A stretch of DNA of 64,000 bases from contig JAODTK010000100.1 in assembly GCA_026419785.1 (NCBI GenBank), forward strand, positions 434,001 to 498,000. Reading direction: 5' to 3'. Below, piece by piece: positions 1-64,000 of this stretch. The position numbers and the translations under genes are program-made. The stretch is from Sclerodactyla briareus. Its lineage: Eukaryota; Echinodermata; Holothuroidea; Dendrochirotida; Sclerodactylidae. The notes beneath the pieces are model-generated. The model worked only from the letters and a program-made list of their open reading frames with translations. It had not been told where the DNA came from and searched no databases. Each line of letters starts with the position of its first letter. Within the stretch, counting starts at the first letter, position 1.

Positions 1-264
1 AATGACCTAGTTAAACTAGTCACAAAATTATTGTGAACGGCTCAGAATCGTCTACATACATCACTTGACCAGTCCAACTAGGTCATTTCCCATTGAGAAT
101 CTAGTGATATCGGACGTAAAGTTGAAAGGGCAGCATTAGAATGACCTTTTAAGACCATATACTCCTAAATACTGTTCCCATAATCAAACCTCCAACTTCT
201 TCCAAACATCCACCAACTTTTTCTCCGCAGGTGTGGAAGCACAACTGTGGAGCATAACATGATT
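1..264. other. No feature recognised
   Basis: AT-rich sequence without an open frame or repeat that I can recognise. It leads directly into the 86 bp minisatellite. Confidence 0.5.
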
Positions 265-890
265 ATTGTAAACCCTGGGATCTTATAGTAACCCCTGGAC
301 CCCTGTTTATTACAAGCCCTGTGAGGGTATAACCCCTGGATCACTGCTTAATATTGTAAACCCTGGGAGCTTAGTAACCCCTGGACCCCCGCTTATTACA
401 AGCCCTGTGAGGGTATAACCCCTGGATCACTGCTTAATATTGTAAACCCTGGGAGCTTAGTAACCCCTGGACCCCTGTTTATTACAAGCCCTGGGAGGTT
501 ATAACCCCTTGATCACTGCTTAATATTGTAAACCCTGGGAGCTTAGTAACCCCTGGACCCCTGTTTATTACAAGCCCTGGGAGGTTATAACCCCTGGATC
601 ACTGCTTAATATTGTAAACCCTGGGAGCTTAGTAACCCCTGGACCCCTGTTTATTACAAGCCCTGGGAGGTTATAACCCCTGGATCACTGCTTAATATTG
701 TAAACCCTGGGATCTTATAGTAACCCCTGGACCCCTGTTTATTACAAGCCCTGGGAGGTTATAACCCCTGGATCACTGCTTAATATTGTAAACCCTGGGA
801 TCTTAGTAACCCCTGGTCCCCTGCTTATTACAAGCCCTGGGAGGTTATAACCCCTGGATCACCGTTTAATATTGTAAATAATGGGATGTA
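265..890. repeat. 86-88 bp minisatellite with four internal sub-repeats
   Basis: The phrase ATTGTAAA(C) recurs at 265, 353, 439, 525, 611, 697, 785 and 871, so the period is 86 or 88 bp over seven full units. Each unit is itself four related blocks of 20-23 bp sharing a TAA(A/C)CCCTGG(G/A) or ACAAGCCCTGG core followed by a TTA-like end. The 88 bp units differ by a TA in CTTATAGTAA or similar small changes. The last unit decays into unique sequence near 890. Confidence 0.95.
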
Positions 891-2397
891 CTGTCCATGC
901 CCATTGCAAACTCATTTTAGGATGATTCCTTCAAATGCAACAAATCACATACTGTAATCTGATATCTCTTCAAGGAAAACAAAGTAATATGAATAATTAT
1001 AGCATACATTTGAATGAATACAATAGAATAGTGATCTCATCAATTAACAAAGGCTTATCTCACCCTGCAAACAATAATCCTAATTGGAATATCATGAATA
1101 CTTCTTATCTGAATACATCACATAATTGAAATTACATTGTGACACTGTACTGTGTGTTCGATAGCATGAAGAAGCAATGTTATTGGGTAAGTAGTGTAGC
1201 CATGGATAGCATCCATCTATCCAGGGGAGTTTGAGTCAACAAGCCTAAATTGGCCATAATATCAATATCCCCCATTTCCCCTGAAAATAACCAGACTTTG
1301 CCCTCAGATGAACTTGGACCTGACCCCAAAACATTGGAGATCATGTACTCATTTTTGGGAACCCACTTACCAAATATGAGGTGGGATTGAGCCAAAAAGA
1401 CCCCTGGTCTACCCTTAAATCAATAGAACTCATGTACTTTCCATGAGAATGCTTCATACCCAATTTCAGCCTGATCGGACTCAGACATCTGACTTATCGT
1501 GTTAACAAAAATTTTAGGCTTCACCTACAGATGACCTTTTACCTGACCCATGAACAATAGGAATCATGTACTCATGAGACGCCCATATACCAAACCAAGC
1601 ATGCATGATCCATCCTGGTGTGGTCAAGTTGTTGTCTTAACAAGTTAGGCATTTTGGTTATGAAGCCATGAAACTTATTTCCCTTTCACAGCCAGTAATT
1701 CCACTTGTAGAGTAATCTTCCACAAACACCCCAGATGAATACCTTGTACGATCCCATTAACTAGCAACTTAGGCTCACCTAATCACCTCGCAAAACAATA
1801 CCTATTGAATATCATGAATACTTCTTATCTGAATATATTACAAAAATGAAAACAGCATTGTGACACTCAACTATATCTTTTATGATAAGATAAAGGTACA
1901 ATACGTCTGGTACACGTAACAAGAAGTGACGTTCGCATGACATAACAATGGAAAATTTCCTCTGGGCAATTTGATATAGATTAGAGTATATGGTTACAAT
2001 GACATGTCAAAACAGAATCATCTTTGATATATCTTGGGATGGTTTTCCATTGTGGCATCATACATTAGAACATGCTCCATTCATTGGCCAGTGTAGCAGA
2101 ATGGTAATGCCTCTCCCAGAATCAAGGTTAATATTTACTGACATTTACCAAGTCAATGCCAAGGTTGTTATGCACTAGTCGTGCATCAAACTCAAGAAAC
2201 GAGCCAGGACTTGACCAACCCCTGGGGAAGGGTCCATACAGTACACACAATAGGAAAATCCTCGCATATCTGATTCAAACACAACAACAAAATACTGCAA
2301 ACTCCATCTCTCCTCGATTATCATTGTAGAAGGTAATGCCCTTGTCAACTGCGCGACACACTCCCTTACCCAGGACAATGACAAGGCATGATGTGCA
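891..2397. other. Gene-free stretch with one dispersed repeat
   Basis: No convincing coding sequence. It contains the dispersed repeat listed at 1,240-1,640. The phrase ATCATGAATACTTCTTATCTGAATA occurs at about 1,092 and again at about 1,810, which suggests a further diverged duplication of local sequence. Short open frames here show no family resemblance. Confidence 0.5.
1240..1640 (+). repeat. Dispersed repeat, 'GACCTGACCCCAAAACAATAGG' family
   Basis: Two successive diverged units contain the family phrases CTGACCCCAAAACA(AT), ATCATGTACTCAT and GGGAACCCAC..TACCAAATATGAG. The same phrases recur at about 8.6, 14.5, 41.1-41.5 and 56.2-56.8 kb, mostly in plus orientation. No coding capacity or terminal repeats are visible. 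It is likely a non-autonomous element of unknown class; mutual similarity is seen directly, class is not. Confidence 0.7.
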
Positions 2398-3430
2398 TGT
2401 GGGTCATTGTACTGATGTTGAGGTCATTGTACTGATGTTGTGGTCACCTAAGTGACTGAGAGGTGAGTCATTGTATGGTTATTGTCCAATGGTGAGGTGA
2501 CACATATGTGGGTCATTGTACTGATGTTGAGGTCACATGAGGGACTGAGGGGTGAGTCATTGTATGGTTATTGTCCAATGGTGAGGTGACACATATGTGG
2601 GTCATTGTACTGATGTGAGGTCACATGAGGGACTGAGGGGTGAGTCATTGTATGGTTATTGTCCAATGGTGAGGTGACTGACACTCATTTGGGACATTGT
2701 ACTGATAATGTGGTCACTTGAGTGACTGAGGGGTAGGTCACTGTAGGTAGGTTATGGGGCCAAATGGTGAAGTGACAGAAATGTGGATCATTGTACGGAT
2801 GGTTGTGGTCACCTAAGTGACTGAGATGTGAGTCATTGTATGGTTATTGTCCAACTGAGGGACTGAGGGGGTAAATCAGTGTAGAGTTATTGCCCAATGG
2901 CAAGGGACACATATGTGGGTCATTGTACTGATATTGTGGTCACATGAGTGACTGAGGGGTAAGTCATGTATGGTCATTGGTGAGGAGATGCACCACGTGG
3001 GTCATTGTACTGATATTGTGGTCACATGAGTGACTGAGGGGGAAGTCATAGCATGGTCATTGGTGAGGTGACACATATGTGGGTCATTGTACTGATGTTG
3101 TAGTCACTTGAGTGACTGAGGGGTGAGTCATTGTATGGTCATTGGCGAGGTGCCGCACATGTGGGTCATTGTACTGATATTGTGGTCACATGAGTGACTG
3201 AGGGGTAAGACAGTGTGGAGTTACTGCCCAATGGCAAGGTGAGACATGTGGGTCAGTTACTGATGTTGAGGGGTCAGTGTACTGATGTTGAGGGGTCAGT
3301 TATTGTAGGGCTATCATTCAATGGCAAGGTGATGCACAGGTGGTCATTGTTCTTATGTCGTGGTCACTTGAGGGATGAGGGGTGGGGTCAATGTGGAGTT
3401 ATTGTCTGATGGCGAGTGATGCACATGTGA
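2398..3430. repeat. 82-94 bp minisatellite
   Basis: The phrase GTGGGTCATTGTACTGAT (or close variants) recurs near 2,401, 2,510, 2,599, 2,691, 2,785, 2,917, 2,999, 3,081, 3,163 and 3,250. Each unit continues with TGGTCAC(A/T)TGAGTGACTGAGGGG, GAGTCATTGTATGGTTATTG and CCAATGGTGAGGTGACACATAT. Units of 82, 87, 89, 92 and 94 bp occur, with one partial duplication of 20 bp in the first unit. The array degrades after 3,300. Confidence 0.93.
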
Positions 3431-4852
3431 GTCACAGTTTTTCCAATTTGTACAGCCAAGTATTGTCTTCAGTATCTTAAATGTGACTGTGGGGTCTGTC
3501 ACTTCATTGATTTGTCAGTCAAAAGAAAGGTGACCGGGGGTGGGTCAGAGCAATTAAAAAGAAAGTTAAGACTGGAATAAGAAGACATGAATAATTGATG
3601 CATTGATGGAAGCCTGAGTGAAGCTGTGTATGTAAAGTGCCTTGCCTGAAGGCCTCCTTCGATTCCTTGAAACGCATTATATTTTAGTTTAGAGATTCAA
3701 AGACTGGAATCCCACTGGATAAATACCAATCGACTATTAAGAGAAGAAGTATTGGGAACATACCCTTCCACTCTCTGAAGAACACTCTAACTTAAAAGAC
3801 AAGGTGAATTATAAACAGTTTTTACGCTCAAATGAGCAAAATAGCTCTCCTCAAAATCCTTCCCCCTAAAGCCCCCTCTGAAGCCAACTGTCCTGATGAT
3901 ATCAGTATGATACAATTTCGACAGAGTGAATCTCACAATCAACTGCTGCTCTTTCATGAAGACATATATGAAGTCGATAAATTCTTTATAAAATTCGTAG
4001 AAAAAAATCACAGTGTGTATGTGTTTGTGACCTGACAAAAATATTCACTTTAGAATAATTAATCTCTGAATTATTACACCCTGATCGGTTTTGATTATGA
4101 CCATAACACAAATGAGGCTTACCAAAGTTAACCATAATACCTGATGAATACTATAATGCCCAACCTTAGAGGTCTATTTTGGCCTGTCCAATACAGAAGA
4201 CTTCCTCAGCCAGCATATACATTCCCTTTACCAACAAAAGATGTTCATAATGTGATATTCCCCTACCTGACATAAACCCATGCTCCTAGTTCTAAGATTA
4301 TTTTCTCAAAATGTTGAATCTATCAAAAGTCTATTGTTTATTCAGACATCAAAGCATGTTGCGCTCTCGAGAATGTTCTCTTCTCCCGCTACCGAGATCC
4401 TCACTTTGGTTGGTCACTTTACTATGCAGATAAAACTGTGAGTTGAAAATTTGTCCATTCATCTGGCTGACAATGTTAGAGATTTACCTGAATTTCATTG
4501 GAATCCTTGCATAATTCATTCTCATGCAGAATCACTTTCACTCTCACCTAACTGAGAGATTTCCATTAAATTAATCACCCATGGTTTTCTATCATCTACC
4601 CCACAGCAAAGCTACCACTCTACTGCCTCTCTCTAAACCAGAAAAGAAAATTCACAAAATCCCCAGTGGTTCCGGATGTTCTGGACACCTCACAACTCTG
4701 ACAGATCTATCAGATTCCTCTTGCCCATATTCGGGAAGCACAAAATATAGGTATGGCCATAACAGCGGCTGAGAAATGTTTTAGACATCTGGCAATTGAG
4801 AGATATCTCAGGTTCAACAATTTCCTCAGGACGTTCCAAGCACGATCCTCCC
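3431..4852. other. 3' flank of the IRS gene (probable 3' UTR and downstream DNA)
   Basis: This lies downstream of the minus-strand IRS stop codon. The part nearest 4,852 is likely 3' UTR. Around 3,600-3,680 the phrase GTAAAGTGCCTTGCCTGAAGG resembles the 3' tail seen in some SINEs. Open frames on both strands at 3,787-4,038 overlap each other and match no family that I know, so I do not call them genes. Confidence 0.45.
4337..4342 (-). promoter_or_regulatory. Candidate polyadenylation signal AATAAA for the IRS transcript
   Basis: Read on the minus strand this is AATAAA, about 510 nt after the IRS stop codon. A six-base match is common by chance in AT-rich DNA, so the call rests only on position and strand. 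Confidence 0.25.
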
Positions 4853-6062
4853 TCAGAACCGACTCTCTCTCATGGCTGAAATGTTCCTGAGTCCCTCTGA
4901 TTTGGTGAAGTCTATCGTGGCATAGGTGACTGGCTCTGAGCCTTTGTCCTCTCCAGAGGGCGCTCTAAATGGCGAGGAAGGATTCAGCGGAGAGCTAGAG
5001 TCTGACTGTGAGGGGGGTCTGCCTCCACGTCTATATAGTTCAGTTCATGCTTCTTCTGTGGGTTGCTGTTCACCGGCGAGTGGTGCAGTGTGAGGTTTGG
5101 TGTGAGGGAGCCCTTCGGGTGCACTGTGCCCTTCGTAGACTCGACGGACGACCGAGACAGTTCTTACCACTGGCCCCTCTCAGCTGTAGCTCCTCTAGAG
5201 AATGCTGTAACGAGTGACTGTTCACATTGCCACCCCCACCGTCACCGACCACGCCCTTTGGCGCAGGCCTGGTCACGGGAACTGTTGTGGAGCTGATCCG
5301 AGTACTCCCCTCCCCATAATTGAGGTCTACATTCATGAAGTCTCCCTCAAACATTCGCTCCTCCACCGGTAATCTTACCTTACTACAGGGTTCCCTTCCC
5401 GTTCCCATTCTCCTCCCGGCTTCCCTTTCTACCCTTCGATACAGATTTGTCCTTCTTCTTACCAAACTGTCCCTCATTCCCACCAAAAATTCATCTTGGC
5501 GTAATCTCCTTTCCCCCCTTCGTTTTGTTTCACTTGGATCTGAGGACCCCTCTGTCGCTTGCTCGAATCGTCTTTCGTTCCTCCCTGACCCCATTCGACA
5601 TGCACAGTGGTTTTGTCCCCCACGGCACACTGGCTGCATTTTTGGATTTGTAGGCCATGTTCATATAATCCGATTTGTCATCACCCTCCTCTGAGGGTTC
5701 CCCCCCTGGCCCCCCCCGGGGCCCTCCGGTCAGAGAAGATGGTCTTATGTGCTGTGACGGGGCTGAACTCAACATTGGCATACGAGTCAAACAGCCTCTC
5801 TGCATCGGGCTCTTTGAATTGTCCGTCTTTCTCCCCAGCAACTTCTGTACCAGCTGGGGCACTGATGGCACCACTGCCTGGGACAGATGGATTATCAGGG
5901 CTCCCCAGGGTGGGGGTCAGGACCAGGGCAGGGGGTTAGGTGGGGTGGTCTTCTTGGCTGATTTGCTGCCAGTCGGCACTGGAGGTGACATGTACATGTA
6001 GGGGGTGTTGTCAGACGGTGATATCGGAGGCTCAGACTGGGAAGGGGTCCGTTGCTTTGGCT
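4853..6062 (-). CDS. IRS1: IRS last exon: YMYM, YMNM, YIDV and C-terminal motif
   Basis: A textbook acceptor (TTTGTCTTTCCTGCAG) starts it. In order come PSDNTPYMYMSPP, LFDSYANVEFSP, KSDYMNMAYKSK, GGKGDYAKMNF, GDFMNVDLNYGEG, HELNYIDVEADPP and VTYATIDFTKSEGLR, then a stop after MRESRF. NYID(V/L) and the final TYA.I.F site correspond to the two C-terminal SHP2-binding tyrosines of IRS1. These pieces fall in all three frames, with about five to seven shifts in 1.2 kb, several at runs of G or C such as near 5,700-5,720. Each segment has clear coding character, so I favour sequencing indels. Length is as expected for a YxxM-rich tail exon. Confidence 0.85.
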
Positions 6063-9000
6063 GCAGGAAAGACAAAGAGAACAAGTCGAGAAGAGCCATC
6101 AGAGTTTTGACCGAACAACCATACTATGGAGAATCTGAAGAAGTATTGTTTTATAGAAGCATGAATTCTGGGAACTGACTCGCACGAATTCACAATTTCC
6201 ATGAGAAATAGGGGGTTTACATTCTCCTTGCTCTGATCAGATAAATATGGGTTCTTGCCACATACAGATCAGTTTAACATGTTCCTAATGTATTGATAGA
6301 GTGTATACATAGAGGGTGTTGTGCTTGCTGCCAAGAACCCCTATTCACAGTTAACCCCAGAGGGCGAGCGAATGTCTGAAGGGTTGAATGGATGACAAAA
6401 ATGGGCCAAAAACGTCCAACACGGATTGGTTGGGCCAGGGGTATACAGTGGGTGGATGATATGGTTCACAAGTTCACAGTGGCCCACCTGTTCTTTTCCC
6501 CAGCTGGGAATCGGGGGACTATGTGGGGAGGGGGAGGGGGGTGTTGCATGATGCCTCCAAAGGTTCCGAAAGGCCTAACCATACATATAAGTCATTACAG
6601 TGTTGGTCTTCACCTGAACTTGGTGCCATCATCATATATCCCGCTGCCAAGGGGTTGGATGGTGAGGGGGTCACACCATCATACGGTTTTTCGTGGCCCT
6701 CCCCGGGAGACAGGCGATTTAGGGGGGCTGCTGGTCCCTCCAATGGATCCAGAGAAGGATGATCGTGGGGGTGGCTGGTGGAGGAGGACATATCCATGTA
6801 GGAGTCATGACGTCACCTGTACCGGGAAAAAAAAGATGGAAGGAGAACTAAAATTTACTGCTCGATGACCAGACTGATTACTCTTACAGACGTCCAGTGA
6901 AGAACGCAGAGGGGAGGGGGAGCAGCTTCTTGACACCAATAAATTCTCAACACAGAACCAGCTGCTGTTTATTTCAGATGTTGCACAGCCATATGTCTTA
7001 GGAGGCCATAATGCATTTATTCGCCTCGAGAGGGTGAGGCTTTAAATAAGGGTGCACTTTCTATGGGTCCCAACCTAACTCCCCCCCCACCCCCCCCCCC
7101 CCCAGACAAATCTCTTGGTACACCAATGCAGACATCACAGGGGGTTAATACCTGATTGTTGCGGGAATGGACGGAAAAGTACCTAAATTTAGGTCATATT
7201 TACTTGACCATTGTACTTCAGGCTAAAACCAAAACAAGGCCCTTGCCTCAGAAGCTACTTCTAACAGGTATCATATTATCAGGCCTACTATATTTATTCA
7301 CTCATTGAGACATTGAGGCCATTCCTTAAAATTTGAAACTAACACAGGTTATCTGTACCGAAGAGCTCAACAAGAGTGCACAATATGGAAATCAGACTCA
7401 TTAAACCAACTCTCAGATTCCATGTTCAAATTTCCCAGGACCAAAACCACAAAGCATTGTGGAAACTTTGCTTAATCCATGCAGATTAGAGAATGGACTT
7501 AATTATGATCTACCCAATTAGTATGAGTATACTAGGTACCTGCTGTCCTGACCCATGATCCCTAATATTCCCCCACAAGTAATTATATCCCCGCAACACT
7601 TTCAAGTGTTCGGGGATATAATGATTCTATGTGTGAGCTGGTGTCTCCACCACTGCCTAAGGACTTCAGGAATTAGGGCAAAACTCTTCAAGCCTTCATC
7701 CGATTGATCTGAAATTCAGTACACATGTCCACCCTAGTGAAAACTTGGATGTGTGATGGAGGTCAAATGGACATAATTTAAACAAGGTCCAAAGGCAGGG
7801 ATAACCATCTGCGGTTTCGCGCCGGCACATGTATAATTGGTTTTGGAATTCCCGGGAGAGTACTACCTGTCACAATATGCCCGAATCTATAAAACTGATA
7901 TATAAATAACTGATGAGTTACATCCAATGGAATTGCCAGTTCCCCAGTGAGGAATATAGCTCAAGGCAAATGGTGTACGGTATGGCGATCGCAGTGAATC
8001 CTACAGTTTGTCAATAATCCAGTAAGGAACCTAAACAACCAGAAAAAAGCCAAAAGGCTTAGTGATTTTGAATGATCCTGACTTGATCAAAGCTATAAAG
8101 CATTGTCAAGATCACACTCGGATCTTTGTGTACCCATAATAGGGAACTCACATAACAAGTCTGAACAGCAGCATGCAAATAAGGTCTGTAGCCAAAATAT
8201 CAATTTTTCACAATATCCGCATTCCTCCAAAACTGGCTCCAGTCACACCAAGAATGATATTGTCCCTGTTTCTCCCATAGGAAGCGGCAGACCGAAGAAA
8301 TTAAAAACTGCTAGACCTCGCACTCGGATTCGAACAAGATTTTTTAGACTTGTGCTCAATTATGGGGCACCATATACAAGTATAGGCTGATCCTTCTTGG
8401 TGGGATCGACTTATCATGTTATTGAGCTTTCTTTCCCAAAATTTTGCAAATTATCAATTTTTCACGATTTCCCAATTTTTTTCCCAAATCCTGATGATTT
8501 TATGAAAAACAAGAACGTTATTGTAGCGCATACAAAATTCCAACCTGATTGGACCAGGCATTAGGGACTGATCGCGTTAACAAGATTTATACTTGACCTC
8601 TCCTGAGCTCAGATGATCTTTGACCTGACCCCAAAACAATAGGGATCATTGTAATCATTATGGGGACACCCTATACACTGTCATGACTGCATAGATTCCT
8701 CTGACTCGTCAAGGAATCAGAAAATTACATTAATAAAGGCTGATTATGGTTGCCCTTGATTTCCATGCCCAAAATGTGATTGAGTTCACACAAATGGACC
8801 AATCACCAGCCTCTTTAATGACCCAATGCTCATATACTTGTCGCTAACTCTAAACACCCATTGAATGGAAAGTAGATTCTTTCAGTGTGATACTAATGAT
8901 CTCAATCATGCAAAGCACAGACATCTCTAATAATGCAGACTTGCACCATTTGAGTGTTATAGAGAATGAACCACTTGCCAACTTTTTCAATGACTCAGCC

Positions 9001-12000
9001 AAATTCATGGGCTCCTAAGGTAGTTCTATACACGAACTGTAAAGATCTCCTGTGTATGTAAGATATATATATATATATATAGATATATATATATATATAG
9101 ATATATAATACCTTGGACCGGGGTATCAATCCCCCAACAAACGGCAAAACATTGCAGATATAGCACTGCATCATTTGCAAGTATATAGAGAATGGACCAC
9201 TCGCCAGTGTTTCTCAATGACTCTGCCACATTCATATACTTTGGAAGATAACTTAAACACTCACAGTGAAAGGACCCGAGGGTCATACCTTAACCCTTTC
9301 AAGTCACGAACAACATGCAGACTGATAGCTACTGCATCATTGCCAGTGAGAATGGACCACTCGCCAGTGTTTCTCAATGACTCTGCCACATTCATATACT
9401 TGTGAGCTAATTCCATACACCCACCATGAATGGAGTGTTCAGGTATCAAGTGTAAACCATGACCCTCATCTTGAAACAATAAAACAGCCCAAGCACTCTT
9501 GATGTAGACTCTCATCCACTGCGTCATTTGAAGGTGTATAGAGAGAAAGAACCACTTACTAGCTTTTAATGAGCCAGCCATGTTCATGTACTCATCGGCT
9601 TCAGCTGATTCCATACTCTCCTCTCTGATGGGGAGCTGGGTGTCTGGTGTCCTGCCCTTAGACCTGGGTCAAAGGTCACAAAGATGAAAAAATTAAAACA
9701 GAACCAACAAAAAAATGTCGCAAAACATGCCATGATAAAAAAAAGTTTTGGAAATCTTCGAGAATGTAACAGGGCATCCAGCAAAATAACGGAATGAGAG
9801 ATTCAATAATAGGGCCCATCAACGCTGGTCACATCAATTTTGATCACTTTGCATGTGAATAAATGGAGCAGTCTGCACTGGATGCGTTACGTTCCATCAT
9901 ATTCAATATGGTCAGAATTTTTTTGTCCGGATTGCTCAATGTCCTGTGTGGACAGGCCTTTAGAGAAAAAACTTTTACCAAGACTTGTTGAGAGACAAAA
10001 TTAATTCCCGGTCTGAATCGGCCCAAAAACAGTTTAATGTAGAATCCCAGCAATCCATTCTCGAGTACCTTTTGAGACTATTCATATGTCCGTTGTTGTA
10101 GTCGGAGCCAAAGACATAGTCGTCTTTGCTGTACCCATCAGTAGGAGAGTGCCCGGCTGGGCCCTGGGGAATGAACGATTCACAGGGAGGTTACCAGGGC
10201 TCTCGCTGCGAAAAAATGGAAAGGAAGCTGACTAACTTCCCTCATACTACATATTATCCACAAATTCAGGGCTATTGAAACTCCCATTGAACGTGTTCCC
10301 CACTGTGGTGATGAGATGATAATGTGTATGGTCAAGGTGCATAGGTCACTGGCAGTTTGACTCTGCACCAACAGTGTACAGAACAGTCTTGGAACTGCGT
10401 AGGTAACTACACATCCTACCAGCAACGAATCAACAAATTCTCTCCATTACTTATAAAGTAACATAGTGAATGGGATGAATAGAGTCAACGTTCAAAGAGT
10501 TCAAAAATAGGTTCTGATGATAGCGCTAGCGCCGTGTAGAGAATTCGCCTATACCCCCAAATGGTGGTAATCATGCGCAATTACAACTGTGACAATAACC
10601 ACTGTTTGGGTGTAATTTTCTCAGGTCACACAGTTCAAGATGACTATGGCAAATGAGTGGAAGTAAGCTCCAGGGACCATTGTGGACAGTATTATAACGT
10701 TAAATTGGAGTCGTCCCGCTCTAGCGCTAAAGCACGAAACAACACGCGGCTGGGCAGCCGGGGGAATTAGCAACAGTTTTATCGTTTAAGTTCACGGACA
10801 GATTAGCGCTCAAAGTTTGATACGCATCTAGTTATTATCATTCTCATGTGACCAACGATATAGGATTCGTGTAGTGCACAACATACATCACACCACGTTC
10901 CTTTGTTACTCCTACCCATGAGTTGCAGAATGACCATGAAGTGATCTGCGGGTGACCGACCACATTAGTGAAGAGACACCCAAGCTCTGAAATAACCTTC
11001 CAGTTGCTCTTCGTGTCACTCAAGATTCCCAAAAGTTCCAGAGTTCCAAGTTTAAGACTCTGTTGTTCAAGGAAGTATTTGACATTTGAGTGGTTTATGT
11101 TTATGTGAAGTGCCACTGAAACTGCATGTTTTAACAGCCCTATAAAAAATGTTAAAGGCCAATGGTATGTAAATCTGTCCGCACTTTAAGTGCTTTCTAT
11201 TTGTTACATAATGACAGCCTAACTCCAGACACATGTCATCCGAGTCGAAAGTACTGATAAGGCACAATCAGCTATTGCAAAATTTGCCTTGTGACATCAC
11301 GGGGGAAAGTCAATGTAAAAACATTGCATTTTAAATACTGTACTAAACAAACTATAGATGGGATCCGGATAAAAACCTACAGAATCATTAACAGAATATC
11401 AAAGAACCCCCCAATCTTCATCAATTTCCAAGTAAATGCCCTCCATTGTTTCCTGGTTATCATGCACGAAAATGCAGCATTATGTGTAGGGTCTATTGGC
11501 AACCGATGCATCGTTACCCCCGATGTGTCGGATTCCTAAACTTCTCAAAAGTAACTTGAAATATTCGAACAAAGAATGCTGGAACCTTCAAATATGGGTT
11601 GTAGGGTTAAAGGTACTCGTGTCACGTGCTAAGTTCAAAGACAAATCGTTACATGCCTTGGCCTTTTAAGGATTAGTATTATTATGTACAGTGTGACAAG
11701 CCCTTCAAGGGCCAAAAGTGGGAATGGAGGGGAGGTCCTGATTACAGCAGCTTACTAGTGGGTAATCGCAAGATGCCTCTGTCCGATGTTGTAATGGACT
11801 GGCTCTTGGGCCTTACACTTCTAGGTTACCAAGTTGGCAGCTAGGTTAAAGGACAACTGCAGGCTTGGATACAACAGAGATTGTAATAGTGGGAGAAAGG
11901 AAAAAACTATCTATAGGTCCAAACCCCATTTCAATACGATGTTCCTCCGTGGAGTTATTGGCCTTCAAAGTTTGGGCCATTAAGCAGAGAAATTGGGGGG

Positions 12001-15000
12001 AACCAATTGTTGCCAATAACGCATGGGTCACACTGGACAACACAGAAAAGGTGTTATGTATTTTATATTTCATTTTGTTGAATAAGTCAACATGTAGCAG
12101 AAGTCCTGTTGTCTTTCCCTCACCAAAGTAACCGTCAACACGTACCAACCCACTACAGCAATCCTCTCCCATAGACTGGATGCATTCCGAAGTGAAATCA
12201 ATGTTCGAATTTAAATAGAAAACAAAGAATGTTTGCAGGTTGTGCAAGTATAAATCTGATTAGGCATGATGGGATGCCTTTACATCTGGCGCAATACACA
12301 TGCTTCACAAGAAACAAACTTCAAAAAGACCGTAACGGAGAGTCTATGAGCTTCCGGTTTGGACTGATGCATTCAGTATTTTATCAGCGATTAATCTAGC
12401 CCCTCTAAATCATCATGCAGTTGTCCTGTAAGCTATGTTAACATGGTCACACCGCTGGCAAACCTATAGTCGCTCGGCCCAAAGAAGGTTGCCTTGCCCA
12501 GAGACACACTCAGAGATGATGATCTGATCAGGTTATGAGATTTGAACCCACAACCCTGACGACTGCATCTCAAGCTTACGATCCTCCCAATTGTTCCCTG
12601 TGCAGATACCTTTGCAAGCAACCGAAACTATGACAAAGGTCAAGGGGCATTTTAATCATGTTTCTTTGAAGCTCTGAACATCAATCAGAGAAGATGATAT
12701 CTAATCACCACACTCCAAAAATTCTGAGAATGCTAGTATGTTGCCTGTTCATTCCAGTTTGAATGGAGGGATGATGCCTCCAAGAGACTCTCAAACAGTA
12801 AATGCTGTCATTATGCCAGTGATACAAGAAGAGCACTTCCCCAACACCGGAATTATTTACTTCTGTTACAATCCGTTATTACAAAACCCCTCACAATGTG
12901 CAACCATTTCGGGGGGAACTATATAGAATTGTTATGCAAGTAGTGCCTCTTGAGAGTTAGGATCTGCATAAAAAATTTTCACAAGGTGTGGAAAAAGAAC
13001 TTGTTTCAATCATAGAATTACCATAAAGCCATGATCACATGACCATTGTACTCATTGAATGTCCTCGATTGGATCCGGGTCTTCAAGGCTCAAGAGGGTA
13101 TCAGTGATGCTTCTCAAAGCAAACAGTCTGGGTTCGAATTTTTCAGCATATACCATAACAATTTTTTTTTCCTGGTGGCTAGTACTTGGCCGTTGTATGG
13201 GGGCGGGTCAGACTTTCATGGTTCACTCTAATGCAGTGGATTTGTGCATGGGTCTCACAGGTTTGTTTTAAGGGTATTCACGACTGATCCCCCGTTGCTG
13301 TGCGTCACGACTTTGGACATGATCCCTTCCACTCACTCCGCAGAATTCATGCATTGGTCGAATATTATCATCTTAACTCTAGTTTGGAAGATAAGGCGAG
13401 TTGTCGCCGCGCCCCTCCACGAGTAATACGGCCATGGTTCCTTCCCTAGAGGTCGTGCTTTAACTTGCTCCCTGAACCCATATCAATCACATAGGAAACA
13501 TCGAAATCAAATCTGTGAGAGTAGGAGGTTCATTGATACGTTACCTCAGTGGACTGTTGGGTATAGGTGGGAGCGTTGGTAGAGGTCTGAGATACAAGAC
13601 TATGGACGCTCATGGGTCTGTACCCGGATGAAACGCTCGCACTCCTCATGGCTGGCATAGATGTCGCCCCTATTCTTGTTGGGGCTAAAACATGGGAGAA
13701 CCGTAAAACGAGTTACCACTCATGCTCACATACATTCCCTTCACTTCAATTTTTTTTTTTCAATTTACTACTCCAATTCCTGAACGAAAATTTTTTATGC
13801 ACCAATAAAAGTACAGAAAATTGGTCATGCCTTCACAAGTATCGGCCAGGCTCGCTTGTAGTCCATATTGTCCCTCGCTGTTTTCCTATAAATCCGACAC
13901 AGACAAACGATGTACAGCGATCAGAGAAGTATGCTCACCTCGGTGTAACAGATGCAAAGTAATAGCATGATTCTAGAATGCTGATTTGTCATATAATGAT
14001 AGGCAGATATGTGATGTTCAATGTGATGATGAAGAAGAGATTAGCAGGAGGAGGCGCCTGGCCTCAGTCCCGCCCAAAAGATTACGTCATACTGAGACTT
14101 GCATATATTGTCCTACATCTATGGTTCCCCCAGTGATGCCTTGAAGACTTTTCCTTTCTTGCAATTACCTTGACTGTCTTCCTTAATCCCTTGCTTTTGC
14201 AGAGCACAAGCTCTTGGAGTTTGAAAAGGGTTCCTCCAGTGGTTTTTGTTATAAGTTATTTCAGTTTACTTGTTTACCTCCATGTGAACACCCGACATGC
14301 TGAGTCGAGCCTCCACATTTTTTTTGTTGCACAGCTATTTGTGTTCAATGGTTTTTCAAGGCTTTGAATTTTTGGATACCTTGAACCGAATTACAATACA
14401 AGAGTTGATCATTGACCCCATATGAGCAACCCATGCCAAGTATGAGACCTCTGCCCCATAGACATTTTTTGTTGCACCCTTATCATGTTAACAAGAGTTT
14501 TCTAGACCTTGACCAATGTTGACCTTAGGTGACCTGGACCTGCCCCATACATAATGGATCATCTACTACCCATATGGTCAACCTACATGTCAAGTATGAC
14601 CTTTGAAGTGAACAGTACTGTATTTATGAGCTTTTGTAGCCCACACACATAACAATGGGCGGCAATGAATCACATTGAATCCTCTTGCCCCCAGTGTCTT
14701 GCCTGGTTGGCGATAACCATCGTTTGTTTTCCCTCTATCATTCACTATGCAAACAATTACGAGGTTGCATTCCGCATGCCTTGCTTCCAGATTTGTCAAC
14801 AGCATCACCAGAAACAGCTTACTAATCAGTGACCAATTTCAAATTCCAAGGACTTGATTATGACCATTCTACCACAGAGTTACCACCGATCTAATTTTTT
14901 GGATCATTCTAAATTAATGCAAATTAGACACAATAATTGCTTTCCGTGACCCATTTTCTAATTTTAAGAATCCCAGGAATAATGATGGCCCAACTTGATA

Positions 15001-18000
15001 AATGGAAATATGTGGAAATCCAACAAACTAACAAAACGTGCACAAATGGTCCCCCATGACGGGACTCTAATGTTGACATTTTGGGGGAGACTGAAGGTAG
15101 AACCATACCCATCAAGTGTCATGAAATATGTTGAAATTTGGAGGCCTGAAGGTATACCATACCCATCAAGTGTCATGGCAAATCAAACAACTTTGGATTT
15201 GGAATAAATTGTGCCGATTGACCAACTGATTGACTTCATGACTTAAAAAATCTTCTTAAAAATGTTGGAGACTGAAAGTGAACTATCACCAGTTCCATTA
15301 AAATCTGGGCCAAACTTCAATAATGCTAATTATGCAAATTAAGACATATGAATGACCTCCAGTGACCCAGAATTATGCTTAAAAGTTTCAGATTTAAGGT
15401 ACCAACTCCCAAATTTGCATGATTAAATGCAAATTGAACACCTTGAATGACCCCTAAAATCTTTGTTAAAAAGCTTTGTGACTGAGGATAAACCATATTC
15501 CTATTAGTGTCATTAGTTTCTTGAAAATCTGACAAGTCCTTTAAGATTTTGCATTCTTATGCACTAGTCATAGCAATAATTTTACGCTGAAAATCTAATC
15601 ATTCCATCTACACTTTCTGAACATCTAATCAGTTTCATCTACCGTTTAACCCTGGAACCAAATATGTGTGCCAAACTAATCACCAGAGCAAACACTGTCC
15701 ACCCTTAATCTTGCTAACGAACCTTACCAATAATAATATAAACTAGGCTAATTAACGCAACTCAAATAATTGGTGACTTGCGAGAAATCCTGATGAGAGC
15801 GGGGCACACATACACACACACACACCACAACACAGTGATAGGCTAATTTCTCCTTTCTGGACGTTTTTTCAGGTGAGACAATAAAGGTTAGAGCCATGGA
15901 TACAGGTTTTGCACTAGGTTTGTGACAGGGTCAGACCCTCCAGTCCTGCAGCCTGAGGTTCAATAGGCAAAATTCCAATTCTGTTCATCGCTTCCACGCA
16001 TGTTCCCAGAGGTATAAAAAGTTAAATTTTGTTCCAATACCTAAATTTTTTCAATTTGCAGACTACCCGAGCGCAATCCTTTAGTAAACATAGTCCTAGT
16101 TTTTCCCCATTTTCTCTTTTTTTGTGGGGGGGGGGATTAGTGGCGACACACTGTTAATGACAATTCATGACAGTTCAACCTCACCTCTCATGACCTGTTC
16201 CACGGAGAATGGGACTCCACTCGCTGTATGGGGGGTCGGAGTTTGCTATTGGACTTGATGAGGCTGTCAGAGAGGGTGAGATGATGACGGTGATGAGGAT
16301 GATCAAAGAAGAGAAGAATGGGAAAGCAAAAAGATGACAACAAACTTAAAATAGAGTTGACTGTTTACCTAGGAATCCACACTTTCCCCAAAAACCCCAA
16401 CCCCCCCCCCCCCGAGAGACAAACACCAACCAACACAAAAAAAAAAACACCCAGAGGAGTTACGTTTTTTTAACTGAAGTCATGTACACGCTAACAGTAA
16501 CTCTCTTCATAGTGCCGGAATTGGGTCAGCTCGTAGTGAGTTTTCAGGTTATCCGTCCCAATCCTGTTACAGAATGAAATTATAACTTCTCCTGATGCCG
16601 CCTTGTTCAAGCTACTGATATCGAACTGTCACCCCTACCAAGGTGGCCACTGGGGGGGAAAAAAACCCCCCGTGTGGGAAGGAACTTCTTGTACAACTGA
16701 TGTGTTACCAAGCCGCCTATCCTGCTTACTTCCCACTTGGATTGTCAAAGTGTACTGTTCAGATGATCAGGTTATGTGATTCGTGAGGTGCTTTTAGATA
16801 TACCTGGCATAAATGGAAAAGCACTGTACATGTTTTCCTCTCTATCTTGCCAGAGACAATGACTCGTAGCATGGAGGTAGGAGGGGGTGGTCAGATCCCC
16901 CCTATACCCAAGTGATAAAAAAGTGGTAAACACTAACTGAGTGTTTGCATGCGTCAGTAAACAAATCATGTAGCTGTTATTTAGGCAATATTGCAGCAGC
17001 ATGGTGCTAGGGGCCCGCCCCTAAACTGGCACTTTTTTCGCCCATATGGGGGGGTGAGGCCAGAATTAGGCGCACTCCCTTGGTTCCAACCTGATCCCCC
17101 CCCCGCCCATGGCAATCTCGTATACGCTACTGCCAGAGACCTATAAAACCTGCTGAGAAAAAGTCTCCGCCAAAGGTTCAGACCCGATAACAGGACTGTA
17201 ACCTCTACCAAGACACGCATAATTATTACACCAGTCTGGTGGTTCATTTGGTACCCCATGCATGCTTATCCTCCATTGTAAGCAACTGAGCATGCACCTG
17301 TAACCATGACAACCTGGCTTAGTAATATCATAATTGAAGATGTATACTGTACTAGTCAATTGTATATGATGCACTCTTCCTATTCAATTTCATTTTATGG
17401 TATACTTCCAAAAGCAGAAAGATTTAACTATTCAAGGCCCAGCAAAGAATACAGACCTGGATACTGCACCTATTGTAAGCTGCAAATCCCTCACCAATCA
17501 GTACAACGAATAGGCATTGCCTCTTTGGCAGTACCTTAGAGTGTGGGTAATCACACGCAGACAGCACTTGCATATTGCCAAGCCCATCGTTTGTACCTGC
17601 TCCAATCTCTTGTACACTGAGCGTCCAGCAGAGGCAACAGTTACGCATTTTTAAAGCTTTGGTATGACCCGCCAACGTTTGAACCCCATTCCACCTGATG
17701 GATGCCAACGCTCTAAAGTTAAACAACTGTGCCAACCACTCGGTTTAAGACAGGGGTGGGTCATTGTCAAAAGTGGGTCCTACAATCCTGTACTTGACCC
17801 ACAACCTCGTAACTCTAAACTCACTCTCAACTACTCCTGATCAAGACCCACATATAGGCTAGCCTCTTTTTTAAATCATTCTCAACATACTTCAAGTGAA
17901 TTGGACCAGCCTCAAATTGTCTTTGTGACCAACTCTTTAGGGGGTGATTGCAATGTGAGTCACTTCGACTTTGACCCCCCGTTATATGATGACATGCCTA

Positions 18001-21000
18001 TGGCATTGTGGTGTTCCCTGCAATGACAATCAAATAATGTTCTAACTCATTTAGGTATAGCTGAATAATTTAACTCTTTAGCAATTTGCAACGCACAAAA
18101 GCATTAACATCAGCTAAGGCAAGAATACTTACGGTGGTAGTCACCGTTTCTTCACTTACTAACTGCTGAGATCTTGAGAAATTTTTACAACGTCCTAGGG
18201 AATTGGACATCTTTCACCACTGCATGTAACCAAACAATTATTATCTGAATATGAATACACCGTTGACTTTACTTTACTCTCCCCAGCCCATAAAGTCTTG
18301 CCTCTGAATTACCTGAATAACATACTTTGTCCATCTCTCAATGCCCAACCAAGTCCCCAATTGCATTTTCATTCTCTTTTTTTTTTTAAAATGGTGACCA
18401 GAGGGTAATTATCATGGCTATAGGTGAACGCATGTATCATGATCAACGATTCCAAATGAGTGGAGGAAGCATAAGAATGACATAGTCTGATACTGTAGTA
18501 TTCACAAACTCAGTGAACATGGGCTGGTCATTCATAGCACATAAACAGGGATGAAAATGGCCGGATCAGAAGCATGCGGAGGCATAGTTTGCCAACCCCC
18601 AGGGATAGACACAAGTAACTTAACGCTTCAAAATCATTACTACGAATAGGAGAACTACACAAATATGTAGACAAGACTATTCTTTATTAGAAGACAAACC
18701 CTGAAGGATGGGACATATAAATCCCATCAGGAATTCAGGGTCGAACCTAGTTCGACATCATGCCAGGAAATGACCCTGCATGAGAATGTTGGATAACGTT
18801 TCCTTGAGGAACGGGTACCAACGATGGCAGTATGGTGTGACCAGAGTACATATATACATCTGAACCCAAGCCCTGGTACACTTGTAGTGAGGCTACAGAC
18901 AGGATCCTACCAGTCATGCCTGGAGGTTCAATAGGTAAAATTCAAATTTTGTTCTTCCACTTCCAAAAAGTTTCACAGTGAAAATAATTTTTGTTTCAAA
19001 TTTCTCGTTCTAAAAACTCCAGTCCCGAAAGACAGCACACCAATCATTGGTCTATTTTGGAGAAAATGGTGGATCAGTCCCTGAATTTTCAAAGAGCCGG
19101 CTGCCGCTAAAAATTAATCTCTTCTTCGCCACACGGGTCCTATTCCACAAAATTATGATTTTGACCTAATACCATCGTTTCCAAACAGATTTTTTTTTCA
19201 TTTAGTTTTTTTTCTCATATCAGTCGTACAATAGATTACTACAGTGGGTAGCTCTTGCAACTGGAAGGAGGACATGAAATAAAACTGAATGAAAGCTTCA
19301 ACTGTATGGTTAGAGTTTTAAAACACAAACTGATTTGGGCATTTCTTTCTCTGCAATCCCTCTGTATGCCACCAGATTAAAACACTATAATGACTTACTG
19401 AATTAGATGAGTGGGCTGAGTGTTTATAGTGTTAGCTTTGGATGATCTGGAGCAGTGCAACATCAAAAAAAAAAAAGTTTCTACAAGGACCCTTGGATAT
19501 GACCTCATGACCGTCTAAGTGCCCGGAGGGCATCCACCAGAAAGTCTGGCAAGCTCGTGCAGTATGCACATCACCTCGAAGCACAGGTCAAAACCCGGCT
19601 CCACAGCAAATAGGAAAAGATCAGAGACACCTCCACTCTTTCACAGCACTTTCAATTGACAATACAGAGAGGGATATCAGTGCAAAAGAGCGGCCATCAC
19701 ACTGCTAGAAGATTCATCAAAAACACAACGAGCTTCACTACAAGATAGCTGAAAGCTAGCCTCGTAGAATTGTATAGGCTAGGAAACAGACCCATCGGAA
19801 TGCCCGTATCCCCACGGACAGAGAATTAGAGAGAGCCAAAATGGGATCCACAGTGGATGCTGGAGGGCAAGCAGCTTACAACGACTCGCATTCAAGATGG
19901 GTCCCACAAGACTTTGGCCCCAGGCACTGAGAGGAGTGGTTACCCTCTGTCATTATTATTATTATTCCAATAAGCCTCACCCATTCCTTCCTCGAATGGA
20001 AAAAAGAGAGACCCCTTCCCTAGTCATTTGTGATGACATCAGGAGCAGTGGAGATGAGGATGGACTGATTCCTTGATTTATTTTCAATCTACAATTGTGT
20101 ATTGCTTTTTGTACTTGTTTTTACCCCAAGAGCACATTTGGATGTAGGTCACAAACCAGGAGTCTTTGTTCACCCTTCAACTGCCCGATGCCTCTTGATT
20201 TTCTCAATACTAGACATGTCCAACCCACGGGCTGAGCGCCAATGATGCAAGACTGCATGAACAATCCAAACATACAGTTATATCCTTTTATATGAACAAT
20301 GAAAACCCCCCCCCCCCTCCCCCCTCCCCTCCCTCCACCTCCATATGACTTTTCAATCTGATCCCTTGCACAAAACCTCACAAATTTTTCACCCGAGCGA
20401 GACGGACAAACCTAATCAGTGAACAATGAAATCCCACCTCCCAATCCCATTATATATTATCCGACTTGAATCAGCGTGCCCAAACTCACCGGTGGTCCCA
20501 CCCTGACGAGCAATCAAAGTCGCTGTCACCGTGGTACATGACCAGCAGTTTTGGTGCATCCCTAGTGGGGAGCTCAGGCGCTCTTTCCACAAAATTTTGA
20601 ACTTGAATAATCAAAAGCCTTTATTTCGCAGTCCTAGCCAAAATTACATTGTCAAGGTGGACAGCATATTTTTACAGAAGCCTAGCTCGCAGATCCACTG
20701 ATGAAGCACCTACATGAGTGTAGGTCCCTTCATTCTGGTATGTAAAGACGGGATAATCATATATTGTTTTTGGCAACTTTGGTAATCTACGTCAAGGCAT
20801 TACAAATTAAAAGCTACTGATGCGGCTTTTTGGCATTATCCCCTTGTTGATGTCATAAACATTGACATTCCTAAAGAAACATGAAATGGACTACAACAGA
20901 GCAACTTGCTGGCACCTCAAGATTTGGGGTTCAGAGTTTTGTTATGACCTCTTATCACCTTGCTAGTTTCAGAGAATTTGTTACTTGACTAATTGGCCTA

Positions 21001-24000
21001 TATTCAACCATAATATAAGGGATGAAGTACTATATTCATCAGGCCATGCAATAACAAGTGTGGAATTCAGGAGGCCTACTCATGCCTTCCAGGCTCATTG
21101 TTAGATGCAGAAGGGGCCCGTGTAATAAAATTCAAGGAAGAAGACGCTTTCAGTAGGAAAAATCCATTCCCTGCCCATCAGCTGCAAAAACAAACAGATT
21201 TTTTTTTTTTTTTTTATTATTGTCAGGGGGGGCATACTAATGGTTTCATTGAGCGCATTTTTTTGCTATAGCAGCCAAATTGTATGCTTGGATCGCCGGT
21301 CAGGTGAGTGCAGATGGTCGGACACGTCCGATTCAGTGTCACCTTCACAGCAGACTACCAACAACAGCAAACCTATTGTGATGATCTAAAGCTCGTAATT
21401 GCAACTCAAGGAATGAGACTTGAAGATGTGGAGTCCCCCTGCAAGCCTAGCTGTATAGAATATATATGATTCACAGAATGCCAGAGAGGGGGAACTCTCA
21501 GGATATACATGGAAAAATCGGGTAGCTCATCTTCAGGATTTGATGAGTTTGTATAGTAATACCATAAAGGCGGGATGTATCGACATAGCCTCCACCACTT
21601 CTCTCTAGCAGTGGAGTTCGGAGAGGGGACCTTGTCCGAACTTGGGCAGAAGAACTTCGGCCCACATTTCACGCTTGCTGCAGTACATACATTATGTGCA
21701 CGCTTCAACGTGCAAAGTAGGCAAGAGAAATAGGCAATCAGCCAAATATTTTGGCGATTATCTATTTTTCATGGGGTGGAAGATGTTGTCTTTCCTCTCT
21801 GCCCAAATTTTTCCTCTCCCTTCCAAGCCACCCTGCATGTTTGCTCAGGGAGTATCTTTCTTGTCCGTGCGGGGCATGCATAGGGTTAAAGCAGCACATG
21901 TGCCACCTGAAACAAACAGAATTCAGCACTACAATTTCATAATTTTATTTCCAATGCCTCACATCTGAGCAAATGGCAACAATTTTTATGTATGCAGATA
22001 CATACTAATGATTTATGAACTATTGTCTGGATTTTTTTCCCTCTTCCAAGACAGGTTTGGGACCTGACATGACGCAGCACCCCCACCCACACTCGTTAAC
22101 TGGACAACCATCTGAAAATAGGTTTCAGGAAGGGAAAGTAAGCGTGGTCAATTAGACGGGAAAAGTGGGTCAACTGCCGCAGCCTGCGATATGGATATCG
22201 GACCAGGCATATAGAGGGACGTTAGTGAGTCTCCTCTTGGGTTCCGGTTAATAGGCACCATTTAAAAAAATTGGTACACAAGAAGCAAGGTATAACCGGA
22301 GGGTATAGATAAGGGTCATCCACACATGCTCACAACCATGCAATACCTTTGGGGACCCGGAATCCCGCAAAGGGGGCGCCCCCTCGCTGCTGGTACGAGG
22401 GTCGGATGAGCCTCTGCTGCTACTAGAGGGGGAAGAGAAACAGTCAAATGTTTCAAGAGAATGTTTTCCCACGATGGTTTCTCATGTTGTTCCTTACCTC
22501 GTGAAAATCCCCCATCACTGAATGTTGAAATTCTCAGGGGAGATACTTTCCCTTGCAAAATTGCACCATTCTGCCCAGACTCGATCTGATGGAGAGGAGA
22601 GTCACTTACTGGCAATCCCACTATCGGGAATTTTTGTCATTATATTCCCTGCCACTGTCCCACTGAAATCGTTCTCGCTACTGGGAGTGGATTTCTGCTT
22701 GAATTCCTTCCTTATAAGATGGGCACGCAGTGTTTGGGAAAACAGTCATTGGGCCAGTGGTTAGCCATGTTTGTCAGGAAAGATTGTCAATATGTGAAAG
22801 AGTACCCCCATGAAAGATTAAGAAACAAAATTCCAAGAATAACTTCTCCACAGTAGCGAAAACTGATGTTTTCACATTATCGTTTGATGGAGACTAACTT
22901 AGTATCACTGGTGGGGCTGGCCTGTTTTTGAGCCTTTATTTGATTTATCCTTTTTTTCACACACCGTACTGAGTTGAGACAGAACACTGTATAAACAGCT
23001 CCAGAAAATCCAGCTGAATTTGAAATTGGTAATAGTTTACCCATCCAAATATGGAATGCCTTCATGAACACCATCAAGAGTCCCCAAGATGAATATCAAT
23101 TCTTTGGAGATACTTATAATTTGTCCAACTGAAGTGCCAGCCAACCATGCTGACTCTTACGTATCCCACACTGCTTGTTTAAAAACCTGGGCATTTTTTA
23201 TCATGTAGGTTTATATTAGTTTTGAATGTACAAAAACGACTGCACAGCCCTTCAAATGAATCTGCTTGTAAGTTATTTGTAATTGTAACTGGGAACTTAC
23301 GTGTACTTGGCTTATTGGATTAGAGGTCCCATGGTGTTCAACCCCACAGAAAAGTGCCGAAATACCAAAAATGCACAAGGGTTTTCCCCAAAATTTACCC
23401 CAGATGACACTTAAAATAACAGCATCCACATATTCATCATGGGAGCAACCACAACATTTGAACTTCGTCTGACCTTGTATCTAGACCATACTTGCTGGTG
23501 TACAAGCTTGAAAGTAGTGAAAACACTTGCATACTTCAAGGTGTAGCACACTACACCAAGTTTGAACCTTATCAGCCCTGAGATTTTTTGATAAGCAAAG
23601 AATACAAAACATTCCGAATTCCCCCACGGTGGTTTCCCTCAAATTTACCATCGAATGATTCCCAAAATAAAATAGCATTTGTTATACTATCAGGTGGGAA
23701 AACAAACCTACCAATTTGAATTTTGAATCTGACCAGGCAGTTTTATTTTGTAAATCATGCGATTCAGCATTGGCTGCAAGGTGAATAAGTTTTTTAAATA
23801 AAGAATAGAAAATGTTGGAATCTGGCTGGATTAAAACTGATACCAAAATAGGTAGTGTGTGTATATTCATCATGGGAACATAAACCCACCAATATTATTT
23901 TTTTCACCTGACTAGCATGTGGAATTTAAGCTGTTATAACAATGGTAGGGCATTACACACCACATACACATGACAATGAAACACCACCACTTGCACCATG

Positions 24001-27000
24001 ATGACTGCATAGATTCCTTGGACACTCCTGTCCGGGAATTGAAGAACACTCCCCAGAGATTGCCCCTTCTCTCATCCTCATTGACGCCATCCTCCCCTCA
24101 CTTGCACCCCGGTTGGCGCAGAGAGCGGGGGCAAGCGACCGGCCCGGTCGGCCACTGGGAGGCGGCGGTCTCACCGCTGTTGGCGCCACGAGTTGGTGCT
24201 GCTCCGGCGAGGGAATGGTCCCTGCGTTAGAACTTGTGTCACCGGCTAGCGATGGACGAGGTGCTGCCACTGTGGCTCCGTGGCCGCACATCCTCGCTAT
24301 GACCCGAGGAAGGAACGCATCGCGACTGAAAAATGGATGAAGTGATTGGCACGTGGTGACCCAGCTCCGACCCTGATTCTCACGATACAAATTAGTTGTA
24401 TATTATGAAGATGAGACACATATGTACTGTATCTGTAATTAAGAGCACTTTGCGCAAAATGCAAACTCTTCAAAGCATGCAGGGTTTATTGGCACTGATT
24501 CAACGGAAACATGTTACTTGTTATAGAATTAGAGGCATGAGGCCTGGTAGACTAGTGGGGGGTTAAGGCTCAGTAGTAAGCAACAGTAATTGTGGGTTCG
24601 AGCACCACCACAGTGGGGTCCTTAACGAGATACTTTTCCTCCCTCCCCCCAGGTCGAATGAGGACCTGGGGAGGACCCTGCGCACAAAACCGGCACTGAT
24701 TTGCTGCTGCCATAAATCACCGGGATTGTTGGAGTGCGTGACTGGCTCCTGAGACGGGGTAATATCTGTGACTGCATTGCAGTGGAAAGCGCTTTATCAA
24801 AACGTAAGATATTATTTTAGGAGAATAATGAACAGATACAAGGCCTTTGTTGCAGAATCAAAATCGTGATGACTTCATGATGGAGGTTAGAGAAGCCCAG
24901 GCGCAGCTTGTTTTTCCTGACTATTATGACGTCAAAACCGGTTTTAATTTGAAACAGGCCCAAGTATCTGTTTATCATTCCATCCATAGAGTACCCAATT
25001 ACTTTACGTATTGTTTAATACGAAAAAGTGTGATAATAATCCTAACTTGGCAGCAAAAAGTTTCCAGTGTGTTCGATAAACTGTGGCAAGCTACATGCAA
25101 GCGTGCAACTTGTACATTGCTCGCGGCTTCGACTTATTGCCGTACTTAAACGCAAGGTCATTGTGTGTCACACGCTATATCCCTTTTTGGTCACTGGTGT
25201 TTATCTAAGATACGGTTATTAATTCACTTACACGCTTATACATAACGTGGTCCCAGTGTTATTTATGAATATATTACTATGTCCAGATAATGCATTGTAT
25301 CAAGAAAGGATAGCGGCGCAAAAATGCAGCTTCCAAACATAATACAAGTATAAGAACTTTCCACCCATGTTCTGATAAGGATATGTCTTGGTTTCCAAGC
25401 AAAGTGACATACACCATCTATGTCCTTACAATCTTAATCGGGTGAAGCCCGATCATCTCTGTTAACACACATCAAAATCACATTGCAATGCCACGTCCAT
25501 TACAGTATTCAAAATACAGGTACGATTTTGTTTTGTACTTGTTTAAAACCCGTTTTTGGTCTAAGAGGTCGTGAACCACATAGCAATGCTTCGTACCATC
25601 GTCACAAAGAAAAATTAAAAAATTACATTTGGGTACATTATTACACCGCCTTCCCCTCCTCAGAAAATTACTGTCTGCATATGAACGAACATTCACAAGC
25701 TAACCTTGGTTCAAAATACAGGTAAATAATTTGTTAGGCCTTATCCTCTTTTACTTACCTAACCACCCCCGGCAAACACACAGCCCTGGATATCACGCCT
25801 ACTTCGGGGGATTCAGGGGAAAAGCTTCCCGATGAGCTAATTGAGTTTTTGTTACCACCAGTTAGGCCAGATCAGCTCATTAATGTCCTGATATTGGCTC
25901 ATCAAGCCACGTAATCCCAGGCCCATTGATCAGAGGTAACCTGATGAACAACTAGATTGAAACCTAAAGTGCAGAGTTTAGGAGATGGATGAAGCAGCTT
26001 TCCATATATCCATATTTTTCCCCAATTTTGTTTTTTGCTGCATGCTATAGGGGGAGGTTGGGAGGGGGGGGGGGGGGGGGGGGGTAGGGTCCTGATGCTG
26101 CTGTGAATTCAATTTGAGGGTTTTTTAATTTGTTTGGAGATTTTTTCCGCCACAACAACATCATCAAATTCAGGCTGTAATTTGGACATTTCAGGCATAA
26201 AAATGCATCAGAATATTCAGGCTTGAATCTATTTGTGAGAATTTTAGGCATAACAGGCATTATTCAAATTCAGGCTTGAATCTGTTGGAGATGTCAGGCC
26301 AATACAAGTATTTAGATCTGTTTGGAGATTTTTTTTCAGGCATAAAAGGCATATCAAATCAGGATCAAATCTTCGTTCTAGCATAAGAGTGCATTATCAA
26401 ATTCAGGCTTGAATATTGTTCGGGAGATGTTCAAGCATAACAGTATTGTAAATTCAGGATTGAATCTGTTGGCAGATTGTTCAAGCATAATGTTAATTGT
26501 CAAATTCTGGCTTGAATCTGTTCAGAGATTGTTCAAGCTCACAGGTATTGTCAAAGTCAGGCTTGAATCGGTTTCAGGAGTTGTTCAAGATACAGGGATT
26601 GTCAAATTCAGGCTTGAATCGTCGGAGCTGGTTCAAAGAAAACATGTAGTGTAAATTCTGGCTGAATTGTTTGGAGATTGTGAGCATTACAGGCATCCAT
26701 CATATTCAGGCTGAATCTGTTTGAAAGATGTTTAGCAACATTTGTGGGCGATGCCAACCCCCATCCTGGTCGTCTTGCTCCGCCGAAGGGCGTTGGCCAG
26801 TATCTCTAACCAAGAACAAAGAACCAATGCGTAACGGCATCCCATATTTAGGCTTGAATCTGTTTTGGAGATGGTTAGGAATAGGCATCATTCATATTCA
26901 GGCTTGAATCTGTTTGAAGATTTTTTAGCCATCATCAACTTACAGGCTTGAATCTGTTCGGAGCTGTTCAAGGAATTAACAGGTATTGTCAAATCAGGCT

Positions 27001-30000
27001 TAATCTGTTGGAGATTGTTAGCATTACAGGCATCATCAAATTCAGGATTGAATTTGGTGTATTTCAGGCATAACATGCATCAGCATATTCAGGCTCTGGA
27101 ATCTATTGGGAATTTTAGGCATAAACAGGCCATTATTCCAATTTCAGGCTTGAATCTGTTGGAGATGGTCAGGAACTACAAGTATTCTTAGATCTGTTTG
27201 GAGTATTTTTTTCGGCATTGGCATAAAAGCCATTATCAAATTCGGATCAAATTCTTGGTTCTTAGCATAACATGCAATAGACAAAATTTCAGGCTTGAAT
27301 CTGTTCGGAGATGTCAAGATAACATGTATGTAAAATTCAGGCCTTGAATCTGTGCGGAGATTGTTAAAGCATAAATGTATTGTCAAATTCAGGCTGGAAT
27401 CTGTTTCAGAATTGTCAAGCATACTGTATTGTCAAATCAGGCTTGATCTGTTCAGAGATTGTTCAAGCATAACATTGTATTGTCAAATTCAGTCTTGAAT
27501 CGGTTCGGATTGTTTCCGCATAAAATGTATTGTCAAATTCTGGCTTGAATCTGTTTGGAGGATTTTGTAGGCATTACAGGCATCCAAATTTTTTTTTTTT
27601 TTTTTTTTCCCATATTCAGGCTTGAATCTGTTTGAAGATGTTTGGCATTCATTTGTTGGGCTCTGCCAACCCATCTGGTCGTCTTGATCCTCGAAGGAGC
27701 GTTGCCAGTATCTCTACAAAGAACGAAGAACCAAGGCGTAAAGGCATCACAATATTTAGGCTTGAATCTGTTTGGAGATGGTTAGGCATACAGGCAATCC
27801 TCATATTCATGGCTTGAAACGGTATTGAAGATGTTTTTAGCATATCAAATCAGGATTGAACTTTCGGAGATTTTCAAGCATAACAGTATGTCAAATCAGG
27901 CTTGAATCTTTCGGAGATTGTTCAAGCTAACATGTATTGTCCAAAATTCAGCTTGAATCTGTTCGGAGATTGTGTTTAGGCATTACAGGGCATATCAAAT
28001 TCAGGATTGAAGTTGGTTGATTTCAGGCATAAATGCCATCAGATATTCAGCTCTCTTGAATCTATTTGGAGAATTTTAGGCATAACAGGCTTATTCAAAT
28101 TCAGCTTGAATCTGTTTGGAGATTGTTCCGGCATACAAGTATCTTAGATCTGTTTGAGATTTTTTCAGGCATCAAAAGGCATTATCAAATTCAGGATAGT
28201 TCTTTTTTAGCATACATGCATTATTCAAATTCAGGCTTGAATCTGTTCGGAGAGATTGTTCAAGCATAACATGAATTGTCAAATTCAGGCTTGAATTTGC
28301 GGAGATGTTCAAGCATAACAGTATGTCAAATTCAGGCTGAATCTGTTCGGAGATTGTCAAGCATAACAGATTGTCCAAAATTCAGGCTGATGAATCTGTT
28401 CGGAGAGATTTTCCAAGCATAACATGATGTCAAATCATGGCTTGTGAATAGTTGTTCGGAGATTGTTCAAGCATAACATGTATTGTCAAATTAGGCTTGA
28501 ATCTGTTTTTGAGATTTTAGGATTACAGGCATCATCATATTCCAGGTTGTCTTTTTGAAGATTGTTTAGCATCATTTGTTGGGCTGCCAACCCATCCTGG
28601 TCGTCTTTGCTTCCTCCGAAGGAGCGTTGGCCCAGTAACTCTACCAAGACCAAGAAACCAAGGCGTAACATGCATCACCATATTTAGGCTTGAATCTGTT
28701 TGGAGATTGTTATGCATTACAGCGCATCATATTCAGGCTTGAAGTTTGAAGATTGTTTAGCATCATCAATTCAGGCCTTTGAATCGTTCGGAGTATTGTT
28801 CAGCATAACATTTTTTTTGTTTTTTTGTGGAAAATTTTGGGGGGGGGGGTTGTGTTTTGTTTGGTCAACTTCAGGCTTGAATCTGTTCGGATCTTGTTCA
28901 AGTACTAACAGTTTGTCAAATTCAGCTTGAATCTGTTCGGAGCTTGTTAGGCATTACAGGCTCATCAATTCAGGATTGAATTTTGTGATTTAGGCATAAC
29001 ATTCATCAGCATATTCGGCTTGAATCTATTTGGAGAATTTTAGGCAATAACTGCTTATTCAAATTCAGCTTGCATCTTTTGGAAAGAGTGTCAGGCACGA
29101 CAAGTATCTTAGATCTGTGTGGAGATTTTTTTCAGGCATAAAAGGCATTACAAATTCAGGATCAATCTTTGCTCTAGCATAACTGCATTATCAATTCAAG
29201 GCTTGATCTGTTCGGAGATTGTTCAAGCATAACATGTATTGTCAAATTCAGGCTTGAAATCTGTGTGGAGATTGTTTCAACAATACTGTATGTCAATTCA
29301 TGCTTGAATCTGTCAAGATTGTTCAAGCATAACATGTATTGTCAAATTCAGGCTTGAATCTGTTCAGAGATTTTCAAGCATACATGTATGTCAATTCACA
29401 GGCTTGATCTGTTCGGAGATTGTTCAAGCATAACATTTATTTTCAATTCTGGCTTGAATCTGTTTGGAGATTGTTAGGCATTACAGGCAATCATCTATTC
29501 ATGCTTGAACTAGTTTGAAGATTGTTTAGCATCATTTGTTGGGCCTGCCAACCCCATGCCTGGTCGTCTTGCCTTCTCGAGGAGCGTTGCCAGTATCTCT
29601 AACCAATACCCAGAACGAATGCGTAACAGGCATCAACCATATTTAGGCTTGATCTGTTTGGAGATTGTTAGGCATTACAGGCATCATCATATTCAGGCTT
29701 GAATCTGTTTGAAGATTGTTTAGCCTCATCAACTTCAGGCTTGAATCTGTTCGGTGGAGATTGTTCAAGCATAACATGTATTGTCAACTTCGGCTGAATC
29801 TGTTGGAGAATTGTCGGCTTACGCATCATCAAATTCAGGATTGAATTTGGTGATTCAGGCATAACATGCATCAGCATATTCAGGCTGAATGCTATTGGGA
29901 ATTTTAGCAAACAGCATTATTCAAATCGGCTTGCATCTGTTTGAGATTGTCAGGCACTACAAGTACTTAGGTCTGTTTTGAGATTTTTTTTCAGGCACAA

Positions 30001-33000
30001 AAGGCATTAAACAATTCAGGATCGATTTTGTTTCTACATAACATGCAATATATCAAATCCTGCTTTGAATTCTGTTCGGAGATTGTTCAAGCATAACATG
30101 TATTGTCAAAATTCCAGGCTTGAATCTGTGCGGAGATTGTTAAAGCATAAATGTATTGTCAAATTCAGGCTGGAATCTGTTTCAGAATTGTCAAGCATAC
30201 TGTATTGTCAAATCAGGCTTGATCTGTTCAGAGATTGTTCAAGCATAACATTGTATTGTCAAATTCAGTCTTGAATCGGTTCGGATTGTTTCCGCATAAA
30301 ATGTATTGTCAAATTCTGGCTTGAATCTGTTTGGAGGATTTTGTAGGCATTACAGGCATCCAAATTTTTTTTTTTTTTTTTTTTCCCATATTCAGGCTTG
30401 AATCTGTTTGAAGATGTTTGGCATTCATTTGTTGGGCTCTGCCAACCCATCTGGTCGTCTTGATCCTCGAAGGAGCGTTGCCAGTATCTCTACAAAGAAC
30501 GAAGAACCAAGGCGTAAAGGCATCACAATATTTAGGCTTGAATCTGTTTGGAGATGGTTAGGCATACAGGCAATCCTCATATTCATGGCTTGAAACGGTA
30601 TTGAAGATGTTTTTAGCATATCAAATCAGGATTGAACTTTCGGAGATTTTCAAGCATAACAGTATGTCAAATCAGGCTTGAATCTTTCGGAGATTGTTCA
30701 AGCTAACATGTATTGTCCAAAATTCAGCTTGAATCTGTTCGGAGATTGTGTTTAGGCATTACAGGGCATATCAAATTCAGGATTGAAGTTGGTTGATTTC
30801 AGGCATAAATGCCATCAGATATTCAGCTCTCTTGAATCTATTTGGAGAATTTTAGGCATAACAGGCTTATTCAAATTCAGCTTGAATCTGTTTGGAGATT
30901 GTTCCGGCATACAAGTATCTTAGATCTGTTTGAGATTTTTTCAGGCATCAAAAGGCATTATCAAATTCAGGATAGTTCTTTTTTAGCATACATGCATTAT
31001 TCAAATTCAGGCTTGAATCTGTTCGGAGAGATTGTTCAAGCATAACATGAATTGTCAAATTCAGGCTTGAATTTGCGGAGATGTTCAAGCATAACAGTAT
31101 GTCAAATTCAGGCTGAATCTGTTCGGAGATTGTCAAGCATAACAGATTGTCCAAAATTCAGGCTGATGAATCTGTTCGGAGAGATTTTCCAAGCATAACA
31201 TGATGTCAAATCATGGCTTGTGAATAGTTGTTCGGAGATTGTTCAAGCATAACATGTATTGTCAAATTAGGCTTGAATCTGTTTTTGAGATTTTAGGATT
31301 ACAGGCATCATCATATTCAGGCTTGAATCTGTTTTGAAGGATGTTTAGGCATCATTTGTTGGGGTGCCAACTCCATCCTGGGTATCTTGCTACCGAAGGA
31401 GCGTTGGCCAGTATCTCTACCAAGAAACCAAGGCGTAACAGGCATGGACCATATTTAGGCGTGAATCTGTTTGAAGATGTTTAGAACATCAAATTTAAGG
31501 CTGATTGAATCTGTTTGGAGGTGTCAGGCGTTCAGATCATTCAAATTCAGGCTTGAATATGTTTGAGAGATGTTAGGCATAAGAGGAATATCATATTTAG
31601 GCTTGAATCTGTCGGAGTTTTTGTTTTTCAGCAGAACAGGCATCATGTGGCAGTAGCGAACGGGCGAAAAAGCGATCAATCACAGTAAGAGAATCACCGG
31701 TGGTAAAGTTTGATACCGAGACTGGTATCAAATATCATCACAAGACAGGTCAACCGTCAAGGAATAGTTCCAATAGACATGATTGTGTAATATCATTTGA
31801 TCAATACCGAGCAGAATGTGCAGATTCGATGAGGACAATAACACTATTCTGGCTCTAATACAGCATCATCCCAAACGAAAAGAAAGTCAAAAAGTTAGTG
31901 GATTCCTGTTTTAAACAGGTTCCGGCAGTTCTAAGCAAGCAATTTCTTTTCTGACCAAAATAAAGGATTTCCAAGACCTCCTCTATGAAATCACGACACA
32001 GAGTGATCAATGAGTGGAATGTCTTCCTGAAAATATTTTTTAGTTTTAAGAGTGTGAATGCGTTCAAGAAACAGTCTTGATTTAGTTTGCAGGGCAATCA
32101 AGGCGAATTATTTATGTGTGGTTCATTTTTCTTTCCTGGGATGTTTGGCTCCGGGGTCATTATGAGGATTATGTCCTTCCTAACCCTTATTCACTAAACT
32201 AAATAAACAGAATTCTCAACGAAAACAACCAATAAAAAAGAAAAAGCAACACAGAAACAGCCATTGAAAAAGTGACAATCACCATCAATCAAATGCCAGA
32301 CTCAACAACCTTTTCACGGAATTTCATTACCGTATCCAGGTTTTCCATGACCGCAAGATGAAACCCTGTGTTAATACTTTGACCTCTCTTACCTCCTGAC
32401 CATTGACCTGATACCGGACATTAGGGCTCATCCATACTCCGTATGGGGAATCAGAATAAATTTACATCAGTTGTCATACTGAAAGAAAAACTGTGACATA
32501 CACCATGTGCACTCGCTTGGTTCAATACCAAGAAATTATTTGTGGTTTTAAAAAGCTGAAAATGATGAAGAAAGGAAAGCCAAAAATGTAATTAATTGAG
32601 ACCAAATCTGTCACAGAATTCATTCAAAATGAACCCACTAAATATCATTAGGCTTACCTCCCATCTGTATTGATGCCCGTGTGCTACTGATGATGGGCAT
32701 CCACGTCACCTGAATTTTAATAAGCAGAATTTGTTGGATTTGTCAAACGAACCCATGCAGACGATATGTTGAGCAATATACGACCATGGTAATATACCGA
32801 AGAGCAAGAGCCACCTTTATTCCTAGAAACGGCTCCCTGATAATGCCTGCTTCAGCAAGCTACCACCTCCGGACAGAACGGCATAATTGTAACTAAATAC
32901 ACGCATGGGTATCGTCATCACCAGCTGGCCCGCCTGTCGGGTTCCACCGCTCGACCCTGTGAGGTTTCTTCAATGACATATACAAGATCCTCTCATCTGT

Positions 33001-36000
33001 AGAGCCCTCCTGGTGCCAGTTGTATATTAGGTGATGCAAAAGGGAAATATACCCATGGCTTCCCTTTTTTCGAACCTTTCGTACAATTGAACGCACATTA
33101 TAGTGAGTGTTAGTTTATACAGTGGTTCAAAAAAGCATCTCTTCAATGATGGAATAGATAATTCACGTAGATTCCAGGGTGAGCTATTGCTTATATGGAT
33201 TGAAAATAACCTATAGACGAGTGACATGCGGTATCTAAGATAATTTTTTTCCCACCTATATTTCATTCCATGTTTCCAATATAACAACCAAATGGTTATG
33301 TCTGTTTTAAACATAATGTTACTAATGGAGTCCCGTCCTACTTTTTCCTCTTGATTACAAGTTTTTCTGACATGTACATCAAAAATTATGGAACTGCCCT
33401 TGGAGCGAAAATGAACTCCGCCTCCCCATCTCCCAGCATTTCCCATCTTATTAGAGTGGCTGTGACATTTTTCCCTTTCAGGAGATAATCAAGATTTACT
33501 GAGAGAAAGTAAGGATCAATACAGAAGCACCAGATACCTTCATTGAGATAACCCCCTTATCAGCGAGTTACTCTGGTAATTTAATATTATTATATCGGGA
33601 AATTGAATATTCGGAGGAAGTAAGACCTTGATAAAAGTGGAGATGAAATTACCTATGATCTCGATACGAGAAGACGTGCACAGCTTGTGAGCCAATCTGA
33701 CATGGGTAACACCTTAATGGACTGTGATCCGTTTCCTTACTAGATCTCACTAATGTAGTCATTGGTCCTTGGAACATATGTGTCACCAAATGAAGTTGGT
33801 CATCACAGATCGGTCTTGGGGACCAGACTAGGAAAGTTCAGTCCTTCTATACAGCACACGATACATTTGTATCAGACCTTTGCCAACAAGATTGTAATAT
33901 GCCTGCACATGTAATACTTTTGATTGTTCCTGGCTTGTCGCAAGAGTGGTCAACACAGCAATGTAGAAACATAATATCAAGGGAACCTGGGACCTTTTAA
34001 GAAGGAGAATGCTGGCATACAAAAATAGTCATACAGCCAAGGATCATGGAAGAATAAAGTCTCTTTCGTGATATTCTGCATTCAATTCGAGTTTTAGCAA
34101 CTTCGTTTAATCATATGACATTGCTTAAAATCAATGGACAAATTGTCTTCAATCTATCCAGCCGGCAGGAGTGAAATTGAACATTTTTCCAATCGAGGAG
34201 GCAATATATGATGTTATCACTCCCGCGGTGTGTATTCTAGTTGACAAATTGAGTCCTGTAGTGAGAATCTCACTAGAACAACTTTTTTTTTATCCCCCTT
34301 GCTACTGATATCAAGATCAGAGCAGCCACATCCAGAAAATTATAGATACTGTTTTCAATGGAAATATCCATGCTCTAATTGAAGTGCACCTGGGTTCCGA
34401 CTAACTACTGGGGTGTCCTCCTAAAACACAGTGAAACTCGGACTGAGGTCTATGACAGTTTTGTCAGTTTTTTTGTCGTCTTCTATGGTTAGCCAAACCA
34501 CAGATATAGAGCCATGATTACATCAGATGGTGGTGTTCTTTCATATGATCGCCAAGGTGCCTTTTTGCACCAGTCCTTCTTGTTGATATGGTGCCTATTG
34601 AACAAATGCACATCACATTATAATGCATACAACCTGTTTCACGAATCAATGTTCCAATATAGATGCTGGGGTCTTTGCATTCTCGCAGCTAAGGCACTCC
34701 TATTTCTTATGGTATACTTGCTGAGCACAGAGGATAGAACCTATTTTCAAGGCTCAGCAAGGGTGCAAACCTGGATACTGCACCTTATTGTCCGCTGCCA
34801 ATCCGTCAACAGGTACACTGGTTGAGGGATGTGGGTGCTATGGGGTGGGTGGGGCTCCTTCGGCGGTCGGTACCTTAATGTAGGGGTGGGGATATTCACA
34901 CGTATATAGCGAACTTAGCGGCTTGAGTCTCCGGTCATTGTGTGCGTGCTCGTTTCCAATGGCCCTCAGCTGAAGCAACTGGAGCGGAAGGCAACAGATC
35001 CCATTTTCAAATTCTTTGGTATGAGCCGACCAGGACCAGGATGAGAACCCCGTTCTCTCGGGTGGAGGCCGACCTCTACAAGGGTACAGTCTCACCCCAT
35101 ATTTGTTCTGTAATCAGGGAACTTACTTGAGTGTGGCCTCATGTATATTGTGGGCGATGACCGAGTCCTCCACCTGCATCCACATCTCCCAGATCGGTGA
35201 TGGCTGCCGGCCCACCTCCCTAGCAGAAACAATCTGTTGGCCACTACCTCCCACCACCGACAGCTGACCGAAAGAAAATAAATGTCCGGTTTTACATCAA
35301 GAATTTGTGGCGCATGGGTAAGACTAGCATAACTCAATTGCACACCATTTTCACACTGTATATATGCTACTTTGGGCCAAGGTACATGTGCAGTTGGTTA
35401 TCCTCTGAAGTTAAATCCCTATCCTTTTGTTGCTACGTACAAGACATAATACAACCACTGGGGTTCCCAACTTCATTTGAGATTTGCACCACCTCTGATT
35501 GAATCAATACAATACTGCAAGTAGAACATGTGACCCACCTCATATGTGGCTGGGTCACATATAAGCTGCTCTTCAATGCTTATGGCAGTTCCCCCGGAAC
35601 CTCACCTCCGCTCGCTCAACTCTGCTGCACATCACATTACTTACATGTTTCATCATGGTCTCCCCACCCCCGAGTCCACCCTTGCGCTCCAGCCCCGCCC
35701 AAATTTCGAAAAGTGTTTGCACTCCTGCTACAGCTAGGGGCCACCAATCAGCCCAAATCTGTGATCGGGAGTAAACTTCATTCAGAAGGCCTGTCAAGGG
35801 AGGACAGTTGCCACGTATGACAGTGTTATAGAGCAAAGAAGATATAGGCTGTTAAAAAAGGATAAATTCATGCATAGACACCCACTTTTGACAGCTATTG
35901 GGGGCAAGGGGAGGCATTTTCCTGTTTACCCCCTCACACGCCTTGACTGTCTGGCATTCCCTACACCGACTGTCTCCTTCGTTGCAGATCGATATTCTAA

Positions 36001-39000
36001 TTTGTAAGCACTCCTGCGACTTGATGTATATACATTTACAAAACCTAGCTGACAGGAGCGACTTTCTCACTCATGGATAATGGATGAAAAATGAGCAAGG
36101 CCCTCAAAATTATTCATAATCGATAAAAAGGTTTCCTGAAAACCTCACCAAATTTCAGACAAGAAATGTTGACTGGCTTGACAAGACTTGGTTACATGTC
36201 TCTGATGTCTGCCTCCAATGCGAGTACCTGAGAATCCAAGCCCTCAAAACAGGAACTTCATCACAGTCAGGTTATTATCCCTTAATATTTGGAAGCCTGG
36301 TGCTCCTGATGGATTGGTTGAATTTATTAGATTTCTGTTCAATCATTCAGCACCACATCGCCAAAGATTGATCTCATGAATATTCATGACGATCAACAGA
36401 ATTTTTCTGGAAATTTTAATTATTCCAGTAAGCATTACACCGCATGTGTCAGCCTTGACGAGATGCAGAGAAGCAGTGTCTGTCTGTTCTCTGATCAGTG
36501 CCGAATCAAGTCCTCTCAGTTTAAAACCTGGTTACAACATGCATCGTCCTGAATATATAACTGAGTGCTACAGGGATGAATGATACAGTAGCTACGTACC
36601 ACAAGAGTATGCTCTCAAAATATTCTCGATCAATAGTGACATTCCCAGGAAATTCTGGTAGAAGGACATGGTGTCTAACTTTCGTCTCAGGAATTATTCA
36701 TAGGTGAGTGCTATGAATGGTTCTAGGACATTGACTGATTCAGCATTAGATAGGATAGTCAATGGCACATAGACTGTGCATCTACAGTATACTGTACATC
36801 CCAGGGCATAATTTATCTGGATTCAGGGCATAATTTATCTGGATTCGCATAGCAAAAAAAAACTCCAAAAAACGTCAAATGCTAATCAAAATTCCTTTTT
36901 TGTTTAGGGAAAACTCCATACACAAAGTAATGGCTATATTGATGGCATGCTATAAATTCAGCAAGATGTGCCAATCAAATTCAAGATACTAAATTAGCCC
37001 TCATCCACATGTATACCCTACTGTATCTACTAGTATGTATACTATACATCTACTAGTATACTGTGCATCTACAAGTATACTGTACCTTTACAAGGTCTAT
37101 TGCCGTCCTACTACTATATATACTATACATCTACCGTACATCTACAAGCATAATGTACAACTACAAGTATCCTATACATCTATAAGCATAATGTACATTA
37201 CAAGTATACTATACATCCAGAACTATAATATCCTGAAAAATATTCAGGGCAGGCAGGGATGTTTCTGAACATTTCAGTCAGAAGAGCACATGAAACCCTG
37301 AGGGGCTTCTACACAATGTCACAAAGTAATGCCAGACAAGACCTCTAAACTGGTAGCATATTTCTATCATTCAAATTTTCTGTGAGTATTCGGTCCACGT
37401 GATGAGGGGTTAATTTGTTGAATATAGATATTCGGCACCACATCTGCAAGCATGTGATCAAAAATATTCAAGTACTTCTGATCAGGACATGAAAGAATCT
37501 GCCTTTGAATATGGTAGTTGTGAAATACCCGGTTTGAAGATTCCTTTCAGGCTGCAATTTCCTCTTTTTAGAGGCTGGGTTTCACACATTTTCCTAATTA
37601 TCCCCTGTTGTGGAGATTGCACCAGAATTAACGACTACACAGAACACTTACAGGGAACTTCAAGTCACCATTGTCTGCATTCATTCTGACCAGGTTGATG
37701 GTCCCTGCCATGAGGCAGAGCCGGTAGTTACCGCTCAGATTCTGGCTCGAGCCCAGGCCTTTGGACTTCACAGTGACCTGCCAGATGTGTTCTGCAAAAA
37801 AAACAGATAACAACAAATATTCCATGTCAAGTTCAGTATTCACTGACATTAATTAAAAAAAAAGGTTTTCAGGTGCAAACTGGATCTCATACATCAGGCT
37901 AGATTTAAAATATTTTAGAACTCCCAACCTGACTGATGCAGAAGACCCATATTACTGGTCCAATCCAAGTTTACACACCCAGTATACCAATTGTAATAAA
38001 TACTCTATCGTACAGTTATTCACATTCAGAGAATACCTCCATCAGAATCGCCTTACTACACTCTTTGAAATGATTTTAGGCCATATCCTGTGAAATGAAG
38101 GACATTGTATTGAGGGGGGTTAAGACTAACACAATTTCATCTTAACACTGACCTCAATTTGCACCAGGCAGGAGGAGAGACCTGTTACTGTCTTTTGTTT
38201 TGCTTTGGAATACCAAATTATTCTATTTGTACCGATACGACTATCTTGCCGATTCTCACAGGTTGCAAATTTAGTGTTGCTATAGATACAAGATGGGAGG
38301 TTTGAACAACTTGAGGTTATTTGGCGACATCACAACTCATCTGTATAACTAATGCATGATTGGTAATTGAACAATGTTAAATAAATCACACAATCCCAAA
38401 ATGCTGATTGTTTTTCATGGAGCAATAAATAGTCACCAATGCAAATGATGTGATATTATGTGAGGAATTATTTTGAATAATACTTTTTCTCTCAAAGTTA
38501 GTTTTCATCTTTTAATGAGGACAGATGGTTCAAAGATACATATTTTGTCACCATTTCAATTTCAAACAATTATTGCAATGACCAGAACTCTTGTTGTCGA
38601 TTTTAGGTTTATAGCCAAGTCATACCAAAACATCAAGAGCAATGAAGATGGCACATTTCCATTTGATTGTTCAAGTCCTAATTTAAACGAAGATTTCATG
38701 ACAATCCTTCTGAAAGTATGCAGAGTTCAGGAGCACTTGACATAAAAATCAATTCTGACATTGGCCAAGGTTTGCCAAAGGCTCCAAACAGAACCTCTGC
38801 TTTAGAATGAATAATTTCACGGTCAATATCCAGAGGCCATTCCACATCCCTGGTTGAGTAGGCGTAATTAATGTTGAGCTGCAATCGCTGTATCTGTTCA
38901 CAATTTGGAGGCAAAAAGGAGAGGATTAATGCAATCTAATGCTTGCTTCTCGATTAAGTGGAAGTATATTTTTACTGTAAGCTAGATATCAAGTTTCAAA

Positions 39001-39291
39001 CTTATGTTCATTCAGACGGATATTAACTGCAGGAAATTAATTTCATGGTCAATGTATAGGAAGGGAGCAATTCCAAATCCACCGTTAAAAAATGTTGAGC
39101 TTCAAACTTGCTACATATAGAGAGAGCAGGTGCATATCTAGACTTTCCCAATATTTACAGAGGGTGCAAGGTTGGATTGACCGCATTCCTGTGGAATGAC
39201 ATCCGGACCTTTTCGGCTTTTGAGAGAGGGGCAAACGAGATATTTGTAAGCTATATGGTGACCAATTATTTTTTACTATACCCATCTTCCC

Positions 39292-39334
<43 letters not shown>

Positions 39335-42300
39335 ATATATATACCATCATTTTTATCTTTTGACTGCTGATGGGGGGGGGGGGGACCGGACACATGTACA
39401 TTTCCTCCTCCCCCCTAGATTTGCCACTGGGGGAGGGTTAGTGAGAGACAGATAGCCTGGAACCTGTGCATATCAAGGCATAATCTATCCTGCATGCTAA
39501 AGCCTGTAACCAGTAAGAGAACCATCCCAAAGGAAAACAGAAGTGTATGAAATATCCCTCATCTCGTATACCTCAACTGCTAACATCGGAAACCCTGGAA
39601 ACAAACTTGATTGGACTCGCTCCAAACGGAAAGACGATTATTAAGGGAGCAATTTCCAAGGATTCTCGCGCAAAAATGCGAATTGCGATGTCACTATAAG
39701 TGTGGCGGAAAAAAACTCATTGAGTAATGGCCGATGGGGTTGCCAGCTGCGCTGCTTCCTTTTTCTGCCATTTAGAGTTAGGAATCTCGCTTTGACATAT
39801 GATTACAGTTGAATGACAACCTCAGCGAATATATACTCTGTGGTCACGGTCAGCCAAAGAGAATGTGAATTCACAGCAGACTAATATCATAAAGTCAACA
39901 ACGACAACAAATGAGTTCGCGAGTCAGTCGGTCAGTAAATTACGTCATCAAGTAACGTCAGTCAAGTAGTTAAACGTTTGATATTTGATCTACAATGAAA
40001 ATTAGTATACATACACATCGCAGTAAAATGTTGACAACTGACATTGGAATCAAGTAATATATCGTAGATATGTGAGAGTCTTACATTGTGAGAAAAAAGG
40101 AACTAGAAACCATGGTTCAGTCGGAAACCGGAAAAATATTCAATCAAGTGAACTGTATATGTGTTATGGGCTGTTGTGCACCTCCTCTGGCCTGCTCGGA
40201 GAGATCAGGGTCACTGTCCACACAATATCTGGAATTCTGCAAAGTGGAGTAATTTGACATGGAGGCAGAGCAGTCTGCACTTCATTTTAATTAGAGGTTT
40301 ATATCCCATTTTGCCTGTAATACTCTGGTGAACATTGACAGAATTGCCCACTACCCACTTTTCCCTTGCCCTTCCACCTCAAACTCCTGTGGGGTGCCTG
40401 GTACAACTGCAATCCAATCTAATCTTCAAGAAGTAGCATTTTGCCATTTTTCCACATGATTCCGCATTGTGCAAATTTATGCCTTGACCTTGCCCTTTAG
40501 GTGTCCATTATGACCGCATCAGTCAATGAACAATGTGACAGTTTGGTCAGGAACCATCAAAGCATGAACATTTGGTGGTAAAAAATGAAATGACATGGGC
40601 ATCACGATAGCTCAACCAGCATAGCGGGTTTGAGCTAACAATAAGGCCAAAGGCTTAGTGATTCATTGACTCCTTTCTGCCAACCCATAGCTAGACACAA
40701 GGCAAATGGAGATTGCAACAGCTCATCTTGGTCAACATAACATCTACAAATTTCCATTTCGCCCAACCAACCAATAGGGTTCCTATACTCTTGATAAGAA
40801 CGCTACACAATTTTAAGATTTTCAGACTTTGACCTATGGTGACCCCTCAGAGACCTCGACCTGACCCCAAAACAATAGGCTCATACTCACGTGTGGAACA
40901 CACCTACCATGTATGGGCCTCATCATCCAAGTGAAGTTGAGTTATCATGTATACAAGCCAAAATTGAGCAAAATACGACTATTCCAAATTTCCAATTGGT
41001 GTTCCTGTACTCCTCAGAGAAAGCTGCATATGGAATTTCAACCTGATCAGACCAGGTATTCTGTGCTTATCGTGTTAACAAGATTTCAAACTTTGACCTC
41101 TTCCCCCCCCCTTGAACCTCAGAATACCTTTGCCTGACCCCAACACAATAGTGATCATGAATGTACTCTTTTATGGGGAACCCATATACCAAGTACTGAA
41201 CTTGATCCTCTGAATTGGATTCAAGTATTGTGTTACAAGGCTAAAATTGGCCAAATTATCAATTGTTCACAATCCCAACTTTTCTATTTTTGACCAAAAT
41301 CACCCCCCGACCTATCCCAAAAACATAGGGTTCCTGTACATCCCCATAAAAAGCCAACACCTACTTTGAACCATCGGACCCACCTTCTGGACCATATCAT
41401 TTCACAAGGATTTCAGACTTTGACCTTCTGGTGACCTCAGGATGACCTCTGACCTGACCCCAAAACAATAGGGTTCATGTACTCATCATGGGAAACACAC
41501 ATACCAAGTATGAGCTTCATCCCTCTTGGTGGGTCGGTTTTGTTCACAACCCAGGCGTCACACACATACACACCCACCACTGGCATGACGCATATATCCT
41601 CTCGCTTTGTCAAGGAATCAAAATTCAATAACTGTTCTTTGGTCCCACACCTTTGTAAATTATGTAATAAGAACAATTGTCTCAACCAAAGGCCTCAATC
41701 CAATAAATTAGGGTCCAATAGTGTAAATCGACCACATTTCAGATTCTCATTTTGGATTGAAATTGATACTTATTGAAGAATAATATCATAAGTTATTGGA
41801 AAGATGAATATTTCCATATTCATGCTGTATTAACAAAAGAAACACACTCTTTGACTATGTATTGTTTAATTGACCAACATAACTGGGACACCAACGATCT
41901 TCCATGTCCCAATAACGGCAAATAGGGTTGATTTAAAATGGGTGATATTCTAATTTGAATACAGCTTTCAACCCCTTGATTATGTGAGTCAGAATTCTTT
42001 TAGAAAAAATGGACTGGCTATTGAAATTGGGTTTAATGTTGTTTTGACACTAGACAAACATGAAGAATTCCACAATTTTTTTTTTTTTTTTTTTTTTTTC
42101 CACTAATTTGCACTATTCCCCTGAATGACTACTATTCATACAACCAATTGTTCCATTCCTCATACATGCCTTTGCATCATCAGGCAACACATTTGATGAT
42201 GTTTCCCCCTGCGTTTGATAATGTACCAATTTTTAATCCCCCAAAAATTGTTTCGTGTTACTGGTACACCACCAATTGTGTCCCCATTACCGCTACAGAA

Positions 42301-45300
42301 TCTCCAGCTGCATTGTTGGAATGGTGATGGCCAGAGATGTTCCCACATAGCTTGTTCACTGGTTACAGTACTCATGTTGTTACAATACCAGTTTATGAAT
42401 TTGGGTCATTTCCATATTTAGAATGACCAATCATAACTATGGCCTCAAGGGGGACACCAGCAATTCAAATGGCCCCTCAGCAAGAGAACTTTGTTCAGAA
42501 GGCAGGTTATCATGCTGCATGTAACATTCGGTCACCTCACTCCTTAAAACCCAATCCATGATCATCCCATCTGTTTTGGGTAAATCTTAGGCATCAAACT
42601 TACCAGCACTAACTCACTAGGGGAACACCAATTCCATGTCAGAGTTATGATATTAATGTTTGGGGCTCATGAATAATTGTCTAATTCTTCCAAACATTTT
42701 TTTAATATACAGTTGGAACCGATCCTCAGATCAAGTCATCATTTCTCTCAGTCCGTTCGTTAGTTCGTTTCTTCTGTTCGTCACGTTCATTCACAACCTC
42801 TAAACCGTAGTCCCCGTTCAAGTTGAAAATTGGTAGGTGGATGGAGCTAGGAGGCTGAGGGCCACATTTATGTTTGCATAGTGTGATTAGATTTTAATTA
42901 AATCCATTATTACCTCAATTTTGCCACCTTCCATTTCTCTACTCTGACTGTGAGAGTGGTTTCTTTACATTCTCCATCCCTCCCCCAGGTAGCAAGTGTT
43001 TATCTTATCTGTCAGAAGGTCCAGATTGCAGCCTAGTTGACAATAAAACCTATTGTCCATGGGAAAATCATTTGTCTGTCTTCAATCTTCGCCCTAGATT
43101 GTTGGTTGGTGATCTCGCCCTCCGACTGTTGGTGGTAGCCAGAAGAGTTGTTTTTCACATGTTGGGTTTTGGTTGCATACATATAGCTATTAACAACATG
43201 CTAGGAATTAGTCAGTGGGGTACTATTGTGCTGGCACTGCTACATAAATATTATGCCACCGCGGTAGACATTTTCCAAGTTTCCATGGTATGACAATGTC
43301 AGTAAGGTGGATTGCATGTGACAAAACATAAATGTGGATTGGTGAAGAACATGCAGTGTATTCTCCACAGTAATTTTGGCCGTCCGCAGCTATCAGACTT
43401 TTCGCCTTGCGCTTGTTCACACTCAAGGATACCTGCATTGCATGAAATGCTCTGCAGGAAAATTGTCAAACGCAACATACTAGGGGGACACCAAACAGTT
43501 AGTTGGTTCGAGACCATTATTCTATGGGCCAGTTCGAGAAATTGGGTTAAGTGTTAATACTACTATATCCCACTTTTGGGGATATTATGGTTTGGCTTCG
43601 CCGTCTCTGCCGCATCCGCCATGCCTCCCTGTCCGCCCCTGTCCGCATCCGCCGCGTTTTCTTGTTATCGCAATAACTCTCCAACACTTGTCCGTTTGAG
43701 CCAAAACTTGGGCGACACATGTCTCGCCTTAGTGAAATCTCGGATGATTTGGAAAGTGGGCGTCGCCACATGAACGCGTCCGCTGATTTTGCCATAATTT
43801 TTCCACGATCGGAAGATTCCCCTTAGCGCATAACTCTTTAAAAAATGCTTATTCTAATTGATCTGAAACTTGTTGTACACTTGTCCGCCTAGTGAAATCT
43901 CGGATAGGTCGGATTGGCATCGCTGCAATTGCTTGGGGGCGGTCCGCTAATTTGGAAACAATTTCTCTAAATTTTCAAGTTAGTCGGATTTTTGAACAAA
44001 ACTTGGTTGTATGGAGTATAGTTGATCCCGGAAAATGTGGAGGTCATTTCAAGGTCATCAAAGGTCAAATTTGTGAAATTTATGCAATTTTTCCAAACCT
44101 TTGTCAGCATTTGAACGAAACTTGGTGGGACGAACTATAGTTGAATCCCGAACAATGTGGAGTTCATTTCAAGGGTCATCGAGGTGAACTTGCAAAATTT
44201 GCGAATTTCCAAACTTTGTCAGCTTTGAACGAAACTTGGTGGATGGGGGGTACATTTGTGTCCTCACACCAGAAATCAATTCAATCCATCATGGTCAAAT
44301 TTTGCATAGTCATGTGCCTATTAACACCAACGGATTACAACAAAACTTGGTTGTTGAAGTTTATCTTGGTTTTCTGACCAAAATGGGGGCTTTATGGGTT
44401 GTTAGATACTTCTTCCCAATATTGCCCAAGTGGGGATATCACGTGGACGGTTTAACCGCCTACACATGCTAGTTTTTGGACAGTGTTCACTCTTGTGATA
44501 AGCTCCTATATGTATAAGAGCCAAGGGTTCAGTATTGGAAATAGCATATCAAGATAATTCAGATTTGTATCTTAGACGTCACAGCTGTACCCCCAAAATC
44601 AGGGGACCCAACACACATCATTCCCGTAACTCAAAAATCATACGAGTTGAACTTCAATCACATATGTTGCCAAAGCCCCAATTTGTTATGCATTTAAAAA
44701 TCTACCCTCACATGCTGAAATTGCCTTTCCAATCGTTTGGAAGTCAGCATAATCTACTGAAAATCAGTGAAATCCCTATTGGACCCCTATTTATGGATTG
44801 AGCCAAAACCTAGTGAATACGGACGGATTCGTTTGCAAGGAGGCCTTCTTTTTGGCCAAAATGACCCTAGATGACCTGTGACCCTCAATTCCGGAAACAT
44901 GGTCATATGTTTTTGGAGTACCCTTGTCACTGTATAACACTGCCAATTTCATGCACATCCAATTCAACTGTAGTAGGAGACGCATTTTGCAGTTTTTTGC
45001 AAATGGCCGAAATTGACCCCTAGATGACTTTTGACTAATCCCGAACACCTGAGTTACCATTGATCAATGATATAATGACCAACATCATGACCATCCAATT
45101 CAACCTGAGGGAGGAGAAGCATTTTGACGTTCGAGCAGCCCAAACCCTTTTGGCCAAAATGAACCTAATACCTTTGACCACATTCCTGGCCCCCTGTATG
45201 TACCATTGTCACCGATAATACTGTACCTCCGATTTTCATGAACATCCGTTTGAACTGCAGGAAAAGCATTTTGCAGTTTTTTTTGCAAATGGACTTGCAA

Positions 45301-47553
45301 TTACCCCTATATCCTTTGACCTCACTTTCTGTTCACTCCAGATGCTCCTTCCTCAGTGATCATTGTGACCAGTTTCCTCTTAAGATCGACCACACACTCA
45401 GAGGTTAAAGCAATTTGAATCGATTGTTGACAGACTAATAGACGTATTACTTACAGACAGACAGATAGATGAATAGATTAGCGTTGCAAGATCACAATAG
45501 CTCCCCCGGCCACACATGGACTGTGGTGAGCTAAAGACCTGATTTTTTTTTCTAATCTCTCAACGATGAATTTAGGAAACTGAGTTTTGTCAAGCCTTTT
45601 GATGAAAGTCAAACTCACCCAAGAGCTATAAATTTGTGATATTTTAACAACACGAAATAATACTTGATGACTACTAGAACTTTGAATAGTATGATATATA
45701 CAAAAGCAATGAACCCCTGGCACAGGCGTGCAACTAATACTTTATTAAATAATTAAACGTAAATTATTTCTGCCTTCTTGACTATTTACGTTCAAAACTG
45801 TACAGCTGTGACAGCGTTGACATCCCTGCCCCTAGTCGATGGAATATTCATCGGCTTGAACTCTATTACTTGATGGAAAATATTGTCCCCCACTTTTCCC
45901 ACTGGTGCATGCAGATGGCCACTTCAGGTCTTTTTATTTTCATAGTCAGCTTCCAGGAATAATTCTTCTCTCAATCCACAGTTAATGACGCTGATCAAAC
46001 CCACGTTCTCCCAAAGAAGCCTCCTTCCTAAATGCTCGAAGCCAGATGATACAATCTCACGCGACTGTCGCAACGATAATTCCCTGATGACCCACATCTT
46101 CCCCCCTCCTGGATACTCGGCAAATTTGACAGGAAGATGATGATTGAGTCTGCGGGGGATGCAGCTCTTAGGAGAGACTGCCAAGAACGAGCAAAGAGAA
46201 AACACAATGACGGAGAAGAAGTTTTATTATACATCATCAATCGGCTAGGCTTGGCAATTACTGACTGAAATAATCATAGTATCCCACCTCCGCTGCTGAC
46301 CATGTGAAACAATTTTTTAAAGGAAAAGAGCACCTCCTGTCTTTTCTGGCCTTACCAGGGTAGGGATATTTCACGAGGGTTTTTTTTTTTGTGTCTGATC
46401 CGTTGAATATCATGAACAGTTTTGAAGCTGCAATTTCATGAATACTGTAATTATTTCATACTGGATCATGCACACACCAAGGCTGGGTTTTGAAGTCAAT
46501 CTCATCACATCCCCCGCAACACATTGAGGGTTCGAGGATATTATGGTTTTGTGGCTGTGACCGCCGCTGCCATCTCTGCCCCCCCTTAGGTGTTAGCACA
46601 ATTACTCTTCAATGCTTTATCTGATGAGTCTTGGTATACATGGTCTGACTTTTCAATGACATCTCACACAAAATTCTCAGCTGAACAACCATCCTAAGGG
46701 CAAAGCAACACGCAAACAGCCGTGAGAGAGTGCAAAGTACTCCATGAAAATTTTCCCATGACTCAACAACTTAGAATTTCAAAACTTATCCAGGCTTGGA
46801 TTTATTGAAAAATTACATGACTTCTCCGGTTTTCCCTGCCACAGAACCCGTCCTGAGCACAAAATCTGCACGCTGCTGTCTCGATTTTGCAGGTTCCATG
46901 CGAATATACAGAGTCAGACATTTGTTGTCTAGGCCCATGCTCTCTAACTAAGAAGTCGCCTATTATGCACCACCCCGCTACTTAAACTAGTGGTTTGTAC
47001 AGTCGGTAGAATGTCGACCTTCCACCTGGTAAGATCAGGGTTCGAATCCCCCATCAGTCAATACCCAATATGTGTACCTGTTGGCCTTCCTCGCTGGACG
47101 TTCAGCATGAGAGACTGGACAAGAAAGGGAATTTCTGTTCAGGCAGCACTGCCCCGTCATCTGACATTCACAGCAAGGATGGGCTCGGGATCGTTTTTAT
47201 TTAGCCCCCACAGCTTGCGCGTTCCCGCATCTTCCATTCGAGACTTACCGATGAGAGGGATTGGCCTGCCATCCCCGCTAGCCCTTTGGTGCTCGATAAT
47301 CCACCTTCATCCATTCATTCTGCTGTTCCTCGTCCTCCATGACAACAGCAACTATTCCCCTTGTGGTACAGCGAGATTACAAATTTGTTTTTGGCACTGG
47401 ACTTGGCATTATGTTGAAGCATGTGTGGAGAGGTGGATGGCCCTTTTGGCCCCCATGTCGAGGCGTGAACTTCTTTCTCATTGTCGTAGTATTCCAGGAC
47501 GGCAGATGAGGTCTCTGTGGCCCCCCAGATCACAAAGAACTTCTTCCCATGGT
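4853..47553 (-). CDS. IRS1: Insulin receptor substrate (IRS) adaptor gene, 12 recognised exons, 5' end missing
   Basis: IRS proteins are cytoplasmic docking adaptors. A PH domain and a PTB domain bring them to the activated insulin/IGF receptor, and phosphorylated YxxM sites then recruit PI3-kinase p85, while C-terminal tyrosines bind SHP2-type phosphatases. The exons show this layout in order on the minus strand: PH (KKFFVIWG, LEYYDNEKE, then a QQNEWMK helix end), PTB (WQVTVKSKGLG, YRLCLMAGTINLV, EMWMQVEDSVIAHNIHE), a VRPRSHSGSTSS segment, and a tail with YRPM, YMNM, YMDM, YMMM, YMYM and YMNM. It ends with NYIDVEAD and TYATIDFTKSEGLR. AG/GT splice sites flank nearly all of them; a clean 5' acceptor for the YMDM/YMMM exon was not found. 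Frame shifts occur inside several exons, most clearly PH, 24.2 kb, 10.1 kb and the last exon, often near homopolymers. I infer sequence indels, not decay. GAB/DOS adaptors are an alternative for the tail alone, but the PTB domain argues for IRS. The initiator codon and first PH strands were not found. Confidence 0.9.
6614..6816 (-). CDS. IRS1: IRS exon with YMDM and YMMM docking sites
   Basis: The exon reads SYMDMSSSTSHPHDHPSL near its start and SPSNPLAAGYMMMAPSS at its end, followed by the donor TCAG|GTGAAG. YMMM followed by a small residue and serine is a hallmark of IRS1 (GYMMMSPS). The 5' boundary is less sure: the acceptor CCCGGTACAG at 6,817 leaves a TGA in the YMDM frame just after it, so either the true acceptor is a few bases away or a base is wrong. 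Frame is otherwise clean for about 190 bp. Confidence 0.85.
7583..7840 (+). repeat. Dispersed repeat (GGGGATAT family) headed by a 20 bp palindrome
   Basis: ATTATATCCCCGCAACACTT and AAGTGTTCGGGGATATAAT are near-perfect inverted arms with almost no loop. The following sequence (CTTCATCCGATTGATCTGAAATTCAGTACACATGTCCACCCTAGTGAAA) resembles the element at 43,566. The family is also seen at 46,528 and, inverted, at 58,918-59,512. Confidence 0.65.
8380..8730 (+). repeat. Dispersed repeat, 'CTGACCCCAAAACAATAGG' family
   Basis: Carries GACCTGACCCCAAAACAATA, GGGATCATTGTAATCATTAT, CCAACCTGATTGGACCAGGC and CGCGTTAACAAGAT, all shared with the copies at 40.6-41.6 and 56.2-56.9 kb. No open frame. Confidence 0.7.
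8790..9440 (-). pseudogene. Four decayed tandem copies of the IRS YMNM exon
   Basis: Copies lie at about 9,351-9,440, 9,188-9,250, 8,960-9,050 and 8,790-8,875. The two nearest share 53 identical bases and read KYMNVAESLRNTGEWSI where the real exon reads EYMNMAGSLKASKW; the third reads EPMNLAESLKKLASGSF; the farthest is recognisable only as DNA. The GTAAGT donor of the true exon is GCGAGT or similar in the copies, and no acceptor is evident, so they are probably not spliced. The first copy shares an open frame with the real exon across the intervening DNA, so read-through is conceivable but unproven. Confidence 0.75.
9062..9108. repeat. (AT)n microsatellite
   Basis: Alternating AT interrupted by AGATAT, lying between two decayed exon copies. 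Confidence 0.95.
9560..9663 (-). CDS. IRS1: IRS exon with YMNM docking site
   Basis: The acceptor TTTGACCCAG and donor GCTA|GTAAGT bound 104 bp, open throughout: SKGRTPDTQLPIREESME, then SAEADEYMNMAGSLKA. YMNM is a PI3-kinase p85 site and also fits the GRB2 pYxN consensus. Four degenerate tandem relatives of this exon and its flank lie just downstream (8,790-9,440), none with an intact donor. Confidence 0.85.
9664..10068. other. Short IRS intron, nothing recognised
   Basis: Intron between the YMNM exon and the tyrosine-cluster exon. No repeat or gene seen. Confidence 0.5.
10069..10205 (-). CDS. IRS1: IRS exon with a tyrosine cluster (DDYVF, GSDYNN)
   Basis: The acceptor CCATTTTTTCGCAG and donor AAAAG|GTACTC bound 137 bp. 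The main frame reads IPQGPAGHSPTDGYSK, DDYVFGSDYNNGHMNSLK up to the donor. That frame has a stop near the acceptor, while the neighbouring frame there gives ESPGNLPVNRSF, so a one-base shift near a CCCC run is likely. Three tyrosines lie in acidic context typical of kinase sites. Confidence 0.72.
12425..12625 (-). repeat. tRNA-derived SINE
   Basis: Read on the minus strand, a B-box-like GGGTTCAAATCTC follows a tRNA-like head by the right distance, then comes GTGTCTCTGGGCAAGGCAACCTTC. The 'TGGGCAAGGCA' phrase is common in conserved-core tRNA SINEs of aquatic animals (family knowledge). Confidence 0.65.
13046..13150 (+). repeat. Possible tRNA-derived SINE head
   Basis: GGGTTCGAATTT is a good B box and lies about 60 bp after a weak A-box-like GATTGGATCCGGG. 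No conserved tail was found, so this may be chance. Confidence 0.3.
13545..13684 (-). CDS. IRS1: IRS exon with YRPM docking site
   Basis: The acceptor CCCATGTTTTAG and donor ACTGAG|GTAACG bound 140 bp that is open throughout: RIGATSMPAMRSASVSSG, then YRPMSVHSLVSQTST and TYTQQSTE. YRPM fits the YxxM consensus for PI3-kinase SH2 binding. The serine-rich run before it resembles the KRTHSAGTSPT region of vertebrate IRS1. The frame is clean here. Confidence 0.78.
13685..14693. other. IRS intron segment with a dispersed repeat
   Basis: Mostly unremarkable. At about 14,400-14,640 two units of the GACCT/CATATGAGC..CCAAGTATGA dispersed family are visible in plus orientation. Confidence 0.5.
14400..14640 (+). 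repeat. Dispersed repeat, 'CCAAGTATGA' family
   Basis: Phrases TGCCAAGTATGAGACC, ATCATGTTAACAAGAGTTTT and CAAGTATGACCTTTG recur here and match copies at 41.0-41.5 and 56.2-56.8 kb. More diverged than those. Confidence 0.5.
14695..15880. mobile_element. Non-autonomous TIR element, copy 1
   Basis: Begins TGTCTTGCCTGG and ends CAGGTGAGACA, imperfect inverted termini of about 11 bp. Inside are stretches shared with the copy at 52,155-53,111: AGTGACCAATTTCAAATTC, ACGCTGAAAATCTAATCATTC, TTATGCAAATTA and a CA-rich tract just before the 3' end. No transposase frame. Target-site duplications are not evident. Confidence 0.6.
15895..16055 (+). repeat. Short dispersed repeat, member of a pair with 18,870-19,030
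   Basis: GCCTGAGGTTCAATAGGCAAAATTCCAATT here corresponds to GCCTGGAGGTTCAATAGGTAAAATTCAAATT near 18,920, with similar sequence on both sides. It immediately follows the 3' end of the TIR element. Confidence 0.6.
16185..16263 (-). CDS. IRS1: IRS exon: proline/serine-rich linker
   Basis: The acceptor CACCCTCTCTGACAG and donor GAGAG|GTGAGG bound 79 bp with only one frame open from end to end: SSSPIANSDPPYSEW then SPILRGTGHE. It has no strong family match, which is usual for this part of IRS proteins. Strand, order and two good splice sites support it. Confidence 0.55.
17405..17760 (-). repeat. tRNA-derived SINE, family shared with 34,735-35,090
   Basis: On the minus strand: a tRNA-like head GAGTGGTTGGCACAGTTG, B box GGGGTTCAAACG, then the body, ending in ACAATAGGTGCAGTATCCAGG and TTTGCTGGGCCTTGAATA. 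The same end sequence closes the element at 34.74 kb. Confidence 0.75.
18870..19030 (+). repeat. Short dispersed repeat, second member of the 15,895 pair
   Basis: Shares GGTTCAATAGG(C/T)AAAATTC and flanking sequence with 15,895-16,055 at moderate identity. Confidence 0.6.
21509..21677 (-). CDS. Possible IRS exon (EDELPDFSM)
   Basis: An acceptor ATGTACTGCAG and a weak donor AT|GTATAT bound an open stretch on the gene strand, in the position expected between the linker exons. It contains SSNPEDELPDFSMY, which loosely resembles the EEELSNYICM site of IRS1 but with phenylalanine in place of the tyrosine. The rest (KWWRLCRYIPP) has no family match. It could equally be a chance open frame. Confidence 0.3.
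22347..22422 (-). CDS. IRS1: IRS exon: serine-rich linker
   Basis: The acceptor TCTTCCCCCTCTAG and donor AAAG|GTATTG bound 76 bp just 75 bp downstream of the SDGGF exon. The natural serine-rich frame reads SSRGSSDPRTSSEG, then APPLRDSGSPK. Its phase does not match the donor phase of the previous exon by one base, which suggests either an indel or a slightly different splice point. Without the neighbours this piece would not be recognisable as IRS. Confidence 0.6.
22498..22585 (-). CDS. IRS1: IRS exon: linker with SDGGF motif
   Basis: The acceptor CTCCTCTCCATCAG and donor ACGAG|GTAAGG bound 88 bp, open in one frame. It contains SPLRISTFSDGGFSR; vertebrate IRS1 has a SPSDGGFISSDE stretch at the same place in the protein order. 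The exon belongs to the low-conservation region between PTB and the first YxxM sites, so the assignment rests on the motif, splice sites, strand and order. Confidence 0.7.
22586..24174. other. IRS intron with a degenerate local repeat
   Basis: From about 23,300 to 23,920 a phrase TATTCATCATGGGA(G/A)CA..AAACC(A/T)ACCA..TTTGAA..CTGACC recurs at about 23,427, 23,683 and 23,861, so a 180-256 bp unit is repeated three times with strong divergence. No gene recognised. Confidence 0.5.
24175..24325 (-). CDS. IRS1: IRS exon: post-PTB RPRS serine-rich segment
   Basis: The acceptor CATCCATTTTTCAG and donor GCG|GTGAGA bound 151 bp, GC-rich compared with its surroundings. One frame reads HSEDVRPRSHSGSTSSIA, which resembles the IRS segment that directly follows the PTB domain (EFRPRSKSQSSS). 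A second frame continues FPRRSSTNSW, like the family's RRSRTES. The phase handed on by the PTB exon opens in a third frame and would need one indel to reach RPRS. These serines are the region where IRS proteins are negatively regulated and bound by 14-3-3; that role is family knowledge, not visible here. Confidence 0.8.
24326..26129. other. IRS intron, part before the satellite
   Basis: Holds the SINE at 24,540-24,815 and a run of 21 G at 26,064-26,084 just before the satellite. Open frames at 24,847-25,149 and 25,483-25,725 match no family. Confidence 0.5.
24540..24815 (+). repeat. tRNA-derived SINE
   Basis: A-box-like TGGTAGACTAGTGGGG, B box TGTGGGTTCGAGCACC, a polymorphic middle, and a 3' tail TGGAAAGCGCTTTATCAAAACGTAAGATATT. 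The 'AAGCGCTTT' tail is a recurrent SINE/L2-type 3' end (family knowledge). Confidence 0.75.
27343..28542. repeat. 1,200 bp block, identical to 30,119-31,318 (copy 1)
   Basis: Every stretch that I compared matches the block 2,776 bp downstream, including a run of exactly 20 T (27,589-27,608). The match ends abruptly on both sides within otherwise divergent satellite. Confidence 0.9.
30119..31318. repeat. 1,200 bp block, identical to 27,343-28,542 (copy 2)
   Basis: Second member of the identical pair; the T run is at 30,365-30,384. The offset equals three higher-order units. Confidence 0.9.
31641..34734. other. IRS intron, part after the satellite
   Basis: No gene recognised. A phrase of the dispersed GACCT/CCTGAT family is near 32,380-32,470. 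A minus-strand open frame of 139 codons at 33,027-33,446 has no family match. Confidence 0.45.
34735..35090 (-). repeat. tRNA-derived SINE, family shared with 17,405-17,760
   Basis: On the minus strand: TGTAGAGGTCGGCCTCCACC, B-box-like GGGGTTCTCATCC, GGTCGGCTCATACCAAAG, and the end ACAATAAGGTGCAGTATCCAGG followed by TTGCTGAGCCTTGAAAATA. Head and end both match the copy at 17.4 kb. It ends only about 40 bp from the PTB exon donor. Confidence 0.75.
35127..35263 (-). CDS. IRS1: IRS exon: C-terminal half of the PTB domain
   Basis: The acceptor TTTCGGTCAG and donor CTCAA|GTAAGT bound 137 bp. The phase carried over from the preceding PTB exon gives an open frame ending REVGRQPSPIWEMWMQ, then VEDSVIAHNIHEATL. 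The family counterpart is EVGRSAVTGPGE(L/F)WMQVDDSVVAQNMHETIL. The first third is less convincing: a neighbouring frame gives ANRLFLL, closer to the family's SENFFF, so a one-base indel before EVGR is likely. The long following intron contains the satellite array. Confidence 0.93.
35264..37651. other. IRS intron inside the PTB domain
   Basis: Contains the tandem region at 36,780-37,220. A splice-bounded open stretch at 35,657-35,733 is discussed under rejected items. Otherwise unremarkable AT-rich sequence. Confidence 0.5.
36780..37220. repeat. Short tandem repeat, ~20 bp TACA-rich unit
   Basis: Variants of CTACAAGTATACTGTACATC recur many times from about 37,020 to 37,220, with looser forms from 36,780. 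The unit resembles a two-fold symmetric GTATAC-centred sequence. Confidence 0.75.
37652..37791 (-). CDS. IRS1: IRS exon: N-terminal half of the PTB domain
   Basis: A strong acceptor (a run of T then GCAG) and a perfect donor CCT|GTAAGT bound a 140 bp exon that is open without a break. It reads HIWQVTVKSKGLGSSQNL, then SGNYRLCLMAGTINLVRMN and ends NADNGDLKFP. The family pattern is VWQV.VKPKGLG..KNL.G.YRLCL...TI..VKLN, so residue-for-residue agreement is high. This exon is the single best proof of IRS identity because GAB and DOS adaptors have no PTB domain. It ends in phase 0. Confidence 0.95.
39293..39344. repeat. (AT)n microsatellite
   Basis: About 50 bp of near-perfect AT alternation. Confidence 0.95.
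40600..41560 (+). repeat. Dispersed repeat, longest copy of the 'CTGACCCCAAAACAATAGG' family
   Basis: Three or more successive units each carry TTCAGACTTTGACCT, GACCTGACCCCAAAACAATAGG, a TGTACTC(A/T) phrase and CCAAGTATGAGC. The unit is 250-330 bp. It also includes CATCACGATAGCTCAACCAGCATAG and AGGCTTAGTGATT phrases shared with about 8,050 and 56,520. No open frame. Confidence 0.75.
42076..42099. repeat. Poly-T run of 24
   Basis: Uninterrupted T24. It could be the 3' end of a retroposed element on the minus strand, but no body was recognised. Confidence 0.9.
43566..44470 (+). repeat. GGGGATATTATGG dispersed element, copy B
   Basis: Starts GGGGATATTATGGTTTGGC, then GCCGTCTCTGCCGCATCCGCC. Later it has a repeated block around GAACGAAACTTGGTGG(G/A), ATCCCG(G/A)AAAATGTGGAGGTCATT and CAAGGTCATC at about 110 bp spacing. 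The same order of blocks occurs in inverted orientation at 58,918-59,512. Confidence 0.8.
44810..45340 (+). repeat. Three-unit repeat (CATTTTGCAGTTTTTTGCAAATGG)
   Basis: Units at about 44,830-45,000, 45,000-45,150 and 45,150-45,310 share GCATTTTG(C/A)(A/C)GTT, TGGCCAAAATGA(C/A)CCTA and a CATCC(A/G)(A/T)TTCAACTG-like phrase. Related in style to the CTGACCCC dispersed family but not clearly the same. Confidence 0.6.
46528..46680 (+). repeat. GGGGATATTATGG dispersed element, truncated copy
   Basis: GGATATTATGGTTTTGTGGC, then GCCGCTGCCATCTCTGCC and AATTACTCTTCAATGCTTTATC parallel the first ~150 bp of the 43,566 copy, then similarity stops. Confidence 0.65.
46985..47160 (+). repeat. tRNA-derived SINE head
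   Basis: TGTACAGTCGGTAGAATGTCG (A-box region) and GGGTTCGAATCCC (canonical B box) are correctly spaced, followed by a body with CTCGCTGGACGTTCAGCATGAG, similar to TGCTGGACGCTCAGTG in the 17.4 kb SINE. It lies in the first recognised IRS intron on the opposite strand. Confidence 0.7.
47305..47553 (-). CDS. IRS1: IRS exon: PH domain (middle and C-terminal part)
   Basis: The acceptor TTCCAATTGCAG precedes the exon and the donor AAG|GTGGAT ends it. The first frame reads HGKKFFVIWG, then SSAVLEYYDNEKEV, which matches the IRS PH pattern HKRFFVL...RLEYYENEKKW. Further on come SSAKNKFVISLYHKG (family: DSKNKHLVALYTRDE) and, in another frame, IVAVVMEDEEQQNEWMK, the C-terminal PH helix with its conserved tryptophan. 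Between LEYY and NKF the family-like residues (AIHLS, TCFNI) lie in other frames, so at least three one-base shifts interrupt this 249 bp exon. The strand beyond KKFF at the N-terminal side of the PH domain must be on an earlier exon. Confidence 0.88.
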
Positions 47554-50500
47554 CTGCAATTGGAAGAATAATTGAAAGTTGTCAATCCTGCAAATAGTAA
47601 TAATGACTGAAGGGAGGAGAGACTTACTGTAGCTCAGGGACGTGGGGGTGGCGCCCAGATTGGGGAATGGTAACCCTGAGTTAAATTCATAATAGGCTGG
47701 TTGTATCATCTGTAGCATTTGAAAAATGTCGAGAGAGCAAGCTCAAGGGGTGGTGAACTTTTTGGGTTGCCAGACTGGGACGGGAACAGGGGAGTATGAT
47801 AGAGTTAGGTACCAACTTATGTATAAAGAGCTGAAGTCGAGCATATTCGGATGCTAGGTTGGGAAGAGAGTGAGAACAAAAGGTAAGCCAGGTGAGTGGA
47901 ATGCGAGTGAGTTGCTCAGCCCTCTAGCCTGCTAAAGCAGAGGATATGGAGAAGCCGTTCCTAAAATAGAGGGGGCTATCGCTCTTTAGTATATACCATG
48001 GTCCAATATCACCAACATATCGCCTACAGAACTTCGTTTGACAAATCCCAAAAAATTTGGATTTTGCTCATTATGATTCAGTGACGTAGATGTCAGTCAC
48101 AGTACACACGGGCGTTGATTGGATGGGAGAACCCTGAACAGATTCCGTGGAAAATTGCCCCAATTTAGGTCATGAATATTTACATAAGACTTCAATAACC
48201 TTTCACCACCCGAAAATGATAATTTATCGAAGTAATGTGCATTGAAGCCTATAAAATTGTACCGAAGCCACGGTTTCGGCTATGGCGCAGGCATATGGCG
48301 GCTTGTTTGGTATCGCCGCAGACGTTCAGAAAACTATGAATCCTTCAATGGGGCAGAATAAAGAAGAATATCCTCTAAAACTTGGTTGGTCATGCCAAAC
48401 TGGTTGGCGGCTTCTAAACCAATCGCCAGATCAGATCAATAGAGTACTTTTCCAGCAGGGCATGGCCGTTTCCCTTCTTTAGTAAAAGAGAGAATCTCCG
48501 TTGCAACAATCACTTACGTTTGCAAGCACCGCCCCATAGTCCCGCCCATGGTGAGTTTGACAGCGAGCGGAACGAGTCGCACAGGCGTTTTTAGCAAATA
48601 ACCGATTGGTTAAAGGGTCATCCTGCACATATGAGTGAATGAGGCTGATGCTATCAACGCCTGTTTTCAACGGCTACTCGCCTACATGCTCAATTTAGGC
48701 GGCCAAATTGGGGAAGAAACTTCCAGCCAACAGTTAGGATTGTGACAGAGAAGGTTGGCACGAGATAAGCCTGGTGTTTGAAATGTGTTGAGAAAGCTCA
48801 GGGTCTTGCATTTTCTGGTTGCACACAAAATTTCAGCATGAGGGCATACTGTACACGAGTTGCAGACTGACACATACAAGACAAAGCAACCACTATGTCT
48901 ATCCATGACTGGTCAAAGTTCAGGCAGGACAAATATGATGGGATAGTTGCCGAACAAAGGATCAAAAGTTGTTCAAGGCCTGGGAAGGGTGAACATATAG
49001 TAATAGATGCCACACTTTTTATCAACTGTGAATCCTCTACCAGGTACACAGTACATGGAAACAGTTTGTTTTTTTCCGGCATTTCAACGATGATTGGGGT
49101 TGTCAACACCACAGAAAGCACCAGGTCACTCAAGACTACAGAGTACAGACAGCAACAATGACAGCTAATGGCCTACCCCTTGTTTTCCCTGTGCCCAGCC
49201 TTTTATATGCTAATCCTTCAGCTTGAGGCTGAGGCAACATGAACCTTTTCAAAGTCTTGACAGAAGTACAATATATAGTTGTTGTTTTTTCAACAGTGTA
49301 TGAGGCAGGGCAAGCCCTGTAACTGCCCCACAATGTAAGGCAACCAACCCCCATGTACAAGAGACCAAGGAAGAGAAAAAAGATCAGCTTGTTGTTTGAT
49401 TCTACTTCTGAAGTTAGAAGGAGGTAAAAGGGTTAAAGGAGGTAAAAGAGAACACAATCCTGGGGAGTCACATTAATGGACAAGAAAGCAAAGAAACGAG
49501 AGATCATGTAGCGTCTGAAATAGTGCCAGATGGCAGCCACCTGTGCAATTTGAGGAGGGATCGTAGAAACCGTATGCCTTCAATAGTTTTTTGTACAAAC
49601 TGACTGCTACGCACCTCCAAAAGTGTGTAGAAATCGTGCTACACCAGATATTTCGAACGCTGAATGCTAGTAGGTTTCAGTCGACAGTGAGTGAGGCACT
49701 ACCGAAAGAGTGGAAAAAAAAGAGAATCGAGTTGGGCGAGTACTCCATACAAAGGATGACATCTTCGAAGTTCAGAGGAGCACTGGCTAAGAAAGTACAG
49801 TATGGGTAGACAAGACAGGTATAGGATTTACAAATCTGAATCTTCTTCTCTGACCTATCAAGGGCGCTGAGAGATGATGGTGACTGGTGAGGCCCAAGGG
49901 CCACAGGCCCTGTCTGAAAGTTGGGGGAGGGGGGGTCAAGAGCAATTTTTTTTTTTGGGGGGGTCCGAAGCAGTGATGGGAAACATTCCGTGTGTGAAAA
50001 AATCTTTATGTATGAAGGCCTTCCCAAAAGTTGGGGGGGGTCATGACCCCTCGGACCCTCCTAGTGGCCATATTCTGTTAGGGAGGGACTCAGGGCAATT
50101 GTGAGGCAGAAGTAGCTGATGTGGGATAAAGTACCTTCTGGCACAAAATGTAATTCTCAACTTCTTGGAAGCATTGGTGTGGTAAGGAGAGTTTCCCTGC
50201 AAGAACAAATTATTGGTATTCATACGGACGCAAGAATCGTCCAAGGAGAAGCCGACTGCAGAGAAATTTTAGTATGAGTCAGCCATTGGGAGAACAGGTT
50301 CAATGGAATCCTGCCAACCAGACAAGAAGCATAGTTTTGGAACCAAAAAATTATTCAGAAGGTAACCATCAGATTAGCCTGCCTGATCACCAAATTGAGA
50401 CAACGACTAGAATTCTAACCCCAGATTCATCTCGAGTGAAGAAAAATCCACCACCTCATCCCAATCCCTCCAGACAAAGCCTCACCGGAAATATTATGAC

Positions 50501-50999
50501 AACACCGAGGTCACAGAATTACAGCCAATTACATGGCTTTCTAATATATTTAACCTTTTATAGATGCATCTGGCGGGTTATGAGACTCTTCATATGATTC
50601 TCTAGATTTGTATCAGGAGACATCTGTTTGTGCAGGTGGCTAAATTCCAAATATTGACATCCCTGACTTAAGCCCAGCTTAGGTTCCCCGCTCAGACTGC
50701 AGTGTGAATACTTACTGGTACATTTCAACATACGCTGAAAACATCTGTTTGGCGCTTCTTGGGTTACAAAAATTCACACAATGCAGTGGGTCACTCTTAG
50801 TCTAGATTTTGGGGAGTACGAAGAAGTTTGTGGATTGTGGAGGTACCCCACCTTGAGCTCACTTGGATCCTAATCACCCATATTTTTTCCTGTTAAAAAG
50901 ATATATGAAACAAAATTTTTTGATTGTATACTGTACAACTGCACAAGAAATAATTTACAAACCTATCACTTGTAGATATTCTAAAGACAACACACAACC
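47554..50999. other. Upstream of the PH exon: 5' part of the IRS gene or flank
   Basis: The missing PH start, 5' UTR and promoter should lie here or further up. One candidate piece is 47,642-47,708 (minus), which ends in a good GTAAGT donor and whose phase joins the PH exon, but its translation lacks the basic GYLKK-like strand. Another donor-like site (CAAAC|GTAAGTG) follows a short ATG-containing open stretch near 48,530-48,560. Neither is strong enough to call. Confidence 0.4.
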
Positions 51000-51330
51000 A
51001 CACGTAGGTAGCTCGGTTGGTAGGTTTCAGACTGGTGGAACGACATGTTGTGAATTTGAATCCGAAAGACCGATCAACTTTTCCGTTGTCCCCTTGGTCA
51101 AGGTACCTTGTCCCTCCATTTCTTCACCTCACCCAGGCTTGATAATTTGTGAACCTTTGAGGAATTTGGTTACATCTGCACTCAAAATAGCACAACTTAT
51201 ACTCCTCATCCCGGATTCGGTCGGAGAACGTGCCGGTTCCTGTGATTTTCGGGTAATAACTGTAACGGCTTTGGGAACGTCTACAACATTGGAGAGTGCT
51301 ATATATCATAATGCAATTATTATTATGTAA
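51000..51330 (+). repeat. tRNA-derived SINE
   Basis: TAGGTAGCTCGGTTGGTAGG (A box), TTTGAATCCGAAAG (B box), CCCTTGGTCAAGGTACCTTGTCCC and a tail GGAGAGTGCTATATATCATAATGCAATTATTATTATG. Head, 'GGTCAAGGTACCTTG' core and ATT-rich tail are all in the order of a conserved-core tRNA SINE. Confidence 0.8.
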
Positions 51331-52154
51331 GTCCCTTTGGAATTGACATTGACCCACAATTTGGCCCATGCCCGTGGGTAATGGGGGAATGCGTCGTACA
51401 TTGACGAGTGTACTAGGATGACCCACATAGAAATTTGCAATGTGTCGTAGGAGTGATTCTTAACTGGCAGCGCATACACTACCCCTTGCTTAGGCACACT
51501 ACTCCTGCCTAAGTGGATGGAACAAAATTTGCAAGTTGACTCAGCAGGGCTATCTAACCCTGCAAATCCAGGGGCTCCTAAGACGGAGGACCCTTGAACC
51601 ACAATGTGACATTCCAGTATTGGTTTGTGGTGCCCCCACTCGATGAGAACGTCTGGGTTGGGTGGCTAATAAAAGGAGTTTCACCCGATCTACATGAAAA
51701 ACGCGTCCTGTGTTGACTAGATTCTATTTCGCTCTTTCGGCTTCCTGATTATGTAGAGCCATGCCCATGACACATACCCTTTTGTTTTTTTCTTTCAAGA
51801 GCCAGACTTGACTAATGTGGCGAACCGTCGTTGAGCTGCTTGAATTGTTGTTGGCCTTTGTTGCTCCATGGTGACAGCCCTACCGCAAAACCCCAGGGTG
51901 ATGAATATGGTGTCAATGATTCCCTCACATCAGACCATGAGTGGGCAACGAGATGGTTACATTGGATCTGTATACCGGTCTTCGAGATATCTTCGTCGGA
52001 CATGCCGCAGGATCTGAGAAGGGAGACACAACAGGATCAATTGCACCTTTGATCTGAGAACATCAATAAATGAGACCCACTAACCTACGTGTCTGTAGAC
52101 ATTAGGGTAGTTATTTGAACCCCGCAGATCTCAATACAGGGCGATTGTCCCCAG

Positions 52155-53111
52155 TGTCTCGCCTGGTTTACGCGATCAGTGTTTCACTTCAATTAGTCAC
52201 CATGCAAACATTACAAGGCTATCCATGCGCTGCTTAAAAAGATTTCGGTATTAGCATTTGACAGAACAGGCCTACTATACAGTGACCAATTTCAAATTCG
52301 AAAGGACTGATTCTTGACAATGTCTACAAAGGAAGTGAAAGTTTTGTGGTTTTGTAAAAATTGCCTAAATTATGCAGATTGAGGCAATTTACCAAGTTTC
52401 ACGAAAATCGGGCAACTTTAAAATTATCAAAATTATGCCAATTAACATTTGAATGACCTCCATGACCTGAATCCATGATAGAAATTTTTTGGAACTCCAC
52501 GGTGAACCATACCCCCCATGTTTCATGGACATCCAGAGCAACTTCAAGTGTCCCAGCAACCAAATTAATTTACCGCAACATTTAGGTATATTGAAATGAC
52601 CTCCATGCCCCTGAATCTTGGTAAAAAAGTTTTGGGACAGAAAGTGCGACCATATTCCACCAAGTTTTCGTGAAACTTTTTTGCATAAATTATGCAAATT
52701 AGATGACTTAATTACCAGATTTCACGCTGAAAATCTAATCATTCATCTAGCTCATATCCCGCATTTATTTGCCAACCAAGTCACCCGCATCCTACGGTTT
52801 CATCCGTAATTTCCCGATTTTCGTCACGAGTCGCCTAAACATAAAGTTAGCCTAAATTAGGCTAATTACCTTACTCTTAATTAGTGACTTTTGTGGGCGC
52901 CCAAAATCAATCAGATCGTGTTCGCCCCACCCCATCTACGCACCCTGTCACCCCCTACCCCGGCGCAAAGGATGTCGAAACTTGCACTTCTCACTCGCGC
53001 TCTCAAAGATATCCTGCTACCAAGCAAGTGTGACACACACACACACACATACACACACACCACCATTAGTGACCACTAAGTCTCCTCCTGAATTCATTTT
53101 CAGGCGAGACA
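52155..53111. mobile_element. Non-autonomous TIR element, copy 2
   Basis: Termini TGTCTCGCCTG and CAGGCGAGACA are perfect 11 bp inverted repeats. The interior matches copy 1 (14,695-15,880) in order, including GTGACCAATTTCAAATTC, TATGCAAATTAGA, CACGCTGAAAATCTAATCATTC and a (CA)n tract at about 53,033-53,062 near the 3' end. No transposase frame. The two copies share homologous ends. Confidence 0.7.
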
Positions 53112-55500
53112 ACAAACAAGTTTGCGAGGAATAGCTCATTAATAGTGCAGCAATGCGCGTGGGTGATTAATACATTCTCAGGGACACAAATTGCCCAACA
53201 GGGTATTTTGAGAGCATAATACTCCAAATGGCTGTGAAACTTGTCACCACAGGTCTGCCATGAAACAATCTCTGGAGGGTTCGAACAGTGGGCATGTATC
53301 ATGACCAGGGACAGGCTGATTTGCCTAATTTCCTGCATTTTTTATTCTCAAGAAGTACATGCAGTGGGATACATGTACATCTGTCCCGACAAAAGTGGAG
53401 GTAATGTAGAGGAATCAAGGTCAGTTTGTCAGCTTCAAATTACTATGGGGACAAGTAGACAGCAACTTTACAGTAGTCCTGCGTGCTGGAGGGCCCCCTG
53501 AGTACAGGGGAAGATTTGCACAGTAAAGGCATACTTGAGAAATAATGTCTCTAGTTCACTAGTTTAGGTGAGGATCACTGGGAATTCTTCAGCAATACCA
53601 CTTAGTGTAGGATCACTGGACAATCTTTTCACAACGATGAAGATGTCCACTTCACAGAAAACTCAGTAGCCAAAGATGCAGGGGATAAACAGCTCGGAAC
53701 TACTTGAATGGCCTTATCGACCCGTACATATTTTTGGCCCATGGCAGTTGGCCCATGCCTGGTCTAGAATCTTTAGGAATAAACCCCACATCGAAGGCAA
53801 ATTTTACAGTCAATCTGCTAACCGGGTTGAAACCCTCTAACCAGTTTTCTCACCCTCCTTCACAGTTTCACAGCGCTTTTTCAAGATGCCTTCCTTTCAG
53901 TCACCTTAATAGGTGGGAATACCGCGGCCCGATGTATGAACCAGAGATAACGAGGGGTGAAGGCACAAGGGATACAATGATTTTTTTACGGCAGAGAGCT
54001 GAAAGACCAGCGAGTCTAAACCCACATGAATTAGACAATTAGGGGAGTACATTCAATCTGAGACACCATGATGTACACCAAATATGCGTTGATTGATGCG
54101 TCAATTAAACTCAACATGCTACATTCGGTACAACCAGTTCAATCTGATTGGGACACAAAGAGTGAATTCAAATGTAAACACTCAGGACAGCACCCATAGC
54201 ACCCCTGAGAAGCTTGTTTGGAAATGTGATCTGTAAAAAAAAAAACTAACATCATATTATAACATAATGGTTAGAGAAAATGGGACCAACTGAATACCAA
54301 AGGTTCTCCCAAAATTGAGCTGGTTGCATTCTCATTCTCCCCTTGATTTCAAGTCTGGCCCAGGTTCAGCCAGTAGCAACAGATTTGTCATACGTAGTTA
54401 AAAAGCACACGGGTATAAAGCAGAATAATTGCCATGTAAATGTGGCTGGTTGAGATTTCCAGGAAAAACGTATTATTCAAAAAAAGACACGAGAGAAGTG
54501 TGTAAGTTTAGAGTGGCAAGTAGTATAAGGTGATATAGCTACTTTAAACTCCTCTAAAGTCATTGGTAAAAAAAAAAATTAGGGGACAAAAATTGAGTGA
54601 AGTCAAGGATCCTTACAAACTCTGCCAAGAGTGGAAAACTTAACATACACTATGGTATGAACAATCGCTCATGCAGGAGTGCGACCACTTTCGCAAGTGG
54701 GAAGTTATGGATAATGTATGGACTAATATTTCCTAGCTGTCCCCGATAAAACAGGAACCAATAACTCAATTTCCATACTTGACAATACACATGAAAAGAT
54801 CAAGAATCCAAATAGTGAAATTGATCCTCAATAGATCGGGAAAAAAAAAAAAAAAAAATTGCCTAATTAGAACCAGGTACTGAAACTACTGTACGTACTT
54901 AAATGTCGAAAGTAGGCACTGCATGGCGTGGACGGGCCTTCTAAATGACCTCTAATCCTAATGTCAAGAGAGAAATGAACATAAAATTTGACTCCCAATT
55001 GAAGAATCAATTCCGAGTTTAGTCGATCCATACTGAATGATCAAGATTTTTTAATGGAATCTTGGAGAGGGAAATGGATGCTGGGATCCATTGTGTGTAA
55101 TGAGGAATACTCAATACCACCTACCTACTGAAGATGATTTAAACTGATTAAAATGCCTTTGCTAGCTTAGTGCACTGGCCTATAAACCAATCCCCAAGGA
55201 GACAAAATAACACCACTTTTCCCAAAGCAAAATCCAACAAACCGGTGAAGATACAGCAGAGATAAGTTTAAGGAGGTTGAAGATGATATCTCAAGAGATG
55301 TTTAGTGAAGACGTGAAGTGTAGAATAGAAAAACAACAACTCAGGGAAAATAGGAGAATCCGTCTCTTTGACATATAGCCTACATTGGCTATCTCCATCC
55401 ACAGCCACCCATGATGAAGGTGGGGCTGAGATGAATTTGCGTTTTTTGGGGTATTATTATTAGCGATAAATAAGGGGAGAAATTTAATACAACTGGCATT
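53112..55500. other. No gene recognised
   Basis: AT-rich, with a poly-A run near 54,841-54,858. A plus-strand open frame of 112 codons at 53,704-54,042 has no family match. No dispersed repeat recognised. Confidence 0.45.
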
Positions 55501-55507
55501 ATGAGGA

Positions 55508-56035
55508 GGACAAATGGATGTTCAGTGTGCAATTCACAACAGACAATGGATGTTCATGAGTGCAATGATACACCGAGTCACAGACAATAGATGTTTATGA
55601 GTACAATTACACACAGACAAAGGATGTCATTGGTGCAATGATACAGAGTCCACAGACAAGGGATTTTACGAGTGTAATAATACACAGGACAGGGTGGTTG
55701 TGAGTGCAATATGCAATATAATGGAGGCTAGAAATGGCAAATACACAGACAATGGATTTTTGATGTTCATAAGTGCAATAATACACAGACAAGGATATTT
55801 ACGAAGTGGAAAGTGCAATAATACACAGACAATGGATGTTTGTGAGTGCAATAATACACATACATGGATGTTCATGAGCGCAATAATACAAAGAAAATGG
55901 ATGTTCCATGAGTGCAATTATACACAGAAATTGAATGTTTAGAATGCAAGTGCATTCATACCTGAAAATGGATGCTATGAGGCCATAACACACCAGGACA
56001 ATGGATGTTATGAGTGCAATGATATACAGACATTT
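55508..56035. repeat. ~35 bp minisatellite
   Basis: ACAATGGATGTT(C/T)ATGAGTGCAATAATACACAG repeats about 14 times with a 32-40 bp period and frequent small indels. The minus-strand frames through it give CIIAL.NIHCLCIIAL-type low-complexity peptides, which are not genes. Confidence 0.9.
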
Positions 56036-56179
56036 GGACTTAGACATTGACCACACAAAAGAAGAGTGAAGGGTTCACCCCCCCCCACCCCCATAAGAAA
56101 GCTGTATATATACCGCATACTCAGCTGTGTATGTAAAATTCAAGCTAGGTTTATTTGCCGAGGCTTGACCTCTGTCAAA

Positions 56180-56860
56180 TCTACACTACTTTTCACTTGA
56201 CCTCAGAATATAGAGGATCATGTTATCATCAGGAGGAACCCATAATAACCACCAAAGTATGAGCTCATCCATTTATGAACGAGTAAAGTTTTCGTTCTCA
56301 CAAAAGCCGGGGTCACAAACATTACAGACACACATACATACACACATACATACCATACATACATACATACATACATTACATTACATACATTTACACATAC
56401 ATACATACCTACCAGTACGAACAAACACATAGTCATGAATGCCTAGATCAATTCCCGGAGGAATAAACCAAATCAATGGATATATTTTTGTCACCCGAAA
56501 TAAAGACACAGAAGAAGGCAAAAGCTTAGTGATTTGCTTATAGATTTACAATAGAAGATCATATACTCATTATGGGGGAACTCACAACCAAGTATGAAAC
56601 CATTATCCAGTGCAGGTATCATTAAAAAGCTAAATAGCCAAAATTAATTTTTTCACAATTTCCCCCATTTTTCCTACACCAAAAAAAATTGTTCTTGTAC
56701 TGTACTTCCTATATAAGAAAGGCTAATCAAAATGTCACCTGATCAGGTCAGGCATCCTGTTTATAAGGTGTCATTACTCATAATGAGTAACTTGTATATC
56801 AAGTATGAAACTATCCAATCATAGTGCGGTTGAGTTATCGTGTTAACAAGGCTATAGGTG
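56180..56860 (+). repeat. Dispersed repeat, 'CCAAGTATGA' family
   Basis: Successive units carry TTGACCTCAGAATATAGAGGATCATG, CCAAAGTATGAGCTCATCC, AAAGCTTAGTGATTTG, CACCTGATCAGGTCAGGCATCC and GGTTGAGTTATCGTGTTAACAAGGC, in the same order as at 40.6-41.5 kb. Confidence 0.7.
56318..56408. repeat. (CATA)n microsatellite
   Basis: Tetranucleotide ACAT/CATA array with a few TTACA interruptions, embedded in the dispersed repeat. Confidence 0.9.
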
Positions 56861-57608
56861 CACATACACACACACATGTCCAACACACATGATACACACA
56901 GGACACAATGTCATGACTGCAAAGACTGTAGGGGCTGTGAAGGCGTACGAACTCCGTGAGGGATTAGAAGAAACACAGGGACTCTCTATGAATACCTATA
57001 GATGACCAGGATCCAAAAATGCCTAATGCACTGGTTGAGCAACACTGATGGACACAGTCACTAACTAGGCACACATCAAATACCCATGAAACCCCGTCAC
57101 CCATGCCTCAGCCCAGCAAAACCACAAATAGCTGAACACCAGCAAGAATAGACAACTAAAGCATAGAGAGAGAGAGTAGACCAGGGTTGGTTAAGAGCAT
57201 GTTTCATTAGAACATTAAAACTTGATCAGGCCCAAAACAGCATGGGCTCCCAAGGACCCCCAAAAAGTTACAATAAATGCCTTGTGTAGTAGTATATGTA
57301 AGTGGCGGGGGGCGGTTGGGGGTTTTGGATGAGTGTGACTGTGTACCTTAACATATTTACAGCCCCATAGATTTCACAACTTGGAGGGAGTGGTTTAGCC
57401 CGTGTTGGCAGGGGAGGGAAATGACAACCACGGTGGTAGTTTTAGGTAATGGGGACAGTGTACGCTCGGGGAGGATAGTCTAAAAAAAACCCATTGTGGG
57501 AAGACAGTATGAGAGGAGATAGCGTGATAGCTTGATTATTGTCTAGTGCGCACTTCATAACATGTGCAAAGGCCAGAATTATTATCACAGGGGGGAGGGG
57601 GAGGCAAA

Positions 57609-57632
57609 GGGGGGGGGGGGTTGGGGGGGGGG
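57609..57632. repeat. Double poly-G run
   Basis: G12, TT, G10 within a G-rich 60 bp segment on the plus strand; potential G-quadruplex former and a likely place for length errors. Confidence 0.85.
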
Positions 57633-57879
57633 TGGTAGGGGACCAGAAGGGCATGAGGCACCAAACTCAGGTCATTGGGTGGTGGTAGGGGTGACACTAG
57701 GCACAGTGTGTGGCATAGATGGGGGCCTAGGTTCTGACAATAATATAACTGCTAAAGAGAAAATATATAAAAGCAATAGCAAAGATTGCATCTGGACCCA
57801 ATCATTAAAACAATTCTCGAAAAGGGCCAGACAGAGAGAACTGAGACTGCACTCGAGCATTGTCGTATGCGATTTTCAG

Positions 57880-58110
57880 ACATGAACCCATTTCTTCTTT
57901 CTGCAAAATATACAGACAATATCGAGATTGGTACAAAGGAGGGCATTGAAAATTATTCCTGGCTTCACACCTGACTATGAAGGTTTGAAGAGATAGGTTT
58001 AATTTAGTAGCAGGATGTCGTGGCTGGGTAGATCTATTGAAAGTGTGCACTATATGCAGGATTGATAAAAACTTCCTCTCGTCCGTTGTTTCTAGTTTAG
58101 CAGAGTCGTC
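57880..58110 (+). mobile_element. Possible 3'-end fragment of a non-LTR reverse transcriptase
   Basis: One plus frame reads LVQRRALKIIPGFTPDYEG, LKR, which has the shape of the C-terminal RT segment of LINEs (VQKRALRII..G..YE..L..L.L). The frame then breaks and later frames do not continue convincingly. Two long open frames run on the opposite strand over 57,805-58,603, so this call is weak. Confidence 0.35.
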
Positions 58111-58917
58111 AGAGATACCTTTCAAACGGCTAAAAACTAAGGACATAGGCTGGAGTTGTACAATACTGCCCCAAAACTGAATACCAGTAAGTTTTTCCAA
58201 TGCAGTCCTTCTTGGAGAGGTAGTGTCTACAGCAGCTTGTTGTCCTACAACAAGCGCAAGGATGGGCAAGGATATAACAATATTGCAGGTCGCCATCGCA
58301 AAACAAAAATTCAAATATTTCAGAGATTGGCCGCAGGGAGTTACAACACCCAAGTTGGTTACACCTAACCCTAGCTGAACACTTCAAACAACTTTGGAAT
58401 CCTGAACTGCATATAACTATAAGCATTGACCCTGTGCATACAACTAAGTGTTTGTTTGCTCTCTCATTACTTTTAATGACACAAACAAGTCCTTGAAATG
58501 CAGTTCTGAGGTCTAAACACCTATTATTTTTAAATGTCACCAAGAGTATAGTACAAATCACCCTATCACACAGTCCAAGTATGATACGAACCGTACCATT
58601 CACTGTTCAGTGCGTGTTTTATTATGTTTAATCATCCTGGCTCCTTGGTGGAACTGAGGGACTGGTGGTGCCTTTCTGGTCTGCCTGGAGAAAATTAAAG
58701 CTCATTCAAGCCTTCAAATATTCGAGAAATAAGCATCAATGACATTAAAATGAATGCCATCGTTCGATGCTCATCTGGGGGGGCGGAGAACTTCCAGCAG
58801 TCACAACTAGACATGTGTAGTGCGGGTAACCGCCACATTTTAATATCCCCCTTTCCGAGCATCATTGGAGAGTTATGAAGCACCCATCACGACATCCATT
58901 CTGATCATAAACCAAGA
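58111..58917. other. Unassigned stretch with long minus-strand open frames
   Basis: Two overlapping minus-strand frames (182 codons at 57,805-58,353 and 157 codons at 58,130-58,603) are longer than most chance frames in this window. Residues such as VDTTSPRRTALEKLTG and GISDDSAKLETTDERKF look protein-like, but I recognise no domain, splice site or start context. Confidence 0.3.
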
Positions 58918-59512
58918 CATCCTTCATCACCAAGTTGTGTTTTTAAGCCATGAGGAAGTTACACATAACTGATGCAAATGTGACCCCACATGGCCTTGGA
59001 AAGACCTGTAACTTTGTCAAGAACAATGTATCCCCCCATCACCAAGTTCGTTCAAAAATCTGACAAGGTTGGGGAAAGCACAGAAATTATGCAACATGTG
59101 ACCTCCGATTAACTTGAAATGACCTTCAACATTTTTCGGGATCAACTATAGTTCCCCAATCCACCAAGTTTTATTCAAATCGACGAAGTTTGCAAAATCG
59201 CATTTGCGAAATTGGACTTGCTGATCCTGAAATTAACTTCCACATTTTTTCAGGATCAGATACAGTCCTAACCCACCAAGTTTCATTTAAAAGCGGACTA
59301 ACTTATGAATATGCAAATTAGCGGCCGCCGGCATTACAGTGATACACACTTTTGAATCATCCGAGATTTCATAAGACGGACATGTTTGACCAGTTTCCGA
59401 TCAATTAATAAAGTGTTGAAGAGTTTATTGCGCTAAGTCTAAAGTTTCGGCGTCGGGGCCTGAAGACAGCGGGCAGCTTACACAGCCAAACCCATAATAT
59501 CCCGGAAATAAT
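58918..59512 (-). repeat. GGGGATATTATGG dispersed element, inverted copy
   Basis: Read on the minus strand it starts CCGGGATATTATGGGTTTGGC, continues with AACTCTTCAACACTT and GAAATCTCGGATGATT, and carries three ~110 bp internal units around GAAACTTGGTGG, ACTATAGTTGATCCCG and GTCATTTCAAG, matching 43,566-44,470. Confidence 0.8.
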
Positions 59513-59749
59513 TAACACACTAAAATCGACGATCTTGAGAAAATGTGATCAGGCATGGATTATCAAAAAAGCTGGTGGCTGCAAAAAACGTATATGTTTC
59601 GCTCACAGGGACATATTTAAGAAATTAGGGAATTTTGACATGATACGATTGTTTCAACTGATTTTTTTTTTCATTGTGTTTTACTATCAGTCAATAAATA
59701 GCTAAACTAGCTGGCAACACCACCGACGAGTTCACATTTGCAAGCGCTC

Positions 59750-62700
59750 TGGTTTCTTACTGATTTTCTGCATTTTTTGTGATTCATTTGTATATTATTA
59801 GTGTGTGATCTGTGTTTTGCATCTTTTCTGTTCTGGGAGATTCTCAAGTGCTTCGAGTTCCTTCGGAGCTTTTTTATTCGTGAGGTCTTGTCGGATCCTA
59901 TCGTAATGTGTGGAAGTGCACTATTGTTCTCTTTCTACGTGTTAGCATCCTGCCTAAGCTTATTCAGTTGGTGTTGAGTTCACCCTTCATAGACCCATTT
60001 TGCTGTCTGAGGTTCAGTCAATTTGTGTCCTTGTGTTTGTGTGGGGACTGGTTAATCTGGTTTGTTCGTCGCGTGGACAGCGTGTTAAATCCGGTAAGAC
60101 TTCTTTTTGATCAGCCACACCGTATTGGGTTGCGATTGGTAGTGTTGTGACGTGCATTTTCCACTTTACTCTTTTTTTTGTTTTGCATTAGTATTTTAAC
60201 TGGTAGGCCCAGGCTTCTTCTCATGACCATTCTCTGTACATTTGTCTTTATTCTATTTGCTGATAGGGGGAAGGATAGGATGATAGGCTGTCAGGGTTGC
60301 GATATGTGATTGAGTTTTTGAAGTCGGGTGAACACCGCTCCTGCTTGGACGCTCGCTTCCTCTGAGTTTTAAGGTTATATTGTCTAGTATATTTATAGAT
60401 GTAACAAGTTCTAGACAGCTGAGCTTGACGCGAGCTTGGGGCACGGGAGAGTCAGTGGGAAGAGGTTAGGAGGTGCGCTGCTGCCGATACAAAGGTATGG
60501 TTGTCCTAGGCCGTGACACTAGGGATAGTTGTAGTGTGCTGGCAGTTGAGGAGGCAGTGCAGTGGGTCAGTTGGATGCGTGGGGGCGGTGTGAGTACAGA
60601 GGAGGGGGCGACAGTCATACCGGTGGTATTCTGTCAGGTGGATGGACAGTGAAAGGTGCTGTGGGGGAGGATAAGGTAAAAGGGAAGGGTTTGCTAGGTG
60701 GGGATTCGCTTGTCGGTAGGGTTACAGGGAATTTAGTCGCATAGATAAACTGGAGCGTACGCGTGTTTGTCTTCCGGGAGCATGGGTGGAGGATATTAGT
60801 GATAGGGTTAATGATCGTCGGAGATGAGGAGGTGGGTGGTTGTCGAGATAGGCACTATAATCTCCCGGGTGACAGTCTGAACGTCTAAAAGGCACCGATT
60901 CCGTGACTGCTGTGCAGACGAAGTCTCACTAGGTCGAAAGATCCCGATTTGGCGGCTTCTTTTTCTCCCTAGGTTTTGACGATTGTGTTCAGGTAGGACG
61001 ATAGCGGTCTCAACAGGTGGTTAGAATTAGAGTGCGCTGAGCGGGGCGTCAGTTTGTGGATGTTCGTGTTTCTGGGGAAGGAGGGATCTTTTCGCTACGG
61101 ATGTTCTTCAACCTTAATGGTGCGGGGCTTCAGTGTTAGGCAAGTGATAATTGTCTGCCGTGGAGGGTGTTGTTCAACTAATTTGGGGTGAGGGTTTCTG
61201 GTGTCCATAGGCTTACTGGCAGGGTTGTTTTTAGTAAGCATCGCAGTGGGAGGTCTCGCGAGGTCACATGGCGATAGATATGTTATCCAGCTGTCTTTTT
61301 CCTGTGCTAACTTTTCAAGTATCAGGAACAAGTTTGGTGCGTTGCAGATTTTCGTCCAGGAATGAGCGCAAGAACTGGACGTCCATTGTATTGCAAGAAA
61401 TCGTGGTTGAACATTGATATTTCCCCCACTGAAGTCACCTTCCTGTTATTTGTTTTATAGGCAAGATTGACCGATACTCTCGCGTGGCATTGGTGGTGAG
61501 TTTTTGTTGTATGGAGGTCTGACTAAAACCATATGACTAGTTTTGAGAAGGAATTCCCCGATAATTGCGAATACGCTGATTTTTGTCAACTCTCCTCTTG
61601 GTGTGCACAAATTAACCGTCTAACTCTCTGGATTCCCAGTTCTTTATTAGTGGCGTTGGTACCGTTCTCCCAATAGTCTGAAGCCCACACTCTGCTTCTT
61701 TTCCGACATGCTTTTCGAATTTCTAGGAAAGTAACTAATCATATTGGTGATTTCAATTATCCAGATATTTCTTTGTCTGAGTGGTGCTAGTGGCAGTCAA
61801 TGGATCTGGCTTTTTCATGTCACGCAGGCTTGGTTTCCTCCTTTCTCAGCATGTACAATTTCCTACCAGAATGGATAATATTTTGGATTTAGTTTGAGCA
61901 GTGAATCCAAATTCTGTCGATAATGTAGTGATAGAGCTTGAGTAAGCTCGGTGAAAGTGATCACGATTTTAGCTTTCAATGTGTCTTGTTTCCGCAATTC
62001 GCACAGAGTGTAAGCTTGTTCCTCGTTTCGCGATGGCCAATGTCGATGGCCTTTCTAGTTTTTTAGCGAAATAGATTGGCGTAAATTGTTAGAAGTACGA
62101 ATGCTCTTGAATCTTGGAATGGTTCCATTGAAAAGGTTAACGATGTTAAGAAAGTTTATGTTCCTTGGAGGCAACGTCGCAGTAAGAACAGAGGCCTTCT
62201 TGATTAAAGGGCAAGTTTTCCTGGCTTATCAACGTAAGCGAACATTTAATATGGCGACTTTTATCGTTTCTCTGGTCCTGTGTCTGACTAGAGCATTTCA
62301 AATTTCACACAGGCTTGTCCAGCGTTTAGTTTTCTGATGCTAAACTTGATTTTGAGAGGCAGATTGCCTCTAGTATCAAAGAGAATCCTCGTGCATTCTT
62401 CTCTTATGTGAGGGGGAAGCGAAATTCAGGACAGCATTGGTCTTTGATAGATTTCCGACTCGGGTAGTACATCAGCGATAGCCAGGAGATGGCTTAGGTT
62501 CTCAATTATTATTTCTCGTCTGTTTTACTCATGAGAACTTGGATAATTTGGGTGACCTAGTTGTCGGGGGTTTCTCCGCAAGTAATTGGTAATATGGTGT
62601 GCTGCTCGCCTGAGTTTAGTAAAGGAGAAACTGCCGAAGCTCAAAATTGCTCAAGCTCCTGGTCCTGACGGAGTTTATCCTTCTTACTAAAATCCCTTTG

Positions 62701-64000
62701 TCCGACGATCGTCTGTTCCATATTAGCGATTATTTTCAATACGACTCTGCAAGAAGGTATTGTTCCGGATGATTGGAGAGAGCAAATGTTTCTCCTATTT
62801 TCAAGAAGGTAAACGGTCTCTTCCTTGTAATTACAGGCCAGTCAGTCCTACTAGTGTTGTGTCTGCAAGGTAATGGAATCAATCATTCGGATCATGGGTT
62901 TATATTTCAATGATCATAGTCCTTCATTAGGGATTCTCCAGCACGGTTTAGGAAAAATCGTTTCGTGTTTTGAACTAATCTCTTGGAATTTATGAAGATG
63001 TATATATGTTCTGTCTGGTTGACAACGGCATGCTGTTCATATAATTTTCCTGGACTTTTCAGAAAGCTTTGACACAGGTTCCTCATCACAGCGTCTCTTC
63101 TCAAGTTGGGAGAGCTTTGGCAGTGAGGGGATGCCCTAAGTGGATCCGTGAGTGGTTTTCATATAGGGAAAACGAGTTGTCATTAATGGGCGGCATCTTC
63201 TTGGCAAAGGTCACTAGTGATGTTCCCCAGGGGTCGGTTCTCGGGCCGTTACTCTTTTTGGCGTATAGTGGACGATCTTGAAGGGTCTGTTCATTCCATG
63301 GTTAAGAAGTTCGCACACGATACAAGTGTATCGGGGTTGTCGGTTCGAATGATGATTCTGAAATTGTTCAAAGTGATCTTGATATAATTTTCCAAATGGT
63401 CCCTTCCGAACTGGCAAATGTTTCCTCAATTCGACAAGTTGCAAAGTTTATGCACGTGGTTTTCACAATCGCAATCTTCCTTCAAGTTATATGGTCCAAA
63501 ATATTCCAGAGGTGGATTTCATAAAAAGATCTTGGTTTTTTTTTAATTCTTCTTTGAAACCTTCTAAGCCGTGTGCCGAAGCTGCTAGAAGAGGTAATTG
63601 TATTCTTGGCTTGATTAGACGTCACTTCAGTTTCCTGATAATGATATTGTTGTCAGGCTGTTTAAGCAAACTGGTGGACTGCAACTGGAATATGCTGTAC
63701 AAGTGTGGAATCCCAACTTTGCAAAAGACAAGCAGGTTATTGAAAACATTTAGGTATGGCAACTAGAATGATTGACTGTCTGAAAATTTATCCTACGATG
63801 AAAGATTAAAGGCGTCTCGGTCTAACTACCAATTTGGGGAAGGGCTAAAGGGGCGAATTCGCGGTGACTTGATCCAGGTTTTCAAAATTGTCCATGGACT
63901 CAATGTTCTGCACATAGAGGCCACTGTCTCAAGCGTTCAGGCAAGCGCGCAGATTGGACTTCGTAAAATATTCTCTCGAGAGAGTGATCATGAGTGGAAT
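59750..64000 (+). mobile_element. CR1-type non-LTR retrotransposon (LINE), frame-broken, runs off the window
   Basis: A two-ORF LINE. The first ORF region (about 60.2-61.0 kb) contains GDSLVGRVTGNL, LERTRVCLPGAWVEDISD and VVVEIGT, which fits the SGNH-hydrolase-like (esterase) ORF1 known from CR1 elements. The second ORF has an endonuclease motif GDFNYPDISLSEW near 61,746, then RT motifs: APGPDGVYP near 62,655, SPIFKK and CNYRPVSPTSVV near 62,790-62,860, LDFS..FDT and VPHHS near 63,050-63,085, CPKWIREWFSYR near 63,135, VPQGSVLGPLLFL near 63,225, LKPSK(P)CAEAARRGNCILGLIRR near 63,560. The end carries DLIQVFKIVHGLN near 63,870 and ESDHEWN at the edge. Motifs are spread over all three frames with shifts every 100-200 bp, so it is inactive or read with errors. 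The 5' boundary is approximate; the 3' end lies outside. Confidence 0.88.

Follow-up and report, generated by a model that had tools for sequence, protein, structure and literature searches.

Insulin receptor substrate gene on the minus strand

The window analysed here, a stretch of 64 kb of Sclerodactyla briareus DNA, carries a gene which, judging from its sequence, is an insulin receptor substrate (IRS) gene lying on the minus strand. Its domain exons were located by tblastn, using as query an approximate sequence of roughly the N-terminal half of human IRS1. A PH exon followed by two PTB pieces was found in this way, in collinear order on the minus strand. In Pfam, at E up to 0.1, the short ORFs of the PH exon and of both PTB pieces matched no family, and eight stop-free ORF pieces compared with the same resource gave no PH or PTB match. 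The IRS tail extends from 10.2 to 4.8 kb on the minus strand and is divided among several exons. Its frames contain the YxxM docking motifs EYMNM, SYMDM, GYMMM, PYMYM and DYMNM, and the motifs NYIDVEAD and TYATIDF stand close to the C-terminus; this set presumably resembles that of vertebrate IRS tails. The tblastn matches, the match to PDB 1qqg and the YxxM tail all uphold the IRS identity put forward in the original prediction. The features of the gene are the following.

47366..47545, minus strand: IRS PH-domain exon (tblastn with human IRS1, E 6e-6; PDB 1qqg, IRS-1, E 1e-4)
37673..37792, minus strand: IRS PTB-domain exon, first part (tblastn with human IRS1, E 1.6e-8)
35126..35218, minus strand: IRS PTB-domain exon, second part (tblastn with human IRS1, E 4.8e-4)
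10069..10163, minus strand: tail exon a, upstream of c0 (DDYVFGSDYNNGHMNSLK); exits in phase 2; donor AAG/GTACTC weak, 89th percentile; placed by sequence and splice scores
9560..9663, minus strand: c0, the parent docking exon, EYMNMAGSLKA; 104 nt, enters in phase 2 and exits in phase 1
6614..6816, minus strand: tail exon c, downstream (SYMDMS, GYMMMAPSSG)
4855..6060, minus strand: last tail region (PYMYMS, SYANVEF, DYMNMAY, NYIDVEAD, TYATIDF), in several reading frames

The phases of exons a, c and d were read by eye. On this reading, exon c accepts a phase 1 entry only if a one-base assembly error is admitted near its start, and exon d displays a similar one-base discrepancy. Further along, between 6123 and 4853 on the minus strand, the tail motifs are spread over seven successive reading-frame pieces, with six frame changes in about 1.2 kb. 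A homopolymer run of at least 5 is present in 5 of the 6 intervals in which the frame changes, the interval 5163-5070 being devoid of any run of at least 4. These intervals are mostly long, and the pattern suggests assembly indels; a damaged gene is possible.

A docking exon followed by four diverged copies

All splice sites were scored with an approximate weight matrix. The parent exon c0 is bordered by good sites: its acceptor (TTTGTGACCTTTGACCCAG/G) ranks at the 98.1th percentile and its donor (CTA/GTAAGT) at the 97.6th percentile among the GT sites of the window. Its entry phase 2 agrees with the phase of the exon a donor. The next intron contains, on the same minus strand and down to about 8750, four diverged copies of this exon, named c1 to c4. 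The motif codon starts at 9593 in c0, 9401 in c1, 9241 in c2, 9014 in c3 and 8839 in c4. The E values below are those of the leave-one-out nhmmer profiles.

9300..9425, minus strand: c1, first copy (KYMNVAESLRNT), GC donor after 9365 (E 4.6e-22)
9140..9265, minus strand: c2, second copy (KYMNV), GC donor after 9205 (E 1.1e-16; repeat family D4)
9063..9107, no strand: AT dinucleotide run separating c2 and c3 (Tandem Repeats Finder)
8915..9040, minus strand: c3, third copy (EPMNL), GC donor after 8979 (E 9.3e-18)
8750..8862, minus strand: c4, fourth copy (KYMSI), GT donor without +5 G after 8807 (E 1.4e-6)

In the 64 kb window, each of the five units was recovered by a profile made from the other four (5/5), and c0 was found by the profile of c1-c4 alone with an E value of 3.4e-15. 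Across the five profile runs, the next best place in the window outside the array reached E 0.6 to 2.2. Similarly, when the region 8750-9680 was compared with the whole window by blastn at an E limit of 1, all matches fell within the array, the best between two copies having an E value of 2e-23 and that between c0 and c2 an E value of 4.5e-7. The likeness within the array therefore goes beyond chance. The position, the strand and the number of the copies announced after the EYMNMAGSLK exon are thus recovered, as is their relation to both the docking exon and the intron beside it. The array itself is absent from the Tandem Repeats Finder output, in which the AT run alone is reported for this region.

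The homologous segment comprises the end of the exon, the donor site and part of the downstream intron. Used by itself as a blastn query, the 104-nt c0 exon missed every copy at an E limit of 0.5; relaxing the limit to 10 brought up c1 alone (E 0.037). When 70 nt of intron were added to the exon, c3 (3.6e-9) and c2 (7e-8) were detected, c1 and c4 being missed. The evidence for homology consequently leans on the exon together with its intron flank. Downstream, the c0 intron resembles those of c2 and c3 better than 1000 of 1000 shuffles, with p 0.105 for c1 and 0.97 for c4 in the same shuffle test. Upstream, across the acceptor, an anchored test with 120 random stretches of the IRS gene as background gave p values of 0.025 (c1), 0.041 (c2), 0.504 (c3) and 0.529 (c4), uncorrected for four tests, and a local shuffle test gave 0.087, 0.306, 0.047 and 0.890 respectively, also uncorrected. 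The anchored test is thus suggestive of an acceptor-side homology to c0 in c1 and c2. The upstream flanks of c1 and c4 are alike (anchored p 0.008, the floor of the test; local p 0.002).

Origins other than the duplication of an exon were considered for this array. It is quite improbable that the array began as a minisatellite in the intron, one unit of which was later taken up as an exon. The introns of this gene are indeed rich in repeats and the direction of copying is unpolarised, but the parent has good splice sites and its motif is characteristic of IRS tails, features that a recruited repeat would hardly have supplied. In addition, neither blastn nor nhmmer found copies elsewhere within the 64 kb window, an outcome that also goes, as far as these 64 kb are concerned, against the dispersed repeat which the original prediction had raised as an objection to itself. 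An RNA-element or SINE origin was discarded, with no Rfam match at the gathering threshold and no ARAGORN tRNA in the window. Finally, the seven frame pieces of the tail, which suggest uncorrected indels, could invite the view that the array is in part an assembly artefact. The copies nevertheless differ at 18 to 41 percent of their aligned intron-flank positions and are therefore not duplicated reads, making this view very improbable.

Docking motifs, splice sites and reading frames of the copies

The SH2 domains of PI3K p85 prefer a methionine at position +3 from the tyrosine, and the preference of GRB2 is Y-x-N. The docking position reads EYMNM in c0, KYMNV in c1 and c2, EPMNL in c3 and KYMSI in c4. 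The +3 methionine is absent from all four copies, none of which conforms to the PI3K consensus YxxM. The asparagine at +2 is kept in c1, c2 and c3, but the tyrosine codon of c3 is gone and the GRB2-type Y-x-N is retained only in c1 and c2. YMNM, the sequence found in the parent, is described as an SH2 docking motif in CD28 (PMC5852078).

The donors of the copies read CTG/GCGAGT in c1 and c2, TTG/GCAAGT in c3 and CTG/GTGATT in c4. The claim that the donor GT had been changed is accordingly correct for three copies of four (GT to GC in c1-c3), whereas c4 keeps its GT and loses the +5 G instead. GC donors are a rare but functional class, and the other donor positions of c1-c3 are good, at or above the 99th percentile among GC sites. 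On the acceptor side, the best scores within 100 nt are 5.3 (c1), 3.1 (c2), 5.2 (c3) and 1.3 (c4), compared with 8.3 to 12.9 for the four scored exons of the IRS gene. In the 102 nt upstream of the motif, in-frame stops are encountered at 51, 60 and 90 nt in c2, at 3 nt in c3 and at 45, 69 and 90 nt in c4; c1 has none over this distance. In the motif frame the cores of both c1 and c4 are free of stops. The description of the last copy as preserved at the DNA level only therefore does not apply to c4, which reads KYMSI with its nearest stop 45 nt upstream. Assembly indels being suspected in this gene, conclusions that depend on single-base indels in the copies are uncertain, and those drawn from substitutions (the GT to GC change, the missing +3 Met) are more secure.

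These frames bear directly on the idea that the copies and the exon form an array of mutually exclusive exons. Duplicated and mutually exclusive exons are treated in PMC5740500 and PMC2592719. A swap requires an entry in phase 2 and an exit in phase 1, and the sole candidate acceptors within 100 nt rank at the 12th (c1) and 58th (c2) percentiles. As for c3 and c4, they exit in phase 0 of the motif frame while the parent exits in phase 1, and neither can therefore replace the exit of the parent. No set of phase 2-1 exons that could replace one another and had usable splice sites was found, and this organization, which is hardly credible here, was rejected.

The divergence of the copies was also compared between their exon and intron parts. 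Summed over the six pairs of c1-c4, the mismatches amount to 50/208 in the exon part and 57/184 in the intron part (p 0.17); the exon divergence is the lower of the two in 5 of 6 pairs, which is not significant. No clear codon-position pattern was seen among the copies over this short stretch of low power. Between c0 and c1 and c2, 4, 2 and 5 differences fall at first, second and third codon positions, which may represent a slight coding-like lean. On such a short stretch, where power is low, the divergence pattern is compatible with neutral decay. The proposal that these duplications tune insulin signalling by a gain of docking sites finds no support here: no copy has YxxM, exon and intron diverge alike, and only c1 is compatible in frame.

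The first copy as an exception

Only c1 has a frame-compatible way into the mRNA, with a middling acceptor. The frame of c0 runs open through the intron as far as the donor of c1, with the phase unchanged (ORF 9668-9264), and the read-through raised in the original prediction was for this reason worth considering. Among 20000 random stretches of 195 nt, taken from presumed introns that may include undetected exons, 2.8 percent were open in a given frame. A second route would be an exon of its own, with the following limits.

9365..9469, minus strand: hypothetical 105-nt cassette around c1, phase 1-1, GC donor; acceptor score 5.29, 92nd percentile of AG sites

This cassette (9469-9365) would fit in frame after c0, and an in-frame acceptor of this kind was present for 3.4 percent of 20000 random anchors. 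The two chances, 0.028 for the open frame and 0.034 for the acceptor, overlap and are not independent, and c1 is one copy selected from four.

It is unlikely, on balance, that c1 is a real and probably low-level alternative exon, used either as the cassette 9469-9365 or in a long form of the parent ending at the c1 GC donor, and adding KYMNV (Y-x-N, not Y-x-x-M). Its in-frame acceptor, its open frame and the 102 nt free of stops upstream, unlike c2-c4, speak for such a use. GC donors are over-represented in genes that undergo alternative splicing (PMC2490688), and among 101 human genes amenable to checking, 22 transcribed a pseudogenic exon (PMC2718932). Yet c1 was picked post hoc among four copies, its acceptor (5.3) stays below those of the four scored exons of the gene, read-through would add a hydrophobic stretch containing tryptophan, and no significant constraint appears either in the exon versus intron divergence or by codon position.

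The copies c1 and c2 share an identical core of 54 nt within a 131-column alignment with 108 matches. This core begins at the motif and crosses the donor, and an identical run of this length was found in 0 of 20000 column shuffles. A constraint acting on both copies is a less likely cause, because c2 has upstream stops; gene conversion or a younger duplication would explain the core without any function. A further scenario, of still lower probability than the use of c1 as such, would have c1 as an optional in-frame exon spliced at its GC donor, adding to IRS a GRB2-type (Y-x-N) rather than a PI3K-type site and thereby shifting the balance between the branches of insulin signalling, with c2 held similar by gene conversion.

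Probable tandem exon duplication followed by decay

The reading that we favour, with a probability of about 0.8, is a tandem exon duplication followed by the decay of the copies as non-coding intron, the parent remaining intact. The YMNM exon and its flanking intron would have been duplicated in tandem several times into the following intron. The copies probably derive from the exon, rather than the exon from them, and they are probably not used in the mRNA. The decay, which had also been anticipated, is supported by acceptors that are weak compared with those of the gene itself, by the upstream stops of c2-c4 and by the phase mismatch of c3 and c4. Against it can be set the frame and acceptor of c1, the otherwise good GC donors and the 54-nt core, which constraint could also explain. 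The introns are rich in repeats (31 overlapping Tandem Repeats Finder rows in the window), and local duplication is thus a common background here. For the other IRS exons, seven pieces of the gene's exons were searched by blastn with an E limit of 0.5, and no candidate second copy fell below E 0.086; this search is weak for diverged duplicates, since it also missed the copies of c0.

This event is of a known kind. Morais and Harrison 2009 (PMC2718932) describe exon copies in decay close to their parents for 0.4-1.0 percent of the genes of four mammals. These pseudogenic exons are, as here, single-exon copies near the parent gene; they are disabled and decaying, a state that the present copies may share. 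The present case differs by its four copies in one IRS intron, three of which carry GC donors. The annotated and unannotated tandem exon duplications of PMC9013439 likewise consist of exon-like sequences in tandem beside the original, within an intron, whereas the present array is known from its DNA sequence and its frames are mostly incompatible. The donors of c1-c3 resemble the GC donor sites covered in PMC2490688, with an otherwise good consensus, their use here being putative. In the open-access literature, no title among the matches listed dealt with an IRS exon array or an IRS exon duplication, and nothing was found that combined GC-AG introns, exon duplication and alternative splicing.

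When a short docking motif occupies a small exon to itself, duplication of that exon can multiply the motif. With one intact and four diverged units in an IRS gene, this locus offers a place to test whether such duplications rewire insulin signalling or rot, and the array as it stands favours rot over rewiring.

Other features of the window

Additional repeats were observed around the gene. A block of tandem repeats of about 50 nt is present twice, at 27288-28507 and 30065-31333, about 2.78 kb apart and with the same consensus units, and seems to reflect a segmental duplication within an IRS intron. Past the 3' end of the gene, long tandem arrays occupy 264-878 (86-nt units) and 2402-3302 (82-89-nt units). 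On the minus strand, an ORF of 192 codons (57808-58383) has a sub-threshold Pfam match to the SID-1 RNA channel (E 0.0065), probably by chance. On the plus strand, a weak Pfam match to RVT_1 at 63045-63278 (E 0.0021, below the cut-off) is perhaps the remnant of a retroelement.
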